Of a DNA stretch of 64,000 nucleotides, positions 1 to 64,000 are shown in pieces; position 1 is the first letter of the stretch; each line of letters opens with the position of its first letter. A program made the translations under genes and the position numbers. The stretch covers positions 62,001 through 126,000 of the forward strand of contig CACDVH010000003.1 of assembly GCA_902556205.1 (NCBI GenBank). The letters are read 5' to 3'. The notes under the pieces are model-generated. The model made no database searches, was not told where the DNA came from, and was given only the letters and a program-made list of their open reading frames with translations. Source of the DNA: an uncultured Gammaproteobacteria bacterium (GTDB taxonomy: Bacteria; Pseudomonadota; Gammaproteobacteria; PS1; Pseudothioglobaceae).

Positions 1-1
1 T

Positions 2-319
2 ATTACAGTTAGCATCTTTTTCTATCTTATGCCAGATACCTCATGGCCAATACAACTTCTCATTTTCGTTGCCCTATCTTTAACTTCAACCAGTCTTGCG
101 AAACGTTACTACCCCGTTAAAACGGTTGACGATGAACTGCACGAGAAAGTCAAAACCTTTATCGGAAAGGAGTGTAGGGTTGACTCAATTGAGGATGGCA
201 TTATCAAGGTTAAGATAGGGAAATCGCTTTGGTTTGCAAGAGGTACTGGACTGAGCGTGGGTCAGGCAGTAAAAATAGTGGGTGTCGATGACTCAACTTT
301 CATCGTGGAACTAATTTAA
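2..319 (+). CDS. NfeD-family membrane protein, 5' end outside window
   Basis: The frame is open from the first bases of the window, so the ATG at 29 is probably internal and the gene starts upstream. What is visible is the end of a membrane region (about residues 1-25 after the ATG, hydrophobic), then a basic/aromatic linker and a compact beta-rich domain of about 60 residues with the pattern IGKECRVDSIEDGIIKVKIG, typical of the OB-fold C-terminal domain of NfeD proteins. NfeD proteins are membrane partners of flotillin/SPFH proteins. A flotillin-like gene does lie 3.4 kb away, but on the opposite strand and not in an operon with this one, so partnership is only a guess. The family call is fairly sure; the function is not. 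Confidence 0.7.
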   Translation: MTVSIFFYLMPDTSWPIQLLIFVALSLTSTSLAKRYYPVKTVDDELHEKVKTFIGKECRVDSIEDGIIKVKIGKSLWFARGTGLSVGQAVKIVGVDDSTFIVELI

Positions 320-466
320 ATTAATATCTTGTTCTCAAATCAAATTTGGTGGCACTTGCAATCATAAATAATAATTTAAGCCGGAGAAAGGGCAGCCAAT
401 AGTAAATTCCTTACTGTAATTGAAATGGCCTATCACTAAGGAGTTGACTGCAAGTTACCAAAAAAA

Positions 467-874
467 TTAACCGTAATGATTCATTAAATCAGCAATTCGT
501 TTCAAAAAAATTGCATGCTCACATGCTTCTTCAGAAGAATAAACCTCATCAAACATTTCAACTGGTTTACCTCTTATTCCAGAGGCAATTCCAATTTTGT
601 ACTGCTCAAACATTCGTATACAGACGCTTACATACTTTCCTGCCATAGGCGCCCTTCGCATTTTGTCTAAAACAGTTCTAAGTTCATGACTATGTTCAAC
701 TGCAACTCTTCCATTTGAAGGAGCTTTTCCAACTGGACTGTTTCTATGCTCAGCAATAAGACGATGACGAGACTCATCATCAAACAGAAGTGGCATCACA
801 TATGTTTTAGTTATATAATCATCAGTCTCAGTATGTGATAGATTTTCTTTAACACCTTTAGTTTTATCTAGCAT
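467..874 (-). CDS. N,N-dimethylformamidase small (alpha) subunit-like protein
   Basis: This 135-residue soluble protein is the last gene of the minus-strand run that begins with the binding protein at 7795. Its length matches the roughly 130-residue small subunit of N,N-dimethylformamidase. From memory of that family, the C-terminal pattern EEACEHAIFLKRIADL (residues 115-130) and the segment AGKYVSVCIRMFEQYKIG (78-95) resemble the known small subunit. It lies 30 bases after a paralogous gene and two genes after the large subunit, the expected partner in an alpha2-beta2 type enzyme. The small subunit carries no catalytic metal site in known enzymes; a structural role is inferred. No signal peptide or membrane segment is seen. 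The call rests on remembered similarity and context. Confidence 0.66.
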   Translation of the reverse strand: MLDKTKGVKENLSHTETDDYITKTYVMPLLFDDESRHRLIAEHRNSPVGKAPSNGRVAVEHSHELRTVLDKMRRAPMAGKYVSVCIRMFEQYKIGIASGIRGKPVEMFDEVYSSEEACEHAIFLKRIADLMNHYG

Positions 875-904
875 AATTAATCCTCATAGTTTCCATGAAT
901 ACAA

Positions 905-1273
905 TCAGTGGTTTCGACATGGCACTGATTCTCCTCGTTCTTCCTTGAGGCGTAATGCCTCGTTTTGAGCCTCCTCAGGCGTACTGAAGACTTTCTCTTC
1001 AAATAGTATTAAGGGTTTTGCTCTATCAGCATTTAACTGGCCAACACACCATTCTTTACCCTCAATAGTGCAGACTGCCACATACGCCCCTGCAATAGGT
1101 CCATATTGCCTATTATTAAGAGTAAATAAGCATTCAGCTAAATCATTAACTTTATCTTCATCTAGATCACTAATCACAGACTTTTCTAATTCATTCATTG
1201 GCTCAGTACTTGAACCTAATACTGATTTTCCTGTTGGTGGATCCATCATTTCAGTTTGTTCATTTAAAATCAT
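905..1273 (-). CDS. Diverged paralogue of the dimethylformamidase small subunit
   Basis: This 122-residue protein sits between the large-subunit gene (22 bases upstream) and the other small protein (30 bases downstream). Residues 59-111 align with residues 76-130 of the downstream protein: PIAGAYVAVC against PMAGKYVSVC, then KPLILFEEKVFSTPEEA against KPVEMFDEVYSSEEA. The two are therefore paralogues. The N-terminal half (1-50) is acidic and unlike its sibling. It may be a second small subunit, giving a hetero-oligomer, or a regulatory or chaperone-like variant. It also carries extra cysteines (C68, C76, C119). I know of no described enzyme of this type with two small subunits. Paralogy is seen in the sequence; function is inferred from context. 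Confidence 0.6.
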   Translation of the reverse strand: MILNEQTEMMDPPTGKSVLGSSTEPMNELEKSVISDLDEDKVNDLAECLFTLNNRQYGPIAGAYVAVCTIEGKEWCVGQLNADRAKPLILFEEKVFSTPEEAQNEALRLKEERGESVPCRNH

Positions 1274-1295
1274 AGCAAATCACTCCTAATAGTTA

Positions 1296-3674
1296 TTATG
1301 GTAATGGCTCATCTTTCAAGAAGCCTCTTATTGCATTTTCAGTAATTCTCGAAACATTATTGTTGTAATTATTATGAGAGAGACTTCCACACCATGATAA
1401 TGAACCTGGCGCGAATACTGCACCACCCTGATCAGTCTTGTAATAAATCATATCAGCACGCACCATAGGGTTTTCCGTACCACCGCCATGGTATCCACGA
1501 ACTGAAAAATGTATTTCCTCATTAACCTGAAGCATCAAGTTTGTATGACCTTCTGAGTGAGCCAACAAGTATGCATCATGAGGGGTTCCAAACTCTAAAT
1601 CATAACGATCTAGCTCTAGACCAGCCGCACCACCTCCAACTAAACCAAAATCACCAATCTTTTCACCATTACCAACCCCTTCCATAATCCAAGCAGCCTC
1701 AGGTCTCTCACTATCCTTATCTCTAACATAGTAGGAAGAAACATCAAAGCCGTATGCTGTAAAGGTTAGACCACATAATTTACTTGGTATTCTTCCTCTA
1801 GCTCTCCACATGCCTCCAAACTTTCCATCAAAAGCATTGTTATACTCTCCTGGATTCGCTGTCCAAGCCCTTGTTCCAGCTTCACCTTTTCGAACCTCAA
1901 TAATATTTGTGTTATCTGGATGATACTCACTGCACCAGTAGAAACCATTAGCACCCAAATAAATCCATCTTCCGCCATCCTGCTGATATTTTTCATAGGC
2001 CTCAAACATTTTTTCTGAAGTATATTCTGGATGACTACCTGTCAGTACAGTTTGATATTTATTTAATAAACCAACGCCCTCTCTATGCAGGTCTTCATCA
2101 GTATGAATATCAAAATCGAAGTTTTTTTCCTCTAACCAATCTACAAGATGCAAATCACCATTAAGTTGCCATAGCGAGGGAGATAGCCAATGACGATATT
2201 TAGGTCGCATATTTAAAATAGGCCTTAATCTTGAAGAGTAACAAACTCCACTTCCATCAGAATGTAAAGAATATGTTGATAAACCATATTCTCTATGCTC
2301 ATTTAAATACAGATCAGCAGCTGTCATAACTGGAACCTTTCCTGCTAATAATTCTGCAACTACACAGTTTGTGCATAAATTATCATTTGAATATGCGATA
2401 TAAGCGTTAGTTGGCAAAATAAACGCCAACTTCGAAGTCGTTTTTCCTCTTGGAGGACGAACCACAAAAGGAATGTAATCCTCAGTTTCGGGAGAATCTT
2501 CTCCACCAATCCTTAAGCGAGCAGCATAGACACCACTTTTTAAATGGTCTGGTATCTTTAATTCAAAATCAACATCCCAACGCGCATCATCTATATCATC
2601 ATCATGAAAATGAATCGCGCCATATTCTTCAGGTTTATGATGATAGACAATCTCATCTCCTGTCCAGTTAAAACCTGTCATACCGCGAACTGGCATATTG
2701 ACAATAAAACCATCTAATCTTGTAGTTGAGGTATCTACTATAAAAGTTGAAGCAATATTTTTTGTAATATTTGCATGAAAATCCCAAGCACCCACAACAT
2801 CATCTCTTAATGCTGCCTGGCAACCTTGATAGCCCCTAGCTAATGATTCTATTTCGGCTTTACTTAAAGCTCTTCGTGATAATCTTGGGCGATCAATCTT
2901 ACCGTTATAGGTATTGACCTGTTCAGGGAGCTCAATAGGCTCCATCGCTTCTTTAAAATGGCCACCAAAAATATGCCTTCCTGATCTTTCATTTTTTGTA
3001 CTAGCTGCCATTAAGAATGGCGCATCATTAATACCTGGCTTAATACTATTGATTGATTCAACCAGAGCTGTAGTTTCTTCAGATGGATGAAGAATTCCTT
3101 GACCTAAGCCACCGTTTGTTGAAGTAACAACAGGCTCTTGATATAAAGTTACTTTACCTGTTCTAGAGTCATAACTGACTGCAGCTAGATACCAAACCTT
3201 ACGTAATAACTTTTTCTCACTTGAAAGTTTCATGACTTGACCACTACCATCACCTATTTCTACCGAAAGACAGTTATTTTCATCAATAAATAACCCATAG
3301 CCACTCTTTGTTTCCTCAACCCATTTAGTCAGAATACCTTGGCGTTGTTTTTGAGGTGTGCCCAGACCTTCAATTGGGGTAGTGGGAAAGATATAACATT
3401 GCAACGTAAAACTCTCTACATTGAGTCTCTCATCCTGAGGAACAATTATGTATGAGCCTCCATGTATTCTTTGATTTCTACCAGGATAATTTTTATTACA
3501 TTCTGCGTCAATTTCCTCTTCTTTGTATCCTGGACCTTCAGGATTTGTATCTCCATGAATTAAACGAACTATTTGAGTTTCGTAAACTTCATTTTCTTCA
3601 GAATTAATATAAAACTTTATATTATCTCCAGGACAAACAGAGTATTTGTCACTATAACCAGTAATTCTTAACAT
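1296..3674 (-). CDS. N,N-dimethylformamidase large (beta) subunit-like hydrolase
   Basis: The 792-residue product has the length and layout of the large subunit of N,N-dimethylformamidase, which hydrolyses dimethylformamide to dimethylamine and formate. Residues about 1-60 form a beta-rich N-terminal part. Residues about 80-300 look like a concanavalin/laminin-G fold (GDGSGQ, WYLAAVSYDSRTGKVTLY). The rest is the catalytic class-I-amidotransferase-like region. The known enzyme binds a mononuclear iron through two Tyr and one Glu, with a nearby His. Candidates here are Y428 (NAYIAYSN), Y468 (STYSLHSDG), E550 and H548 (TGSHPEY), with spacing close to that remembered for the known enzyme. No signal peptide, so cytoplasmic. 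It is preceded by a flotillin-like gene (40-base gap) and followed by one likely and one possible small subunit. The true substrate could be another formamide or small amide. Confidence 0.8.
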   Translation of the reverse strand: MLRITGYSDKYSVCPGDNIKFYINSEENEVYETQIVRLIHGDTNPEGPGYKEEEIDAECNKNYPGRNQRIHGGSYIIVPQDERLNVESFTLQCYIFPTTPIEGLGTPQKQRQGILTKWVEETKSGYGLFIDENNCLSVEIGDGSGQVMKLSSEKKLLRKVWYLAAVSYDSRTGKVTLYQEPVVTSTNGGLGQGILHPSEETTALVESINSIKPGINDAPFLMAASTKNERSGRHIFGGHFKEAMEPIELPEQVNTYNGKIDRPRLSRRALSKAEIESLARGYQGCQAALRDDVVGAWDFHANITKNIASTFIVDTSTTRLDGFIVNMPVRGMTGFNWTGDEIVYHHKPEEYGAIHFHDDDIDDARWDVDFELKIPDHLKSGVYAARLRIGGEDSPETEDYIPFVVRPPRGKTTSKLAFILPTNAYIAYSNDNLCTNCVVAELLAGKVPVMTAADLYLNEHREYGLSTYSLHSDGSGVCYSSRLRPILNMRPKYRHWLSPSLWQLNGDLHLVDWLEEKNFDFDIHTDEDLHREGVGLLNKYQTVLTGSHPEYTSEKMFEAYEKYQQDGGRWIYLGANGFYWCSEYHPDNTNIIEVRKGEAGTRAWTANPGEYNNAFDGKFGGMWRARGRIPSKLCGLTFTAYGFDVSSYYVRDKDSERPEAAWIMEGVGNGEKIGDFGLVGGGAAGLELDRYDLEFGTPHDAYLLAHSEGHTNLMLQVNEEIHFSVRGYHGGGTENPMVRADMIYYKTDQGGAVFAPGSLSWCGSLSHNNYNNNVSRITENAIRGFLKDEPLP

Positions 3675-3714
3675 AATATTTCCTCAAATTTCATTAATTA
3701 GAAAGTTAAATTAA

Positions 3715-5712
3715 TTAGGATATTTCCCCTTCTATATCGTCATCTTTTTTTTCATCTTTTTTATAATCGCCAAGCAAGTTCTTGATATTGCTAATCTCTT
3801 TTGGAGACATTCCAATTTCGTCAAGAAGGTTATCAATAAATGGAACTTGAGCTCTATAACGCATAGCCGCATTTACTATATTTTCGGGTAAACCCCCTCC
3901 ATCATTAGAAACAGGGCCTACAAAATCACTGTTAGCGCTATTTGAATTGAAACCTGGCATTCCATTCAATTCGTATATTTTTATATCATCAATATTCTCC
4001 ATTGGTTTCACAGCCTCTCGAATAATTGAATCAAGATTTCTAGCCAATTCCATTCTGAGATCACTTTGTCTGCTTTCATCACTTCGAACATTTTCAGCCT
4101 CATTGAGCATTAACTTTCCAGCAGCATCAATCTCATATCGAAGCTTGCTTGCCAATGAAGTATGCTTTTCAGCTTGCTCACGCTCCTGAGCGGCTTCTTT
4201 TTCAGCTCTTGCAAGTGTGGTGATTTGAATTGCTTCACTCTCACCTTCCTTTTCAGCATTAATTAATTGCAGTTTTTTATCACGCTCTGCAACTTCAACT
4301 TCTTGTGCAGAAAGAACCTGCTCCTCTGCAACTACTGCTTGTGCTCTTGCATGCTCTTTATCTTCAACTGCACTTAAAACTTCAACTGTTTTAGCAATAA
4401 CTTCCAATTCACGGTCTTTTTCTTCAATTTCAAGATTTTTTCTCTTTTTAATTTCTGAAGCCTGAGCCTGCTGATCATTTTCTATTCTTGTAACTTCTAT
4501 GATTCGTTGTTGTTCAATCTGAAGTTTTTTCACCTCTTCCTGGGCTTTGATTTGAGCTTGCTCAGCCTCTATGTATTTATCTGATTCAACCTTGAGAACC
4601 TCAGCCTTTTGTCTAGCTCTTTGAGATGCTATTTCTTCTTCTTGTTTAAGTCTCGCAAACTCATTTTCTTTTTTAATTTCTAAAGATCTTATTTCAGCTT
4701 CAAGATTCTTTTCTTTAATATCAATCTCTGTCTGTCTCTCAATCTCATTTCGAAGTTTTTTACGCTCTTCAATTTGAAGAGTCAGTTCATGTTCACGCAA
4801 AGAGCGCTCAACTTCAATAGTATCTTGTTGCTGTATGCGAGTTTTTTCAATGTCTTCTTCAGCCTTAATTCTTGCCTCTTCCGCTAAGCGCTCTTGCCTG
4901 GCAGTTTCGATAGCCATTTCGGTACGCTCTTTGTCTCGCTGTTTGGCGATTTCACGCTCTTGAAGCAATCTAGAAAATTCTCTATCTTGGTCAATTTCTA
5001 GCGCTTTTTGCTCTGCCTCTAAGTTCTTACTTCTAATTCTTATTGATGTATCTTGTTCAATATCATTACGCTTCTTCTTTCCAGCTTCAATTTGCTCTGT
5101 CAACTGTGTCAAACCTTCCGCGTCAAATGCATTTGAGGGATCAAATACTTCTAATCCAGCCTGATCAACACTAGTTAATGAGACAGCTTCTAACTCAAGA
5201 CCAGTCGACCCTAAAGACTCAGCAACAATATCTTTTACTGCTTTAATATATGCGCCACGCTGCTCTTGAATCTCTTCCATTGACATCTGAGCAGCAACAA
5301 TACCAAGAGCATCAACAAAACGACCTTGCACTAAATCTCTCAGGCTTTCAGGCTCCATTGTTCTTTTGCCAAGGGTTCCAGCTGCAATTGATACAGCCTC
5401 TTTATTAGGAGTAACACGAACATAAAATTCAGCGACTATCTCAACACGCATGCGATTTTTTGTTATGAAGGATTTATCTCCACCTCGTTTAACCTCAATT
5501 CGCAAGGTTCTCATTCCAACAGAGGTAATATTATGAATAATTGGTAATACAAAGGCTCCTCCACTTATAACAACTTTTTCTCCTCGAAGCCCTGTTCTTA
5601 CAAATGAAACCTCTTTTGATGATCTTCGATACAACCAATGCAGCAAATAGACAAAAATTGCTATTGCTAATGCTGTCAAGATAATAGTTGCAATGATGTC
5701 TGCACCAGTCAT
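3715..5712 (-). CDS. Flotillin/YqiK-like SPFH protein with tandem coiled-coil repeats
   Basis: 665 residues. Residues 4-27 are one N-terminal membrane segment, followed by basic RRSSK. Residues about 30-190 are an SPFH/band-7 domain (VSFVRTGLRGEKVVISGGAFVLP is split by the motif GGAF typical of YqiK/flotillins). Residues about 200-560 are a very charged coiled coil rich in E, K, R and Q, and the C-terminus is acidic. Flotillins scaffold membrane microdomains and usually pair with NfeD proteins. The protein is longer than most flotillins because the coiled coil holds a tandem duplication (residues 215-320 and 321-426). The gene lies 27 bases after the rhodopsin and 40 before the amidase large subunit, suggesting co-transcription. 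A role in organising the rhodopsin or transporter in the membrane is only a guess. Confidence 0.85.
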   Translation of the reverse strand: MTGADIIATIILTALAIAIFVYLLHWLYRRSSKEVSFVRTGLRGEKVVISGGAFVLPIIHNITSVGMRTLRIEVKRGGDKSFITKNRMRVEIVAEFYVRVTPNKEAVSIAAGTLGKRTMEPESLRDLVQGRFVDALGIVAAQMSMEEIQEQRGAYIKAVKDIVAESLGSTGLELEAVSLTSVDQAGLEVFDPSNAFDAEGLTQLTEQIEAGKKKRNDIEQDTSIRIRSKNLEAEQKALEIDQDREFSRLLQEREIAKQRDKERTEMAIETARQERLAEEARIKAEEDIEKTRIQQQDTIEVERSLREHELTLQIEERKKLRNEIERQTEIDIKEKNLEAEIRSLEIKKENEFARLKQEEEIASQRARQKAEVLKVESDKYIEAEQAQIKAQEEVKKLQIEQQRIIEVTRIENDQQAQASEIKKRKNLEIEEKDRELEVIAKTVEVLSAVEDKEHARAQAVVAEEQVLSAQEVEVAERDKKLQLINAEKEGESEAIQITTLARAEKEAAQEREQAEKHTSLASKLRYEIDAAGKLMLNEAENVRSDESRQSDLRMELARNLDSIIREAVKPMENIDDIKIYELNGMPGFNSNSANSDFVGPVSNDGGGLPENIVNAAMRYRAQVPFIDNLLDEIGMSPKEISNIKNLLGDYKKDEKKDDDIEGEIS
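4435..5070 (-). repeat. Tandem 106-residue duplication inside the flotillin-like gene
   Basis: Residues 215-320 and 321-426 of the flotillin-like protein align end to end with no large gaps. Landmarks are RNDIEQDTSIRIRSKNLEAE against RNEIERQTEIDIKEKNLEAE, DREFSRLLQEREIAKQR against NEFARLKQEEEIASQR, and QQDTIEV against QQRIIEV, always 106 residues apart. A weaker third start (KNLEIEEKDRELEV) follows from about residue 425. The period is a sign of internal duplication of a coiled-coil block rather than simple low complexity. Confidence 0.8.
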
Positions 5713-5739
5713 GATTTTTTCTCCTTTAAAAATTTATTT

Positions 5740-6453
5740 CTATTTATTAATTTCATCTAGTCTTGCTTGGGTGTCATTCATAGCAGCTCTATATACAACA
5801 AACCCGAAAATAATTTTGTTTAAAAAGTCAGTTAAGTTATAAATGATATTCAAGCTATTAACATCTACACCGCCCCCAAGATTATTAATAAAATAGCCAA
5901 GAGGATAAATAGCCCAACCAATAGTTAGAATTAGCCTTAATCCATTAAATGCCATATGGGTAGCCTCGTTGCCACTCTCAATATTGCAGCGACTTGCCTC
6001 CCCCATGTATAACTCACCAAGGATATAAAGCCAACCCACTATTCCAATAATAAATCCTAATGTTGCGCTCATATAGCCAGCAGTACCCAAAAACTCACCA
6101 ATCACCATTACTAAAGTTCCAATTAAAAGTCTCCAGAATAGTGCAGATGAGACTTTAGTTACTGCGGTCAAAATGACATAAAAAAGAACTACCTGCATAG
6201 AATGAGTCAGTATCCAATCTAAATACCGAAGCACAATTGGTGCTTTACCCGTATCAACCCACATTCCTTGAACATAGTAATAGAATATTGCTGAAATTAG
6301 CATTGTGACCCCTAAAAGGGTCATGGTTGTATGCCATCTTCCATCCACCCTGTTTCTTTCCAATAAAAAGAAGATTGATGCACCAATCAATGCCATAGAG
6401 AGAAGCCAAAATGTTGCACCTACAATGTCAGTTGGTAATAAAGTGGTGTTCAT
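5740..6453 (-). CDS. Proteorhodopsin-family rhodopsin lacking the usual proton-donor residue
   Basis: 237 residues, seven membrane segments. The retinal-binding lysine is K213 in NLTDFLNKIIFG, with D209 just before it. Helix C reads RYLDWILTHSMQVVLF: R76, counterion D79 and T83 are kept, and Q87 occupies the spectral-tuning position (Gln is typical of blue-absorbing forms). The position of the cytoplasmic proton donor (Glu108 in proteorhodopsin) is L90, and the histidine that partners the counterion (His75) is F57. The usual TVPL is THSM. Residues in the retinal pocket (W80, W180, Y183, P184) are present, so chromophore binding is likely. Function as a fast proton pump is doubtful; a slow pump, sensor or other light-driven role is possible. 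No retinal or carotenoid synthesis genes are in the window. It lies between a binding protein and a flotillin-like gene. Confidence 0.93.
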   Translation of the reverse strand: MNTTLLPTDIVGATFWLLSMALIGASIFFLLERNRVDGRWHTTMTLLGVTMLISAIFYYYVQGMWVDTGKAPIVLRYLDWILTHSMQVVLFYVILTAVTKVSSALFWRLLIGTLVMVIGEFLGTAGYMSATLGFIIGIVGWLYILGELYMGEASRCNIESGNEATHMAFNGLRLILTIGWAIYPLGYFINNLGGGVDVNSLNIIYNLTDFLNKIIFGFVVYRAAMNDTQARLDEINK

Positions 6454-6481
6454 ATAAATCCTTAGTTATAAAATTCTTTAT

Positions 6482-6510
6482 TAAATAATTTACTTCTATA
6501 TTTTTGCCAA
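6482..6510 (-). promoter_or_regulatory. Possible rhodopsin promoter
   Basis: On the minus strand TTGGCA (6510-6505), a 17-base spacer and TATTTA (6487-6482) lie 29 bases before the rhodopsin start. The match is fair, so the rhodopsin and the genes after it may have their own promoter besides read-through from the binding-protein gene. Confidence 0.35.
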
Positions 6511-6547
6511 TAATGAGGTTGAAAAATAATCATTAAAGGCTTTTTAA

Positions 6548-6604
6548 AGTTTGGATAACCAAAAGAAAGAGTTATTAAAAACCTTAAATCCAGTCATCCA
6601 AACT
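6548..6604 (-). terminator. Long-loop inverted repeat after the binding-protein gene
   Basis: A perfect 9-base inverted repeat (AGTTTGGAT / ATCCAAACT) with a 39-base loop lies just after the stop codon of the binding-protein gene. It is followed on the minus strand by TTTAAAAAG rather than a clean T-run. It could be a weak attenuator or an mRNA-stabilising structure that lets the binding protein be made in excess, as is common in ABC operons. The long loop makes it weak evidence. Confidence 0.3.
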
Positions 6605-6622
6605 CAATGTAACATCCCTATA

Positions 6623-7795
6623 TTATGCGTCCGGATCGTACTCCTCCGGGTTGGCCGGCCTTAAGAAGAAATTATCGAGATAATCACTTCCACCCCAAAT
6701 ATCAATTCCAGGGTTATACCAGTCAGTCGAATTACGATCACAATCAGCGCCCATCATAGCCTCAACATCAGAATAGGTTATTTTCTGAGGTGGTACTAAA
6801 ATAGACTGAATCTTAGGACCTTGTCCTTGCATAGTTCTCATCATGATGTTCCATCCAAGCTCTATATCATCGCCTGGAGGCCATGTTTGAATTGCAGCAC
6901 TAATATATTCTGGGTTATTACGCCAGTAACATAGTGCACCAAGCTCACCACCAATAGATAAAGGGACCATTTCACGACCTGATTGTTGGAGTGCAGCTAG
7001 AACACCTGTTTCACCAGAAGACTGAACTGCCATTCCATCCAGTTGTCCAGGATGTGTTGCAAGCCATTTTTGTGTTTCAGCTTGACCCACTTGTGAAGTC
7101 CACATGTGTGCAATTTGACCTGTTACTTTAATACCAGGGTATCTAGATAAACCATCCAATACTCCAGCATTTTGTGAATCGGAAGCTGAGTATCCAGGGA
7201 TACCCTCAACTACAAGAATATTTCCTTCACCGCCGACCTCTTCAGCCATCCAAGTTCCAACATCAAATCCTGCTTGATGGTAGTTAACTGATGAATTAAC
7301 TGAAAGTGGTGATGTTGTATATCCAGTAAATGAGAAGACTGGTACACCTCTATCAAAGGCATACTTAATAGCCTGATTCAAAGCAGTTGGGTTTGAACAA
7401 CAAATAATAATAGCATCCACACCCTGATCAACTAGTTGTCTAATTTGTTGGATCTGTAATGCATCTTTAAGATTAGATTGAGTGACAATTATGTCATTCA
7501 GTAATCCAAGTTCCTGCCATTTAGGTTTAATTTCATTCATTAAACGATTCATAGCACCTTTACGCCATGTATTTCCAGCATATGTACTAGCATAGCCAAC
7601 AGTCCATGGTGGTGAACGATCACTTTTCCAGTCTCTAAATGCACTTTCATCCAGAGGCTGCATAGGATCCATCAAATCCATGTTGTAAACTGAATCAGTA
7701 ATGTCAGATGGTATTTCATCTAGACCCGCAAATGCCATACTGGAAAATCCCAATGACAATATGCAAGCCATGATCATTTTTATTAACTTATTCAT
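6623..7795 (-). CDS. Periplasmic sugar-type ABC transporter substrate-binding protein
   Basis: 390 residues with a clear signal peptide (KLIKMIMACILSLGFSSMAFA, cleavage after about residue 23). The body is a type-I periplasmic binding protein of the ribose/galactose class: WTVGYASTYAGNTWRKGAM at the start of the first lobe, then DQGVDAIIICCSNPTALNQA, RGVPVFSFTGY and GEGNILVVEGIPG, all standard landmarks. A good ribosome site (GGAG) precedes the ATG. It heads a minus-strand run with the rhodopsin, flotillin-like protein and amidase genes, and is transcribed from a promoter with GTATG-type sites. It is the likely ligand-binding part of one of the two ABC systems in the locus. The true ligand cannot be read from sequence; the amidase next to it suggests a small amide or amine rather than a sugar. 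Confidence 0.85.
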   Translation of the reverse strand: MNKLIKMIMACILSLGFSSMAFAGLDEIPSDITDSVYNMDLMDPMQPLDESAFRDWKSDRSPPWTVGYASTYAGNTWRKGAMNRLMNEIKPKWQELGLLNDIIVTQSNLKDALQIQQIRQLVDQGVDAIIICCSNPTALNQAIKYAFDRGVPVFSFTGYTTSPLSVNSSVNYHQAGFDVGTWMAEEVGGEGNILVVEGIPGYSASDSQNAGVLDGLSRYPGIKVTGQIAHMWTSQVGQAETQKWLATHPGQLDGMAVQSSGETGVLAALQQSGREMVPLSIGGELGALCYWRNNPEYISAAIQTWPPGDDIELGWNIMMRTMQGQGPKIQSILVPPQKITYSDVEAMMGADCDRNSTDWYNPGIDIWGGSDYLDNFFLRPANPEEYDPDA

Positions 7796-7910
7796 ATTAA
7801 TTACTCTCCTTTTTTTATTTATAGATAAGCTTGATTGCCAAATCTACTTACCCTAGAAAATGCCCTGTTTTATTGACTATTCAGCAAATATAAACATAAT
7901 TACATAGTCT

Positions 7911-8009
7911 AAAGTATGTCTAAGTATATCACAATGCATACATTAGTCAACTAAAGTATGTATTATTTATTTATTCTGTAAAAAGTATGTATTTGACTAT
8001 AAAGTATGC
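7911..8009. promoter_or_regulatory. Cluster of AAAGTATGY operator-like sites between divergent genes
   Basis: Four copies of AAAGTATG[TC] lie at 7911-7919, 7953-7961, 7982-7990 and 8001-8009, all in the same direction. The second is also the right arm of a dyad at 7937-7960 (CATACATTAG / CTAAAGTATG, 9 of 10 positions paired, 4-base spacer). The sites overlap the promoters of both divergent genes. The neighbouring NarL-type regulator is the natural candidate to bind them, which would make its gene autoregulated. The related perfect dyad at 14848-14872 supports a shared regulator. Confidence 0.65.
7923..7950 (-). promoter_or_regulatory. Promoter of the binding-protein/rhodopsin/amidase run
   Basis: On the minus strand TTGACT (7950-7945), a 16-base spacer and TATACT (7928-7923) make a strong sigma-70 match. 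Transcription would start near 7916, about 120 bases before the binding-protein ATG. The -35 lies inside the dyad at 7937-7960, and an AAAGTATGT site (7911-7919) covers the start point, so control by the regulator that binds these sites is likely. Confidence 0.65.
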
Positions 8010-8020
8010 AGACCTATTAC
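7993..8020 (+). promoter_or_regulatory. Promoter of the response-regulator gene
   Basis: TTGACT (7993-7998), a 16-base spacer and TATTAC (8015-8020). An AAAGTATGC site (8001-8009) fills the spacer and another (7982-7990) lies just upstream of the -35. The layout TTGACT-AT-AAAGTATG is nearly the same as at the promoter near 14857. Confidence 0.55.
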
Positions 8021-8096
8021 TAATTTTGTCTGATAAATACTGTACAATTTGGTTCTATATTGACTAACAATGCATTATTTGGAGCTGTTAACTAAC

Positions 8097-8780
8097 ATGG
8101 AAATTACAAACGAAAAAAGACCAATTAAATATAAAATTGTTATTGCTGATGATCACGCCCTGGTTCGAGGAGGCTTAGAATTAGTTGTTAAGATGGCTGT
8201 TCCAAGTGCCGAAATATTCCAAGCAAATAATTTTGATGAAACAATTAATGTCCTTCAATCGAATTTCTCAATTGATCTAGTATTGCTTGATTTAATGATG
8301 CCGGGAATGTGGCATGATAGTATTAAAAACATTACTCAACAATTTCCAGACGTTCCTATTGTTATTGTTTCAGTTAAAGAAGACTTTGATTCAATTCATA
8401 ATTCGATTTCATTGGGTGCCTCTGGCTTCATTCCCAAGACCTCTGCACCTGAGGTAACTATTAGTGCCATTCAATTGGTTCTTTCTGGTGGCGTCTATAT
8501 ACCGCCGCATGTTCTAAAACCTCAAACGAAACCTATACCAAACAATCTACAACCTAATAATACGGATACTTTCAATACTTTATCAAAGAGACAGAAGCAA
8601 GTTCTTGACTTAATTAGTCTTGGGCGATCAAATCAAGCTATAGCTGATGAATTAGACCTGACCATTCCTACTATAAAAATGCATGTTTCGGCAATTCTAA
8701 AAAAGTTAAATGTCAAAAATAGAACAGAAGCGGTTTCAATTTATACAAACTTAGAAAAAGTGTCAGATTTAATTTCTTAA
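8097..8780 (+). CDS. NarL/FixJ-type two-component response regulator
   Basis: The frame is open from an ATG at 8070, but no ribosome site precedes it. The ATG at 8097 has GGAG upstream and starts a few residues before the receiver domain, so I prefer it. Numbering from the 8070 ATG, the receiver covers about 20-140 with acidic pair D27-D28, phosphorylated D74 (VLLDLMMPG) and K123 (GFIPKTS). The LuxR-type helix-turn-helix covers about 170-228 (LSKRQKQVLDLISLGRSNQA, then TIKMHVSAILKKL). It is the likely partner of the hybrid kinase at 11556-13616 and the likely binder of the GTATG sites on both sides of the locus. It is followed after 26 bases by a TorT-like sensor. Whether it activates or represses is unknown. 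Confidence 0.9.
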   Translation: MEITNEKRPIKYKIVIADDHALVRGGLELVVKMAVPSAEIFQANNFDETINVLQSNFSIDLVLLDLMMPGMWHDSIKNITQQFPDVPIVIVSVKEDFDSIHNSISLGASGFIPKTSAPEVTISAIQLVLSGGVYIPPHVLKPQTKPIPNNLQPNNTDTFNTLSKRQKQVLDLISLGRSNQAIADELDLTIPTIKMHVSAILKKLNVKNRTEAVSIYTNLEKVSDLIS

Positions 8781-8806
8781 ATTAATGCAATCCTATCTAA
8801 ATCATT

Positions 8807-9997
8807 ATGTTTCTTAAACGAATACAAAATAGGCTCAAAATTGCTATTCTAAGTTTTCTCTTTATTCTTAATGCACCTAATTTTGTATACGCTTATGATG
8901 GAAGTTATTGGACGCAAAACGTAAATGTATTTAATTTGTCTTGTACCGATGGTGATGTAGCTTGCTGGATTGATGAAAGAAACGCATTAGATACATTGCC
9001 ATTAATAATGTATAAACCTCTTAAAGCATCTGAAGTTAAGAAAAAACATCATATATGCGTATCTTTTCCCCACCTTAAAGATTCTTATTGGGTTGGAGTA
9101 GCCTTCGGAATTATTTCTGAAGGAAGGCGACTTGAGCAAAAAATAACCTTATTCGAGGCTGGTGGATATACAAATCTAGCTACTCAGTTAAACCAAGTTG
9201 ATGACTGTCTAAATAATGAGGGTGATGCTTTAATTATTGGTCCTATCTCGAGCAATGGAAACGCCAAACAAATTGAACTAATTAGAGAAAAAGGCATTCC
9301 AGTTGTTATTATTATTACAGGTATCAATACTGAAGTAGATGCCAACTCTCTTCAAAGTTTTGTCAATATGGGTTACACCTCTTGTAAATGGGTCGCTGAC
9401 CAGGAGAAACTAAACAAAGAAAAAACAAATATAGTATGGTTTCCAGGGCCTCCTGGGGCTGGCTGGTCTATCGCCTCTCATGAAGGATGTCTAAGTGCAC
9501 TTGAAGGCACAAACATTAGAATATTAGAAACTAATTGGGGTGATACCGGAAAAGCCATCCAATTAAAATTGGTTGAAGAAACGCTTTTAAATCATGCCTC
9601 GGGACCTGAACCCGATTTCAAATATATTGTAGGAACTGGAACCACAATTGAGGCCGCTGTAGGCGCACTCAGAGCAAGAAAGCTCGGTAAAAAAATCAAC
9701 CTAGTATCCACATATTACACACCTGGTATTGACATGTTTATTAAACGTGGTCTAATTTCAATGGCGCCATCAGACCAAATGATTTCTCAAGCAATAATTG
9801 CTGTTGATCAAGCAGTAAGACTTTTAGAGGGAAAGCAAATGGCAACATTAGGAAGACCAGAATTTAATAATACCGGTCGAATAACTGAACACGTTCAACA
9901 ACAAATTTTAATTGTAACTCCAGACACATATGACAAATTTGATTCATCAACAACACTTGCACCAAAGGGCTGGTCTCCAAAATTTTCAGTAGACTGA
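8807..9997 (+). CDS. TorT-like periplasmic ligand-sensing/binding protein
   Basis: 396 residues. Residues 1-29 are a signal peptide (basic start, then ILSFLFILNAPNFVYA). The mature part is a type-I periplasmic binding fold that resembles TorT, the periplasmic protein that binds trimethylamine N-oxide and works with the sensor kinase TorS: SFPHLKDSYWVGVAFG, LFEAGGYTNLATQLNQVDDC and GDALIIGPISSNG are the family landmarks. The gene lies between the response regulator and an RbsA-like ATPase, and a hybrid kinase is 1.6 kb downstream on the other strand. So it may be the ligand sensor of the two-component system, the binding protein of the ABC system, or both. A TMAO-like or methylated-amine ligand is inferred, not shown. 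Confidence 0.78.
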   Translation: MFLKRIQNRLKIAILSFLFILNAPNFVYAYDGSYWTQNVNVFNLSCTDGDVACWIDERNALDTLPLIMYKPLKASEVKKKHHICVSFPHLKDSYWVGVAFGIISEGRRLEQKITLFEAGGYTNLATQLNQVDDCLNNEGDALIIGPISSNGNAKQIELIREKGIPVVIIITGINTEVDANSLQSFVNMGYTSCKWVADQEKLNKEKTNIVWFPGPPGAGWSIASHEGCLSALEGTNIRILETNWGDTGKAIQLKLVEETLLNHASGPEPDFKYIVGTGTTIEAAVGALRARKLGKKINLVSTYYTPGIDMFIKRGLISMAPSDQMISQAIIAVDQAVRLLEGKQMATLGRPEFNNTGRITEHVQQQILIVTPDTYDKFDSSTTLAPKGWSPKFSVD

Positions 9998-10011
9998 TAC
10001 TAAGAAATAAA

Positions 10012-11559
10012 ATGTCACAAACCAATATTCCTTTATTAAAGCTTCAGAAAATTTCTAAAAATTTTTTTGGATCGGCTGTCCTTAAAAATATCGATTTTGA
10101 TCTTTATCCTGGAGAAGTTCATGCAATTTTTGGACAGAATGGCGCTGGTAAATCTACATTAATTCAAATTATAACTGGCGACATAAAACCTTCAAGTGGA
10201 AAAATTAACATCAATAATGAAGAGTTAAAGATTCATTCTGTTCATAAAGCCAAAGAACTAGGCATAAGTGCTGTCTTTCAAGAATTTTCATTAGTTCCCC
10301 AACTTACGGTTGAAGAAAATTTATTCTTAGGATCAAACACCTCAAAAGGTTTTTTTCTTAATAAAAAAAAGCTACATCAAGTAGCTTGTGATACTTTGGA
10401 TCAGCTTGAATTCTCTATCAAGCCTGAAGAAAAGATAGTTAATTTATCCCATGCAGAAAAGAGAATGGTTGAAATTGCGAAGGCGTTTCATACTAAACCA
10501 GCGATCATGGTTCTAGATGAGCCAACATCATCACTAGCTGACAATGAAACAAATCAACTTTTTTCAATGATTGAAATTCTTAAAAAAGAAGGCATTGGAA
10601 TTATCTATATTACGCATCGAATGAATGAGATTTATAGGATTGCTAATCGAATTACAATTCTTCAAGATGGCCATGTAGTCAATACAGATTTTGTAGAAAA
10701 TATTAATGAACAAAAATTAGTAGAATTAGCAACTGGTAGGAATATTACAAATTTTTTTCCTGAAATAAAAAAACAACCTGGAAGAAAACTTCTTGACGTA
10801 AAAAACTTACAAATTAACAATAGTTTTATTGATGATGTTTCGATTCATGTTAAAGCAGGAGAAGTTATAGGAATTGCAGGACTAGCTGGCTCGGGTAAAT
10901 CTGCGATTGGGCGAGCCTGCTTTGGAATTGATAAAATTGCAGCAGGTCAAATTACTTATCTAGATGATTTGATATATGACAGCTCAAAACAAATTAATGA
11001 TCTTAATCCACGATCAATGCTTGATAGAGGAATGCTATATTTGCCCTCTGACAGGAGGGCAGAAGGCCTTGTAATGGGACAAAATATTAGAGAAAATATT
11101 TCTTTACCCTCATTAGATCTGCCTAAATTTTCTAGTGGCTTTATTGTTAATAGAAAAAAAGAAAAAGATATTGTCGAAAAAATTGGTGAACGTCTCAACT
11201 TTAATAGTCAAGGCATTGAAAACAAAATAGAACAGCTTTCTGGTGGAACTCAACAAAAAGTTATGCTTGCCAAAAGTTTTGCTCGCGATGTCCAACTTTT
11301 TATTCTAGACGAACCAACTGTTGGAGTTGATATTGGAACTCGTGTCGCTATTTACGAAATAATAAAAGAGTTTTGTGAGTCTGGAGGAGCAGTCATACTT
11401 ATCTCTTCAGACTTATCAGAAATAGTAAATTTATCTCATAGAATTTATATTATTAGTGAAAAGAACAAATGCATTGAATTTGTTGCAGAAGATTGTAATG
11501 AACATCTCATACAATACTATTTTCTTAACTCAGCAATTGAGCCAGCTCACGCCACTTAA
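10012..11559 (+). CDS. RbsA/MglA-type ABC transporter ATPase (two nucleotide-binding domains)
   Basis: 515 residues, the usual length for this class. The first domain has Walker A GQNGAGKST and Walker B VLDEPTSSL, with a signature that is weak (NLSHAEKRMVEIAKAF). The second has GLAGSGKSA, signature LSGGTQQKVMLAKSF and LFILDEPTVGVD. It is unusual that the second Walker A is intact (GKS), since in RbsA-type proteins it is often degenerate. It starts 14 bases after the TorT-like gene, so the three plus-strand genes (regulator, sensor, ATPase) form an operon. Likely partner permease: the gene at 13715-14728. The 3' end overlaps the convergent kinase gene by four bases. Cytoplasmic, membrane-attached. 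Confidence 0.9.
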   Translation: MSQTNIPLLKLQKISKNFFGSAVLKNIDFDLYPGEVHAIFGQNGAGKSTLIQIITGDIKPSSGKININNEELKIHSVHKAKELGISAVFQEFSLVPQLTVEENLFLGSNTSKGFFLNKKKLHQVACDTLDQLEFSIKPEEKIVNLSHAEKRMVEIAKAFHTKPAIMVLDEPTSSLADNETNQLFSMIEILKKEGIGIIYITHRMNEIYRIANRITILQDGHVVNTDFVENINEQKLVELATGRNITNFFPEIKKQPGRKLLDVKNLQINNSFIDDVSIHVKAGEVIGIAGLAGSGKSAIGRACFGIDKIAAGQITYLDDLIYDSSKQINDLNPRSMLDRGMLYLPSDRRAEGLVMGQNIRENISLPSLDLPKFSSGFIVNRKKEKDIVEKIGERLNFNSQGIENKIEQLSGGTQQKVMLAKSFARDVQLFILDEPTVGVDIGTRVAIYEIIKEFCESGGAVILISSDLSEIVNLSHRIYIISEKNKCIEFVAEDCNEHLIQYYFLNSAIEPAHAT

Positions 11560-13616
11560 GCCTGAATTAAGTGCGATAGCATAGCCCTAAACTTTGCTGG
11601 TTGAATTGGCTTCAATAAAACTGGAAAACCCTGATCGATTATCCCTTGAACATGGCTTCGCTCTACATCGCCTGTCATAATGACACATGGTATAGAGGTC
11701 TGTAATTTTTCTTGAATTAAATAGGTAATATCAATACCAGATGCATCACCAGGTAATCGGTTATCCGCTAAGATAATATCTGGATTTTTATATGGATCCT
11801 CTTTAATTAAATTCATAACTTCATCTTTATTTCTGGCAGTTTTAACATTACAACCCCATGACTCTAAGAGCTGCTTAGTTGCTTTCAAAACATCAATATC
11901 ATCTTCAATTAAAAGAATATTTATCCCAGATAAGTTCATAATATTCATAAAAATTTCATCTTGGTTTGTATCAGCTTTATTTTCAGCAAGATCAACACGA
12001 ACAGAGAAGCAAGATCCCCTTCCAAGGCTTGATTTACTATCAATCTTATGATCTAGACTATCAGATAAACGTTTTGCAAGTGCCAACCCAAGACCCAGCC
12101 CTTTACCTCTATCACGCTCCTTATTTTCAACTTGATAAAAGTCCTCATAAATTAATGACATTTGATCATCAGAAATTCCACAACCAGTATCCCAAACCTC
12201 AATTGAAACTTCAGAGCCCTTCCTTCTACATCCAATCAAAACCGAACCTTTGTCAGTATAGCGAATAGCATTAGACATAAAATTTCCCAAAATACGCTCT
12301 AATAAGGCCGGATCACTTTCAACATATAGACTCGATGGAACTATTCTAAAATCTAATTCTTTGTCTTTGGCAAGAGGAAGAAATGATTGAAAGATACTAA
12401 TCAAAATGTTATTGACTGAAAAAATTTCATGCCTTGGCTTGATTGCACCTACCTCTAATTCTGAGACATCAAGAAGAGCATTTAACAACCTTGCAGTTGA
12501 GATTGAGACAGAGTTTATATCTTCAATAATCCGCAATATCTCTTTATCCTTAACTTTCGATTGTAAAGCAGCAATATACATTTGCATTGCATTTAAAGGT
12601 TGACGCAAGTCATGGCTCGCTGATGCTAAAAAAACTGACTTCGCTTTGTTAGCTCTTTCAGCATCAGATTTAGCGTTCTGTAGACCCTCTCCCTGCTCCC
12701 ATAAATCTTTTTTGAGCCTATTAAAACTTCGCCCCATTCGACCTAATTCGTCTTCTCTTGAGAGGATGTTTTGTTCATCTTCAATTTCCTCTACCTTATG
12801 CAAAGGAGTATATCTATTGATTGAGTCTGTAAGTAATTGCAATGGTTTTGAAATATTCATTCTGACGATTACCAATACCATAGAAACAACAAATAGCAAC
12901 GCTATTAGAGAAGTTATAACGATATAACTTATAGCAATTCGCTCTACATATGTTATTTGGGCTTTAGAGGCATTGATGATTTCTTCTAACTCGCTACTTA
13001 CTCTGTTCGCTTGTAGCATTAAATTATTTTCAGTAGCAGAAATTTCATCAAGATCAGTTATATCAATTGTGAGTATTTCAAGATTTATTTCGGCAAATAA
13101 ATTATCAACTACTAGCTGATAGTACATTTGATTAACTTTTCTTAACTCATAAAGCTCAGAAAGTAACTTTTCTTTATGAACTTTAATTATATCTTTGTCA
13201 CCTATTCCTTCATTACTGACTCTCTTAACAAAAGACTCAGTATCTGCAATAGATTGCTTCAGATTTTGATTTGATAAAATAAATTCAGTTTGAATATCTT
13301 CATTTTCCAATAATTGATTAAATTTATCATAAAAGGTTGCTTCTTCCGAACCTTGGTTAACTATCTGGTTAACAGTAATAAATAACTCCTTTACACTTAA
13401 ACTTTGCTTATAAACATTCTCATCGATGGTATTGACTGATTCAATCAAGGGAATAGTAATCGATGACATTTGCTTCGTCTCATTTCCGACAGTATATATT
13501 TGGGAAAAAGCAACAAGCATAACAGCCATAAAGCCCAAAAACTCAATTACCAAAAGTGATAATATTTTTTGATTTAAAGACAATCTGTTAAATAAGTTTT
13601 GCTTGATAAATTCCAT
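11556..13616 (-). CDS. TorS-like hybrid sensor histidine kinase with receiver domain
   Basis: 686 residues. Membrane segments at about 17-38 and 229-251 frame a periplasmic helical region of about 190 residues, as in TorS-type sensors that bind a periplasmic partner protein. Then come a HAMP linker, a dimerisation/phospho-acceptor domain with H335 (SHDLRQPLNAMQ), an ATPase domain (N-box N449, DTGCGI, GKGLGLGLAL) and a C-terminal receiver (E571-D572-D573, phospho-acceptor D618 in ILADNRLPG, K669). TorS proper adds an HPt domain, which is absent here, so phosphate probably reaches the NarL-type regulator at 8097-8780 by another path or directly from H335. It follows the permease gene by 98 bases on the same strand. 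Ligand input through the TorT-like protein is inferred from family knowledge and proximity. Confidence 0.88.
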   Translation of the reverse strand: MEFIKQNLFNRLSLNQKILSLLVIEFLGFMAVMLVAFSQIYTVGNETKQMSSITIPLIESVNTIDENVYKQSLSVKELFITVNQIVNQGSEEATFYDKFNQLLENEDIQTEFILSNQNLKQSIADTESFVKRVSNEGIGDKDIIKVHKEKLLSELYELRKVNQMYYQLVVDNLFAEINLEILTIDITDLDEISATENNLMLQANRVSSELEEIINASKAQITYVERIAISYIVITSLIALLFVVSMVLVIVRMNISKPLQLLTDSINRYTPLHKVEEIEDEQNILSREDELGRMGRSFNRLKKDLWEQGEGLQNAKSDAERANKAKSVFLASASHDLRQPLNAMQMYIAALQSKVKDKEILRIIEDINSVSISTARLLNALLDVSELEVGAIKPRHEIFSVNNILISIFQSFLPLAKDKELDFRIVPSSLYVESDPALLERILGNFMSNAIRYTDKGSVLIGCRRKGSEVSIEVWDTGCGISDDQMSLIYEDFYQVENKERDRGKGLGLGLALAKRLSDSLDHKIDSKSSLGRGSCFSVRVDLAENKADTNQDEIFMNIMNLSGINILLIEDDIDVLKATKQLLESWGCNVKTARNKDEVMNLIKEDPYKNPDIILADNRLPGDASGIDITYLIQEKLQTSIPCVIMTGDVERSHVQGIIDQGFPVLLKPIQPAKFRAMLSHLIQA

Positions 13617-13714
13617 CTATTTATAATTTTTAAAATGTTTTAAATCTTTCCTATTAGAGTGTATCAAATGATTTAAAAGAAAGATTGAATAGACTTCTAA
13701 AAGAGATATCTTCG

Positions 13715-14728
13715 TTATTTTTTTGCCTTTGAGAGCATCTGTTGACGAAAATATTCTGCACCAATAGCAACAATTAACAATGCTCCAATTACAACCATTT
13801 GAAGATATGACCCAACCCTCATAAGATTCATACCATTTTGTATTAAGATAATAAAAAAAGCACCCAGGACTACATTCTGAACACGGCCAACCCCTCCAAG
13901 CAAACTCACCCCACCAATTGCACAAGCTGCAATTGAGAGTAACGGGTAATTAGCACCAATATTTGGCTCACCAGTTTCAAGTCGAGCAGTAATAAGTAAA
14001 GCAGCAATACCGGTAATTAAGGCAGATAAGACATAAGCACCAACAATATAAACTCTCGTATTTATTCCTGATAGTTCAGCAGCTCTTAAATTTCCACCAA
14101 TAGCATAAAAATATCTTCCCACTTTAGTGAAATTAATAAAAATAAAAACGAAAGAAATACATAAAAGTGTTATCCAAATAGTTATAGATACGCCTAAAAA
14201 TGTTCCATAACCAAAAATATTAGTAAACGATTCAGGAGCACCATATATCGGTATACCGCCAGTAATAGTCAGAGCTAAGCCAAAAATAATAGAAGACATG
14301 CCGAGTGTCATTATAAAAGGAGGGACACGAAAAAACGCAACACCAATACCATTAACTAAGCCTATACATGCAGCAACAAAAAGGCCGGTCAAACATCCAA
14401 TGGCAATAGCCTCCCAGCCACTACCATAACCAGACCATAAGGCAACCATCGTCATCGATGCTACTACAGATGTCATAGCTAGTATAACTCCCACAGAAAA
14501 ATCCAAACCTGCAGTTAGCATTACAATCATTTGAGCCATAGCAACTAAAATAAGATCAGTTGAATGTCTCGCAATAGCAGCTAAGTTAGTAGGAGTTAGA
14601 AAGTTATTACTAGCAAATGTAAAAGTAATTAAAGCAATACCTAAAAACCATGGAAGCACTCCTGCCCTAACAAAAAGAATAGAAAAGTATTCTTTGAGAT
14701 TTTTACCCTTTAGTAGTTCATGACTCAT
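13715..14728 (-). CDS. Sugar-type ABC transporter permease
   Basis: 337 residues with about ten membrane segments. It shows the standard RbsC/AraH-family landmarks: LVAMAQMIVMLTAGLDFSVG (the TAGLDFSVG loop), FFRVPPFIMTLGMSSIIFG, YAIGGNLRAAELSGI (coupling loop to the ATPase) and GGVSLLGGVGRVQNVVLGAF. It probably works as a homodimer with the ATPase at 10012-11559. The gene diverges from the second ATPase gene; the 184 bases between them hold a perfect regulatory dyad. A good -10 (TATAAT at 14839-14834) with a poor -35 suggests an activator-dependent promoter. The kinase gene follows on the same strand, so transporter and sensor may be co-expressed. Confidence 0.9.
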   Translation of the reverse strand: MSHELLKGKNLKEYFSILFVRAGVLPWFLGIALITFTFASNNFLTPTNLAAIARHSTDLILVAMAQMIVMLTAGLDFSVGVILAMTSVVASMTMVALWSGYGSGWEAIAIGCLTGLFVAACIGLVNGIGVAFFRVPPFIMTLGMSSIIFGLALTITGGIPIYGAPESFTNIFGYGTFLGVSITIWITLLCISFVFIFINFTKVGRYFYAIGGNLRAAELSGINTRVYIVGAYVLSALITGIAALLITARLETGEPNIGANYPLLSIAACAIGGVSLLGGVGRVQNVVLGAFFIILIQNGMNLMRVGSYLQMVVIGALLIVAIGAEYFRQQMLSKAKK

Positions 14729-14847
14729 TTCTTAATTTACCCTCTCAAAAGCTATTTAATCAAGAATTTATCTATATTAAATTTCATTTAGTTTTCAATA
14801 TATTGTACCTCACTGAAGTACATTTTTACCCTAATTATAGATATTAA

Positions 14848-14885
14848 TACATACTATTGACTATAGTATGTAATAGTAGTAAACT
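14848..14885 (+). promoter_or_regulatory. Perfect dyad operator overlapping the promoter of the second ABC operon
   Basis: Arms TACATACTAT (14848-14857) and ATAGTATGTA (14863-14872) are perfect inverted repeats around a 5-base centre TGACT. The -35 hexamer TTGACT (14857-14862) lies across the dyad centre; with a 17-base spacer it leads to -10 TAAACT (14880-14885). The same TTGACT-A..GTATG layout occurs at 7945-7950 (minus) and 7993-8008 (plus). On the minus strand TATAAT (14839-14834) lies 17 bases from the same hexamer, so one bound regulator could control both divergent units. Confidence 0.7.
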
Positions 14886-14912
14886 GTACCTATACTTTTG
14901 GATGTTTTTTGC

Positions 14913-17093
14913 ATGGAAATTAAGGAACAAAACTTAATAAAAGATAATACTTCTGATGATTCAGGCGCATTAAAGACTTTTCCTGGTGAGCTGTATGTAA
15001 AGAATGTTCACAAATCCTTTGGAGTAACTAAAGCACTAGCTAATGTCAGTTTTACTGGTTATTTTGGGGAAATACATGCAATTATTGGTGGAAATGGTTG
15101 TGGAAAAAGTACTCTTGCAAAGGTTTTAGCTGGAGTTTTACCAATCGATTCTGGAAAAGTTTCAATCAAAGGTGCGCATCCCTCTACACCAAAAGAGTCC
15201 CGCAACCTTGGTGTTGCTATGGTATTCCAAGAAGTGCTTGTTGCTGATGAAGCATCAGTAGTTGATAACTTATTTATTGGTGTTGATGGATTTATTACTA
15301 AAAACTTGTCTGATAAAGAAAAGCAAGATAAAGCAAGAGAGCTATTAAGTGAACTTGCTGATGAAGAAATTGATCCATTAATGCCTGCAGGCAACTTACC
15401 TCTAAGTATCAAAGCTTGGATTACTATTGCTAGAGGATTATTAAGAGAGCCTGACGTACTAATTCTGGATGAGTCTACCGCTGCCTTAGATTTTGATTCT
15501 ACTGAAAGACTTTTCGACAAAATGCGCGAATTACGTGATAAAGGCTCAGCAGTTATCATTGTGTCTCACCGAATAGCTGAACTTGTCAGAATTAGCGATC
15601 GCTGCACAGTTATGCGTGATGGTATTGATGTCGGAGTTTTACAAAAAGAAGAGGTGACAGAAAAAAATCTTTTAAGCTTAATGACTGGAAAAGAACAAAA
15701 GAGCGATAGGACTAAAGATGCGGCACATCAAACAAAATATTCTCAAGTTTCTCTTAAAACAACAAATATGCAAGTTTGGTCTGACAGTGAAAAGTCTAAT
15801 TTTGAATTGCGTAAGGGAGAAATCGTTGGAGTTACAGGACTTGATGGACATGGACAAGATGATTTTGTTCGAATTCTAGCTGGTGTAAGTAATGCCTTTG
15901 ATGGTTTCACTGAGGTAAACATTAATCATGGTCATAAGTTCTTCCCAATTCGAAGTCTTGAAGAAGCAATGCAACATGATATTGAGTTTGTTTCAGGCGA
16001 TCGTAAGCGAGAAGGAATTCTTCCAAACCTGAGTATTATTGAGAATTTAGGTATTTCTATGTACCAAAAGTTCAGCAAAATCCCTGGGGTAAGGTTCATA
16101 GACTGGGGCGCTATAAATGATGTTGTTGATTGGGAGGTTGAGCGACTTGCTATTAAAACTGGTCCAAGAGAGAACCTAATTACCTCCTTAAGTGGAGGTA
16201 ACCAACAGAAAGTTATGCTTGGAAGAGCTTTTGCAACTCAGCCCAAGATTTTGATCCTACTTGATCCTGCTAGAGGAATTGACTTAAACACCAAGTTGGA
16301 TCTTTATAAGCAATTAAGAGAGTTTGCTGATGATGGTAATTCAGTAGTCTACATGTCAAGTGAACTCGAAGAGTTTATTGGTTTCTGTTCAAGAGTGGTT
16401 GTATTTCGTGAAGGAAGCATTTTTGAAACCTTTATAGATGAACAAATTAATGCTGATGGCATGCTGGAATCTATGTTCGGACATCGTCAAAATTCTAGTC
16501 CTGAAAAAAAACCCAATAATCAACACACTAATAAAAAAAATGCATCCGTTGAGTTAAAAAATCAAACTCTAAAGAAGCAGTCTGACAATAAAGTGGAGAC
16601 TAAAGTGACAAAACCTAATATAAGCAAATACTTTAACAAAAAAACTGAAAAGATAAGTTCTGCAAGCTCTACAAAGAAAAATTTTTCAGCCAAAGATGAA
16701 GAACAATTTAATAATATTCTGACTTCAACAGAAAAAAATAGCAACAGAAAAAAATATCATCAAAAATTGAAAACTGATCTAAATACAGAAATAAATGAGT
16801 ATTCAGAAAATGATTCAATAAAGTTTGCAAATCTCATTGCCTCTGGAGAGCAGTTAATTAAAAATAAAGGCAAAACTAGCTATCGAAATAATAATGAAGC
16901 TTATACGAACTCTGATGAGGAACTATTTAATAAACACCTGTCATCGACCCAGGATAAAACCAATAAACAAAATGTTGAGGGACGAAAAGAAGAGAATTTA
17001 TCAGATCAAAAAATTAATACGTCTGAATCTAAAACTTTTGAATATAACGAGAAAGATGTAGCACAGTTCGAAAAACTCATGTCAAAAAAATGA
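14913..17093 (+). CDS. Sugar-type ABC ATPase with long repeat-bearing disordered tail
   Basis: The frame is open from a TTG at 14898, but that lies only about six bases after the expected transcription start, so I take the ATG at 14913. Numbering from the TTG, the first ATPase domain spans about 31-260 (Walker A GGNGCGKST, Walker B VLILDESTAALD). The second spans about 290-515 and is degenerate: Walker A is GLDGHGQDD and Walker B is ILLDPARGID, while the signature LSGGNQQKVML is kept. Family members end near residue 520. Here about 200 more residues follow, rich in K, N, S and E and probably disordered, with four copies of a 15-residue motif. The gene heads an operon with two permeases and probably a symporter. 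The binding protein at 6623-7795, which has the same type of promoter, may serve it. Confidence 0.88.
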   Translation: MEIKEQNLIKDNTSDDSGALKTFPGELYVKNVHKSFGVTKALANVSFTGYFGEIHAIIGGNGCGKSTLAKVLAGVLPIDSGKVSIKGAHPSTPKESRNLGVAMVFQEVLVADEASVVDNLFIGVDGFITKNLSDKEKQDKARELLSELADEEIDPLMPAGNLPLSIKAWITIARGLLREPDVLILDESTAALDFDSTERLFDKMRELRDKGSAVIIVSHRIAELVRISDRCTVMRDGIDVGVLQKEEVTEKNLLSLMTGKEQKSDRTKDAAHQTKYSQVSLKTTNMQVWSDSEKSNFELRKGEIVGVTGLDGHGQDDFVRILAGVSNAFDGFTEVNINHGHKFFPIRSLEEAMQHDIEFVSGDRKREGILPNLSIIENLGISMYQKFSKIPGVRFIDWGAINDVVDWEVERLAIKTGPRENLITSLSGGNQQKVMLGRAFATQPKILILLDPARGIDLNTKLDLYKQLREFADDGNSVVYMSSELEEFIGFCSRVVVFREGSIFETFIDEQINADGMLESMFGHRQNSSPEKKPNNQHTNKKNASVELKNQTLKKQSDNKVETKVTKPNISKYFNKKTEKISSASSTKKNFSAKDEEQFNNILTSTEKNSNRKKYHQKLKTDLNTEINEYSENDSIKFANLIASGEQLIKNKGKTSYRNNNEAYTNSDEELFNKHLSSTQDKTNKQNVEGRKEENLSDQKINTSESKTFEYNEKDVAQFEKLMSKK
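16683..17090 (+). repeat. Four copies of a 15-residue motif in the ATPase tail
   Basis: Numbering from the TTG at 14898: FSAKDEEQFNNILTS (596-610), YSENDSIKFANLIAS (635-649), YTNSDEELFNKHLSS (669-683) and YNEKDVAQFEKLMSK (716-730). Kept positions are an aromatic first residue, Asp at 5, Phe at 9 and aliphatic residues near 12-13, with Ser usually at the end. The spacers differ in length and sequence. This looks like repeated short binding motifs in a flexible tail. The last copy forms the very C-terminus. Confidence 0.75.
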
Positions 17094-17139
17094 ATGAGAA
17101 ATCGTAATGAAAAATTAGTCTTAAATACCAACCAAAACA

Positions 17140-19329
17140 ATGGAATTAATTGAAAAACAAAAATCAAATTCAAGCCCAAGTACCTATCTCATAGTTCCGA
17201 TAGTTATTTTCTTTTTGCTTTTGATATTTGCCACACTCAGAGGACCATACTTGGTCTCAAGTACTGGTTTCGGGGGGCTCATTATCGTAGTAACTCCTCT
17301 AATTTTAGCTACTTATGCATTAACTATAATCGTAATGGCTGGGCGTGCCAGTGTCGATTTATCAATTGGCCCATTACTTAGTTTTATTAATGTTGGAATG
17401 ATTCAGTTGATAGGCTTAGGTTTCATGGATTCTCCAATTGCTCTTTTCTTATATGCAATTGGTGTTGGAGTTGCCTATCAAGTATTAATGGCTCTGATTA
17501 TTGTTTTTGTTAGAGTGCAACCCATTATTGTTTCACTGAGTGGTTATCTATCTTTGGTTGGCTTGAATCTTATTATAATGCCTCGTCCTAGTGGACTAGC
17601 ACCAGACTGGATGTATGATTGGGGCGCAGGTATTAATATTGTTTCACCCGTTTTAATCATATTAATTATAGCAACAGCAGCATGGTATTTGCTTGCTCAA
17701 ACTGCTTTTTGGGGTAATTTAAAAATGATGGGGTCAGATGAGCGAGCTGCCTATACAAGTGGTGTTAATGTTAACCTGGTTCGAATTGTAGCTCATGCAA
17801 TTGGTGGAGTTTATGCCGGACTTGCAGCTATAACTTTCACTTCATTAATTAGTTCTGGTGATCCTTCACAAGGTACGACCTACACTCTAATGGCTGTTAC
17901 AGCCCTTGTACTGGGAGGTGCAAGTTTAGCTGGTGGTCGGGGTAGCGCCTTTGGAGCATTACTTGGCTCACTTAATATTTTCTTAATTACCTATGCACTC
18001 TCTACGTTTAACTTTGGCAAGATGCAAGCCTTTGTAACTGATATGTCATATGGACTTATGTTAGTTGTTTCACTTTTAATTAGTCTTGCCATACCATTAC
18101 TCCAAAAACGTGCTCGAGGGTTATCTCCCGGATTGGTATTCTTAGTTCTTGGAATAATTACAGCTGGGGTAATGGTTCATGCATCAATGGACCAGTCAAT
18201 GGGTGTTAAAAGATTTGCAGCAGCTAAAGCTTCAACTGGGTCAGATGATGCACTTTCAGCAGGCACAATTATTTTATTTTTAGTTGTTGGAATAGCAGTT
18301 ATCTCTTATATTGTAAGAACATTATTCAAATATATTAGTGCGCCGATGGTTGGGTTTGTTATTGTATTAATAGTAACTACTTTAGGTTTGATTTTTAACC
18401 CAGAAGCTCCAACTGATTCAGCTTTAATATCATCAAATATAAAAACTATTGGAGCAGATTATTACTCTATGAGTGTATTTGGTTTAGAGTCAATTTCTCA
18501 ATCACAATACTTTTCTTTTAATGCTCTTACTAACTCGACCTATACAATAATTGGAATTATTGGTGTAGTTTTATTAACATCACTAATTATCCTTATTATG
18601 CTTCCTGAAACTAAGGTTCAGACTAAAAGAACTTCAACAATTTTATTTATTTGCACAATACCGATTATTGCAGTTGGTGGGTTGTTCTTTGAGAACGCAA
18701 ATCAAGGCTATTTAGCTAGCAATTTTTCTGGTGAAACTTACGCTATTCTTTTGGTTGCTGCACTACTATTTATTATTACTATTCCGATGGTAAAAAACAA
18801 ATTCAACAACATTAACAATTTGTTTATAGGGGCTATATCTATATTAGCTTTAATTGTTATGTATTTCTTTGCAACTGATAGCACTCCTATGCATGAGGTT
18901 GCAAACGGTAGCATTGTAGTTGCAGGCAAGGTGCTAAATGCTCAGCTTCCTATTATCCCAACAGGAATAGAGCCTATAGCAGCCAAGATTATCGAATACA
19001 GTGCTCCAATGAGAGTCATGAATGAATCTAAAGGACTAAATATTGTTTCGGAGATTGCCTATTGCGCTTTCATGGTCGTTTTACTTCATATATTTTTACG
19101 TCTTGCAATGGGTGAAACTAGCTTTAAAAGCTTTTGGAAATACTGGTATATACCAACCTTTGCTGTAATAGCTTGGGGTGGTCTGTTTTATTCAATAGGG
19201 GTGCCATTATGGCAAATCATTGCTGTCATTGCTATTGCAATTATTTCTGCACCAAATGTGATGCACATAATTAGCACCTACATAATAGGTGAGCACAGAG
19301 ATGACGCTATTAAAAAATGGGAAGGATAA
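17140..19329 (+). CDS. Sugar-type ABC permease fused to a large C-terminal membrane domain
   Basis: 729 residues, twice the normal size. Residues about 1-325 are an ordinary permease of the ribose/branched-chain class: TYALTIIVMAGRASVDLSIG, RVQPIIVSLSGYLSLVG, MMGSDERAAYTSGVNVNLVR and LVLGGASLAGGRGSAFGALLG. Residues about 333-729 add roughly ten more hydrophobic segments with short loops and no motif that I recognise. The gene follows the ATPase after 46 bases and precedes a second permease by 28, so the two probably form a heterodimer over the ATPase. The role of the extra domain is unknown. It could be an accessory for low-energy or unusual substrate entry, or a separate membrane protein that became fused. 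No stop or frame change is seen between the two halves. Confidence 0.85.
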   Translation: MELIEKQKSNSSPSTYLIVPIVIFFLLLIFATLRGPYLVSSTGFGGLIIVVTPLILATYALTIIVMAGRASVDLSIGPLLSFINVGMIQLIGLGFMDSPIALFLYAIGVGVAYQVLMALIIVFVRVQPIIVSLSGYLSLVGLNLIIMPRPSGLAPDWMYDWGAGINIVSPVLIILIIATAAWYLLAQTAFWGNLKMMGSDERAAYTSGVNVNLVRIVAHAIGGVYAGLAAITFTSLISSGDPSQGTTYTLMAVTALVLGGASLAGGRGSAFGALLGSLNIFLITYALSTFNFGKMQAFVTDMSYGLMLVVSLLISLAIPLLQKRARGLSPGLVFLVLGIITAGVMVHASMDQSMGVKRFAAAKASTGSDDALSAGTIILFLVVGIAVISYIVRTLFKYISAPMVGFVIVLIVTTLGLIFNPEAPTDSALISSNIKTIGADYYSMSVFGLESISQSQYFSFNALTNSTYTIIGIIGVVLLTSLIILIMLPETKVQTKRTSTILFICTIPIIAVGGLFFENANQGYLASNFSGETYAILLVAALLFIITIPMVKNKFNNINNLFIGAISILALIVMYFFATDSTPMHEVANGSIVVAGKVLNAQLPIIPTGIEPIAAKIIEYSAPMRVMNESKGLNIVSEIAYCAFMVVLLHIFLRLAMGETSFKSFWKYWYIPTFAVIAWGGLFYSIGVPLWQIIAVIAIAIISAPNVMHIISTYIIGEHRDDAIKKWEG

Positions 19330-19357
19330 ATAATGGGTATGCTAATCATCAAGAGGC

Positions 19358-20788
19358 ATGAAAGTGGAAAATAGAAGAATGGGAAAAGCTGCTTTCTCTT
19401 TTTATAAGTGGCTTGGATTCATTATTGCTGTTATTATTTCAGGCATTAGTGCTGTGCTTGGTTATATTGATAATACTCCTTCTCAATTAATCATCCTTTA
19501 TACAGTTGCAATTTTTGGCTCTATCCTCTGGGGATGGTACCACCTCTCAGTCAGATGGCAATTCAAAGAAGATCAGGATGAAAAAAGTACTTTATCCACT
19601 GAAGATTCAACTCAAGAAATATTAGATGATAGTGAACATCATGAAAGCTATATTAGTTATCTGATTAAAAGTAATAAGTTCGCAATTATTGGAATTTTAG
19701 CAATGATTATTGCTTTTGTTGCACTAGCATTTGCAATGGATAATTTTTTTGAGTGGAAAAATGTTCTTACACTCGTTGTATTTTTCTTAACATTACTAGT
19801 CCTGATTATCACAAACTCTGTTGCCAAAAATAATAAGAGTGCAATGATGGGTTTAGCTGTTCTGATTGGACTTTTTATTATGGGTTCATTGATTGTTGAT
19901 GGATTTATCTCAACTTTAAATCTTAAATCAATGCTACTTTTTGCATCATTCCTTGGACTGGCATGCATTGGCCAAACCCTTGTGGTTCTTCTAGGGGGTT
20001 TAGACTTATCAGTAAGTTTTGTGATAGGTGCTGCAAATATTGGCTTAATGTACTTAATCAATCTTGGCCTTCCTCCATGGATTTGTATTATCGCTGTATT
20101 AATGGTTGGAATTGGTGTAGGACTTATCAATGGCTTGTTAAGTTTTCGACTTCAAGGGCAAGCCTTAATATTAACTCTGGGTGTTGGTTTTGTTGTTACT
20201 GGTTTAGTCCAAGCCTTAACAACTATTGGCTCTGATTTTGGTGGAAGTGTTTTTGGAGTTGTTCCTAAATGGTTATCCAATATTGCAGCTGCAAATGGAA
20301 CTTTTTTGGGCATTAGTATCCCTCCAGTTGTGATTATCTGGGTTGTTCTTTCAATACTATTAATAGTTGCACTGAAAAATACAACTTGGGGGAGAAACTT
20401 GTATGCTGTAGGTGGAAATCGCACTTCAGCTGCACGTTTATCAATCTCTGAACGTACCTACTGGGTAGGGGTATTTACAATTGGTGGCTTTATTTCAGCA
20501 TTAACAGGGATTCTTCTTCTTGGATGGAGTGGCGGTGGTTTTGTTGGCGTTGGAGGCCCTTACCTATTTCAAACAATAGCAGCTGTTGTTGTTGGAGGAA
20601 CTTCATTATTAGGTGGAAAAGGTGGATATGGTTTCACAGTTATAGGTGTTTTAGTTCTTCAGGTACTTTCTTCTTTCCTTGTTGGTATTGGGTTGAGTTA
20701 TGAAGGACAACAATTTGTATTTGGACTACTTATTCTTCCAATGGTCGCTTTATATGCAAGATCCCCTCATATAAGAACACAAATATAG
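19358..20788 (+). CDS. Sugar-type ABC permease with N-terminal membrane extension
   Basis: 476 residues against about 330 for the family. The normal permease begins near residue 170 (FASFLGLACIGQTLVVLLGG, then LDLSVSFVIGAANIG) and carries the coupling loop YAVGGNRTSAARLSI and the GGTSLLGGKGGYGFTVIG loop. The first 165 residues hold about four extra membrane segments and an acidic soluble stretch (about 70-98, rich in E, D, S and H). A ribosome site AGAGG precedes the ATG. It is the likely heterodimer partner of the fused permease just upstream. Both permeases and the ATPase of this operon are enlarged beyond family size, which suggests the additions work together. Confidence 0.87.
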   Translation: MKVENRRMGKAAFSFYKWLGFIIAVIISGISAVLGYIDNTPSQLIILYTVAIFGSILWGWYHLSVRWQFKEDQDEKSTLSTEDSTQEILDDSEHHESYISYLIKSNKFAIIGILAMIIAFVALAFAMDNFFEWKNVLTLVVFFLTLLVLIITNSVAKNNKSAMMGLAVLIGLFIMGSLIVDGFISTLNLKSMLLFASFLGLACIGQTLVVLLGGLDLSVSFVIGAANIGLMYLINLGLPPWICIIAVLMVGIGVGLINGLLSFRLQGQALILTLGVGFVVTGLVQALTTIGSDFGGSVFGVVPKWLSNIAAANGTFLGISIPPVVIIWVVLSILLIVALKNTTWGRNLYAVGGNRTSAARLSISERTYWVGVFTIGGFISALTGILLLGWSGGGFVGVGGPYLFQTIAAVVVGGTSLLGGKGGYGFTVIGVLVLQVLSSFLVGIGLSYEGQQFVFGLLILPMVALYARSPHIRTQI

Positions 20789-20817
20789 AGGAAATTTCTA
20801 TCTAAAGGAGAATGGAG

Positions 20818-20859
20818 ATGTCATCAAAAAACTATTTAAGAAGGAAGAAAAATGACTGA
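20818..20859 (+). CDS. Possible 13-codon leader peptide before the symporter gene
   Basis: An ATG preceded by AAGGAG at a 7-base distance opens a 13-codon frame (MSSKNYLRRKKND) whose stop overlaps the symporter start (ATGACTGA). The placement suggests translational coupling. The peptide is very basic and has no membrane segment, so it may be only a ribosome-loading device or chance. Confidence 0.3.
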   Translation: MSSKNYLRRKKND

Positions 20860-22783
20860 AGTAGTTAATTGGATATTTATTTTTCTTGGACTATACTGGG
20901 CTTTTTGTTTATTTTGGGGTGTCCGTGCAGGCAAACAAATAGTAACAACTGATGATTTTTTTCTGTCTAACAGAAATATATCTCCATGGGTTTTTGCACT
21001 TGCTGCAACAGCAATTTCTTTTTCTGGATGGATATTTATTGCACACCCGGGGCTAGTGTTTAGAGATGGCTTTCAATTTGCAAATACTTCATTTATTGCT
21101 ATTACAGTAGCAATTTCTGGAGTTGTTTTACTTAAAAGACAATGGATGTTAGGAAAACGTTTTGGGTATACCACTTCAGGAGAAATGCTTTCAGCCTACT
21201 ATAAAAGTGATGGTTTAAGAATTATCTCAGTTGGAATTGCTCTTCTATTCGGAATACCTTTTGTAGCAATGTTATTTGGTGCCTCAGGTTTTCTAATTAG
21301 TGAATTAACAAATGGAATGTTATCAAGAAATTTTGCCATGTGGGTTTTATCAGGCTTTGTACTTTTATATTCAATTATGGGTGGAATGCAAGCCATTTTA
21401 AAAATTGCAGTGGTACAGTTTGTTTTGTTTGTTTTAGGAATGGTATTGCTAGGCTTATTTGCTTTAGAGCTAGTTGGCAATTTTGATCAACTGAACCAAG
21501 GGCTTGCAAGTATTTCAAAGGATGTTTCAAGTCACTTAGGAGAAACCAAAGGGATGGGAGGGGGTAACTTCCCAGGATACTTTGCAATTCCTGGTGTCAT
21601 TCAGTTTACTGATGGTATAGGTATTGAAATACCAAAAGGTGGGCCATGGACATCAATAATGATATTAACCTTTGTACTTTCGGTTATGGGCATCCAATCT
21701 TCACCTGCATTTACTATGCTTGGGTTTACGAGTCGATCCCCTAAAGGTTTTGCCATTCATCAAATTTGGGGGGCTGCTGCAGTTGTAGGATTTATTTTGT
21801 TTATATTCTCAATTCTAATAGGTGTAAGCGCAAATCTTCTGGGTGCAAATGCTGCTGTTAACGAAGCTGGTCTTGCAATTGCAAATTACCTACCTGAAAT
21901 TTCAAAAGAACAGCATACTGAATTAGTAATTCAATTTATTAAACTTTTAGGAAATAGTTCGCCCTGGTTAGTTGGTTTTCTTGCTGTCTGTGCAATTGCT
22001 TCTCTTCAAGCAACAGCTACTTCATTCATGTCAACTACTGGCAATATTTTATCACGAGATATTTATGTTCACTACTTTGACAAAAACTCCAATCAAAAAA
22101 AACAGTTAGGAGCAGCAAGATTGTTTACAGGTTTAGTTTTCTTAAGTGGAATGTTATTAGCTTCTTTCTCAATGGAGGCGACACTCCTCCTTGGTAGTTT
22201 GGCTATAGCATGTTCATTTCAACTATGGCCATCACTGCTTGGAGCTACATGGTTGCCATGGATTACTCGGGGTGGAGCTTCAGCTGGACTGGGTATTGGC
22301 CTTATAGCGGTTATATTGACAGAACCAATTGGACAAAAACTAACAGGGGGTTCATTACCTTGGGGAGTTTGGCCGTGGAATGTACATTCAGCAGTATGGG
22401 GAATGTTTTTTAATGTTGTAATTTGTATGATTGTTTCATTTATGACTTCAAATGATCCTGAAAAAAACCATAGACAGACTTTCCATAACTTTTTTCAAAA
22501 ACATAGCGAAATTAAATCAAGTGACCGTTGGTCAAAACCTATTGGCGCTCTTATATTAATGATTTGGATGTTTTTTGCTATTGGACCAGGATCTGTATTT
22601 GGAAATATGGCTTTTGGTGAGCCCAATATTGGCTTTGATAAGTGGATCTTAGGGATGCCATCTATTTGGGCATGGCAAATAATTTGGTGGGCATTAGGAG
22701 TTGGAACAGTTTGGTTTCTAGCGAATAAATTAAGAATGTCTGTTGAACCAGAAATAGAAATAAAATCTATTACTTCAGATTAA
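20852..22783 (+). CDS. Sodium:solute symporter family (SSS) transporter
   Basis: 643 residues with about 13-14 membrane segments. It begins in the usual way for the family (YWAFCLFWGVRAGKQIVTTD, DFFLSNRNISPWVFALAATA: a hydrophilic loop after helix 1). The core motifs include ISFSGWIFIAHPG, GMQAILKIAVVQF, and AICAIASLQATATSFMSTTGN in the sodium-binding region. SSS proteins import small solutes such as acetate, proline, pantothenate or sugars with sodium. The exact substrate is not readable. It follows the ABC operon after 63 bases with no terminator seen, so it is probably co-transcribed and may take up a related compound with low affinity and high capacity. It is convergent with pyrE. Confidence 0.9.
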   Translation: MTEVVNWIFIFLGLYWAFCLFWGVRAGKQIVTTDDFFLSNRNISPWVFALAATAISFSGWIFIAHPGLVFRDGFQFANTSFIAITVAISGVVLLKRQWMLGKRFGYTTSGEMLSAYYKSDGLRIISVGIALLFGIPFVAMLFGASGFLISELTNGMLSRNFAMWVLSGFVLLYSIMGGMQAILKIAVVQFVLFVLGMVLLGLFALELVGNFDQLNQGLASISKDVSSHLGETKGMGGGNFPGYFAIPGVIQFTDGIGIEIPKGGPWTSIMILTFVLSVMGIQSSPAFTMLGFTSRSPKGFAIHQIWGAAAVVGFILFIFSILIGVSANLLGANAAVNEAGLAIANYLPEISKEQHTELVIQFIKLLGNSSPWLVGFLAVCAIASLQATATSFMSTTGNILSRDIYVHYFDKNSNQKKQLGAARLFTGLVFLSGMLLASFSMEATLLLGSLAIACSFQLWPSLLGATWLPWITRGGASAGLGIGLIAVILTEPIGQKLTGGSLPWGVWPWNVHSAVWGMFFNVVICMIVSFMTSNDPEKNHRQTFHNFFQKHSEIKSSDRWSKPIGALILMIWMFFAIGPGSVFGNMAFGEPNIGFDKWILGMPSIWAWQIIWWALGVGTVWFLANKLRMSVEPEIEIKSITSD

Positions 22784-22815
22784 ACTAAAAAAAGCCTAAT
22801 CATTGCAAATAAACT

Positions 22816-23460
22816 CTAACTAATACCATACTGAGACCTATAGCTCTCTATATCATTTAGGACCTTTGAGTCGTTGCTTGATCTCAGATAGTCTATGATG
22901 TGTGAAAGATTGATAATACTCAATACTGTCACTCCAAAAACCTGCTCAACCTCCTGGATAGCAGAGAGCTCTCCCTTGCCTTTTTCTTGACGGTCAAGCG
23001 CCACAATGACTCCTTTGGCGTTAGCCCCACAATCATTGATAATATCTTGAGCTTCTCGAATCGCAGTGCCCGCTGTAATGACGTCATCGATGATGAGGAT
23101 GTCTCCCTCTAAGGGATGCCCAACGATGCTACCACCCTCCCCGTGATCTTTTGCCTCTTTTCGATTAAAGCTGTAAGGAATGCTCTGATTAAATCTATCA
23201 TTCAATGCAATAGAGGCAGCAGATGCAAGAGGAATGCCCTTGTAGGCAGGCCCAAACAAAACATCAAACTTAAGACCGCTCGACTCTATGGCCTGGGCAT
23301 AGAATTTTCCAAGCTCAGACAGATGGCTACCTGTATTAAAGAGTCCTGCGTTGAAAAAATACGGACTCACCCTTCCAGACTTGAGAGTAAACTCACCAAA
23401 CTTTAGAACGCCAGTTTCCAATGTGAAGTCTACAAAATCCTTCTGATACTGTTCCATCAA
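22816..23460 (-). CDS. pyrE: Orotate phosphoribosyltransferase
   Basis: 214 residues, normal length. It makes orotidine monophosphate from orotate and PRPP in pyrimidine synthesis. [21 protein letters not shown] is the family start, and the PRPP-binding loop is [17 protein letters not shown] (about residues 121-137). The flexible loop around [17 protein letters not shown] provides catalytic Lys/Asp residues. The gene marks the left edge of a block with clearly higher G+C than the accessory locus beside it. It diverges from the exonuclease gene 28 bases away, so the two start regions share a very short promoter space. Confidence 0.96.
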
Positions 23461-23488
23461 ATATTCCTAAACAATTAAAATGAGAGCA

Positions 23489-24253
23489 ATGAGAATTATA
23501 ACAATTAATGTCAATGGAATTCGTGCGGCTGAAAGAAAAGGCTTCTTCGATTGGCTCAAAAAACAAAACGCTGACGTTGTCTGCCTCCAGGAGATTAAGG
23601 CGCAAGAGGACCAGCTCGATGAACGCTTTTATCCCGATGATATGCATACCTTTTATCACAGCGCTGAGCGTAAAGGTTACAGCGGGACCGGTCTCTACTG
23701 TAAATCGAAGCCGGACACGGTTTCTTTTAGTCCTTGGGATGACATGAACTCAGAGGGCAGAATTATTCAGGCCGACTTTGGTAACCTCAGCGTACTATCA
23801 ATCTATCTGCCGTCTGGATCATCTAAAGAGGAAAGGCAGGCCCTAAAAATGGAGTTCATTTATGAACGTTTCCTGCCCCACTTAAAGGACCTGCAAAAAG
23901 ATGGAAGAAAATACATCATTTGTGGTGACTGGAACATTGCTCACAAAAAAATTGATTTAAAAAATTGGCGCTCTAACCAGAAGAATTCGGGATTTCTTCC
24001 AGAGGAGCGTGCCTGGCTTGACATCCTTTATGACGAGGTCGGCTTTATAGACTCCTTCAGAGAAATTAATCAGGAAGAGTTCCAGTACACCTGGTGGTCC
24101 AACAGAGGTCAGGCCTGGGCCAATAATACCGGATGGAGGCTTGATTATCAGGTGGTCAGTTCAAACCTTGCAGGGGCTGCGCGATCCTGTGAAATCTACA
24201 GAGAGGAGCGCTTCTCAGACCACTCTCCGTTGACTATTGATTACCAACTATGA
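23489..24253 (+). CDS. xthA: Exodeoxyribonuclease III (AP endonuclease)
   Basis: An ATG at 23480 is also in frame, but the family begins directly with MRIITINVNGIRAA, so 23489 is preferred. The protein is a DNase I-like fold enzyme for base-excision repair. Motifs: N-terminal NVNGIRAA, catalytic Glu in CLQEIKAQEDQ, GYSGTGLYCK, ICGDWNIAHKKIDLKN (catalytic Asp/Asn), and the C-terminal RLDYQVVS and FSDHSPLTIDY (catalytic Asp-His pair). Length (254) fits. The stop overlaps the start of trmB (ATGA), pointing to an operon xthA-trmB-fxsA-folC. Confidence 0.94.
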   Translation: MRIITINVNGIRAAERKGFFDWLKKQNADVVCLQEIKAQEDQLDERFYPDDMHTFYHSAERKGYSGTGLYCKSKPDTVSFSPWDDMNSEGRIIQADFGNLSVLSIYLPSGSSKEERQALKMEFIYERFLPHLKDLQKDGRKYIICGDWNIAHKKIDLKNWRSNQKNSGFLPEERAWLDILYDEVGFIDSFREINQEEFQYTWWSNRGQAWANNTGWRLDYQVVSSNLAGAARSCEIYREERFSDHSPLTIDYQL

Positions 24254-24945
24254 CAGAGACCAAGCATCTGCGAAAAATTCAGAGCTTTGTGAAACGCTCA
24301 GGAAGACTCTCCAAAGGCCAATCACTGGGACTCAATGAGCTATGGGCTGATTATGGGATTAATGTTGACAAGACGCTTCTCAACTTTGAAGAAGTGTTTG
24401 GCAATAAGAGTGAGGTTACCCTTGAAGTGGGCTTTGGCAATGGTGACAGCCTTTTAGAGATGGCCATTCATGAGCCAGGCCAAAACTTTTTAGGCATTGA
24501 GGTCTATGAAGCTGGCGTTGGGAGGCTGGTCAATGAGGCGAGCAAGAAGAGGATCAGCAACCTCAGGGTAATCAAGGAGGACGCCATCGAAGTTCTCGAA
24601 AACAATATCCCTGATGGTAGTATTTCCAATTTTCAATTATTTTTTCCTGATCCTTGGCACAAAAAGAGGCATCACAAGCGTAGAATTGTACAAAAGAGTT
24701 TTTTAGACCTGCTTTCAAGAAAACTGATAAACGACGCAATAGTACACGTTGCAACCGACTGGGAGGAGTACGCGGAACACATCATGGAAACGCTTGAATC
24801 TCACCCGCACTTTAAAAATCGCGCTGGCGACCATATGTATTCTGAAAGGCCTCAATATAGGCCACTTACAAAATTTGAAAATAGAGGTCAAAAATTGGGT
24901 CACGGAGTTTGGGATATTATCTTCACAAAAACAAAGGGGGGTTAA
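24250..24945 (+). CDS. trmB: tRNA (guanine-N7-)-methyltransferase
   Basis: 231 residues. It methylates G46 of tRNA with S-adenosylmethionine. The SAM site is VTLEVGFGNGDSLLEMA, followed by NFLGIEVYEAGVGRL. The family signature FFPDPWHKKRHHKRRIVQ and the C-terminal TKFENRGQKLGHGVWDI are present. It overlaps the exonuclease gene by four bases and is directly followed by fxsA with no gap. Confidence 0.96.
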   Translation: MTETKHLRKIQSFVKRSGRLSKGQSLGLNELWADYGINVDKTLLNFEEVFGNKSEVTLEVGFGNGDSLLEMAIHEPGQNFLGIEVYEAGVGRLVNEASKKRISNLRVIKEDAIEVLENNIPDGSISNFQLFFPDPWHKKRHHKRRIVQKSFLDLLSRKLINDAIVHVATDWEEYAEHIMETLESHPHFKNRAGDHMYSERPQYRPLTKFENRGQKLGHGVWDIIFTKTKGG

Positions 24946-25398
24946 ATGTTATTTCCTATATTTGTTGTAGTCACTCTTGCTGAAATTTACGTTCTGGTCA
25001 GTGTCGGTCAGGCGATAGGCGGGCTCTCAACAGTCCTCCTCGTCGTCATTACTGCGTTTATTGGCACAAGCCTTCTTAGACAGCAGGGCTGGTCAACCAT
25101 GGCAAAAGCCCAACAAAGCATGGCAGAGGGCAGAACCCCAGCAATGGAAATGCTAGAAGGGGTTGTGATTTTGGTTTCCGGAATCCTCTTATTAACCCCT
25201 GGCTTTTTGACGGATGGCCTCGGACTGCTCGGACTCATGCCATGGAGCAGACATTATTTTATTAACCACTTTCTTGAAAAGAATGCAGAGCGAGTCTTTA
25301 AATCTAGAAATTCAGTATTCATTAATAGATCGGAAACGACCGACTCCAAAAGTAAGAAAGATGAAACCATCGAAGGCGAGTTTTGGGAAGATAAGTAA
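24946..25398 (+). CDS. fxsA: FxsA family inner-membrane protein
   Basis: 150 residues. Residues about 1-45 hold two membrane segments (LFPIFVVVTLAEIYVLVSVG, then STVLLVVITAFIGTSLLRQQG), a short cytoplasmic loop (STMAKAQQSMAEG) and further hydrophobic segments at about 69-100 (EGVVILVSGILLLTPGFLTD). These are standard for FxsA, known in E. coli for easing phage T7 exclusion by F plasmids; its native role is unclear. The tail is charged. The start codon follows the trmB stop at once. Confidence 0.9.
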   Translation: MLFPIFVVVTLAEIYVLVSVGQAIGGLSTVLLVVITAFIGTSLLRQQGWSTMAKAQQSMAEGRTPAMEMLEGVVILVSGILLLTPGFLTDGLGLLGLMPWSRHYFINHFLEKNAERVFKSRNSVFINRSETTDSKSKKDETIEGEFWEDK

Positions 25399-25430
25399 AA
25401 CTAAAGCCATTAAAAAATCTAGTCACAACC

Positions 25431-26627
25431 ATGCACGACAAACACACCCTCGACGATTGGCTCAATTGGCAAGAATCCTTGATGGAAGAGACAATCGTTC
25501 TAGGGCTGGACAGAGTCCAAGTTGTCTACGACAGACTGTTCCCAAAGGGTGTCCCTTATAAGGTAATTACAGTCGCTGGCACCAATGGCAAAGGGTCCAC
25601 CGTCTCTTTTATCGACAGCATCTATCGTCAATCCAAATACAAAATTGGGCGCTCAACATCACCGCACTTACTCAAGTATAACGAGCGTTATGCGATTGAT
25701 GGCGAGGAAGTCTCTGACGAGACAATCATCAAAGCCTTCGAGCTGATTGAAACGAAAAGACAAGAGGTCACTCTGACTTACTTTGAATTTTCAACTCTAG
25801 CAGCATTGATCATCTTCGCTGAGGCCAAAATCGATCTTGCTATTCTAGAGGTTGGACTCGGTGGAAGACTGGACTCAGTCAACGTGGTCGATAATGACGT
25901 CAGCGTGATTACCAATATTGCCATTGACCACACTGATTACCTTGGCGATACCAGAGAGGCCATTGGCAGAGAAAAGGCAGGCATCATGAGAACCTCAAGG
26001 CCATGCATTTGTGGCGACCAAGATCCTCCTCAAAGTTTGTTATCTTATGCCAAAGAGATTGGCGCTCCAATCACCTTCGTCTCAGAGGGTTATCAAGACG
26101 AAATAGGGCTTGAAGGAGCGCACCAAAGAATCAACGCCTCGGTTGCAATCAAGGCAGTTAAAAAGATGATGGATTGCTTCGAAGTGACAGATCAAATGAT
26201 TACCGAGGGGGTCAAGAATGCAACAATCAAGGCGCGCTTTGAAAAAAAATATGTCGGCGACAAGACCTTTATTCTCGATGTAGCACACAACCCAGCAGCA
26301 GTGAAGACACTAGTTGACACCTTGGAGGAGTCACCAATGAGCACGGTGGCTATTTTTTCAGCGCTCATTGACAAAGACATCATCGACATGGTCAACCTGG
26401 CATCCAAATCTATCCAGCACTGGTACCTGGTTCCTCTATCCTCAGAGAGAGCGATCGAATCTAATGACCTCAAGAGTAAGTTCTCAGACCCCAGCTCAAC
26501 AACCATTTGTGAGGATATGAATAGCGCCATACAAAAGTCATTAGCGCTTGAAAATATACAAAGGGTGGTTATTTTTGGCTCTTTTTACACCATCGCTGAC
26601 GCTACCCTGATTGTTGACAACCTGTAA
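25431..26627 (+). CDS. folC: Bifunctional folylpolyglutamate/dihydrofolate synthase
   Basis: 398 residues. It adds glutamate to folates and makes dihydrofolate from dihydropteroate. Motifs: DDWLNWQESL at the start, the ATP loop VITVAGTNGKGSTVSFID, GRSTSPHLLKYNERYAIDG, LAILEVGLGGRLDSVNVVD, and ITNIAIDHTDYLGDT with the metal-binding His. The C-terminal Mur ligase domain has ILDVAHNPAAVKTL. folC-(dedD)-cvpA-purF-metZ is a common gammaproteobacterial order; no dedD-like gene is present here. The codon use is more G+C-rich than that of purF just downstream. Confidence 0.96.
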   Translation: MHDKHTLDDWLNWQESLMEETIVLGLDRVQVVYDRLFPKGVPYKVITVAGTNGKGSTVSFIDSIYRQSKYKIGRSTSPHLLKYNERYAIDGEEVSDETIIKAFELIETKRQEVTLTYFEFSTLAALIIFAEAKIDLAILEVGLGGRLDSVNVVDNDVSVITNIAIDHTDYLGDTREAIGREKAGIMRTSRPCICGDQDPPQSLLSYAKEIGAPITFVSEGYQDEIGLEGAHQRINASVAIKAVKKMMDCFEVTDQMITEGVKNATIKARFEKKYVGDKTFILDVAHNPAAVKTLVDTLEESPMSTVAIFSALIDKDIIDMVNLASKSIQHWYLVPLSSERAIESNDLKSKFSDPSSTTICEDMNSAIQKSLALENIQRVVIFGSFYTIADATLIVDNL

Positions 26628-26703
26628 TGATGATTACTCAAAGCAGAGAATGACAAAGCCTAAAAAAACTGCTGTAAAATTGTAGTTATCTTTCAGGGAG
26701 CTC

Positions 26704-27600
26704 ATGGGCAATTTTTTTGACAACATTTGGAGTGCTATCAGCTTACTAGCCTGGTCGGATTGGCTTACCCTAATTATTCTCATCGTCTTTATAGTCCGGG
26801 GCTTTATTCAAGGACTAGCAAAGGAAGTCATCAGCTTTATTTTTGTCATTATCGCCATTGTTATAGCTTGGCTTTACTATGAAACCTTTGCTAAAACTTT
26901 TCTGAACACCTGGATCAGTGCTGACAACCAGTCGATTTATGCCTTATCCTTTGGAGGTATATTTCTGAGCATATGGCTCATTAAAAAAGGCCTATATAGA
27001 ATCGCGAGTGCCTCTTCAAACAATCAAAACCCTAACGAGTTGAATCGACCCTTCGCAAATGTCGTCATCACTCTACTCATTGCAGTGATCAGTTATAACT
27101 ATTTAGGTGTGTTTTCAAATCTCAATACATTTGATTCATTAATATCCAATGAATCACTCAGAAATTTTATCTCATTCATAGCGCTTTTTGCCCTTTTAGT
27201 TGCTGCCCTTTTATTATTATCAAAGCTTCTTAATATTAGAGTTGATTCAGAAAATCCTTCTCCAATGGCTCCAGCTTATGAGGGTATATTAAGATCATTG
27301 AGCGCTTTAGATGTTCTCATTAATGCAAGAAATATTGTCGGCTTAAAAAATAAATTTTTTGGAGCCGTCTTGGGCCTTTTCAAAGGAGGTACCTTCGTTC
27401 TGATTGCGGTTCTTATACTCCAAAGCATGTCTTGGGTGACTCAAAACCATGCCTGGGTTGAGACTAGTGGAGCACTTAGAACTTTCCAGGACTGGTCTGT
27501 TGACATTAAACCTGTGTTGTCAAAACACCTACTATTTGTTGAACTAGAGCCGGGTGACGTTGTTGTTGAGTTTATCGAAAGTGAAATATTAAAGGAATAG
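26704..27600 (+). CDS. cvpA: CvpA-family membrane protein, oversized
   Basis: 298 residues, while typical CvpA has about 160-190. The N-terminus (WLTLIILIVFIVRGFIQGLA, then KEVISFIFVIIAIVIAW) is the CvpA start with the conserved RG. The end of the family domain is seen much later (NKFFGAVLGLFKGGTFVLI, residues about 218-236). Between them are extra hydrophobic segments (about 73-90 and 115-135) and a linker with NPSPMAPAYEG. So the protein holds an insertion or an additional membrane pair in the middle. CvpA proteins are linked to colicin V production and cell-envelope stress; the exact role is unknown. It lies directly before purF (gap 4), as in many gammaproteobacteria. Confidence 0.8.
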   Translation: MGNFFDNIWSAISLLAWSDWLTLIILIVFIVRGFIQGLAKEVISFIFVIIAIVIAWLYYETFAKTFLNTWISADNQSIYALSFGGIFLSIWLIKKGLYRIASASSNNQNPNELNRPFANVVITLLIAVISYNYLGVFSNLNTFDSLISNESLRNFISFIALFALLVAALLLLSKLLNIRVDSENPSPMAPAYEGILRSLSALDVLINARNIVGLKNKFFGAVLGLFKGGTFVLIAVLILQSMSWVTQNHAWVETSGALRTFQDWSVDIKPVLSKHLLFVELEPGDVVVEFIESEILKE

Positions 27601-27604
27601 AAAT

Positions 27605-29122
27605 ATGTGCGGAATTATTGGAATCCTCTCAACAACAAAAAAAGATGTGGGTCTATACATCTATGATGCGCTGACCATTATCCAGCATCGAGGTCAAGAC
27701 GCTGCTGGCATCTCGACAGCGAGTAAGGGTCGATTCTATATGCGTAAGGGTAATGGCCTTGTGCGAAATGTCTTTAGAACCAAGCACATGGAAAAGCTTA
27801 TTGGAGATATGGGTATTGGACATATCCGCTATCCTACTGCAGGGAGCTCTTCTGAGGCTGAAGCTCAACCCTTCTATGTCAATTCGCCTTATGGGATAGC
27901 ATTCGCTCATAACGGAAATCTGACTAACGCAAAAGCTTTGGCTCAAGAAATCTTTGAACAGGACCTTCGTCACCTGAATACGAACTCAGATTCAGAAATA
28001 TTGCTCAATATTTTGGCCAGTGAGATTGCTGAAGAGCAAAAGCGAAGAATCAATGAGAATGATATATTTAAAGCGGTAACAAAACTGCATCAAAGAGTCA
28101 AGGGAGCGTACGCTGCTATTGGAATGATTCCAGGATTTGGGATTTTCGGTTTTAGAGACCCCAATGGAATTCGACCACTCATTCTTGGAGAAAGAACCAC
28201 AAAGGATGGCACTAAGTATATGCTGACTTCTGAGAGTGTTGCTCTGACAGCACTCGGTTACAAAATAATCCGTGATATTGAGCCAGGTGAGGCCATTGTG
28301 ATTGATCGTAAAGGGCAAGTCCATTCGATGCAGTGCTCGTCAAATCCAAGACTATCACCCTGCATTTTTGAATTTGTTTACTTCGCTAGGCCTGACTCAA
28401 TTATCGACAACATCTCGGTCTATAAGTCTCGATTAAGGATGGGTGAAAAGCTTGCAAATAAGATTAAATCAAAGTGGCCTGATGAAAAAATAGATGTAGT
28501 AATTCCTATTCCTGACACCTCGAGAACTGCTGCACTTCAGCTTGCTAATGCGCTAGAGGTGAAGTATCGGGAGGGGTTCATTAAAAATCGTTATATTGCT
28601 CGAACATTCATCATGCCTGGACAAAAACAAAGAAAAAAATCGGTTCGTCAAAAGTTGAGTGCCATTGAATTAGAGTTTAAAGATAAAAATGTACTGCTCG
28701 TGGATGACTCTATTGTTCGCGGAACGACCAGCAAAGAAATTGTACAGATGGCGCGCTCTTCAGGTGCAAAGAAGGTCTTTTTTGCCTCTGCAGCGCCTCC
28801 AGTTCGATATCCTAATGTTTATGGCATTGATATGGCGAGTAAAAATGAATTCATTGCTCACGAAAAAAGTACGGATGAAGTTTGCGAGGCTATTGGATCC
28901 GATAAATTAATTTATCAGAACCTTGATGACTTAATTTGGTCGGTTCAACAAGGAAATCCTGAAATTGAAACGTTTGATTGCTCATGCTTTGATGGGAATT
29001 ATCTGACAAAAGATATTGATAAACCATACCTTGACAACCTTGAAGCTGAGAGATCAGATAAGGCGAAGGAGGACAATATCACGAATGAAAGCTCTGAATT
29101 GATCTACAATGATGCTGACTAA
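27605..29122 (+). CDS. purF: Amidophosphoribosyltransferase
   Basis: 505 residues, the same length as the E. coli enzyme. First committed step of purine synthesis: PRPP plus glutamine to phosphoribosylamine. The nucleophile Cys2 follows the initiator Met (MCGIIGI), as required after Met removal. Glutaminase motifs are IQHRGQDAAGI, GHIRYPTAG and FAHNGNLTN; the PRPP site is LLVDDSIVRGTTSKEIV. The C-terminus is short and acidic. It starts 4 bases after cvpA. Confidence 0.97.
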   Translation: MCGIIGILSTTKKDVGLYIYDALTIIQHRGQDAAGISTASKGRFYMRKGNGLVRNVFRTKHMEKLIGDMGIGHIRYPTAGSSSEAEAQPFYVNSPYGIAFAHNGNLTNAKALAQEIFEQDLRHLNTNSDSEILLNILASEIAEEQKRRINENDIFKAVTKLHQRVKGAYAAIGMIPGFGIFGFRDPNGIRPLILGERTTKDGTKYMLTSESVALTALGYKIIRDIEPGEAIVIDRKGQVHSMQCSSNPRLSPCIFEFVYFARPDSIIDNISVYKSRLRMGEKLANKIKSKWPDEKIDVVIPIPDTSRTAALQLANALEVKYREGFIKNRYIARTFIMPGQKQRKKSVRQKLSAIELEFKDKNVLLVDDSIVRGTTSKEIVQMARSSGAKKVFFASAAPPVRYPNVYGIDMASKNEFIAHEKSTDEVCEAIGSDKLIYQNLDDLIWSVQQGNPEIETFDCSCFDGNYLTKDIDKPYLDNLEAERSDKAKEDNITNESSELIYNDAD

Positions 29123-29133
29123 TAAACAAAATC

Positions 29134-30288
29134 ATGAAAGATAGTAGCTTTAAAACCAAATCAGTTCGGGAAGGCCATCAATCTTCCAATGAACAGGAAC
29201 ACTCTGCCGCTATTTTTTTAACGTCAAGCTATTGTTTTGATAGTGCTGAGCAAGCTGCGGAGCGCTTTGAAACAAACCAAGGCAACGTCTATTCAAGATT
29301 TACCAACCCAACAGTTAGCTCATTTCAAGATAAGTTGGCAGCTCTAGAGGGAGCTGAAAAGTGTCAGGCAACAGCAAGCGGAATGTCTGCTATTTTTGCG
29401 ACCATAATGACTATTCTTAAGCCGGGTGAACATATGGTTGCCTCAAGATGCATGTTTGGAACAACCATTGTTCTTCTTAATAGCATTATTGAAAAGTTTG
29501 GAATTAAAGTTACTTTTGTAGACTTACCTGATTTAGATGGATGGAAAAACAGTATTCAAAATAATACTAAATTATTTCTGTTAGAGACTCCTTCGAATCC
29601 ACTAGGTGAGGTTGTTGAAATTAAAAAATTAGCTGCTATTTCAAAGCAAAATGATATTGTCCTAGCTGTAGATAACTGCGTTATGTCTCCTGCACTTCAA
29701 AGACCTTTATCACTTGGTGCTGACCTGGTTATTCATTCAGCTACTAAATATATAGATGGGCAAGGGAGATGCTTGGCTGGTGCGGTTGCTGGAAAAGCAT
29801 CAATTATTGATGAAATTAGTTTATTTACTAGAAGTACTGGTCCAACATTAAGTGCCTTTAATGCATGGGTCGTCCTTAAAGGTCTGGAAACTCTAAGTCT
29901 TAGAATGAAGGCTCATAGTGAGAGCGCACTCAAGCTGGCTCTTTGGCTTGAAAGTCAAACATTTGTTGAGAAAGTTCACTATGTTGGACTTGAAAGCCAC
30001 CCTCATCATAAAATTGCTAAGGATCAACAGACAGGCTTTGGAGGTATTGTCTCGTTTGAGGTTAAAGGGGGAAGAAAGGAGGCATTTAAGCTTATCAATA
30101 ATACACAAATGATCTCAATTACTGCAAACTTGGGTGACGCTAAAACAACAATCACTCACCCATCAACAACAACTCATGTAAGGCTCACAAAGGAAGAAAA
30201 ACAACAAACGCATATTTCTGAAAATCTGGTTCGTATATCAGTCGGGCTTGAAAATGTTGAAGACATCATTGATGACCTTAATCCTTAA
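29134..30288 (+). CDS. metZ: O-succinylhomoserine sulfhydrylase
   Basis: 384 residues, PLP-dependent Cys/Met metabolism family. It makes homocysteine from O-succinylhomoserine and sulfide. Motifs: AIFLTSSYCFDSAEQAAERF, YSRFTNPTVSSFQDKLAALEG, ASGMSAIFATIMTILKPGEH, LLETPSNPLGE, VDNCVMSPALQRPLSLGAD, and the PLP lysine in IHSATKYIDGQGR. Position directly after purF supports metZ rather than the related metB or metC. Confidence 0.92.
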   Translation: MKDSSFKTKSVREGHQSSNEQEHSAAIFLTSSYCFDSAEQAAERFETNQGNVYSRFTNPTVSSFQDKLAALEGAEKCQATASGMSAIFATIMTILKPGEHMVASRCMFGTTIVLLNSIIEKFGIKVTFVDLPDLDGWKNSIQNNTKLFLLETPSNPLGEVVEIKKLAAISKQNDIVLAVDNCVMSPALQRPLSLGADLVIHSATKYIDGQGRCLAGAVAGKASIIDEISLFTRSTGPTLSAFNAWVVLKGLETLSLRMKAHSESALKLALWLESQTFVEKVHYVGLESHPHHKIAKDQQTGFGGIVSFEVKGGRKEAFKLINNTQMISITANLGDAKTTITHPSTTTHVRLTKEEKQQTHISENLVRISVGLENVEDIIDDLNP

Positions 30289-30349
30289 GTTGATTTAAGC
30301 TCAATTCAACTATGATAAAATTTATCCATCAAAAGATTTGATAAGACTT

Positions 30350-30862
30350 ATGAAGCAAAACAGCTATTCCTACGAAGATTTAATCCAATGCGGCAAGGGA
30401 GAACTGTTTGGTCCTGGCAATGCACAGCTTCCTCAGCCACCCATGCTAATGTTTGATCGTATTACAAATATCAGTGAAAATGCAGGAGACTATGGCAAAG
30501 GAGGTATGACTGCTGAGCTTGATATCAATAAAGATTTATGGTTCTTTGATTGTCATTTTAATGAGGATCCAGTCATGCCCGGATGCTTAGGTGTAGATGC
30601 TATGTGGCAGTTAGTTGGGTTTTATCTTGGTTGGCTAGGTGGACCTGGTAGAGGGCGTGCTCTTGGCTCAGGTCAAGTTAAGTTCACAGGACAAGTCCTG
30701 CCAACAAGTAAAAAGGTTACTTACAACGTAAGTCTATCGCGCGTTATTGCAAGAAAACTGTATATGGGAATTGCCGATGCAACAATGGAGGTTGATGGAA
30801 AGACTATTTATGAAGCAACTAACCTCAAAGTTGGTTTATTTACTGATACTTCAGCATTCTGA
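30350..30862 (+). CDS. fabA: 3-hydroxydecanoyl-ACP dehydratase/isomerase
   Basis: A TTG at 30338 is in frame, but the ATG at 30350 fits the family start ([20 protein letters not shown]) better. It gives 170 residues, typical for FabA. The enzyme dehydrates and isomerises ten-carbon intermediates to start unsaturated fatty acids. The catalytic His is in [17 protein letters not shown], and the Asp in the second motif [18 protein letters not shown]. Also seen: [12 protein letters not shown] -10-like TATGAT (30311-30316) with a weak -35 lies upstream. Its stop overlaps the fabB start. Confidence 0.96.
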
Positions 30863-32079
30863 TGAATAGAGTCGTCGTTACTGGTATGGGTATTGTTAGC
30901 AGTCTTGGTGCTAATAAATCAGAAGTCTTAGACTCACTTAGGTCAGCAAAATCTGGAATAGAATTCAGTGAAACCTATAGGGATATGGGACTTAGGTCTC
31001 ATGTTCATGGCTCTGTTCCTGAAATTGATACAAGTGAAGTCATTGACCGTAAGATGCTAAGGTTTATGGCAGATGCTGCAATTTACAATGCTATAGCATT
31101 AGATGAGGCAATCAAAGAATCTGGACTCAGTCCTGAAATGGTTTCTCATGAAAGAACGGGGCTAATTATGGGCTCTGGTGGAGCCTCCAATATAAATGTA
31201 ATTGAAGCAGCAGATATTTTAAGAGAAAAAGGTATAAAAAGAGTTGGGCCTTACCGAGTTCCCAGAACAATGGGCTCAACAACCTCAGCTTGCCTTTCTA
31301 CCCTATTTAAAATTAAGGGAATTAACTACTCCATAAGCTCTGCCTGTTCAACTAGTGCTCACTGCATTGGTAATGCAATGGAGCAAATCCAGCTAGGAAA
31401 ACAGGACGTCGTTTTTGCTGGTGGTGGTGAGGAATTAGATTGGTCAACTTCAATGCTATTTGACTCAATGGGTGCACTTTCTTCAAAGTACAATGATTCT
31501 CCAACTAATGCTTCTCGTGCTTTTGATGCTGATCGAGATGGTTTTGTAATATCAGGTGGAGGTGGCGCTCTAGTTCTAGAGTCCTTAGATCATGCACAAG
31601 CGCGTGGAGCAGAAATTATTGCCGAACTTGTTGGCTATGGCGCAACATCAGATGGCTATGACATGGTCGCGCCCTCGGGTGAGGGAGCCAAAAGATGCAT
31701 GGAAATTGCAATTGCAAATGTTAATGGACCAATAGATTATATTAACGCTCACGGAACCTCTACTCCTGTAGGAGATGTTAAAGAGCTTGGAGCAATTAAA
31801 GAGGTTTTTGGCGATGCCTCGATACCCCTCATAGGTTCAACTAAATCTTTATCTGGCCATGCCCTCGGAGCAGCCGGCGTTAATGAGTCAATCTACTCAC
31901 TGCTGATGCTTCAAAATGACTTTGTTGCTGAATCTGTTAATATTGAAAATCTTGACAGTGAAGCCTCTGGAATGCCTATTGTAAGGAAAACAAAAGATGT
32001 TAAACTGAGCCGTGTACTCTCAAATAGTTTTGGCTTCGGTGGAACTAACGCTTGTCTTGTTTTTGAGAAGTTTAGCTAA
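30862..32079 (+). CDS. fabB: 3-oxoacyl-ACP synthase I
   Basis: 405 residues. Condensing enzyme that extends the unsaturated product of FabA. The active-site Cys is in [17 protein letters not shown]; the two His are in [11 protein letters not shown] and [14 protein letters not shown]; the C-terminal motif is [14 protein letters not shown]. The start overlaps the fabA stop (TGATG), the classical fabAB pair. It is convergent with secF, 9 bases apart. Confidence 0.96.
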
Positions 32080-32088
32080 GATAGCAAA

Positions 32089-33015
32089 CTAAGGCCTTGC
32101 ATCAATCTCTTTTTTCTCTTTTTCAGAAGGAAGCATATCCTCTTTTGAAATACCTAGTGCAAGAATCATTGAACTTGCAACATAAATTGAGGAGTAGGTT
32201 CCGATAACAACGCCCACAATTAAGGCGCCTGCAAAACTATTGATTACCTCACCGCCCAAATAAAACAAAGCAAGTAACACTAGTAAGGTCGTCAGTGAGG
32301 TCATGATTGTCCTTGATAAGGTCTGATTAAGGGCCTCATTAACGATAGGTTCAGGTTCGACGTGACGAGTCGCTAAAAAGTTTTCGCGTATTCTATCAAA
32401 GACAACGATCGTATCATTCAAAGAATAGCCAATGACCGCTAGGATAGCTGCTAAAACTGTCAAATCAAATTCAATCTGAAGAATTGAAAAAACGCCCAAC
32501 GTGATAATGACATCATGAACTATAGCTGCGATTGAACCTAAGGCAAATCGATATTCAAATCTAAATGCAACATAGATTAATATCCCAATTAACGCATATA
32601 ACATTGCAAGCCCACCATCATTGGTTAGCTCCTCGCCTACCTTTGGACCAACAAACTCTACTCTTCTGACATCTATTCCATCACCTAGCATCCTTATGAT
32701 TGAAGAGCTTAACTTTGCACTTGATGTCGCCTGAGGTTCTAACTGAATGAGCACTTCAGTATCAGAGCCAAAATATTGCACATTAGCCCCTTCATATTCA
32801 GCTTCTGCAAGTTTAGTTCTTATATTTTCAAGGTCTGCAGTTTTTTCATAACCCAGCTCAATTAGAGTACCGCCTGTAAAGTCGATACCAAATTTTAAGC
32901 CTTGTAAGCCTAAAGAAGCTATAGAAGCAATCAACAGCATTGCTGAAAAAATCAGCGCTATTTTTCTCTTGCCTACAAAATCAATGACTGGAATATTTAA
33001 AGATCTGAGACTCAT
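32089..33015 (-). CDS. secF: Protein translocase subunit SecF
   Basis: 308 residues, six membrane segments with a periplasmic domain after the first. Motifs: LKFGIDFTGGTLIELGYE, RVEFVGPKVGEEL, VIGYSLNDTIVVFDRIREN and TIMTSLTTLLVLLALFYLGG. Works with SecD and YajC to drive late steps of Sec export with the proton gradient. Start overlaps the secD end by four bases. Confidence 0.97.
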   Translation of the reverse strand: MSLRSLNIPVIDFVGKRKIALIFSAMLLIASIASLGLQGLKFGIDFTGGTLIELGYEKTADLENIRTKLAEAEYEGANVQYFGSDTEVLIQLEPQATSSAKLSSSIIRMLGDGIDVRRVEFVGPKVGEELTNDGGLAMLYALIGILIYVAFRFEYRFALGSIAAIVHDVIITLGVFSILQIEFDLTVLAAILAVIGYSLNDTIVVFDRIRENFLATRHVEPEPIVNEALNQTLSRTIMTSLTTLLVLLALFYLGGEVINSFAGALIVGVVIGTYSSIYVASSMILALGISKEDMLPSEKEKKEIDARP

Positions 33016-34859
33016 ATTGCTAACTCCTCAACTTTTTTACCGCCGTAGATTAGATTTATGATCGCTCTAGAGACAATGATTGCGGTAAACATTGAAGTAA
33101 TGATTCCGATAGTTAAAGTTACCGCAAAACCCTTAATTGGCCCGGTACCAAAACTGAACAACACAATAGAAGCAATCAGCGTAGTGATATTAGCATCTGC
33201 AATGGTAAGTAGCGCTTTTTCATAGCCTGATGAGATTGCTTTTTGAATATTTTTACTGGAGCGCATCTCTTCTTTAATACGCTCAAAAATCAACACATTG
33301 GCATCCACTGCCATACCAACTGTTAGAACAATTCCCGCTATTCCAGGAAGTGTTAAGGTGGCCTGTATTAAAGACAAAATAGAAATAATTGTGATCAAGT
33401 TCAGTGTCAAAGCTAGATTGGCAACTAAACCAAAAACTCGATAACGCCATGCCATAAAGATCAGCACTAAAGCGAATCCAACGAGCACTGAGATCAATCC
33501 TTTTTGTATATTATCTGCACCAAGACTTGGCCCAATTGTTCTCTCTTCAATAATCTCAACTGGTGCTGATAGAGAACCAGCCCTCAGAAGTAATGCTAGA
33601 TTTGTTGCCTCTCTTGCACTATCCAATCCAGTGATTTGAAAACGATTTGAGAATGTTCCTTGGATCGTAGCAGCGTTAATAATATCTTGAGTCTTAGTTC
33701 GCTTCTTAACAGCAACACCGTCCTCCATCACAGTTTCAACCTGGTTTTCGATAAAGACTACAGCCATCCTATATCCCAAAAACTCTTTGGTTGTATCGAG
33801 CATAGAGCGTCCACCAGAGCTATCTAAAACAATGCTGACACTGGGCTGGTTATTTTCATCCATGCTGGATGAAGCGTCAACAATGTTCTCTCCAGTCGTG
33901 ATCACATTTGTTTTGAGTAGCAAAGGTCGACCATCCTTGAACTTGTAGATTTTCGAACCAGTAGGGGTTTTTCCTGATTGAATTGCAGTTTGGACATCAT
34001 TTTTTTCGTCCACCATTCTAAATTCAATTGTCGCAACAGCTCCAAGAATTTCCTTTGCTCTAGCCGTGTCTTGAACCCCCGGCAATTGAACAACAATCCT
34101 CTCTGTTCCTTGTTGCTGAATGATGGGCTCAGCAACACCTAATTCATTGACACGATTTCTGAGTGTAGTGATGTTTTGTTTTAGTGCGCCAAGTTTTGCA
34201 TCGGCCTGAGCAGTGGCTGAAATCTCAAACCCTAACTCGAGCTCTTGCTCAGTTCCTTCAGCAATAACTAGATCAGGAAGGTCATTTTTAATAACTTTTT
34301 TAGCTTCGTTTTTAAGCTCTTCACTTTTAAATGAAACAAGCAGTAAATTATCTTCTTTGCGTATTTTCTTGTAAAGCTTATCTTTTCTCAGTTCAGCCCT
34401 GAGCTCATTGTAATAACGATCTAAAGCCATCGTAGTAACTGCATTCATGTCGACCTCTAAGAGGAAATGAACACCGCCCCTAAGATCAAGACCTAAAGAC
34501 ATTGCTTTACCTCCAATGCCTGATAGCCACTGAGGAATTGATGGCGCTAAATTTAGAGCAACAACATAATTTCTTGTGAGTGAATCCTTCAAAATTGCTT
34601 TGGAAGATAGTTGTGTTTGTGAGTCATTAAACCTGACAAGTACGTTCTTGTCCTCAAGAGAAATCGATTTAAAACCAACACCACTATCTGACAAAGTATC
34701 TTTGATTTTATCGAGGTCCCTCTGACTGACATCATAGTTCCCAGATCCAGAAATTTGGATCGCCAAATCTGAACCATAGAGATTTGGCAAGGCGAAGAGA
34801 CCTAATATAAAAAGGAAAAATACAATTAGAATATTTTTCCAGGCTGCGTAATGGTTCAT
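33012..34859 (-). CDS. secD: Protein translocase subunit SecD
   Basis: 615 residues, E. coli-like length. N-terminal membrane segment (about 8-27), large periplasmic region with LGLDLRGGVHFLLEVD and RIVVQLPGVQD, then five membrane segments with GMAVDANVLIFERIKEEMR, the conserved Asp region used in proton-driven export. Second gene of yajC-secD-secF. Confidence 0.97.
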   Translation of the reverse strand: MNHYAAWKNILIVFFLFILGLFALPNLYGSDLAIQISGSGNYDVSQRDLDKIKDTLSDSGVGFKSISLEDKNVLVRFNDSQTQLSSKAILKDSLTRNYVVALNLAPSIPQWLSGIGGKAMSLGLDLRGGVHFLLEVDMNAVTTMALDRYYNELRAELRKDKLYKKIRKEDNLLLVSFKSEELKNEAKKVIKNDLPDLVIAEGTEQELELGFEISATAQADAKLGALKQNITTLRNRVNELGVAEPIIQQQGTERIVVQLPGVQDTARAKEILGAVATIEFRMVDEKNDVQTAIQSGKTPTGSKIYKFKDGRPLLLKTNVITTGENIVDASSSMDENNQPSVSIVLDSSGGRSMLDTTKEFLGYRMAVVFIENQVETVMEDGVAVKKRTKTQDIINAATIQGTFSNRFQITGLDSAREATNLALLLRAGSLSAPVEIIEERTIGPSLGADNIQKGLISVLVGFALVLIFMAWRYRVFGLVANLALTLNLITIISILSLIQATLTLPGIAGIVLTVGMAVDANVLIFERIKEEMRSSKNIQKAISSGYEKALLTIADANITTLIASIVLFSFGTGPIKGFAVTLTIGIITSMFTAIIVSRAIINLIYGGKKVEELAI

Positions 34860-34875
34860 ATTGAGTATTTAATCT

Positions 34876-35205
34876 TTATTCCGTTTTTTCAATTGCTTTC
34901 GTCTTAGCCTTTGACTTATTAGTTGCCTTAGTCATTGGCTTGACACTTCCTTTTGGCATTTTTTGATTGATACCTTGTTTTTGAACTTTCATAGAAACGC
35001 CTGAAGACACTTCTATTTCAGCAAAAGATTCATCGACCGCAGTTATTTTTCCAATAACGCCGCCGTTAGTAACAACCTCATCACCTTTCTTCAATTCTTT
35101 TAATAAGTTTTTGTGGTCTTTAGCTCTTTTTTGTTGTGGTCTGATTAGTAAAAAATACATCAGCACAAACATTGCAATCAGAAAAATTTCTGGTGGTAGA
35201 TTCAT
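34876..35205 (-). CDS. yajC: Preprotein translocase subunit YajC
   Basis: 109 residues. One membrane segment at the start (LPPEIFLIAMFVLMYFLLI), then RPQQKRAKDHKNLLKELKKG and GDEVVTNGGVIGKITAVDES, the family core. The basic tail rich in K and T is typical. It heads the yajC-secD-secF operon; no tgt or queA gene precedes it as in E. coli, where serS takes the place. Confidence 0.95.
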   Translation of the reverse strand: MNLPPEIFLIAMFVLMYFLLIRPQQKRAKDHKNLLKELKKGDEVVTNGGVIGKITAVDESFAEIEVSSGVSMKVQKQGINQKMPKGSVKPMTKATNKSKAKTKAIEKTE

Positions 35206-35232
35206 CTTTCACTCCAAAAAATAATAAAGGGG

Positions 35233-36528
35233 TTATTTTATCTTAGTTAGGCCGCCCATGTAGCTCTGTAGGACTTTTGGTATAGTTATACTGCCATCAG
35301 CATTTTGATAGTTTTCAATGACTGCCACCAGGGTTCTTCCAACTGCTAATCCTGAGCCATTTAATGTATGTAAATACTCAGATTCATTTGTCTCAGGGTT
35401 TTTCCAGCGCAGCTGCATCCTTCTTGCCTGAAAGGATTCAAAGCAAGAGCACGATGAAATTTCACGATAAGCGCTTTGGCCTGGAAGCCAAACCTCTAAA
35501 TCATAAGTTTTTGCAGATGAAAAACCAAGGTCGCCAGTACAAAGAATCACTTTCCGATAAGGGAGCTCTAATAGCTGCAAAATTCCTTCAGCATCATTGG
35601 TTAGCTCTTCTAGCACTTTGTATGACTCAGAGGGTTTTGAAATTTGAACAAGTTCTACTTTTTCAAACTGATGTTGTCGAATTAATCCTCTCGTATCCTT
35701 ACCATAAGATCCAGCTTCTGATCTGAAACAAGGGGTGTGTGCAACATATTTAAGTGGGAGGTCTGAACCTTTGACTATAGAGTCTCGAACCAAATTTGTC
35801 ACAGGAACTTCAGCTGTTGGAATCAAATAAAGAGCTCTAGCCTCACCCTCTTCACCATGAAGATGAGTTTTAAATAAATCTGCTTCAAATTTAGGCAATT
35901 GGCCTGTACCCATTAAAGAATCTGAATTCACCAAATAAGGGGTATAGGTCTCTTTGTAATTATTATTTTCAGTGTGATGATCTAACATAAATTGAGTTAA
36001 AGCGCGCTGAAGCTTTGCTAGTTTTCCAGTTATGACTACAAATCTAGAGCCAGAAATCTTAGCAGCTGCCGCAAAATCAATTCCATGTAATTCACCCAAA
36101 TCAACGTGGTCTTTGGGCTCAAAATCAAATTCAATTGGGCCTTTTGGTGGCCATCTTAGAACCTCTTCATTTTCATCCTCAGTATTCCCCTTAGGCACAG
36201 AGACATGTGGTATATTGGGCATCGATAAAGTAATATCACTAATCTTTGACTGGATTTCTTGGAGCTGAATTTTAGCATTATCAAGCTTTTCACCCAGTTC
36301 AGATACCTCCTGAAGCAGCGGCTCAATATTCTCTCCACTGGCCTTTGCCTGGCCTATAGATTTAGATTTAGTGTTGCGAAGATTTTGTAGCTCTTGAGTC
36401 TGCACTTGAATAATTTTTCTTTCATTTTCAAGTTCATTGAATTCATCAACGTCAAAGGAAAAGTTTCGCCTATTGAGTTGCTCAACCACAAAATCGATAT
36501 TACCCCTTAAAAGCTTACTTTCTAACAT
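35233..36528 (-). CDS. serS: Seryl-tRNA synthetase
   Basis: 431 residues, class II synthetase. An N-terminal coiled-coil arm (about 30-100) binds the long variable arm of tRNA-Ser. Motif 2 is [20 protein letters not shown] and motif 3 is [20 protein letters not shown]. The active-site stretch [13 protein letters not shown] is also kept. Separate from the sec operon by 27 bases, same direction. Confidence 0.97.
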
Positions 36529-36633
36529 GATACTCAGTTAAATTATTATCCATAAATTATACTATGTACTACTTTGATAGAGTCATTGATAGCGTTGCAT
36601 CAGTATTTTTGGTTGACTTTCATATCTTACGTT

Positions 36634-37905
36634 TTAATATTGATACTTAATTTCTAAATTAACTCTCTGATAATCATCTAATGCAGCAAAAGCACGATTA
36701 TCTTTAGCATCGATATAAGTCCCGCTAAAAGAAGCTTGCCACTGATCATTAATGTCCCAATCAAGAGTTGCAGAACTAAGATTTAGGTCGTTATTAGAAG
36801 ATATAACGTTTGACAGCCCCCACTTCCAATCAGAGTCTCCAAACTTATCACTAACGCTCGCCATATAGCTCATACTGTTTCTTTTTGTGCTCACACCAAC
36901 ACCTAAAATTGAAGGCGTTAAATAATCATCAGCAAAATCTAAAAGATACTGAGAATTAATAGAAATTAGCCACTGTCGATCATCATTCTGAATATCAAAT
37001 GCCAAGTCCCAATCAAGGCGATCTACTTTAATAAATTGTCCAGTTCGATTCTGTTGAATATTTTTTTTATAAGCAACATCAAACTTAAGCAAATAGTCAT
37101 TAAACGCCTTATTGAATCCAAAACCCATGAGTTGATATGGAGTTGCATATACCAGTCCATCAGTAAGATTGATTAAGGCATCATTGGGTACGAGCTGACC
37201 AAGATAAAATGCCATATCACTTCCCTCACTGCTTATCCCATAGCGCATTCCAAACTCATCATAGGTGTCATTTTTCAAAACAAGAAGCTTACTCTTGGAA
37301 ATTTTTGGATTGGTATTATAGAAAAAACTTAAATCCCTATTATCAAAATAGCGCGTTGCACTCAAAAACCACTGAGGCAACATCGATGGATCAGTTAATC
37401 CGCCAGAGGGATTAACAACATCAAGTGCACCGCCTTCGAGCTCACCCCACCCAATAGTGTATTTCCCTATTTTGGTGCTCCAGTCATCAAAACTAAACTG
37501 TAAAAAGGCCTTTTCGACTTCTAAATCATTTTTTTCAGTTGAATAATTGCTATCACTTGGCCAATATTGAGTCGCTTTAAGTTCAACCTCTCCATAACCC
37601 GAATCAGAGACAGAGCCACTAGTTCCAAGAGTGATTTCCGTTCTTTCTTCAGTGGTACTGTAATCACTTGCAGGATTAAAGCCCCACTTTTGAGTCACGC
37701 CAAGGTCTAACCAAGATAATGTCTTTTTTTCAAGATCAGCATCTTCTCCAAAGACATCACTATCATCAGACCACTCATCAAAACCCCCTTCAGATTCATC
37801 AAAAACAGTATCATCATCAAAAAATGAGTCTTCTGCGTTAACATTCAGTAATAAGATAAAACCAAATATTACAAAAATAACTTGTCTCAATAAACTATTA
37901 AACAT
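36634..37905 (-). CDS. Outer-membrane beta-barrel protein of an RND export set
   Basis: 423 residues. A signal peptide (about 1-24, FVIFGFILLLNVNA) is followed by a very acidic stretch (residues 25-58) with FDEWSDDSD. The rest shows alternating aromatic/hydrophobic strands (WGWGELEGGALDVVNP-type loops; GKYTIGWGELEGG) and ends in IKYQY, typical of a barrel with a C-terminal aromatic residue. It resembles the DUF1302-like barrels that accompany RND/MMPL and LolA-like proteins. It is the last gene of the RND - LolA-like - barrel operon, 8 bases after the second. Likely the outer-membrane end of a lipid or hydrophobic-compound transport path. The substrate is unknown. Confidence 0.72.
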   Translation of the reverse strand: MFNSLLRQVIFVIFGFILLLNVNAEDSFFDDDTVFDESEGGFDEWSDDSDVFGEDADLEKKTLSWLDLGVTQKWGFNPASDYSTTEERTEITLGTSGSVSDSGYGEVELKATQYWPSDSNYSTEKNDLEVEKAFLQFSFDDWSTKIGKYTIGWGELEGGALDVVNPSGGLTDPSMLPQWFLSATRYFDNRDLSFFYNTNPKISKSKLLVLKNDTYDEFGMRYGISSEGSDMAFYLGQLVPNDALINLTDGLVYATPYQLMGFGFNKAFNDYLLKFDVAYKKNIQQNRTGQFIKVDRLDWDLAFDIQNDDRQWLISINSQYLLDFADDYLTPSILGVGVSTKRNSMSYMASVSDKFGDSDWKWGLSNVISSNNDLNLSSATLDWDINDQWQASFSGTYIDAKDNRAFAALDDYQRVNLEIKYQY

Positions 37906-37913
37906 CTTATTGT

Positions 37914-38828
37914 TTATTGAGCTTGTTTGCGAAGATCTTTAAGATACTTCTCTCTGAAGGCCTGGTCAGTAAGGGCTCTCTGAGTTAAAAAATCCTCTTG
38001 GATATCCACACCAAAATTGATAGCTTCGAGCCTCATATTAGTTAGCCTATTACTAACAGTATTAAAAAATGTTAGACTTCTACCCATCCAAACATCATTA
38101 ATTTTTTCAACTTTACCAACCTCAAGCTTTTTGATAGGATTGGAGTTCTTGTCAAACATTTGAACCTTCAAGGTAATAAATCTCTCAGTATCTACCCAGC
38201 TCTGAGTTTTTCCATAACTACTTTTACTGAGTCGATGAGGTTTTGGTGTCGACTCAATGACCGCAACTTCACGACCCCTAAACTTACCCTGCTCCAATAG
38301 TTCATAGGTATAGTCATCAAGCTTTCCAGACTCCTGATCTTCGGTTGTCATTTCAGTACCAAAAATACTAGCAGACTCGGTCTCTTCATCATCACTGTTT
38401 CTGACACTAATTCTCTTCACCTTTCCAAGGGCAGACAAATAGAGCCAGGTTTCGTTATCTCTATCACTATCATCATAGCTATAAGAGAGCATACCAATTC
38501 CCCTCTCACTTGCTGGCTCAAGAATGATTGCAACACTCTTAGTATCTTTATCATCTATACCGGTATTAATTTGTGCATTCTCGACTAATTTAATACGAGG
38601 CTTTTCAGCACACTTAATCTTGCCATCCTTTTTGCCATATTTGCAAGTCGTTAGTTTCATTCTCGTAAACGCAGAGTCTGTTGATTTTCTAGACTCTTCG
38701 TCAACTCTCTCCATAATTTCTCTGGCACTTAGGTCAGTGTCAGCGAAGGCATTTAGACTAAACATTGCAACACAGAAAGTTACTAAGAGCAGTTTTAAGT
38801 TCAAATCATTTGTTATTGGTTTATTCAT
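37914..38828 (-). CDS. LolA-like outer-membrane lipoprotein-sorting family protein
   Basis: 304 residues. A signal peptide (KLLLVTFCVAMFSLNAFA) precedes a beta-rich body: SAREIMERVDEESRKSTDSA at the start, ILEPASERGIGMLSYSYDDS, ETWLYLSALGKVKRISVRN, GTEMTTEDQESGKLDDYTYE and SYGKTQSWVDTERFITLKVQ. These are the landmarks of the LolA/LolB-fold proteins encoded next to RND transporters. Probably a periplasmic carrier between the RND protein and the outer membrane. The start overlaps the RND gene by four bases. Confidence 0.85.
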   Translation of the reverse strand: MNKPITNDLNLKLLLVTFCVAMFSLNAFADTDLSAREIMERVDEESRKSTDSAFTRMKLTTCKYGKKDGKIKCAEKPRIKLVENAQINTGIDDKDTKSVAIILEPASERGIGMLSYSYDDSDRDNETWLYLSALGKVKRISVRNSDDEETESASIFGTEMTTEDQESGKLDDYTYELLEQGKFRGREVAVIESTPKPHRLSKSSYGKTQSWVDTERFITLKVQMFDKNSNPIKKLEVGKVEKINDVWMGRSLTFFNTVSNRLTNMRLEAINFGVDIQEDFLTQRALTDQAFREKYLKDLRKQAQ

Positions 38829-41518
38829 TTTGAAGCCTCTATAAAGTTTAAATTATCATCAACATCTTTCTGGCCAAATTTTGGCTTAAATATCATTATC
38901 AGTGCTGGGAAAAACAACAAGTCACATAGCAGTGCTACAAAAATAGCTAAGGATCCAAAGCCTCCTATTTTAGCTAATCCTAAATAGTCACTAAAGGTTA
39001 GCATAAAAAACCCGCAACCCAATATGAGCGTTGTAAAAGTAACCGCCTGTCCAACCTCTTTTATGGTTTCAACCAGGGCGATTTTCATATTGTGGTTTTG
39101 AGCGAGTGACATTCTGTAATGACTAATAAAGTGAATTGTATCATCGACCGCAATACCAATAATTAAAGGCGCAATCATGAGCGTATCTGTATCAAGCGAA
39201 ATCCCAAGAAGGCCCATCAGTCCAAACGCTAATGTTGCAGGAATTAGATTTGGCACAATCGACATCACACCTGCCTGCAATGAACCAAGAGTCAGCATCA
39301 TAAGAAGACTGATGACAACTGCTGCTATCGCCAAACTCTTAAATTGATTCTTGCTGATATCATCTGCTAACCTCATCATTAGAGCGAATGAGCCAGTAAT
39401 TTGAACCTTAAGTTCTGGATAGATTTCTGTAAGTGTATTGAACTCGTAATTAATATCCTTTTGAATCTCATCAAAAAAATCTTTGTATTCTTCAGAACCA
39501 GCATTTCTAAGCTGAACACTGATATGACTTTTACTGAAATCATCACTAACCAAAGCTCTTCGTTCCTCTGGATTCGAACTATTAAAAAGATAAAGGAGTT
39601 GAGAAACCGCAATCTGACTATTTGGGATAGTTCTATACTCTTCTGAACTTTGCATAATCGCATGAGTATCTTTTACAAGGTCAGCCAGAGAATTTGTACG
39701 GATAATATAATCACTATAGCTGTCTTCGATTTTATTCTGAAGTCTGTCCATTGAGCTTAAGACCGCTGGGTCCATAATTCCATCTGATCTAGCAGTATCC
39801 ACTACAATGACCATGTTCCCAGTTCCCATCATATTGTCATCAACAATGTCGTATGCCTGACCAATTGGAACATCATCAGAATAAAGCTCAACTAGGTTTG
39901 AGTCTATTTTTACTTGTGTTGCGCCATACAAACACACTATAAATCCACCAAAAAATATGATGGCAATTAAGTATCGGAAACGCTCTACAAAAGCTGGGAT
40001 TCTGTCTAGTAATGGCTGCAACCACTCTGCGCTCACTAGCCAAGTCAAACCAATTTTTTTTGATGCACTTAACAAAGGTTTTGCAAAGAAACTCAAAAAT
40101 CTTAATGACTTTAATTTGAAGTTTAAAGCGAGAGCCTTTATTCCATTTTTATTATTTTCTTGATTTCCAGCTTTTTTAGTTTGCATTGGATGCCAGTAAT
40201 TCAACAAAACGGGTAACAAATAGATTGTATATGCGAATGCAAAAAATACCCCAGCTGCAGAAGATAGCCCGAATTGAACAAACATAGGCATGCCTGTTGC
40301 TGCCAATGAAGACATGCCAGCCATTGTGGTGATGGTTGTTAATAGAATAGGAACTCCAGTCTTGCCATAAGCTTTTGATAATGCTTCGTCATGCTCCTTA
40401 CCATCCCGCCTAAAAAACAAGTAGGAGCTCATGACGTGAACACAGTCAGCCACACCAACAGCAATGACCAGCATTACAGTTAGAGCAATGAGAGTTGTCG
40501 ATGCCAAATTAAGCCAACTCAAGCCGCCGATCACAAAAAGGATACTGAGTCCTATTGCAAGCTGAGGCAGAACAACGGCACTAGCAGAGCGAAACAAAGT
40601 CCATAGCAAAAGGTTTATGATGACTACCATTCCTACCAACAAGAATGCAGCTTGGATCAGAGTGTCCATAGCTAAAGAGATCATTGCAGAGTTACCAATC
40701 GGATAAAAGTTGAAGTGTTCAGTCATCTTTGACTGCTCTGTGATTGCTGTTATAGCCTTCATAAATGGAATATAGAGGGCGGGCTCGTCAGGCTGGTATT
40801 CGATTTTTTGAATCACAGCGCTGTCATCCATACTGGCATCAAAATCATCACTCCAGTCATCGTCAGAAAAAAGAGAGAGTTCATCATCAGACTCTTGAAC
40901 CACCGGAATAGCGCCAAAATCAGTTTTTATAGAGATTGCCCCATAACGGTGATCCTTAGAAAACATAAACAGCTCAAGAGAAGGCTGATCATCTGCCTCA
41001 GAACTAATGGCACTTAACTGATTTTGCTCGCTTGGAATAATTTTAGGGACGAGACGAGGAGAACTCAAAACATCATCTTCATTCTTCTGGATTCTAATAT
41101 TTGATAACGATTGAACGCGCTTAATGTGACTCAGTGATTCAACAATATCTGGAGTTAAGCCATACTGATTTAACCAAACATCATTACTTATTTGCTCATA
41201 ATTATCTAGAGTCTCTGTAATTTCTGAGATTAAAGTAAGTGATTTATTTGAAAATACATCCCCATCTTTTGCCTCATAAACGATGAAAAGACCATCATCA
41301 CTTCCAAACTGATCACGGAACTCATCTAAAGCCTCGATTGCTGGATCAGACTCACTAAACCATACATCAAAAGACGTATCGAGCACAAAACGAGAAGCGC
41401 CATAACCCATAAAAATAGTTGACAGTAGAGCAACTAAAAGAACTGCTTTACGATAGGGAATAAGCTGCGATGGTACTTTCGCAAAATACTTATTTAGATA
41501 CAGTAAAAGATTCTTCAT
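38825..41518 (-). CDS. RND/MMPL-family transporter
   Basis: 897 residues with two halves. Each has one membrane segment, a large periplasmic loop and five further membrane segments; sterol-sensing-type motifs occur in both (AVGVADCVHVMSSYLFFRRD; GIAVDDTIHFISHYRMSLAQ). The Asp residues in those helices are expected to relay protons. In the first periplasmic loop, residues 209-232 are unusually acidic (LFSDDDWSDDFD) and mirror the N-terminus of the barrel protein two genes on. A linker with long basic stretch (about 455-500) joins the halves. Such proteins move lipids or hydrophobic molecules to the outer membrane. First gene of the three-gene operon; substrate unknown. Confidence 0.88.
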   Translation of the reverse strand: MKNLLLYLNKYFAKVPSQLIPYRKAVLLVALLSTIFMGYGASRFVLDTSFDVWFSESDPAIEALDEFRDQFGSDDGLFIVYEAKDGDVFSNKSLTLISEITETLDNYEQISNDVWLNQYGLTPDIVESLSHIKRVQSLSNIRIQKNEDDVLSSPRLVPKIIPSEQNQLSAISSEADDQPSLELFMFSKDHRYGAISIKTDFGAIPVVQESDDELSLFSDDDWSDDFDASMDDSAVIQKIEYQPDEPALYIPFMKAITAITEQSKMTEHFNFYPIGNSAMISLAMDTLIQAAFLLVGMVVIINLLLWTLFRSASAVVLPQLAIGLSILFVIGGLSWLNLASTTLIALTVMLVIAVGVADCVHVMSSYLFFRRDGKEHDEALSKAYGKTGVPILLTTITTMAGMSSLAATGMPMFVQFGLSSAAGVFFAFAYTIYLLPVLLNYWHPMQTKKAGNQENNKNGIKALALNFKLKSLRFLSFFAKPLLSASKKIGLTWLVSAEWLQPLLDRIPAFVERFRYLIAIIFFGGFIVCLYGATQVKIDSNLVELYSDDVPIGQAYDIVDDNMMGTGNMVIVVDTARSDGIMDPAVLSSMDRLQNKIEDSYSDYIIRTNSLADLVKDTHAIMQSSEEYRTIPNSQIAVSQLLYLFNSSNPEERRALVSDDFSKSHISVQLRNAGSEEYKDFFDEIQKDINYEFNTLTEIYPELKVQITGSFALMMRLADDISKNQFKSLAIAAVVISLLMMLTLGSLQAGVMSIVPNLIPATLAFGLMGLLGISLDTDTLMIAPLIIGIAVDDTIHFISHYRMSLAQNHNMKIALVETIKEVGQAVTFTTLILGCGFFMLTFSDYLGLAKIGGFGSLAIFVALLCDLLFFPALIMIFKPKFGQKDVDDNLNFIEASK

Positions 41519-41587
41519 AATTGAGTTTTGAAAGCCAAATAGTATTATACTTATTTGTTCCTTAATAGATTAAATTCAAGTCCAACC

Positions 41588-42532
41588 TTAACTATTTTTC
41601 TGCCAGTAAAGCAAACCTTGAGTATTAATTTTTACATCAAGGCTTAACCTCTCTTCTGCAAAATTTGTATCGCTCACTCCAATCTCACTAAGTCCTTTTA
41701 GAAAATAGTCCATCATTTGTCTATAAATAATTGATTCTGCATCATTTTTATTTGCATACTTGATTGCTAAATCACTAACAAAGTGGATACTATTTATTAG
41801 CTGATTTAGAATTTTTTGAGTCGGCTTGATAGCTGAAAAATGCGTTAAGCAGACTCGTTCTGGCTCAAACTCCATAATCCGATTGATGCTTTTAATGAGG
41901 GCCTTGGGATCGAACTGGACAGGGCTTGTGCTTGGCAAAATATAGACCTTGTCTTGATAGTCAAGGTCACGATATGAGATTCCAAATGTATCACCTGTAA
42001 ACATTGACTTAGTTAGCTTATCCCAGATGCAAAAATGGTGTCTTGCATGTCCAGGCGTATCAATAAATCTGAGCTCTCTTCCATCAAAATCCAACATAAA
42101 GTTATCTTCTGCCTCAATTACTCTATCAGCATCGATTGGAATAATTTCACCATAATATTCCTTGAATTTCTCTTCACCGTAGACGGCCATTGCACCTGCA
42201 ATGAGTTTTCTTGGATCAATCAAATGACGTGCGCCTCTCGGGTGAACCACTAAACTTGCATTTACACATTGCCTCATGAGCTCACCAGCTCCCCCAGCAT
42301 GATCGAGATGGACATGAGTTGGAATTACATAAGACACGTCTAAAAGACTTAGGCCATTCTTAATGAGTACGTTTTCTACAACAGGAACACTGTAATTGGT
42401 GCCTGTTTCAATAATGGCAACCTTGTTGTTCTGTCTCAGAAGATATATTGATGCAAAATCTTTACTGTAATATCCAGAATCAATAACAATAATTCCTTCA
42501 GCAATATTTATCACTTCTAGTGTATTCATCAT
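41588..42532 (-). CDS. MBL-fold metallo-hydrolase
   Basis: 314 residues. The metal-binding motif HVHLDH (H73, H75, D77, H78) lies in YVIPTHVHLDHAGGAGE, followed by DTPGHARHHFCIWD and MFTGDTFGISY with further His and Asp ligands. C-terminal LTHFSAIKP adds the last His. This is a glyoxalase-II-like beta-lactamase fold enzyme, soluble, without signal peptide. The substrate cannot be told; a thioester or lactone hydrolase is plausible. It stands alone between the RND operon and the rRNA operon. Confidence 0.85.
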   Translation of the reverse strand: MMNTLEVINIAEGIIVIDSGYYSKDFASIYLLRQNNKVAIIETGTNYSVPVVENVLIKNGLSLLDVSYVIPTHVHLDHAGGAGELMRQCVNASLVVHPRGARHLIDPRKLIAGAMAVYGEEKFKEYYGEIIPIDADRVIEAEDNFMLDFDGRELRFIDTPGHARHHFCIWDKLTKSMFTGDTFGISYRDLDYQDKVYILPSTSPVQFDPKALIKSINRIMEFEPERVCLTHFSAIKPTQKILNQLINSIHFVSDLAIKYANKNDAESIIYRQMMDYFLKGLSEIGVSDTNFAEERLSLDVKINTQGLLYWQKNS

Positions 42533-42591
42533 AAATTCTTTGAAATTGAATCCTTTTTAAGAAGCTTGATTTTACTTGAATTAGTCTAGAT

Positions 42592-42625
42592 AAAAAAATA
42601 CCCCGCCTTAGAAAAGGTCGGGGTA
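42592..42625 (-). terminator. Terminator of the rRNA operon
   Basis: On the minus strand a stem TACCCCGACCTT / AAGGCGGGGTA with a TTCT loop (one bulge) is followed by a run of seven T. It lies 13 bases after the end of 5S rRNA and is a standard intrinsic terminator. Confidence 0.88.
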
Positions 42626-42637
42626 TTTAGAATAAAA

Positions 42638-42754
42638 GCCTAGCAATGTCCTACTCTCACATGGGGAGACCCCACACTACCATCGGCGCTAAGTGGTTTC
42701 ACTTCTGAGTTCGGGATGGGATCAGGTGGGTCACACTTGCTATTATCACTAAGC
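42638..42754 (-). rRNA. rrf: 5S ribosomal RNA
   Basis: About 117 bases. The core CCGAACTCAGAAGTGAAAC and GCGCCGATGGTAGTGTGGGG is unmistakable. The ends GCTTAGTGA and TTGCTAGGC pair as helix I (with some G-U pairs), which sets the limits. Confidence 0.95.
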
Positions 42755-42892
42755 AAACTGCTTATTCGAATTAGGCCAAAACCTAACTCAAATGAATTAA
42801 AAAGTTTTTATACCAGAGGTATAACAAAATGGATAAAGTAAAGTTTATAAGGCATATTGCCTGTTGACACAACAACATCTCCAAATATCTTG

Positions 42893-42902
42893 GGTGTTAT
42901 AT

Positions 42903-42909
<7 letters not shown>
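42893..42909 (-). other. 23S precursor processing stem, 3' half
   Basis: The tract 42893-42909 (plus strand GGTGTTATATGGTCAAG) is the reverse complement, save one base, of 45784-45800 (CTTGACCATATAACCCC) at the other end of 23S. The paired tracts form the base stem that RNase III is known to cut in 23S precursors. Confidence 0.7.
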
Positions 42910-45790
<2,881 letters not shown>

Positions 45791-46094
45791 ATATAACCCC
45801 AAAGTATCTGGGTTTAATGGTTTCGTATTTCACCTTGTGAAGTCACTAGTTATATCTTTCGATACAATCAGTGAATTCTATTTATCAATGATAGAAATTA
45901 ATCTATCAATGAGAATCCATATTTTTTGAAATTGTTGTGTCAATGCAATACACCTTACGTTGTATTGTATTTAACAAACTTTACTTCATATCCAAATTGT
46001 TAAAGAGCTCCCAATCCAGTTGATACCAGAAAGGGTATAAAAACTTAAATAAAACTTAAGACTAAATCTTATTTAAGTTTTCACTTGAGAAAAA
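45791..46094 (-). other. Spacer between tRNA-Ala and 23S rRNA
   Basis: No gene. Besides the boxA at 45994-46008 it holds a perfect 11-base inverted repeat (AACTTAAATAA at 46042-46052, TTATTTAAGTT at 46069-46079) just after tRNA-Ala, probably a processing hairpin. A small dyad ATACC/GGGTAT lies at about 46023-46038; a similar one occurs in the 23S-5S spacer near 42811-42823. Confidence 0.6.
45994..46008 (-). promoter_or_regulatory. boxA antitermination element before 23S
   Basis: The minus strand reads GCTCTTTAACAATTT, matching the boxA core (GCTCTTTAACA) that binds NusB/NusE in rRNA operons. Confidence 0.75.
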
Positions 46095-46170
46095 TGGTGG
46101 AGCTAAGCAGGATCGAACTGCTGACCTCCTGGATGCAAACCAGGCGCTCTCCCAGCTGAGCTATAGCCCC
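46095..46170 (-). tRNA. tRNA-Ala (anticodon TGC)
   Basis: 76 bases. Acceptor GGGGCTA pairs with TAGCTCC. Anticodon loop TTTGCAT with TGC; T-loop GTTCGATCC; 3' CCA is encoded. It lies in the 16S-23S spacer as usual. Confidence 0.97.
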
Positions 46171-46194
46171 AATTAAAACTAATAACCCAGAAAA

Positions 46195-46271
<77 letters not shown>

Positions 46272-46361
46272 TTAATATCAAATAACTTGACTTTGGGTTA
46301 TTGGTCTTTTTCTCTTACTTTAATATTATCAAACAACTTGTGTGAACACTCATGCTTTTCT

Positions 46362-47901
<1,540 letters not shown>

Positions 47902-48080
47902 AATCTTTGACTTTTTAGAACACTTGGCATTTTATAACCAATAGTTCAATTTTTTAAAAAGCTTATCTGCTTTTGTTTTTTATGTGCACTGCACAATTTC
48001 TTGCACGAGTGCCCACACAAGTTGCTTGATAAATTGTTAAAGAACTACCGCTCAAAAAAGGTTTGATTTGTGCGGTGAAA
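47902..48080 (-). other. 16S rRNA leader with boxA and processing stem
   Basis: No gene. The plus-strand tract 48003-48030 and the tract 46328-46355 after 16S are complementary over 28 bases (four differences, all giving G-U pairs in RNA): the RNase III stem of the 16S precursor. A boxA (GTTCTTTAACAATTT on the minus strand) lies at 48031-48045. Confidence 0.8.
48031..48045 (-). promoter_or_regulatory. boxA antitermination element in the 16S leader
   Basis: The minus strand reads GTTCTTTAACAATTT, close to the boxA core, 35 bases after the predicted transcription start and just before the processing stem. Confidence 0.72.
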
Positions 48081-48087
48081 GCGGGAA

Positions 48088-48115
48088 ATTATACATGCTC
48101 AAATCCTATCGTCAA
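48088..48115 (-). promoter_or_regulatory. rRNA operon promoter
   Basis: On the minus strand TTGACG (48115-48110), 16-base spacer, TATAAT (48093-48088), followed by TTCCCGC, a G+C-rich discriminator as expected for growth-rate and ppGpp controlled rRNA promoters. Transcription would begin near 48081, about 180 bases before 16S. The 150 bases between this and mnmE hold no other feature I can name. Confidence 0.85.
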
Positions 48116-48266
48116 GCTATATTACTAATTTTTATCAAATAAAGTTTGAAGCACATAAATACTTATGCAGGTCTCAAACAAAATAGTGATTTAAATCAAC
48201 AGTATAGAGAGAAATGAAGAGCTATAAAAATTCCTAATTTTTTCTCTCGAAAAACTTAATTGTACT

Positions 48267-49610
48267 CTATTTACCAATACAAAAAGAGGAGAAGATTTCC
48301 CCCAAAAGATCGTCTGATGAGAATTCACCAGTTATTTGGCTAAGCTGAAGACCCGCTTGACGCAAATCCTCTGCAACTAATTCGCTAGAACCTTGTTTTA
48401 ATTGATCAATTGCATTACTTATGAATACAAGTGTTTCCTCGATTGCATTGATATGTCTTTTTCGGGCCAAAAATATGCCCTCAGCAGTTGCGTTCAATCC
48501 TGCAAACTCAGAGAGTGCATCTTGAAGTAAATCAACCCCCTCTCCATTTTTAGCAGAGATTGCAATATCCAATACATGGTCAACTTTCTGAACACTGGGC
48601 TTTAAACCAACAAGATCAATTTTATTTCTCACTAATATTTTTGGTTTATCTTTTACTGAGTCTGGCAAGATCGTTAAATCGAACTCAGAATCATTTGAGT
48701 CATAAACAAGCAAAATAATATCAGCATTCTTGATTTCCATATTTGCCCGTCGGATTCCCTCTTGCTCTATAACATCATCACTATTGTGAAGTCCAGCAGT
48801 ATCTATTATGTGAACAGGCATCCCATCAACATGAATCGTCTCCTTGAGAACATCTCTTGTAGTGCCAGCAATATCAGTCACTATGGCACTGGACTGCTTT
48901 GTAAGCGAATTTAAGAGACTTGACTTTCCCGCATTCGGTTTTCCAGCTATTGCTACATATATACCATCTCGAAGAATAGCGCCTTGGGTAGCAGTATTAA
49001 GAATATCTTTGAGAGATTTCTTAAGCGCATAAAGTTTGCTTGATACCTCATGTGACTCTAAAAAATCAATTTCCTCGTCAGAAAAATCAATCGTTGCCTC
49101 TACAAATACCCTCAAGGATATTAATTCAGACAGTAGCTCATTTATTTTTGTCGAAAACTCACCAGTTAACGATCTGACTGCACTAAGTGCTGACTCTTCT
49201 GAATTTGATTGAATTAAATCTTGAACCGCTTCAGCTTGAATCAAATCCATCTTACCATTCAAGAATGCTCGCTTAGTAAACTCTCCAGGCTCTGCTAGTC
49301 GGACCTTGGAGTCTGTAATTGTTTCAAGCAGCTTTCTTAGTACACTTACGCCTCCATGGCCCTGAAACTCAACAATATCCTCCCCCGTATAGGAGTTTGG
49401 ACCTGGAAAAAAGATCGCTACCCCTTTGTCAATAACCGCACCCTCATAATCATGGAATGGTCCGTAGTAGGCATATCTTGGCTTTATATCTGTCTGCAAA
49501 ATCTGTTTAAAAATTGACTTAACAAGAGGTCCTGAAACCCTTATGATGCCAATACCACTCTGCCCTATTGCAGAGGCGATGGCACAAATTGTGTCTACTT
49601 TAGGTGTCAC
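48267..49610 (-). CDS. mnmE: tRNA modification GTPase MnmE
   Basis: 447 residues. With MnmG it adds the carboxymethylaminomethyl group to wobble U34. The N-terminal folate-binding domain starts TICAIASAIGQSGIGIIRVS. The G domain in the middle has GKPNAGKSSLLNSL, DIAGTTRD, DTAGLHNSD and RNKIDL. The C-terminus ends FCIGK with the conserved Cys. The start lies within the end of gshA (11-base overlap). Confidence 0.97.
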   Translation of the reverse strand: MTPKVDTICAIASAIGQSGIGIIRVSGPLVKSIFKQILQTDIKPRYAYYGPFHDYEGAVIDKGVAIFFPGPNSYTGEDIVEFQGHGGVSVLRKLLETITDSKVRLAEPGEFTKRAFLNGKMDLIQAEAVQDLIQSNSEESALSAVRSLTGEFSTKINELLSELISLRVFVEATIDFSDEEIDFLESHEVSSKLYALKKSLKDILNTATQGAILRDGIYVAIAGKPNAGKSSLLNSLTKQSSAIVTDIAGTTRDVLKETIHVDGMPVHIIDTAGLHNSDDVIEQEGIRRANMEIKNADIILLVYDSNDSEFDLTILPDSVKDKPKILVRNKIDLVGLKPSVQKVDHVLDIAISAKNGEGVDLLQDALSEFAGLNATAEGIFLARKRHINAIEETLVFISNAIDQLKQGSSELVAEDLRQAGLQLSQITGEFSSDDLLGEIFSSFCIGK

Positions 49611-51162
49611 TTGAAAAATATTCGTCTAAGAATTGATCAAAACTTACCTTATCTTCTGACTCTATCTCTAGTTGTTTTTCCTGTGAAAGAGCTCTCAGTT
49701 TATCTAGCTCCGCAAAATACCCATTGCCAACCTTCATATCTTTATAAAGTTTTTGATATTTGCGACTGAACTGATCTGTATATTCAAAAAATCCTTTTTC
49801 TTCATGCTTCATCTCATTGAGCATTTGAGCTGATGGGGTCAAATCAGGATTATTGATCCTATTGGAGATTTGTTTCACCGATTCAACATGAGTTTCACTC
49901 AGAAGAGCTGAGCAATCCGTAATCTTACTCAGGATAGACTGGCCCCAATTTTTTAATAATAACTCCTCGCCCTGGTGATTCAATTTGAGATCAGGCTCTC
50001 TCCCTCTATGAGCTACTAAGTTAGCATTTATATCTATTTCATTTATCTCTGCAGTAGAAACTACAGGTGAATCCTCTAACAAACAAAACAACATGAATGA
50101 TTCTAGAAACTGGACTTGCTCTTCATCAATTCCGTCTTTCATTAACGGATTAACATCAAGCGACCTTAATTCAACATAGCCCACTCCCTCTTTTAATAAC
50201 GCACCAAGAGGTCTATCACTCCCATTTATTATTGGCTTAGGTCTTACTGAAGAGTAGTACTCATTTGCAATTTGAAGAATATTGGTATTAAGCTGAAGAT
50301 ACTCCCCATCTTGTTTAACACCGATAGCTTCACAATCTTCACAATTGGTTTGCATGGCTGCTCTGAGACTGTATATGTAATGACGCAAGCTATTGTAGTT
50401 CGCCTTTACGCCTTTTTTATCTTCCTGAGAGTTCTGATAACCAATATCACCCATTCTGAGGGAGGTTGCATACGGGAGATAAAGAGTATTATCATCAAAC
50501 TCTTCTAGGTTGTGATCATGGTAGTCTTGCATAAAAGATTTGCAAACTGTAGCAGAAGCTCCAAACAAATATGTAACCAGCCAGCCATATCTCAATACAT
50601 TTCGTGTTAAGGCCATATAGTGACGACTCATGAATCTTTTAGACTCTAATGAGCTTTCTGAAACTATTGTTTTTTGATATGAATTCCAAAATTCTAATGA
50701 GAACGAATAATTAAAGTGAATGCCAGCAATAGCTTGCATAACGCTGCCATATCTATTGGCAAGGCCTCGACGATACACTGTCTTCATTTTTCCAAGATTA
50801 GACTCTCCATAATAAGCTATGGGAATATTAGTTTTACCTCTTAAGATGCAAGGCATACTTGCTGGCCAAAAACGCTCGTTATTTGCTAGATGATGATTGA
50901 TGTAGTGGTTAATTTTAGATAACTCATCAATAGCATTGGTGGCCCCTTTCATTGGGCACGTTACAATTTCAACCAAGGCCTCACTAAAGTCTGTTGTAAT
51001 TTCTGGATGGGTCAAAGCCGAACCATAACTATCTGGATGCGGAGTTTGGGCAATACTGCCATCTTTTGCAACACGAAGGCCTTCCTTTTCAATTCCAATT
51101 AGATTTTCACCTAAACTATCTTTAAAAGAATATATTGAATTAATTTTTTCTTGAAGACTCAC
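49600..51162 (-). CDS. gshA: Glutamate-cysteine ligase
   Basis: 520 residues, like the E. coli enzyme (class I, proteobacterial). It makes gamma-glutamylcysteine, first step to glutathione. Motifs: LIGIEKEGLRVAKDGSIAQT, HPEITTDFSEALVEIVT, GIHFNYSFSLEFW, RYGWLVTYLFGASATVC and YVELRSLDVNPL. It precedes mnmE and a glutaredoxin gene lies within 2 kb. Confidence 0.96.
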   Translation of the reverse strand: MSLQEKINSIYSFKDSLGENLIGIEKEGLRVAKDGSIAQTPHPDSYGSALTHPEITTDFSEALVEIVTCPMKGATNAIDELSKINHYINHHLANNERFWPASMPCILRGKTNIPIAYYGESNLGKMKTVYRRGLANRYGSVMQAIAGIHFNYSFSLEFWNSYQKTIVSESSLESKRFMSRHYMALTRNVLRYGWLVTYLFGASATVCKSFMQDYHDHNLEEFDDNTLYLPYATSLRMGDIGYQNSQEDKKGVKANYNSLRHYIYSLRAAMQTNCEDCEAIGVKQDGEYLQLNTNILQIANEYYSSVRPKPIINGSDRPLGALLKEGVGYVELRSLDVNPLMKDGIDEEQVQFLESFMLFCLLEDSPVVSTAEINEIDINANLVAHRGREPDLKLNHQGEELLLKNWGQSILSKITDCSALLSETHVESVKQISNRINNPDLTPSAQMLNEMKHEEKGFFEYTDQFSRKYQKLYKDMKVGNGYFAELDKLRALSQEKQLEIESEDKVSFDQFLDEYFSSDT

Positions 51163-51270
51163 TGTGTCATCTCAAACATTAAAATAGTTATTTTACCTTG
51201 TCTCATGATCACGGAGATAATCTAAAGATATCTATAAAATATATAGGCAATCTGGACTTAAGAAAATAAA

Positions 51271-52182
51271 ATGATTGAAGTTGTAGTAGGAATAATTCGA
51301 AATGATTCAAAAGATGTATTTATTGCTAAACGTCAAAAAAATCAGTTTATGTCTGACTTTTGGGAACTTCCTGGGGGCAAGGTAGAAAGCAATGAAGACC
51401 ATGATGATGCGCTGAAGCGAGAGTTATTTGAAGAAACAGGCATTCAAGTTAAAAAGTGCAGCCTGACTCAGACAATTCAACAGCAGTATCCTGACAAGAT
51501 GATTAACCTCTCTGTCTATATGATCGATGAATATTCTGGAATTCCATTAGGTCAAGAAGGCCAAGAATACTCTTGGTGCAGTATTGATGACTTTGCAAAC
51601 TACAAGCTTTTGCCGACCATGTGGAAAATTATTAAAAAAGCCTCTCTTCCAAATAGTTATTGGATAACTCCTGAAAATCATGAATCTAGTTCCATTCTTC
51701 ATCAATGTAGTCAGCATATTGCTGATGGAGTCAAAATTATTCAACTCAGAAGTAAGCATCAGCTTGATAAATCCTACATTGAAAAATTTCATAAATTATG
51801 CGAATTATGTAACGTAAAGCTTGTTTTAAATATGCCTCAAATGACTTTTAAAGAGCAATGTGATGGATGGCATCTAACCACTAAAGAACTGCTGAACTTT
51901 TCATCACGTGATCTTCCTGAAGAAAAGCTTATAGGGGCTTCAACTCATAACTTAATGGAAGTAAAGCATGCCGAAAAAATATCAATGGATTATGTGAGCC
52001 TCTCGCCGATCAATAGAACTCTCTCACATCCCGATACTCAGGCTCTTGGATGGAGCAAAGCTTCAGAGATTATCTCTCAAAGTGAAGTGCCCATTTATCT
52101 GCTTGGTGGAATGGATAGAAGCTCAATGAATCAGGCTTTAAGTACTGGTGCACAAGGCATTGCTGGGATTAGAGGAATTTAG
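51271..52182 (+). CDS. mutT: MutT-type Nudix hydrolase fused to a ThiE-like domain
   Basis: 303 residues. The first about 130 residues are a MutT-type Nudix domain that clears 8-oxo-dGTP. The Nudix box is GGKVESNEDHDDALKRELFE followed by ETGI, with the REXXEE glutamates kept. The second half (about 140-303) is a thiamine phosphate synthase-like barrel (IIQLRSKHQLDKSYIEKFH, GASTHNLMEVKHAEKISMDY, VSLSPINRTLSHPDTQALGW, GGMDRSSMNQALSTGAQGIA). This fusion is known from many gammaproteobacteria; the role of the second half is uncertain. The 3' end overlaps the glutaredoxin gene by four bases. Confidence 0.9.
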   Translation: MIEVVVGIIRNDSKDVFIAKRQKNQFMSDFWELPGGKVESNEDHDDALKRELFEETGIQVKKCSLTQTIQQQYPDKMINLSVYMIDEYSGIPLGQEGQEYSWCSIDDFANYKLLPTMWKIIKKASLPNSYWITPENHESSSILHQCSQHIADGVKIIQLRSKHQLDKSYIEKFHKLCELCNVKLVLNMPQMTFKEQCDGWHLTTKELLNFSSRDLPEEKLIGASTHNLMEVKHAEKISMDYVSLSPINRTLSHPDTQALGWSKASEIISQSEVPIYLLGGMDRSSMNQALSTGAQGIAGIRGI

Positions 52183-52445
52183 AGTGGTGATCCTGTAATC
52201 TCAAGAAATTTATCCTGGATATCCTCTTTACTCATTTGAACTAATCCATCTGATCCACCACTGCAGAGTAAAGTATCGTTTACAAAAATCTGGGGTACAG
52301 TTCTAAACCCAGATTTAACAAAAAAATCGCGAGCTTGACTATCCTCTTGAATATTCAGGGTTTCATATTCTATATCTAAGTTATCCAGATAGTTCTTTGC
52401 CCTGGTGCAGTAAAAACAAGAATGGGATGTATATACTTTAATCAT
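52179..52445 (-). CDS. grxC: Glutaredoxin
   Basis: 88 residues, full length for the family. The redox motif is CFYC (in SHSCFYCTRAKNYL); most family members have CPYC, so the Pro-to-Phe change is a small oddity. FRTVPQIFVND carries the cis-Pro loop, and CSGGSDGL the glutathione-binding end. Convergent with the MutT gene. Confidence 0.9.
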   Translation of the reverse strand: MIKVYTSHSCFYCTRAKNYLDNLDIEYETLNIQEDSQARDFFVKSGFRTVPQIFVNDTLLCSGGSDGLVQMSKEDIQDKFLEITGSPL

Positions 52446-52531
52446 ATATTTGCTAACTTACATATTTGGTGCAAATAATACCAGTAAGATTTTTTTATTG
52501 GACTTGTATAGTTATGAAAATAGTGTGTCTT

Positions 52532-53284
52532 TCAACCCCTCAAAAAGACCCAAGACGATTCGCTCGATAGGCCGTGATCGAAACGATAACCTTCATCAGA
52601 AAACTCTTTTAAGTTCTCAGGGTTTTCTAGTCTATTTCTAATAATATAATTAACCATCAAACCTCTCGCTCTTTTTGCATATATTCCAATCACTTTGTAG
52701 GCATCCCCTTTCTTTTCTTTAAAAACAATATCCAAAATATTTGCATTGAGAGTATTTTTATCAATCGCTTTGAAGTATTCATTTGAAGCAAGATTAACAA
52801 TTAAATCAGACTCATCTTCATTAAGCACATTACTGATGTCCGACCCCCAGTAGTCATAGAGGTCGCTCCCTTTTCCATTACTGAGCTTTGTGCCCATCTC
52901 CAAGCGGTAAGGCTGTATCAAATCAAGCGGCCTGATAACTCCATAAAGGCCCGATAGCATTCTAACTTTGCCTTGAGCGAACTCTAAATCTTCATGGGAT
53001 AACTCTGGGGCATTGATGCCGTTATAAACATCGCCTTTGAATGCAAGAATTGCCTGCTTAGCATTTTTAAGTGTAAAGGGTAATTGAAACTTTTGAAAAC
53101 GATCAAAGTTTAATTCTGATAATTTTTCACTCAATGACATCAATTTTGAAATTTGGGATTTACTTTTATTTTTGAGAATTCCAATTAACTCATTTGAACT
53201 CTCTATCTGCCTAGTTTGAGAAAAGACATCGATATTGCATTGAGAAAAATCTTGTGTTTTTGAGGGTGAAATTATTGCCAACAT
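52532..53284 (-). CDS. yaaA: Peroxide stress protein YaaA
   Basis: 250 residues, UPF0246/DUF328 family. Start MLAIISPSKTQDF, then AFKGDVYNGI, VRMLSGLYGVIRPLDLIQPY, RLEMGTKL and NLASNEYFKAI are the family landmarks. E. coli YaaA lowers free iron under peroxide stress and binds DNA. Confidence 0.94.
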   Translation of the reverse strand: MLAIISPSKTQDFSQCNIDVFSQTRQIESSNELIGILKNKSKSQISKLMSLSEKLSELNFDRFQKFQLPFTLKNAKQAILAFKGDVYNGINAPELSHEDLEFAQGKVRMLSGLYGVIRPLDLIQPYRLEMGTKLSNGKGSDLYDYWGSDISNVLNEDESDLIVNLASNEYFKAIDKNTLNANILDIVFKEKKGDAYKVIGIYAKRARGLMVNYIIRNRLENPENLKEFSDEGYRFDHGLSSESSWVFLRG

Positions 53285-53378
53285 ATGACTAGAAAAATGA
53301 AAATAATTCTACCTTAAAATCCCTTTCATAACAATAGATATGGGATAATTTGGTCTTTAATTTATTAAAATATTCAGG

Positions 53379-53384
53379 TATAAT
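53379..53384 (+). promoter_or_regulatory. -10 element of gltB promoter
   Basis: TATAAT lies 38 bases before the gltB ATG chosen here. The -35 (TTTAAT, 17 bases upstream) is poor. The frame of gltB is open through this element from a TTG at 53350, which argues against that TTG as the start. Confidence 0.5.
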
Positions 53385-53421
53385 ACATGGTTCGTCGGTA
53401 TCCGTTCTAGACTCAATATTT

Positions 53422-56400
53422 ATGAAAAAAAAGCAATTACATTTGCCAAAAGCGCGTGGGCTTTACGACCCAAACAATGAGAAAGAAAACTGTGGAGTTG
53501 GATTTATTGCCAATCTGAAAAGCAACTCATCTCATCAAATTACGCGAGATGCCCTAGAGATGCTAACAAGAATGGACCATCGCGGTGCATGCGGATGTGA
53601 GGCGAATACAGGTGATGGTGCTGGAATACTTACTGACATTCCTCATGAGTTTTTCTCAGATGAAATCAAAAGACTATTCAGCATTAATGTGGCTCCTGGT
53701 TCTTACGGTGTTGGCAATGTGTTTTTGCCGCAGGATCCAAAAGAAAGAGATTTCTGCATCACTCTAGTTGAAAAAATTATTAGTGAAGAAGGTCAATCTT
53801 TGATTGGCTGGAGAGATGTTCCTGTAGACTCTATTCTTGCTAATGTAGGAGATACAGCTCGAGAATCACAACCTCAGATTAAGCAGCTTATTATTGAAAA
53901 TGCTAGCAATTTAGATCAGGACGACTTTGAAGGAGTCCTTTATGTGATTCGCAAAAATATTTCTAAAATAATCCGAACCGATGAGTCAATTTCTCAGGCT
54001 TTAATGTTCTATGTCTGTAGTTTATCCTCCAGAGTAATCATCTACAAGGGGATGCTCATGGGGTCGCAATTATTAGACTTCTATACTGACCTAAGTAACA
54101 AAAAATTTAGCACTTATTTAGCTATGGTCCACTCTCGCTTCTCGACCAATACGTTTCCTTCTTGGGACAGAGCTCAGCCCTGTAGGTTTATGGCTCACAA
54201 TGGTGAGATTAATACTCGCCAAGGAAATTATAACTGGATGAGGGCGCGAGAAGGCGTTCTTGAGAGTGATGTCTTTGGTGACAACCTGTCAAAAACACTC
54301 CCAGTCATAGAAACTGAGGTGTCAGATTCTGGAAGTTTTGATAATGTTTTAGAGTTTTTATTGATGAATGGCAGATCTCTTCAGGAAGCTGTATTGATGA
54401 TGGTGCCAGAAGCTTGGCAGAACGATACAGAAATGAGCTCAGAAAAAAAAGCATTCTATGAGTACTTTTCAAACGTCATGGAGCCTTGGGATGGACCCGC
54501 ATCAATTGCCTTTACGGATGGACGCTATATTGGAGCAGTACTTGATAGAAATGGCCTAAGACCCTCTCGTTATTATCTAACTCATGATGATCGAGTCATT
54601 ATGGCTTCTGAGGTTGGAGTTGTTGATGTTGAAACAAATAATGTCAAGACAAAAGGCAGGCTAAGACCTGGAAAAATGTTTCTTGTTGATTTTAAAAAAG
54701 GCGAGCTCATTGATGATAATGAAATTAAAAATAGTTTTGCAAACAAGAATCCATACGCAGATTGGCTAAATAACCAGCAGATATCCTTAGCCGACTTGAC
54801 ATCAGAGGGTGATTCCAAAGGATTCTATCCCGACACCCTCATCAACAGACTTAAGGCATTCGGCTACAGTACAGAAACACTTCAATTTATGTTGCTGCCT
54901 TTAGTCAGTGAACTAAGGGATCCAGTTGGCTCAATGGGAAATGACTCTGCACTAGCGTGCTTATCGGATCAGTCAAGAATTATATACGACTACTTTAAAC
55001 AGCTCTTCGCTCAGGTTACAAATCCTGCGATTGACTCAATCAGAGAAGAAGTCGTTATGTCTCTGAGTTGCTCGATAGGGCCGGAAGGAAATTTATTGAG
55101 CAATAAAGAAGAGAATGCTCACCGACTGGTGGTTGATCATCCTATTTTGACCAATGAAGAAATGGCTGCACTCAATCAATGCGACCATAGAGGCTGGACA
55201 AGTAAGACAATAGATATAACATACGAGACCAAGGGAAATCATAGTCTAGATGAAATGCTTGACTCAATATGTGAACAAAGCACACAAGCTATCAAAGACG
55301 GTCACAGCCTTGTCATCTTGTCAGACAGAAAAATAAATTCTAATCGAAATGCTGTTAGCTCACTCCTTGCCTCTTCTGCAGTTCACAGGCACTTAGTAGC
55401 TAACCATATGCGAACTCAGGTAGGCATCATAGTTGAAACTGGAGAAGCAAGAGAGGTTCATCATTTTTGTCTTCTGACTGGATTCGGCGCGGATGCAGTT
55501 AACCCTTACCTAGCATTTGAAGCATTATGGCAGGCCAGAAGAGACAAATTAATTAATTTGGATAGTGATGAGGATGTTGTTAAGGCATACCGAAAGGCAA
55601 TTGCCAAAGGCATGCTTAAGGTAATGGCAAAAATGGGTATATCTACTCTTGCATCCTATAAAGGTGCTCAAATTTTTGAGGCTGTTGGTCTCTCTGATGA
55701 AGTCATGAATAAGTGCTTTTTTGAAACCGCAAGCCGAATCAGTGGAGTAGGTTTTGATGTCATTCAAAAAGAATCTGAAGCTCAACATAATAAAGCATTT
55801 TTAACAAAATCACTGGACAATCTTGGCCACTATCACTGGAGAAGTGGAGGTGAAAAGCATATGTGGGAGCCACAAACAATTACCTCTTTGCAACAAGCTG
55901 CCAGGGGCAATGATCAGAATGCTTACTGGGAATTTTCTAAAAAATCAAACGACGAGGGTACAAGGAATTGTACGCTTCGTGGCCTGATGTCATTTAAAGA
56001 TGGAAATGCAATCGATATAGAAAAAGTTGAGCCAGCAAAAGAAATAGTTAAAAGATTTGTTACTGGTGCTATGAGTTTTGGATCAATCTCAGCTGAATCT
56101 CATGAATCACTTGCTATAGCTATGAATCGCATAGGTGGAAAATCAAACACTGGAGAAGGGGGAGAAGACTCAAAACGTTGGACTCCAGACGCGAATGGTG
56201 ACTCCAGAAGAAGTGCCATTAAGCAGGTTGCCTCAGGCCGATTTGGCGTTACAATTGACTACCTTAACAATGCTGACGAGCTTCAAATAAAAGTATCTCA
56301 GGGCGCCAAACCTGGAGAAGGTGGAGAGCTTCCAGGCGGAAAAGTTGATGAAGGTATTGCTAAAATTAGGTGCTCTACAGCGGGTGTTGGATTAATTAGC

Positions 56401-57939
56401 CCTCCGCCTCATCATGATATCTACTCAATTGAAGATCTCTCTCAGCTCATTTTTGATCTGAAGCGATCAAACCCAGATGCACGTATCAGTGTCAAACTAG
56501 TATCCGAAGTTGGTGTAGGGACAGTTGCTGCTGGAGTCACGAAGGCAAAATCTGATCATATTGTTATTGCTGGACATGATGGAGGAACTGGAGCCTCTCC
56601 CTTAACATCAATCAAACATGCAGGATTACCATGGGAATTAGGTGTCGCTGAAACGCATCAAACACTAGTAATGAACGATCTTCGATCAAGAGTTGTTATC
56701 CAGACTGATGGTCAACTTAAAACGGGACGAGACGTTGCAATTGCTACATTATTAGGCGCTGAAGAATTTGGTTTTTCTACTGCCCCATTAATCACTCTTG
56801 GCTGTATTATGATGCGCAAATGCCATCTGAATACTTGTCCTGTTGGGATAGCCACTCAAGACAAAGTATTGCGCAAAAAATTTACTGGGAAACCAGAACA
56901 TGTAGTTAATTATTTGTTTATGGTTGCCGAAGAGTTGAGAACTATCATGGCTGAACTTGGCTTTTCTAAATTAACCGATATGGTTGGTAGAGTCGATATG
57001 CTTGAAATGAATAAAGCGATCAATCACTGGAAGCAAGATTCAATTGACCTAAGTTCAATATTAACTCCCGCTGAAAACCTATACAGAGATGCTGGAACCT
57101 ATCAGAGTATTAAGCAAGATCATCAACTTGAAGATCAGTTAGATCTCGATTTAATTGAGAAGTCTAAACAGGCTATTGAAAACGATAAGAGAGTTCAATT
57201 TGAGTATAGTATTTCGAATGTCGATAGAGCTGTTGGTGCTATGTTGTCCTCTCATGTTGTTAAATCAAGGCAAGGTAATAATCTCAAGGATGATTCAATT
57301 CATATTAATTTCCAAGGTTCTGCTGGACAATCTTTTGGGGCTTTTCTTGCTCATGGTATCACTATGTCTGTAGAGGGTGATGCGAATGATTACGTTGGAA
57401 AAGGATTGTCCGGTGGTCGAGTCATTGTCTATCCTCCTAAAGACTCAACCTACTCCTCTGAAAATGAAATTATTGCTGGAAATGTTTGTGGTTATGGTTC
57501 AACAAGTGGCGAACTGTACCTTTCAGGCCAAGTTGCTGAGCGCTTTTGCGTTCGAAATTCTGGTTTGATAGCTGTTGTTGAGGGAATTGGTGACCATGGA
57601 TGTGAGTACATGACAGGTGGAAGAGCTGTCATTCTGGGTGAGGTTGGTCGAAACTTTGGCGCTGGTATGAGTGGAGGTATCGCATACGTTTACAATCCAA
57701 ATCTAACATTAGAGTCAAGAGCAAATTCTGCGATGATTGACTTTGACCCAATGGATAAGGAATCACTATCTGAGCTTCATGAATTTACAACAAAGCATTT
57801 TAAATTCACAGGCTCAAAAATAGCTGAAAAGATACTAGATAACTGGGATAAAGAGGTTATGCACTTCGTCAAGGTTATGCCTAAGGCCCTAAAAGAAGTT
57901 CTAGCCGCCCGAGATAAGAAGCACTTGAAAGCAGTCTAA
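53422..57939 (+). CDS. gltB: Glutamate synthase large subunit (NADPH type)
   Basis: About 1505 residues from the ATG at 53422, which I prefer over the TTG at 53350 because a -10 element lies between them. It makes two glutamates from glutamine and 2-oxoglutarate. A short propeptide is removed to leave the nucleophile Cys in ENCGVGF. Glutaminase motifs: MDHRGACGCEANTGDGAGI, HSRFSTNTFPSWDRAQP and AHNGEINT. The FMN-binding synthase domain includes AGHDGGTGASPLTS and the 3Fe-4S cluster Cys residues in CIMMRKCHLNTCPVGIA. The C-terminal GXGXG helix domain is complete (GSAGQSFGAFLAHG, GRNFGAGMSGGIAYV). The small subunit gltD does not follow; a 60-residue lipoprotein gene on the other strand does. 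Confidence 0.96.
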   Translation: MKKKQLHLPKARGLYDPNNEKENCGVGFIANLKSNSSHQITRDALEMLTRMDHRGACGCEANTGDGAGILTDIPHEFFSDEIKRLFSINVAPGSYGVGNVFLPQDPKERDFCITLVEKIISEEGQSLIGWRDVPVDSILANVGDTARESQPQIKQLIIENASNLDQDDFEGVLYVIRKNISKIIRTDESISQALMFYVCSLSSRVIIYKGMLMGSQLLDFYTDLSNKKFSTYLAMVHSRFSTNTFPSWDRAQPCRFMAHNGEINTRQGNYNWMRAREGVLESDVFGDNLSKTLPVIETEVSDSGSFDNVLEFLLMNGRSLQEAVLMMVPEAWQNDTEMSSEKKAFYEYFSNVMEPWDGPASIAFTDGRYIGAVLDRNGLRPSRYYLTHDDRVIMASEVGVVDVETNNVKTKGRLRPGKMFLVDFKKGELIDDNEIKNSFANKNPYADWLNNQQISLADLTSEGDSKGFYPDTLINRLKAFGYSTETLQFMLLPLVSELRDPVGSMGNDSALACLSDQSRIIYDYFKQLFAQVTNPAIDSIREEVVMSLSCSIGPEGNLLSNKEENAHRLVVDHPILTNEEMAALNQCDHRGWTSKTIDITYETKGNHSLDEMLDSICEQSTQAIKDGHSLVILSDRKINSNRNAVSSLLASSAVHRHLVANHMRTQVGIIVETGEAREVHHFCLLTGFGADAVNPYLAFEALWQARRDKLINLDSDEDVVKAYRKAIAKGMLKVMAKMGISTLASYKGAQIFEAVGLSDEVMNKCFFETASRISGVGFDVIQKESEAQHNKAFLTKSLDNLGHYHWRSGGEKHMWEPQTITSLQQAARGNDQNAYWEFSKKSNDEGTRNCTLRGLMSFKDGNAIDIEKVEPAKEIVKRFVTGAMSFGSISAESHESLAIAMNRIGGKSNTGEGGEDSKRWTPDANGDSRRSAIKQVASGRFGVTIDYLNNADELQIKVSQGAKPGEGGELPGGKVDEGIAKIRCSTAGVGLISPPPHHDIYSIEDLSQLIFDLKRSNPDARISVKLVSEVGVGTVAAGVTKAKSDHIVIAGHDGGTGASPLTSIKHAGLPWELGVAETHQTLVMNDLRSRVVIQTDGQLKTGRDVAIATLLGAEEFGFSTAPLITLGCIMMRKCHLNTCPVGIATQDKVLRKKFTGKPEHVVNYLFMVAEELRTIMAELGFSKLTDMVGRVDMLEMNKAINHWKQDSIDLSSILTPAENLYRDAGTYQSIKQDHQLEDQLDLDLIEKSKQAIENDKRVQFEYSISNVDRAVGAMLSSHVVKSRQGNNLKDDSIHINFQGSAGQSFGAFLAHGITMSVEGDANDYVGKGLSGGRVIVYPPKDSTYSSENEIIAGNVCGYGSTSGELYLSGQVAERFCVRNSGLIAVVEGIGDHGCEYMTGGRAVILGEVGRNFGAGMSGGIAYVYNPNLTLESRANSAMIDFDPMDKESLSELHEFTTKHFKFTGSKIAEKILDNWDKEVMHFVKVMPKALKEVLAARDKKHLKAV

Positions 57940-58118
57940 ATAGGTATCGCGTCGATGACATCGGCGCTAGTGCCCAAGATATTATCAACGCCATCACCAA
58001 CCACTGGAATTACAGAGACCACTGCGCCAGTTACTCTCATAGGAACAGTAACCACCTTAGTAAAGACGCAACCCGACAAGAATACAATCAATAAAGTTAG
58101 TGAGATTAGCCTTTTCAT
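57936..58118 (-). CDS. Small lipoprotein of unknown function
   Basis: 60 residues. A lipoprotein signal with lipobox LSGC (Cys17) is clear: MKRLISLTLLIVFLSGC. The remaining 43 residues are mildly hydrophobic (TKVVTVPMRVTGAVVSVIPV, then VGDGVDNILGTSADVIDAIP), resembling small DUF6726-like lipoproteins. It overlaps folA by four bases, so the two are co-transcribed, and its end overlaps the convergent gltB end by four bases. The lipobox and operon position make it a real gene despite its size. Confidence 0.72.
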   Translation of the reverse strand: MKRLISLTLLIVFLSGCVFTKVVTVPMRVTGAVVSVIPVVGDGVDNILGTSADVIDAIPI

Positions 58119-58603
58119 TGGACTCTATCTAAAATAATAAAATGGTGTGAATATTCATTTACACTATCTTTTTTATGTGAATCACAACTCACTTGGCTCC
58201 AATTAAGATGATCATATTTTGGAAAGAAAACATCGCCCTCAAATTCTCCATCAATCTTGGTAATATATAGTCTGTTGATTTCTGGAAGAAGCTGATCACA
58301 CAAACTTGCACCGCCGATAACCATTACCTCTTCCTCTCCTTTTGTGAGTTCAAACGCCTCATCTATACTTGAAACTACTTCACATCCTGGTATTGAAATT
58401 TCTGAATTACGGGTCATTACAATGTTTCTTCGATTAGGAAGTGGCCTCCCAATGGAATCATAAGTTTTTCTTCCCATTAATATTGACTTGCCCGTGGTAA
58501 GTTTTTTGAAGTATGCCAAGTCAGCTGGAAGATGCCATGGAAGTTGATTTTTATTACCAATCAAACGATTATCATCCATTGCCACTACTATTGATAAGCG
58601 CAT
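58115..58603 (-). CDS. folA: Dihydrofolate reductase
   Basis: 162 residues. It reduces dihydrofolate with NADPH. Motifs: SIVVAMDDNRLIGNKNQLPW, HLPADLAYFKKLTTG with the active-site Asp, LMGRKTYDSIGRPLPNRRNI and EVMVIGGASLCDQLLPEINR. Standard length. Upstream partner of the small lipoprotein. Confidence 0.96.
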   Translation of the reverse strand: MRLSIVVAMDDNRLIGNKNQLPWHLPADLAYFKKLTTGKSILMGRKTYDSIGRPLPNRRNIVMTRNSEISIPGCEVVSSIDEAFELTKGEEEVMVIGGASLCDQLLPEINRLYITKIDGEFEGDVFFPKYDHLNWSQVSCDSHKKDSVNEYSHHFIILDRVQ

Positions 58604-58659
58604 TAATTCAGCCTGATTGAAGTAAAATATTAGATTATTTTACAATCTTTAATCTCTCA

Positions 58660-59250
58660 GTGTCACTCATTCTTGCCTCATCATCGCCGTTCAGAAAAGC
58701 TATCCTTGATAAGCTAGGACTCGACTTCGAAGTGGTTGCTCCGGAGATAAATGAGGATAGAGGAGTGAACGAATCGCCCATTGACTTGGTAACTCGCCTC
58801 TCAAAGGAAAAGGCAGTGGCAGTTGCAAAATCTAAGACTGGCTTGATTATTGCCTCTGACCAGGTAGCTACATTGGATACTGGATACCAAGCCAATGACT
58901 CCGTCTTAACCAAACCTGGCAGTCATGAAAATGCATTCCTTCAACTCAAAAAAAGTTCTGGAAAAACTGTAAACTTTCTTACAGGGTTAGTTTTGATGAA
59001 CACAAAAAATCTTAATACTCAGGTTCATGTCGAACATTTCAAGGTTTTATTTAAGACACTATCAGATAATCAAATATTAGAGTATTTATCCAAGGAAGAT
59101 GTCCTTAACTGTGCCGGTAGTTTCAAATCAGAGGGTTTAGGAATTGCATTATTTACTGAAATGGTGGGTAATGATCCTAACAGCCTTATTGGGCTTCCCA
59201 CAATTCAATTAATCGATATGCTCGCAAAGGAAAATGTTCACGTTCTATGA
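58660..59250 (+). CDS. maf: Maf family nucleotide pyrophosphatase
   Basis: 196 residues, GTG start. Motifs: LILASSSPFRKAILDKLGLD, LIIASDQVATLD (catalytic Asp), KPGSHENAFLQLKKSSGKTV, and NCAGSFKSEGLGIALF. The DQVA form suggests the YceF/7-methyl-GTP branch, which hydrolyses modified nucleotides. The stop overlaps the mfd start (ATGA). Confidence 0.92.
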   Translation: MSLILASSSPFRKAILDKLGLDFEVVAPEINEDRGVNESPIDLVTRLSKEKAVAVAKSKTGLIIASDQVATLDTGYQANDSVLTKPGSHENAFLQLKKSSGKTVNFLTGLVLMNTKNLNTQVHVEHFKVLFKTLSDNQILEYLSKEDVLNCAGSFKSEGLGIALFTEMVGNDPNSLIGLPTIQLIDMLAKENVHVL

Positions 59251-62200
59251 GCCTAGTTTATCCCGCAGAATCTAAGTCAATCCCTTCAGACTTCAGAAAG
59301 AATTATTGGGGCTCATTATTTGGCCCTTCAGAAGCACTTGCACTTCTAGAATACGCAGAATCTAACGAAGGCTTTGTTCTGTATATTGCTAGTGATATAA
59401 AGCATTATGACAAAATCAATAAATCACTCGCTTTTTTTAACAAATCCATTGAGATTCTTAGTTTTGCAAGCTGGGAAGTTTTGGCATTTGATCACTTCTC
59501 ACCTCATCCTGACATTGTCTCTTCAAGGCTTAGTACGCTAGCCAAATTATCATCCCTTGAGTCTGGAATTATCGTTACTACAATTGAGGCGCTGTCTCAA
59601 AGAATATGTCCAAGAGGCTTTATAGATAAGTATAGCCTTAGTCTTAAAAATAACCAGAATCTTGAGATTGACTCATTTACTGAAAATCTTATAAGGATTG
59701 GATATCGAAGAGTAACAACGGTTATGGAGCAAGGTGAATTTTCATTAAAAGGTGCGCTAATTGACATGTACCCAATGGGTGCAAAAAACCCATATAGAAT
59801 TGATCTTTTTGATAATGAAATTGAGTCGATTCGATCCTTTGATCCATCTTCACAGAGATCCATTGAAGTCATTGAAGAAATTCAACTTTTACCTGCAAGA
59901 GAATTTGCATCGGATAAAGCTAGTATAGATATCTTTAAAAAAAACTATATATCTGAGTTTGGTAATACTGATGGTTTCATTTATACAGAGGTCAGTGAGG
60001 GACGCTATCCAGGAGGGATAGAGTTCTATTTGCCATTGTTTTTTGAAACAACTGAAACCTTGTTTGATTTCATTCCAGATAATTCAGTCATTGCTTATCA
60101 AAAAGGAATTTCTGAGTCAATTGATCTGCAGACTGAAGAGTTATTAGAGCGCTTTAACTACTGTCAAAACTCACTGGAAAGATTGCCCCTTGCAATTAAC
60201 AAGGTTTTTTTAAATAGTCACGATTTTTTTGCTGCCCTTAAGAAAAAAAAGCAGGTTCAAATTCAAACATCAAAGACACTCAAAGATGGGGGTTTAGACT
60301 TTAAATCTGTAATGCTCCCTCCAGTTAAAATTGAAGCTGAGGCCAATAAACCACTGAATAAACTATTCAGTTTCATTAATAACTTTAATGGACGCACTTT
60401 AATTGTTTGTGAATCAGAGGGGAGGCAAAGCGTTTTAAATGATTTACTATCTTCGTATGATATAAAAGCTGAAGAGTGCCTGAACTGGTCTGACTTCCTC
60501 AATCAAGATTCAAAACTCAGTATCACCCATGCAAGTTTAAGTGAAGGTGTTGTTTTTGAAAAAGTAGCGGTCATAACTGAAAATAATTTATTTGGACAAG
60601 ATGCAGTTAGGCAGCAACGTAGGCGTCGAGCAAAACACAAAGATTTTGATGAGGCCATAAAAAGCTTAGTTGAAATTCAACTGGGTGATCCTGTAGTCCA
60701 TGAACATTATGGCGTTGGGCGCTATTTAGGTCTGATTAGTCGAAGCTTTGATGACAATCAACAAGATTTTATCTCAGTAGAATATGCAAATAGATCAAAG
60801 CTGATGGTTCCTATCACGAGCTTAAACCTCATTTCAAGATACACTGGAGTGAGTGCGGATAACGCACCTCTGCATAAATTAGGAAGTCAGCAGTGGACAA
60901 AGGCAAAAAGAAAAGCAGCTGAATCACTCTATGATGTTGCTGCTGAGCTATTAGAAATTTATGCAAAACGTGAGTCACAAAAAGGTTTTTCATACCCCAG
61001 CCCTAATGACTCATATAGTTCCTTTGTATCAAGTTTTGCATTTGAAGAAACGCCTGATCAAATTAAAACAATGAATGATGTTTTAATGGATATGCAATCT
61101 GATAAACCCATGGATCGACTAGTCTGTGGTGACGTAGGATTCGGTAAAACTGAAATTGCAATGAGGGCTGCTTTCTTAGCCGTTGAATCAGGAAAGCAAG
61201 TTGCTATTCTGGTTCCAACAACGCTTCTAGCTAACCAACATTATCAAACCTTTAATGATCGTTTTTCTAAATTTCCAGTAGTTATTAAGTCTCTATCTAG
61301 ATTTCAAAGTACTAAAGAGCAAACACAAATTAAATCAGACCTCAAACTAGGAAAAATTGATATTGTAGTAGGAACTCACAAACTAATTCAAGGTGGCATT
61401 AGTTATAAAAATCTTGGCTTAATAATTATTGATGAAGAGCATCGATTTGGCGTTAAACAAAAAGAGTCATTAAAAAAAATCCGTGGCCAAAGCGATATAT
61501 TAACCATGACAGCAACACCAATCCCACGCTCACTAAATATGGCACTTGGCTCGTTGAGAGAGTTATCTATTATCGCCTCTCCTCCAGCAAAGAGAACTGC
61601 AATACAGACCTTCGTTGATGAGTGGGACAACAACATAATTACCGAAGCTTGCTCAAGAGAACTGCATAGAGGTGGTCAAATTTTTGTTGTGCATAATGAC
61701 ATCGATACGATTGACAACATGGCAGAGTCATTAAGAGAACTTATGCCGAATATAAAAATTAGGATTGCCCATGGTCAAATGCCAAGCAAGGAACTTGAGC
61801 AAATAATGACTGATTTTTATCACCAGCGTTTTCAAATTCTAGTTTGCACAACAATTATTGAGACTGGAATCGATATACCAAGCGCCAATACCATTATTAT
61901 TAACAATGCACAAAATTTTGGCCTTGCTCAGCTTCATCAGCTTCGTGGCAGGGTTGGCCGCTCTCATCACAAAGCTTATGCCTATTTGGTCATAAAATCA
62001 CACCAATCCATAACTGATAATGCTAGAAAACGTCTGGATGCAATTGCTTCATTGGAAGAGTTGGGCGCTGGCTTTATGTTGGCGAATCATGACCTTGAAA
62101 TAAGAGGCGCGGGTGACCTATTGGGTGAAAATCAAAGCGGCAAGATTTCTGAGATTGGCTTTAATCTTTATCATGATTTACTAAAACGAACCATTCATGC

Positions 62201-62678
62201 CATAAAGAATAACTATAAACTTGATATTAAAGATACCTCACTGGAAGAGATAGAAATTAATCCAGGGATCGCCTGCATCATCCCAGAGACTTATTTGCCT
62301 GATGTTCATGAGCGCCTGATTCTTTACAAAAGGATTGCAAGTGCTGAGCAGGAAGACGAATTGAAAGAACTAAAGGTTGAAATGATTGATCGATTTGGGC
62401 CTCTTCCTGAGCCAACTCAAAATTTATTTGAATCATCCTCCCTTAAGAATTTTTCTCAAAATATTGGAATTCTTAAAATCAATATCTATGACGACAAGGC
62501 AGAAATTACTTTAAATGACAGCAACAGCATTGATACAGCAAAAATTATCAATCTAATCCAAACAAAGCCTCAACAGTTTCAACTAAAAAATCAAAAAACC
62601 CTGGTAATAAATGAAGTTATGGAGGCTGATCAATTTAGAATTAAAAAAATTGGCAATATAGTTAAGTCCCTGGTTTAG
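59247..62678 (+). CDS. mfd: Transcription-repair coupling factor
   Basis: 1143 residues, E. coli-like. An N-terminal UvrB-like region (about 1-330) recruits UvrA. The RNA polymerase-interaction domain lies near 470-540 (GDPVVHEHYGVGRYLGLISR). The SF2 translocase has VCGDVGFGKTEIAMRAAFLA, LVPTTLLANQHYQTF, IIDEEHRFGVKQKE, MTATPIPRSLNMAL, TTIIETGIDIPSANTII and QLHQLRGRVGRSHHKAYAYL. The C-terminal autoinhibitory domain ends the protein. Overlaps maf by four bases. Confidence 0.97.
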   Translation: MSLVYPAESKSIPSDFRKNYWGSLFGPSEALALLEYAESNEGFVLYIASDIKHYDKINKSLAFFNKSIEILSFASWEVLAFDHFSPHPDIVSSRLSTLAKLSSLESGIIVTTIEALSQRICPRGFIDKYSLSLKNNQNLEIDSFTENLIRIGYRRVTTVMEQGEFSLKGALIDMYPMGAKNPYRIDLFDNEIESIRSFDPSSQRSIEVIEEIQLLPAREFASDKASIDIFKKNYISEFGNTDGFIYTEVSEGRYPGGIEFYLPLFFETTETLFDFIPDNSVIAYQKGISESIDLQTEELLERFNYCQNSLERLPLAINKVFLNSHDFFAALKKKKQVQIQTSKTLKDGGLDFKSVMLPPVKIEAEANKPLNKLFSFINNFNGRTLIVCESEGRQSVLNDLLSSYDIKAEECLNWSDFLNQDSKLSITHASLSEGVVFEKVAVITENNLFGQDAVRQQRRRRAKHKDFDEAIKSLVEIQLGDPVVHEHYGVGRYLGLISRSFDDNQQDFISVEYANRSKLMVPITSLNLISRYTGVSADNAPLHKLGSQQWTKAKRKAAESLYDVAAELLEIYAKRESQKGFSYPSPNDSYSSFVSSFAFEETPDQIKTMNDVLMDMQSDKPMDRLVCGDVGFGKTEIAMRAAFLAVESGKQVAILVPTTLLANQHYQTFNDRFSKFPVVIKSLSRFQSTKEQTQIKSDLKLGKIDIVVGTHKLIQGGISYKNLGLIIIDEEHRFGVKQKESLKKIRGQSDILTMTATPIPRSLNMALGSLRELSIIASPPAKRTAIQTFVDEWDNNIITEACSRELHRGGQIFVVHNDIDTIDNMAESLRELMPNIKIRIAHGQMPSKELEQIMTDFYHQRFQILVCTTIIETGIDIPSANTIIINNAQNFGLAQLHQLRGRVGRSHHKAYAYLVIKSHQSITDNARKRLDAIASLEELGAGFMLANHDLEIRGAGDLLGENQSGKISEIGFNLYHDLLKRTIHAIKNNYKLDIKDTSLEEIEINPGIACIIPETYLPDVHERLILYKRIASAEQEDELKELKVEMIDRFGPLPEPTQNLFESSSLKNFSQNIGILKINIYDDKAEITLNDSNSIDTAKIINLIQTKPQQFQLKNQKTLVINEVMEADQFRIKKIGNIVKSLV

Positions 62679-62722
62679 TTAGCTCACTTGCACTGAAGAG
62701 CTAAAATATTCTTAGTCAAAAA

Positions 62723-63298
62723 TTATTCTGAAGGCGCAATCTTTGGAAAAAAATATTTGATAAAGGGAACAACCACAAGAGCTGCAAAAAATAAAACTAT
62801 CAAGCAGCCTAAAACGTCCCCCATTAAGTAGTTCCTCAAGAAGTCAGTCGCATTAATTGTCTCATTAGCTTGACCATTTGAAACAATATAAGAAGATACA
62901 AAAAATGCAGTAAGTGTATTAAATAAAGCGGTTAAGATTGCTAAAAAAATAAGATGGTGGAATACAAGTTTGTCGCCATCAAAAAAATTAGACAGTTTGA
63001 AAAACCTCATACTCGCAATAGCAAGGGCTGGCCCAATTGCTCCAGCAATAGTCCGAATCAGTGTTACCTGGTCAAAAAAAGGTTGAGAGTGAAACCAAAA
63101 TTCAGAAAACTGTGATGCTAATATAGCGGCAAAAACCACCCTAAATCCAAATAATAAAAAACATAGTGACATCGCTCCCAAGGGTAGCCAGATAAGATTG
63201 CCGACAAAGGGGTAGGATGGCCCATTAATTAGATAACAAAAAACAACTATCAAAAATGTTACTATTTGAGGCTGGAACTCTAAAGCATAAGATTTCAT
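62723..63298 (-). CDS. MASE1-like integral membrane protein
   Basis: 191 residues with about six membrane segments. The LIWLPLGAMSLCFLLFGFRV stretch (a short Pro-rich helix entry) and the whole layout resemble MASE1 sensor domains, but no kinase, GGDEF or other output domain follows, so it stands alone. It may sense a signal for another protein or be an undetermined transporter-like protein. A half-site like the GTATG motif of the accessory locus (CTAGTATGTA at 63355-63364) lies upstream. Confidence 0.6.
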   Translation of the reverse strand: MKSYALEFQPQIVTFLIVVFCYLINGPSYPFVGNLIWLPLGAMSLCFLLFGFRVVFAAILASQFSEFWFHSQPFFDQVTLIRTIAGAIGPALAIASMRFFKLSNFFDGDKLVFHHLIFLAILTALFNTLTAFFVSSYIVSNGQANETINATDFLRNYLMGDVLGCLIVLFFAALVVVPFIKYFFPKIAPSE

Positions 63299-63780
63299 AA
63301 AGTTTTCCTCTCACAAATTTCTAGATTTATCGAAGATAGCAAAAGTATCACTTTCTAGTATGTATCTTTGTTTCATTTTAACTCCTTATCGTTCGCTTTA
63401 AGTCTGTAGATTAGGATAAAAAGTCAGACTCGCTATGCTATTTTTAAGTGGTCGTTATCATCCAAAGATGCCCCTCCACTTAGTTAAATTTTGTGATGCC
63501 CTACATCACAACCTCAACTGTTGTTTTTTGTTTTATTCAAGGTACTGGCAGTCAATCCACAACCTTTCCTACGCTTTTTTAAAAAGTGGCCATTAGGCAA
63601 CCCACTTTAGCTTTATTAGAAGATACTCACCGATTGCTCAGATTGTCCTTCATCTGCGAGTATGTTGAAGAAACCACTCTGTATTGACTTGTTACTCACT
63701 GCTTGCAGTATCAGTCGAGTCCTATTGGATTGGATTATAGTGAGGTCTCTATAGGCTTCGCTCACTTGATAAATTTACAC
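63299..63780. other. 480-base stretch without a convincing gene
   Basis: No frame longer than a few dozen codons with a supported start is seen, and no tRNA or rRNA pattern. Notable only: a perfect dyad TTGTGATG / CATCACAA with a 5-base centre at 63491-63511, and two sites like the GTATG motif (AAAGTATCA at 63342-63350; CTAGTATGTA at 63355-63364) just before the MASE1-like gene. The rest may be a decayed gene or long untranslated leaders. Confidence 0.5.
63491..63511. promoter_or_regulatory. Perfect 8-base dyad of unknown function
   Basis: TTGTGATG and CATCACAA around CCCTA. It looks like a CRP/FNR-class half-site pair (TGTGA / TCACA), but the inner spacing is 9 bases rather than 6, so it is not a normal CRP site. 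It could be an operator of another regulator. Confidence 0.4.
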
Positions 63781-64000
63781 TTATTTTTGAAAGGACAAGA
63801 TCATCTCTCTTTTATCTACCGTCGACTGATCAGCTCTAACAATATTATTAGATGTTAGAAAAAGAACTGCTCTTTTGATTGTTGACAGGGAGTATTTTGA
63901 AAAGTACGGGTCATTTTTTATTGAAGTGATAGTGACATTTGAATTAGAACTTATAAATGAAAAAACTGCTTTTTCCACCTCAGAATATCCACTCAAACCA
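63781..64000 (-). CDS. Winged-helix-like protein, 5' end outside window
   Basis: The frame stays open to the window edge, so the TTG at 63996 need not be the start. About 72 residues are visible: EKAVFSFISSNSNVTITSIK, then YSLSTIKRAVLFLTSNNIV and a short beta-wing-like KREMILSF end. The order helix - helix - recognition helix - wing suggests a small DNA-binding domain at the C-terminus of a regulator. Family not identified. Confidence 0.5.
   Translation of the reverse strand, partial: GLSGYSEVEKAVFSFISSNSNVTITSIKNDPYFSKYSLSTIKRAVLFLTSNNIVRADQSTVDKREMILSFQK

What the first reader, a model, noticed from the sequence alone, without database searches (positions are those of the whole stretch)
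467..7795. Rhodopsin and flotillin inside a run with a dimethylformamidase-type enzyme
Six same-strand genes run with short gaps (binding protein, rhodopsin, flotillin-like, amidase large subunit, two small-subunit-like proteins). The only larger gap (169 bases) lies after the binding protein. I know of no described operon that joins a microbial rhodopsin to an amide hydrolase and a transporter binding protein. It suggests that light energy or a light signal, membrane scaffolding, uptake and hydrolysis of a small amide belong to one programme.
Basis: partly seen in the sequence, partly recalled or inferred. Interest (0 to 1): 0.82.

Follow-up and report, generated by a model that had tools for sequence, protein, structure and literature searches.

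The report
Rhodopsin-like protein in an importer cluster
In a marine bacterium, a rhodopsin-like protein that probably no longer uses light sits in a published gene cluster with a membrane-scaffold protein, nutrient importers and an amide-cutting enzyme; relatives suggest that its lasting partner is the importer.

Summary
In detail: six same-strand genes at the stated coordinates. The rhodopsin-flotillin cluster is already in print (FArhodopsin or FAR cluster, PMC10308929), and that paper names the dimethylformamidase. The window rhodopsin is close to PsFAR (PDB 9r21; 9 differences in 237 residues, my count). Linkage to the amidase is real in one clade: 8 of 8 uncut clusters.

My searches shift the emphasis. 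The lasting partners of the rhodopsin-fold protein are an ABC importer (binding protein, ATPase, two permeases), flotillin and a sodium/solute symporter. This set recurs in alpha-, beta- and gammaproteobacteria. The binding protein stays 57-66% identical to the window's while the rhodopsin falls to 27-41% in a lysine-less lineage. There, 28 of 28 rows lack retinal lysine and counterion aspartate and carry Arg in the pocket. The window protein keeps lysine and aspartate but has His84 and Glu120 in the pocket; the depositors of 9r23 changed exactly these two.

Best reading: a light-independent membrane subunit of a flotillin-organised uptake and hydrolysis machine for a small amide or ring compound. 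Substrate and mechanism are inferred.

The parts
467..874 (-). DMFase small-subunit homologue ('small2', 135 aa)
   Evidence: profile match to 6lvb_B E 1e-4; conserved in the 8 clusters aligned
905..1273 (-). second small-subunit-like protein ('small1', 122 aa)
   Evidence: no significant PDB sequence match; paralogue of small2 by hhalign 91%, E 1e-6; low-confidence model (pLDDT 63) ranks 6lvb_B and 6lvv_B second and third in PDB, E 0.17 and 0.24
1296..3674 (-). DMFase-type amidohydrolase large subunit (792 aa) with counterparts of the catalytic residues of the Paracoccus enzyme
   Evidence: Fe ligands and His present in 9 of 9 cluster copies, residue roles from PMC7686228
3715..5712 (-). flotillin (665 aa)
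   Evidence: Band_7 and Flot domains
5740..6453 (-). flotillin-associated rhodopsin (237 aa), D79 T83 L90 motif, K213 kept, H84 and E120 in the pocket
   Evidence: 9r21_A E 1e-149; residues; PDB titles
6454..6622 (-). 169-base gap between binding-protein and rhodopsin genes; 149-215 bases in five genomes, sequence poorly conserved
6623..7795 (-). periplasmic binding protein SBP1 (390 aa), on average the most conserved member of the module across distant lineages
   Evidence: Peripla_BP_4; 57-66% identical to distant clusters
8070..8780 (+). LuxR-type response regulator
8807..9997 (+). second binding protein, TorT family
   Evidence: NF008185 279 bits against cut-off 200, but TIGR02955 210.6 under its cut-off 310
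10012..11559 (+). ABC importer ATPase, first system
11556..13616 (-). hybrid sensor histidine kinase
13715..14728 (-). ABC permease-like protein, first system
   Evidence: by sequence similarity to perm2 and perm3 and position; conserved in the five genomes of the genus; no family scan run
14898..17093 (+). ABC ATPase of the module (ABC2)
   Evidence: homologue beside SBP1 or the permeases in distant clusters; annotated so
17140..19329 (+). ABC permease of the module (perm2)
   Evidence: homologue annotated ABC transporter permease
19358..20788 (+). ABC permease of the module (perm3); in relatives the gene directly before the rhodopsin gene
   Evidence: 16 of 16 distant loci; homologue annotated ABC transporter permease
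20852..22783 (+). sodium/solute symporter (SSS); right end of the cluster
   Evidence: SSS family models, all below cut-off; homologues
346..398 (.). 53 bases beyond the left end of the cluster shared with one relative, G015 (90.6%); possible edge or terminator

Best explanation
This is the Pseudothioglobus form of the flotillin-associated rhodopsin (FAR) cluster. I read it as a machine for uptake and hydrolysis of a small organic solute. SBP1, ABC2 and the permeases perm2 and perm3 import a solute whose identity is largely constant across lineages, and the SSS symporter imports the same or a related one. The rhodopsin-fold protein works in the membrane beside the permeases without light: it has lost retinal function and acts as an assembly, gating or ligand-sensing subunit. 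Flotillin gathers these parts in one membrane patch. A hydrolase fitted to the lineage then opens the imported compound; here it is an iron DMFase with two small subunits. The most likely substrate class is a small, perhaps ring-shaped or N-substituted amide. Shown: gene content, conservation, residue losses, co-occurrence. Inferred: physical complex, lack of light use in vivo, substrate, division of labour.
For: Perm3 directly precedes the rhodopsin-fold gene in 16 of 16 distant loci (these loci were found by their flotillin). A search by the rhodopsin itself in 347 genomes of the order of L033's genome finds 14 with the FAR-type protein: 14 of 14 beside a flotillin match (in G488 only a 125-aa piece), 13 beside perm3, the 14th on a cut contig. 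The reverse search finds SBP1 at 59% or more in 14 of the 347, 13 of them the same; the other (G803) has a match that runs to 2 bases from its contig end. SBP1 at 51% or less occurs in 4 genomes, none with a rhodopsin match. In plasmids, the 6 records with SBP1 at 60% or more are the same 6 that hold the rhodopsin-fold protein (two of the six are plasmids of nearly equal length and may be one). SBP1 stays 57-66% identical in distant clusters while FAR drops to 27%. Pocket: 28 of 28 lysine-less rows lack D79 and carry R120; 29 of 29 proteorhodopsin-type rows have D79, V84, G120, K213; rows include near-duplicates. Predicted lysine-less fold: pLDDT 89.9, best PDB match PsFAR, TM 0.94. DMFase Fe ligands and His in 9 of 9 copies. 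Lactam enzymes in the same module: CapA and CapB over cut-off in G619; PxpA over two subfamily cut-offs (not the equivalogs) in G354; in G432 a protein over the 5-oxoprolinase/urea amidolyase domain cut-off (TIGR00724) but under that of PxpC.
Against: The window protein keeps D79, D209 and K213, so retinal binding in vivo is not excluded. Five FAR rows (L030, L146, G280, G452, G374) keep D79 and K213 with V84 and A120, and 3 of the 4 of these genomes tested carry an RPE65-type oxygenase, so part of the family may still use light. In Pseudothioglobus SBP1 is separated from ABC2, perm2 and perm3 by other genes. No gene identifies the solute, and the hydrolases differ between lineages. gmaS, expected if dimethylamine is the product, is over cut-off in 7 of 9 genomes but not in the window's own held genome. 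No expression or interaction data of my own.
Confidence: 0.45

Rival explanations
1. The FAR protein binds retinal in vivo and gives a light signal or proton motive force that drives or controls uptake of the amide.
For: Lysine, aspartate and the T of the pump motif are kept in the window protein. The genome also has an ordinary proteorhodopsin. Apparently open-pocket relatives exist, 3 of 4 tested with RPE65-type oxygenases.
Against: His84 and Glu120 lie in the pocket, and the depositors of 9r23 changed exactly these two residues. No proton-donor Glu (L90). The lysine-less sister clade keeps the same operon. PMC10308929 cites that a DTT-type protein expressed in E. coli bound no retinal.
Confidence: 0.17
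2. The FAR protein is a helper of the ordinary proton-pumping proteorhodopsin in a flotillin patch, as the authors of PMC10308929 propose; importer and amidase genes are passengers.
For: An ordinary rhodopsin is also found in 4 of the 7 Pseudothioglobus and HIMB59-like FAR genomes searched (G000, G015, G354, G432), plus a match in two pieces in G023; G010 and G028 show none. The paper reports it always so in its single-cell genomes.
Against: 10 of 11 lysine-less genomes searched have no second rhodopsin match, yet keep the same operon. It does not explain the tie to one binding protein.
Confidence: 0.12
3. A mobile island that moves between genomes and collects transport and catabolic genes; its members share transfer, not function.
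For: FAR found in 5 of 29 held genomes of the genus, and the flanks that I compared differ. Similar operons lie on plasmids. Accessory enzymes differ between lineages.
Against: The same seven genes stay together in distant clusters (SSS is missing only in L057, whose contig is cut) and SBP1 is constant while other genes diverge; every FAR-type gene found by its own sequence lies beside a flotillin match (15 of 15: 14, 1).
Confidence: 0.13

Closest known systems
Flotillin-associated rhodopsin (FAR) cluster, PMC10308929, and PsFAR structures 9r21 and 9r23
   Same: Rhodopsin 9 differences in 237 residues from 9r21 as I count the printed alignment; DTL motif, flotillin neighbour, DMFase, symporter, LuxR and hybrid kinase as described for this cluster.
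   Different: The paper gives the DMFase one clause and reads the cluster as membrane microdomain and dim-light adaptation. It notes an inner membrane translocator, a symporter and other transporters, but in the parts that I read it does not treat one importer as the constant partner and names no lysine-less relatives from cultured bacteria.
Paracoccus N,N-dimethylformamidase (6lvb; PMC7686228)
   Same: Match over residues 3-792; Y399, Y440, E521, H519, N547 and E657 all have counterparts (the last two residues by hand count); a small-subunit homologue.
   Different: Two different small-subunit-like genes instead of one; activity and substrate untested.
Rhizobium tropici locus on pRtrCIAT899a, the plasmid that carries the teu genes
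   Same: Binding protein 50.5% identical to SBP1, with ATPase and two permeases nearby; [quoted passage not shown]
   Different: No rhodopsin or flotillin gene annotated in the 19 kb shown (the gene table is incomplete). That this locus is teu is a lead, not shown.
Proteorhodopsin
   Same: Fold and lysine; 45-49% identity between window FAR and the proteorhodopsins of the genus.
   Different: Separate clade (100/98), pocket and proton donor changed.

Membership tests
FArhodopsin | belongs to a clade apart from proteorhodopsins | tested here: met
   34-row side of a branch at 100/98 in a 50-row tree
FArhodopsin | flotillin gene next door on the same strand | tested here: met
   27-base gap
FArhodopsin | DTL motif in Pseudothioglobus, helix G lysine kept | tested here: met
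   D79, T83, L90, K213
FArhodopsin | ordinary proteorhodopsin elsewhere in the genome | tested here: met
   G000:C14
FArhodopsin | cluster absent from close relatives | tested here: met
   FAR found in 5 of 29 held genomes of the genus; several of the 29 are incomplete, and G016 has a cut DMFase of this type
Light-driven proton pump (proteorhodopsin) | carboxylic proton donor at the E108 position | tested here: not met
   L90
Light-driven proton pump (proteorhodopsin) | open retinal pocket | tested here: inconclusive
   H84 and E120 where 29 of 29 proteorhodopsin-type rows have V and G; binding not measured here
N,N-dimethylformamidase | 2-Tyr-1-Glu iron site plus essential His, Asn, Glu | tested here: met
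   Y428, Y468, E550, H548 in 9 of 9 copies; N576 and E687 by hand count, invariant in 5
N,N-dimethylformamidase | small subunit | tested here: met
   small2 to 6lvb_B E 1e-4
N,N-dimethylformamidase | hydrolysis of DMF | not testable with these tools
   no assay
Sugar-type (RbsA-like) ABC importer with Peripla_BP_4 binding protein | binding protein, ATPase and permeases together | tested here: met
   ligand unknown

The most novel reading that the evidence does not exclude
A microbial rhodopsin has been turned into a light-independent subunit of a nutrient importer. In one widespread lineage it lost lysine and counterion, and its retinal pocket became a charged site (Arg120 there; Glu120 with His84 in the window's form) that may bind the imported solute or set the gate of the permease within a flotillin patch.
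Probability: 0.3. Interest if true: 0.82.

Novelty: new member of a known kind. Interest (0 to 1): 0.52.

Why it matters
The function of FArhodopsins is open in the one paper on them that I found. The tie to one binding protein gives a direct test: find the ligand of SBP1 and ask whether the rhodopsin-fold protein changes its uptake. The lysine-less forms occur in named strains (Hoeflea sp. IMCC20628, Pararhizobium gei, Mesorhizobium denitrificans), so the question need not depend on uncultured plankton. If the reading holds, it is a case of an opsin recruited as a transporter part.

Tried and rejected
Retinal supply as a test: PF15461 over cut-off in 4 of 22 genomes, PF03055 in 4 of 22. Neither is found in any of 5 Pseudothioglobus genomes, of which at least G000 and G015 have an ordinary proteorhodopsin, so absence proves little. 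Among 11 lysine-less genomes 8 have neither at cut-off.

Dimethylamine use as support for DMF as substrate: gmaS (TIGR03105) is over cut-off in 7 of 9 genomes, including G007 and G008 in which no FAR was found, and not in G000 or G354. Not specific, not used as support.

Promoter and terminator scan of 300-8200: 24 promoter-like sites against 26.8 expected, 6 terminator-like against 4.2. Uninformative on transcript ends. No repeats found at the cluster edges (200-600 and 22700-22900).

Small1 fold: model too weak (pLDDT 63) and no match at E 0.001 or better; kept only as a hint.

Apparent exceptions examined: G016 has the DMFase (93%, residues 144-792) and both small subunits without FAR, but the contig ends 2 bases beyond the match. 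G803 has SBP1 without FAR; its match ends 2 bases before the contig end. L029 is cut within the flotillin. L050 holds only 57 residues of FAR at the contig start. G488 has FAR with only a 125-aa piece of flotillin, other genes behind it, and no SBP1 match; its contig is 4,090 bases long.

Limits of the searches: the 80 loci were found by flotillin, so the flotillin neighbour is built in there; one search read 21 of the 80. The cut-off (E 1e-105) misses lysine-less clusters such as that of its own centre, G090.

Searches for print: 'flotillin-associated rhodopsin', 'farhodopsin', dimethylformamidase with rhodopsin, flotillin with rhodopsin, retinal and proteorhodopsin from 2023, rhodopsin with lysine-less, flotillin with rhodopsin and substrate-binding protein, PsFAR/PsPR and two phrases. 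Besides PMC10308929, PMC10308909, PMC6336850, three receptor papers and ten unrelated listings of 112 appeared and were not opened. No paper for 9r21-9r23 was found; most subscription journals and preprints are not held. (teu genes; caprolactamase) were used as listings, apart from the passages of PMC3557214.
Full report
What is there. The six genes are real and exactly placed, with gaps of 169, 27, 40, 22 and 30 bases. They are one side of a larger cluster, 467-22783. The other side holds a LuxR-type regulator, a TorT-type binding protein, genes of two ribose-type ABC systems, a hybrid kinase and a sodium/solute symporter. The window is G000:C3:62001-126000 of a 1.65 Mb draft genome. I take it as Pseudothioglobus: the nearest rhodopsins come from 'Candidatus Thioglobus' and SUP05 records, and motif and structure match PsFAR.

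It is known. The rhodopsin matches PDB 9r21 at E 1e-149, titled 'flotillin-associated rhodopsin PsFAR'. PMC10308929 describes the cluster in Pelagibacterales, HIMB59 and Pseudothioglobus, with a dimethylformamidase, a translocator, a symporter and, in Pseudothioglobus, LuxR and a hybrid kinase (I read parts 1-5 of 8, that is the text and the list of supplementary files, not the remaining references or the supplementary tables). [quoted passage not shown] I take these to be DMFase and the two small genes. It reports co-transcription of rhodopsin and flotillin in Pelagibacterales, and no transcript across the amidase junction in the parts I read.

The island within the genus. Of 83 held genomes of the family, 12 have a rhodopsin match at E 1e-60 or better; 5 of these (all among the 29 of the genus) are FAR-type at 82-100% identity. 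The four relatives keep the order of the six genes, and three keep the whole cluster; for G010 the part seen reaches LuxR and part of ABC2 in its public record L025. Flanking stretches compared between genomes share nothing beyond one 53-base piece near the left edge; only the left side was compared for G010, and one side of G023 and of G028 was short (866 and 160 bases). DMFase at 89-100% identity is in the same 5 genomes plus G016 (93%), where the contig ends 2 bases past the match. G000 also has a second DMFase-like gene at 41%.

Relatives outside the genus. A scan of genome contigs with the flotillin alignment gave 80 loci. A FAR match lies directly before the flotillin in 20 of them, and one more shows a fragment at the contig edge (the frames of the 20 are, which read 21 chosen loci). 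Four are the Pseudothioglobus records. In the other 16, perm3 lies directly before the rhodopsin-fold gene in 16 of 16. A search of 385 genomes of the class of G090 with the flotillin found 5 matches at E 1e-105 or better, and all 5 are FAR clusters; this cut-off misses lysine-less clusters. In 347 genomes of the order of G086, 26 match the rhodopsin alignment at E 1e-15: 14 FAR-type (two of them, G086 and G087, gave rows to the query), 11 proteorhodopsin-type and one other. All 14 FAR-type genes are beside a flotillin match (G488 a 125-aa piece), 13 beside perm3, and the 14th (G488) is on a cut contig; none of the other 12 shows either neighbour in the 2-4 kb fetched. In 300 genomes of the order of G088, 7 match, and only G088 itself, the source of a query row, is FAR-type. 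The reverse search with SBP1 found 18 of 347 genomes: 14 at 59% or more, of which 13 are FAR genomes and the other (G803) is cut by its contig end; and 4 at 51% or less, none with a rhodopsin match. FAR genome G488 had no SBP1 match. In plasmids the six records with SBP1 at 60% or more are the six with the rhodopsin-fold gene. The two of these whose gene tables I read list bacteriorhodopsin, flotillin, ABC permease, ABC ATPase, binding protein, lactonase AttM and iron-containing alcohol dehydrogenase.

Conservation. Against the window proteins, distant clusters show SBP1 at 57-66%, ABC2 48-60%, perm3 48-61%, FAR 27-59% and flotillin 38-63% over the best segment; the closer G619 shows 74, 65, 65, 80 and 65%. 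The binding protein is the most constant part, which argues for a largely constant ligand.

State of the retinal pocket. I aligned 70 rows, near-duplicates included. All 29 proteorhodopsin-type rows have D79, V84, G120 and K213 (window numbering). All 28 lysine-less rows have neither D79 nor K213 and have R120. Of 13 lysine-bearing FAR rows, the five Pseudothioglobus rows and G619 have H84 and E120; two HIMB59-like rows (named so from their DNI motif, and 1.4 Mb size) have F84 and G120; five Kiloniellaceae-like rows have V84 and A120, an apparently open pocket. The depositors' double mutant 9r23 is H84V/E120G, the change back towards the proteorhodopsin residues; why they made it I infer, since no paper was found. 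In a tree of 50 of these 70 rows (20 near-duplicates dropped) the 34 FAR-type rows form one side of a branch at 100/98 and the 22 lysine-less rows one at 100/100; the 12 lysine-bearing FAR rows hold together only at 94/75. The root is only a drawing aid. The model of one lysine-less protein is a seven-helix fold with PsFAR as best match.

The enzyme. The large subunit matches the Paracoccus DMFase over residues 3-792. PMC7686228 (abstract and passages read) gives Y399, Y440 and E521 as iron ligands and finds H519A, N547A and E657A inactive. Counterparts Y428, Y468, E550 and H548 are present in 9 of 9 cluster copies; N576 and E687, counted by hand, are invariant in the five genus copies. DMFase with both small subunits lies in the cluster in all 8 uncut clusters of one clade (5 Pseudothioglobus, G619, G354, G432), plus two cut ones (L029, G016). 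It was not found in the stretches read around 3 Kiloniellaceae-like and 14 lysine-less clusters or around G374. Those stretches are 11-34 kb long, so a more distant gene would be missed; 5 of the 11 lysine-less genomes searched have a DMFA2_C protein elsewhere.

Substrate. G619 carries the core of the module on one strand: SBP1, ABC2, two hydantoinase-type genes, perm2, perm3, FAR, flotillin, SSS, DMFase, small1, small2. The two inserted genes pass the NCBIfam cut-offs for caprolactamase subunits CapA and CapB. G354 carries a PxpA-type gene (over two subfamily cut-offs) and a biotin carboxylase-type gene, like these directly before perm2; G432 carries what looks like the same pair (not scanned) and a CT_A_B protein over the 5-oxoprolinase/urea amidolyase domain cut-off but under that of PxpC. 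In the lysine-less operons, alpha/beta hydrolases were seen, and Pararhizobium gei has AttM lactonase over cut-off and an iron alcohol dehydrogenase for which 4-hydroxybutyrate dehydrogenase is one of several below-cut-off models. Ring-opening of lactams and lactones is thus a common thread, but it is an inference from gene families.

Judgement. The finding is a correct reading of a known cluster. Its light hypothesis is weak for this protein, and in the lysine-less sister clade covalent retinal binding at the usual site is excluded by sequence. The part that I did not find in print, within the searches named, is that the rhodopsin-fold protein belongs with one ABC importer across three classes, named strains included; PMC10308929 had already seen lysine-less freshwater forms with Q, T, L or R at the lysine site and some shared cluster genes.

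Noticed in passing
L207:3239-7105 (G000:C10): A second DMFase-like enzyme (41% to the window's) in the same genome lies after ABC genes; the gene before it, 514 aa, matches the small subunit (37.5%), perhaps a permease fused to a small subunit.
   Followed up: partly
L030, L146, L127, L129/L130, L131: Kiloniellaceae-like FAR proteins keep D79 and K213 with V84 and A120; 3 of the 4 such genomes tested carry RPE65-type oxygenases. They may be the light-using members of the family.
   Followed up: partly
L174/L175 (G619:C118): The importer-FAR-flotillin-symporter-DMFase module on one strand in a 3.7 Mb genome, with caprolactamase-type CapA and CapB genes inside.
   Followed up: yes
L208 (G010:C57:1-6000): The start of this contig repeats DMFase end, small1, small2 and the two next genes in inverted order relative to L020; probably an assembly or amplification artefact.
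   Followed up: no
L133:2461-10170: R. tropici plasmid locus with an SBP1 relative lies near an N-acyl homoserine lactonase-family gene and an alpha/beta hydrolase, reminiscent of the lysine-less FAR operons.
   Followed up: no
window 29-319: End of a gene of 144 aa (full in L017:15885-16319) that looks NfeD-like by eye; it lies beyond the cluster edge. Not tested against a family library.
   Followed up: no
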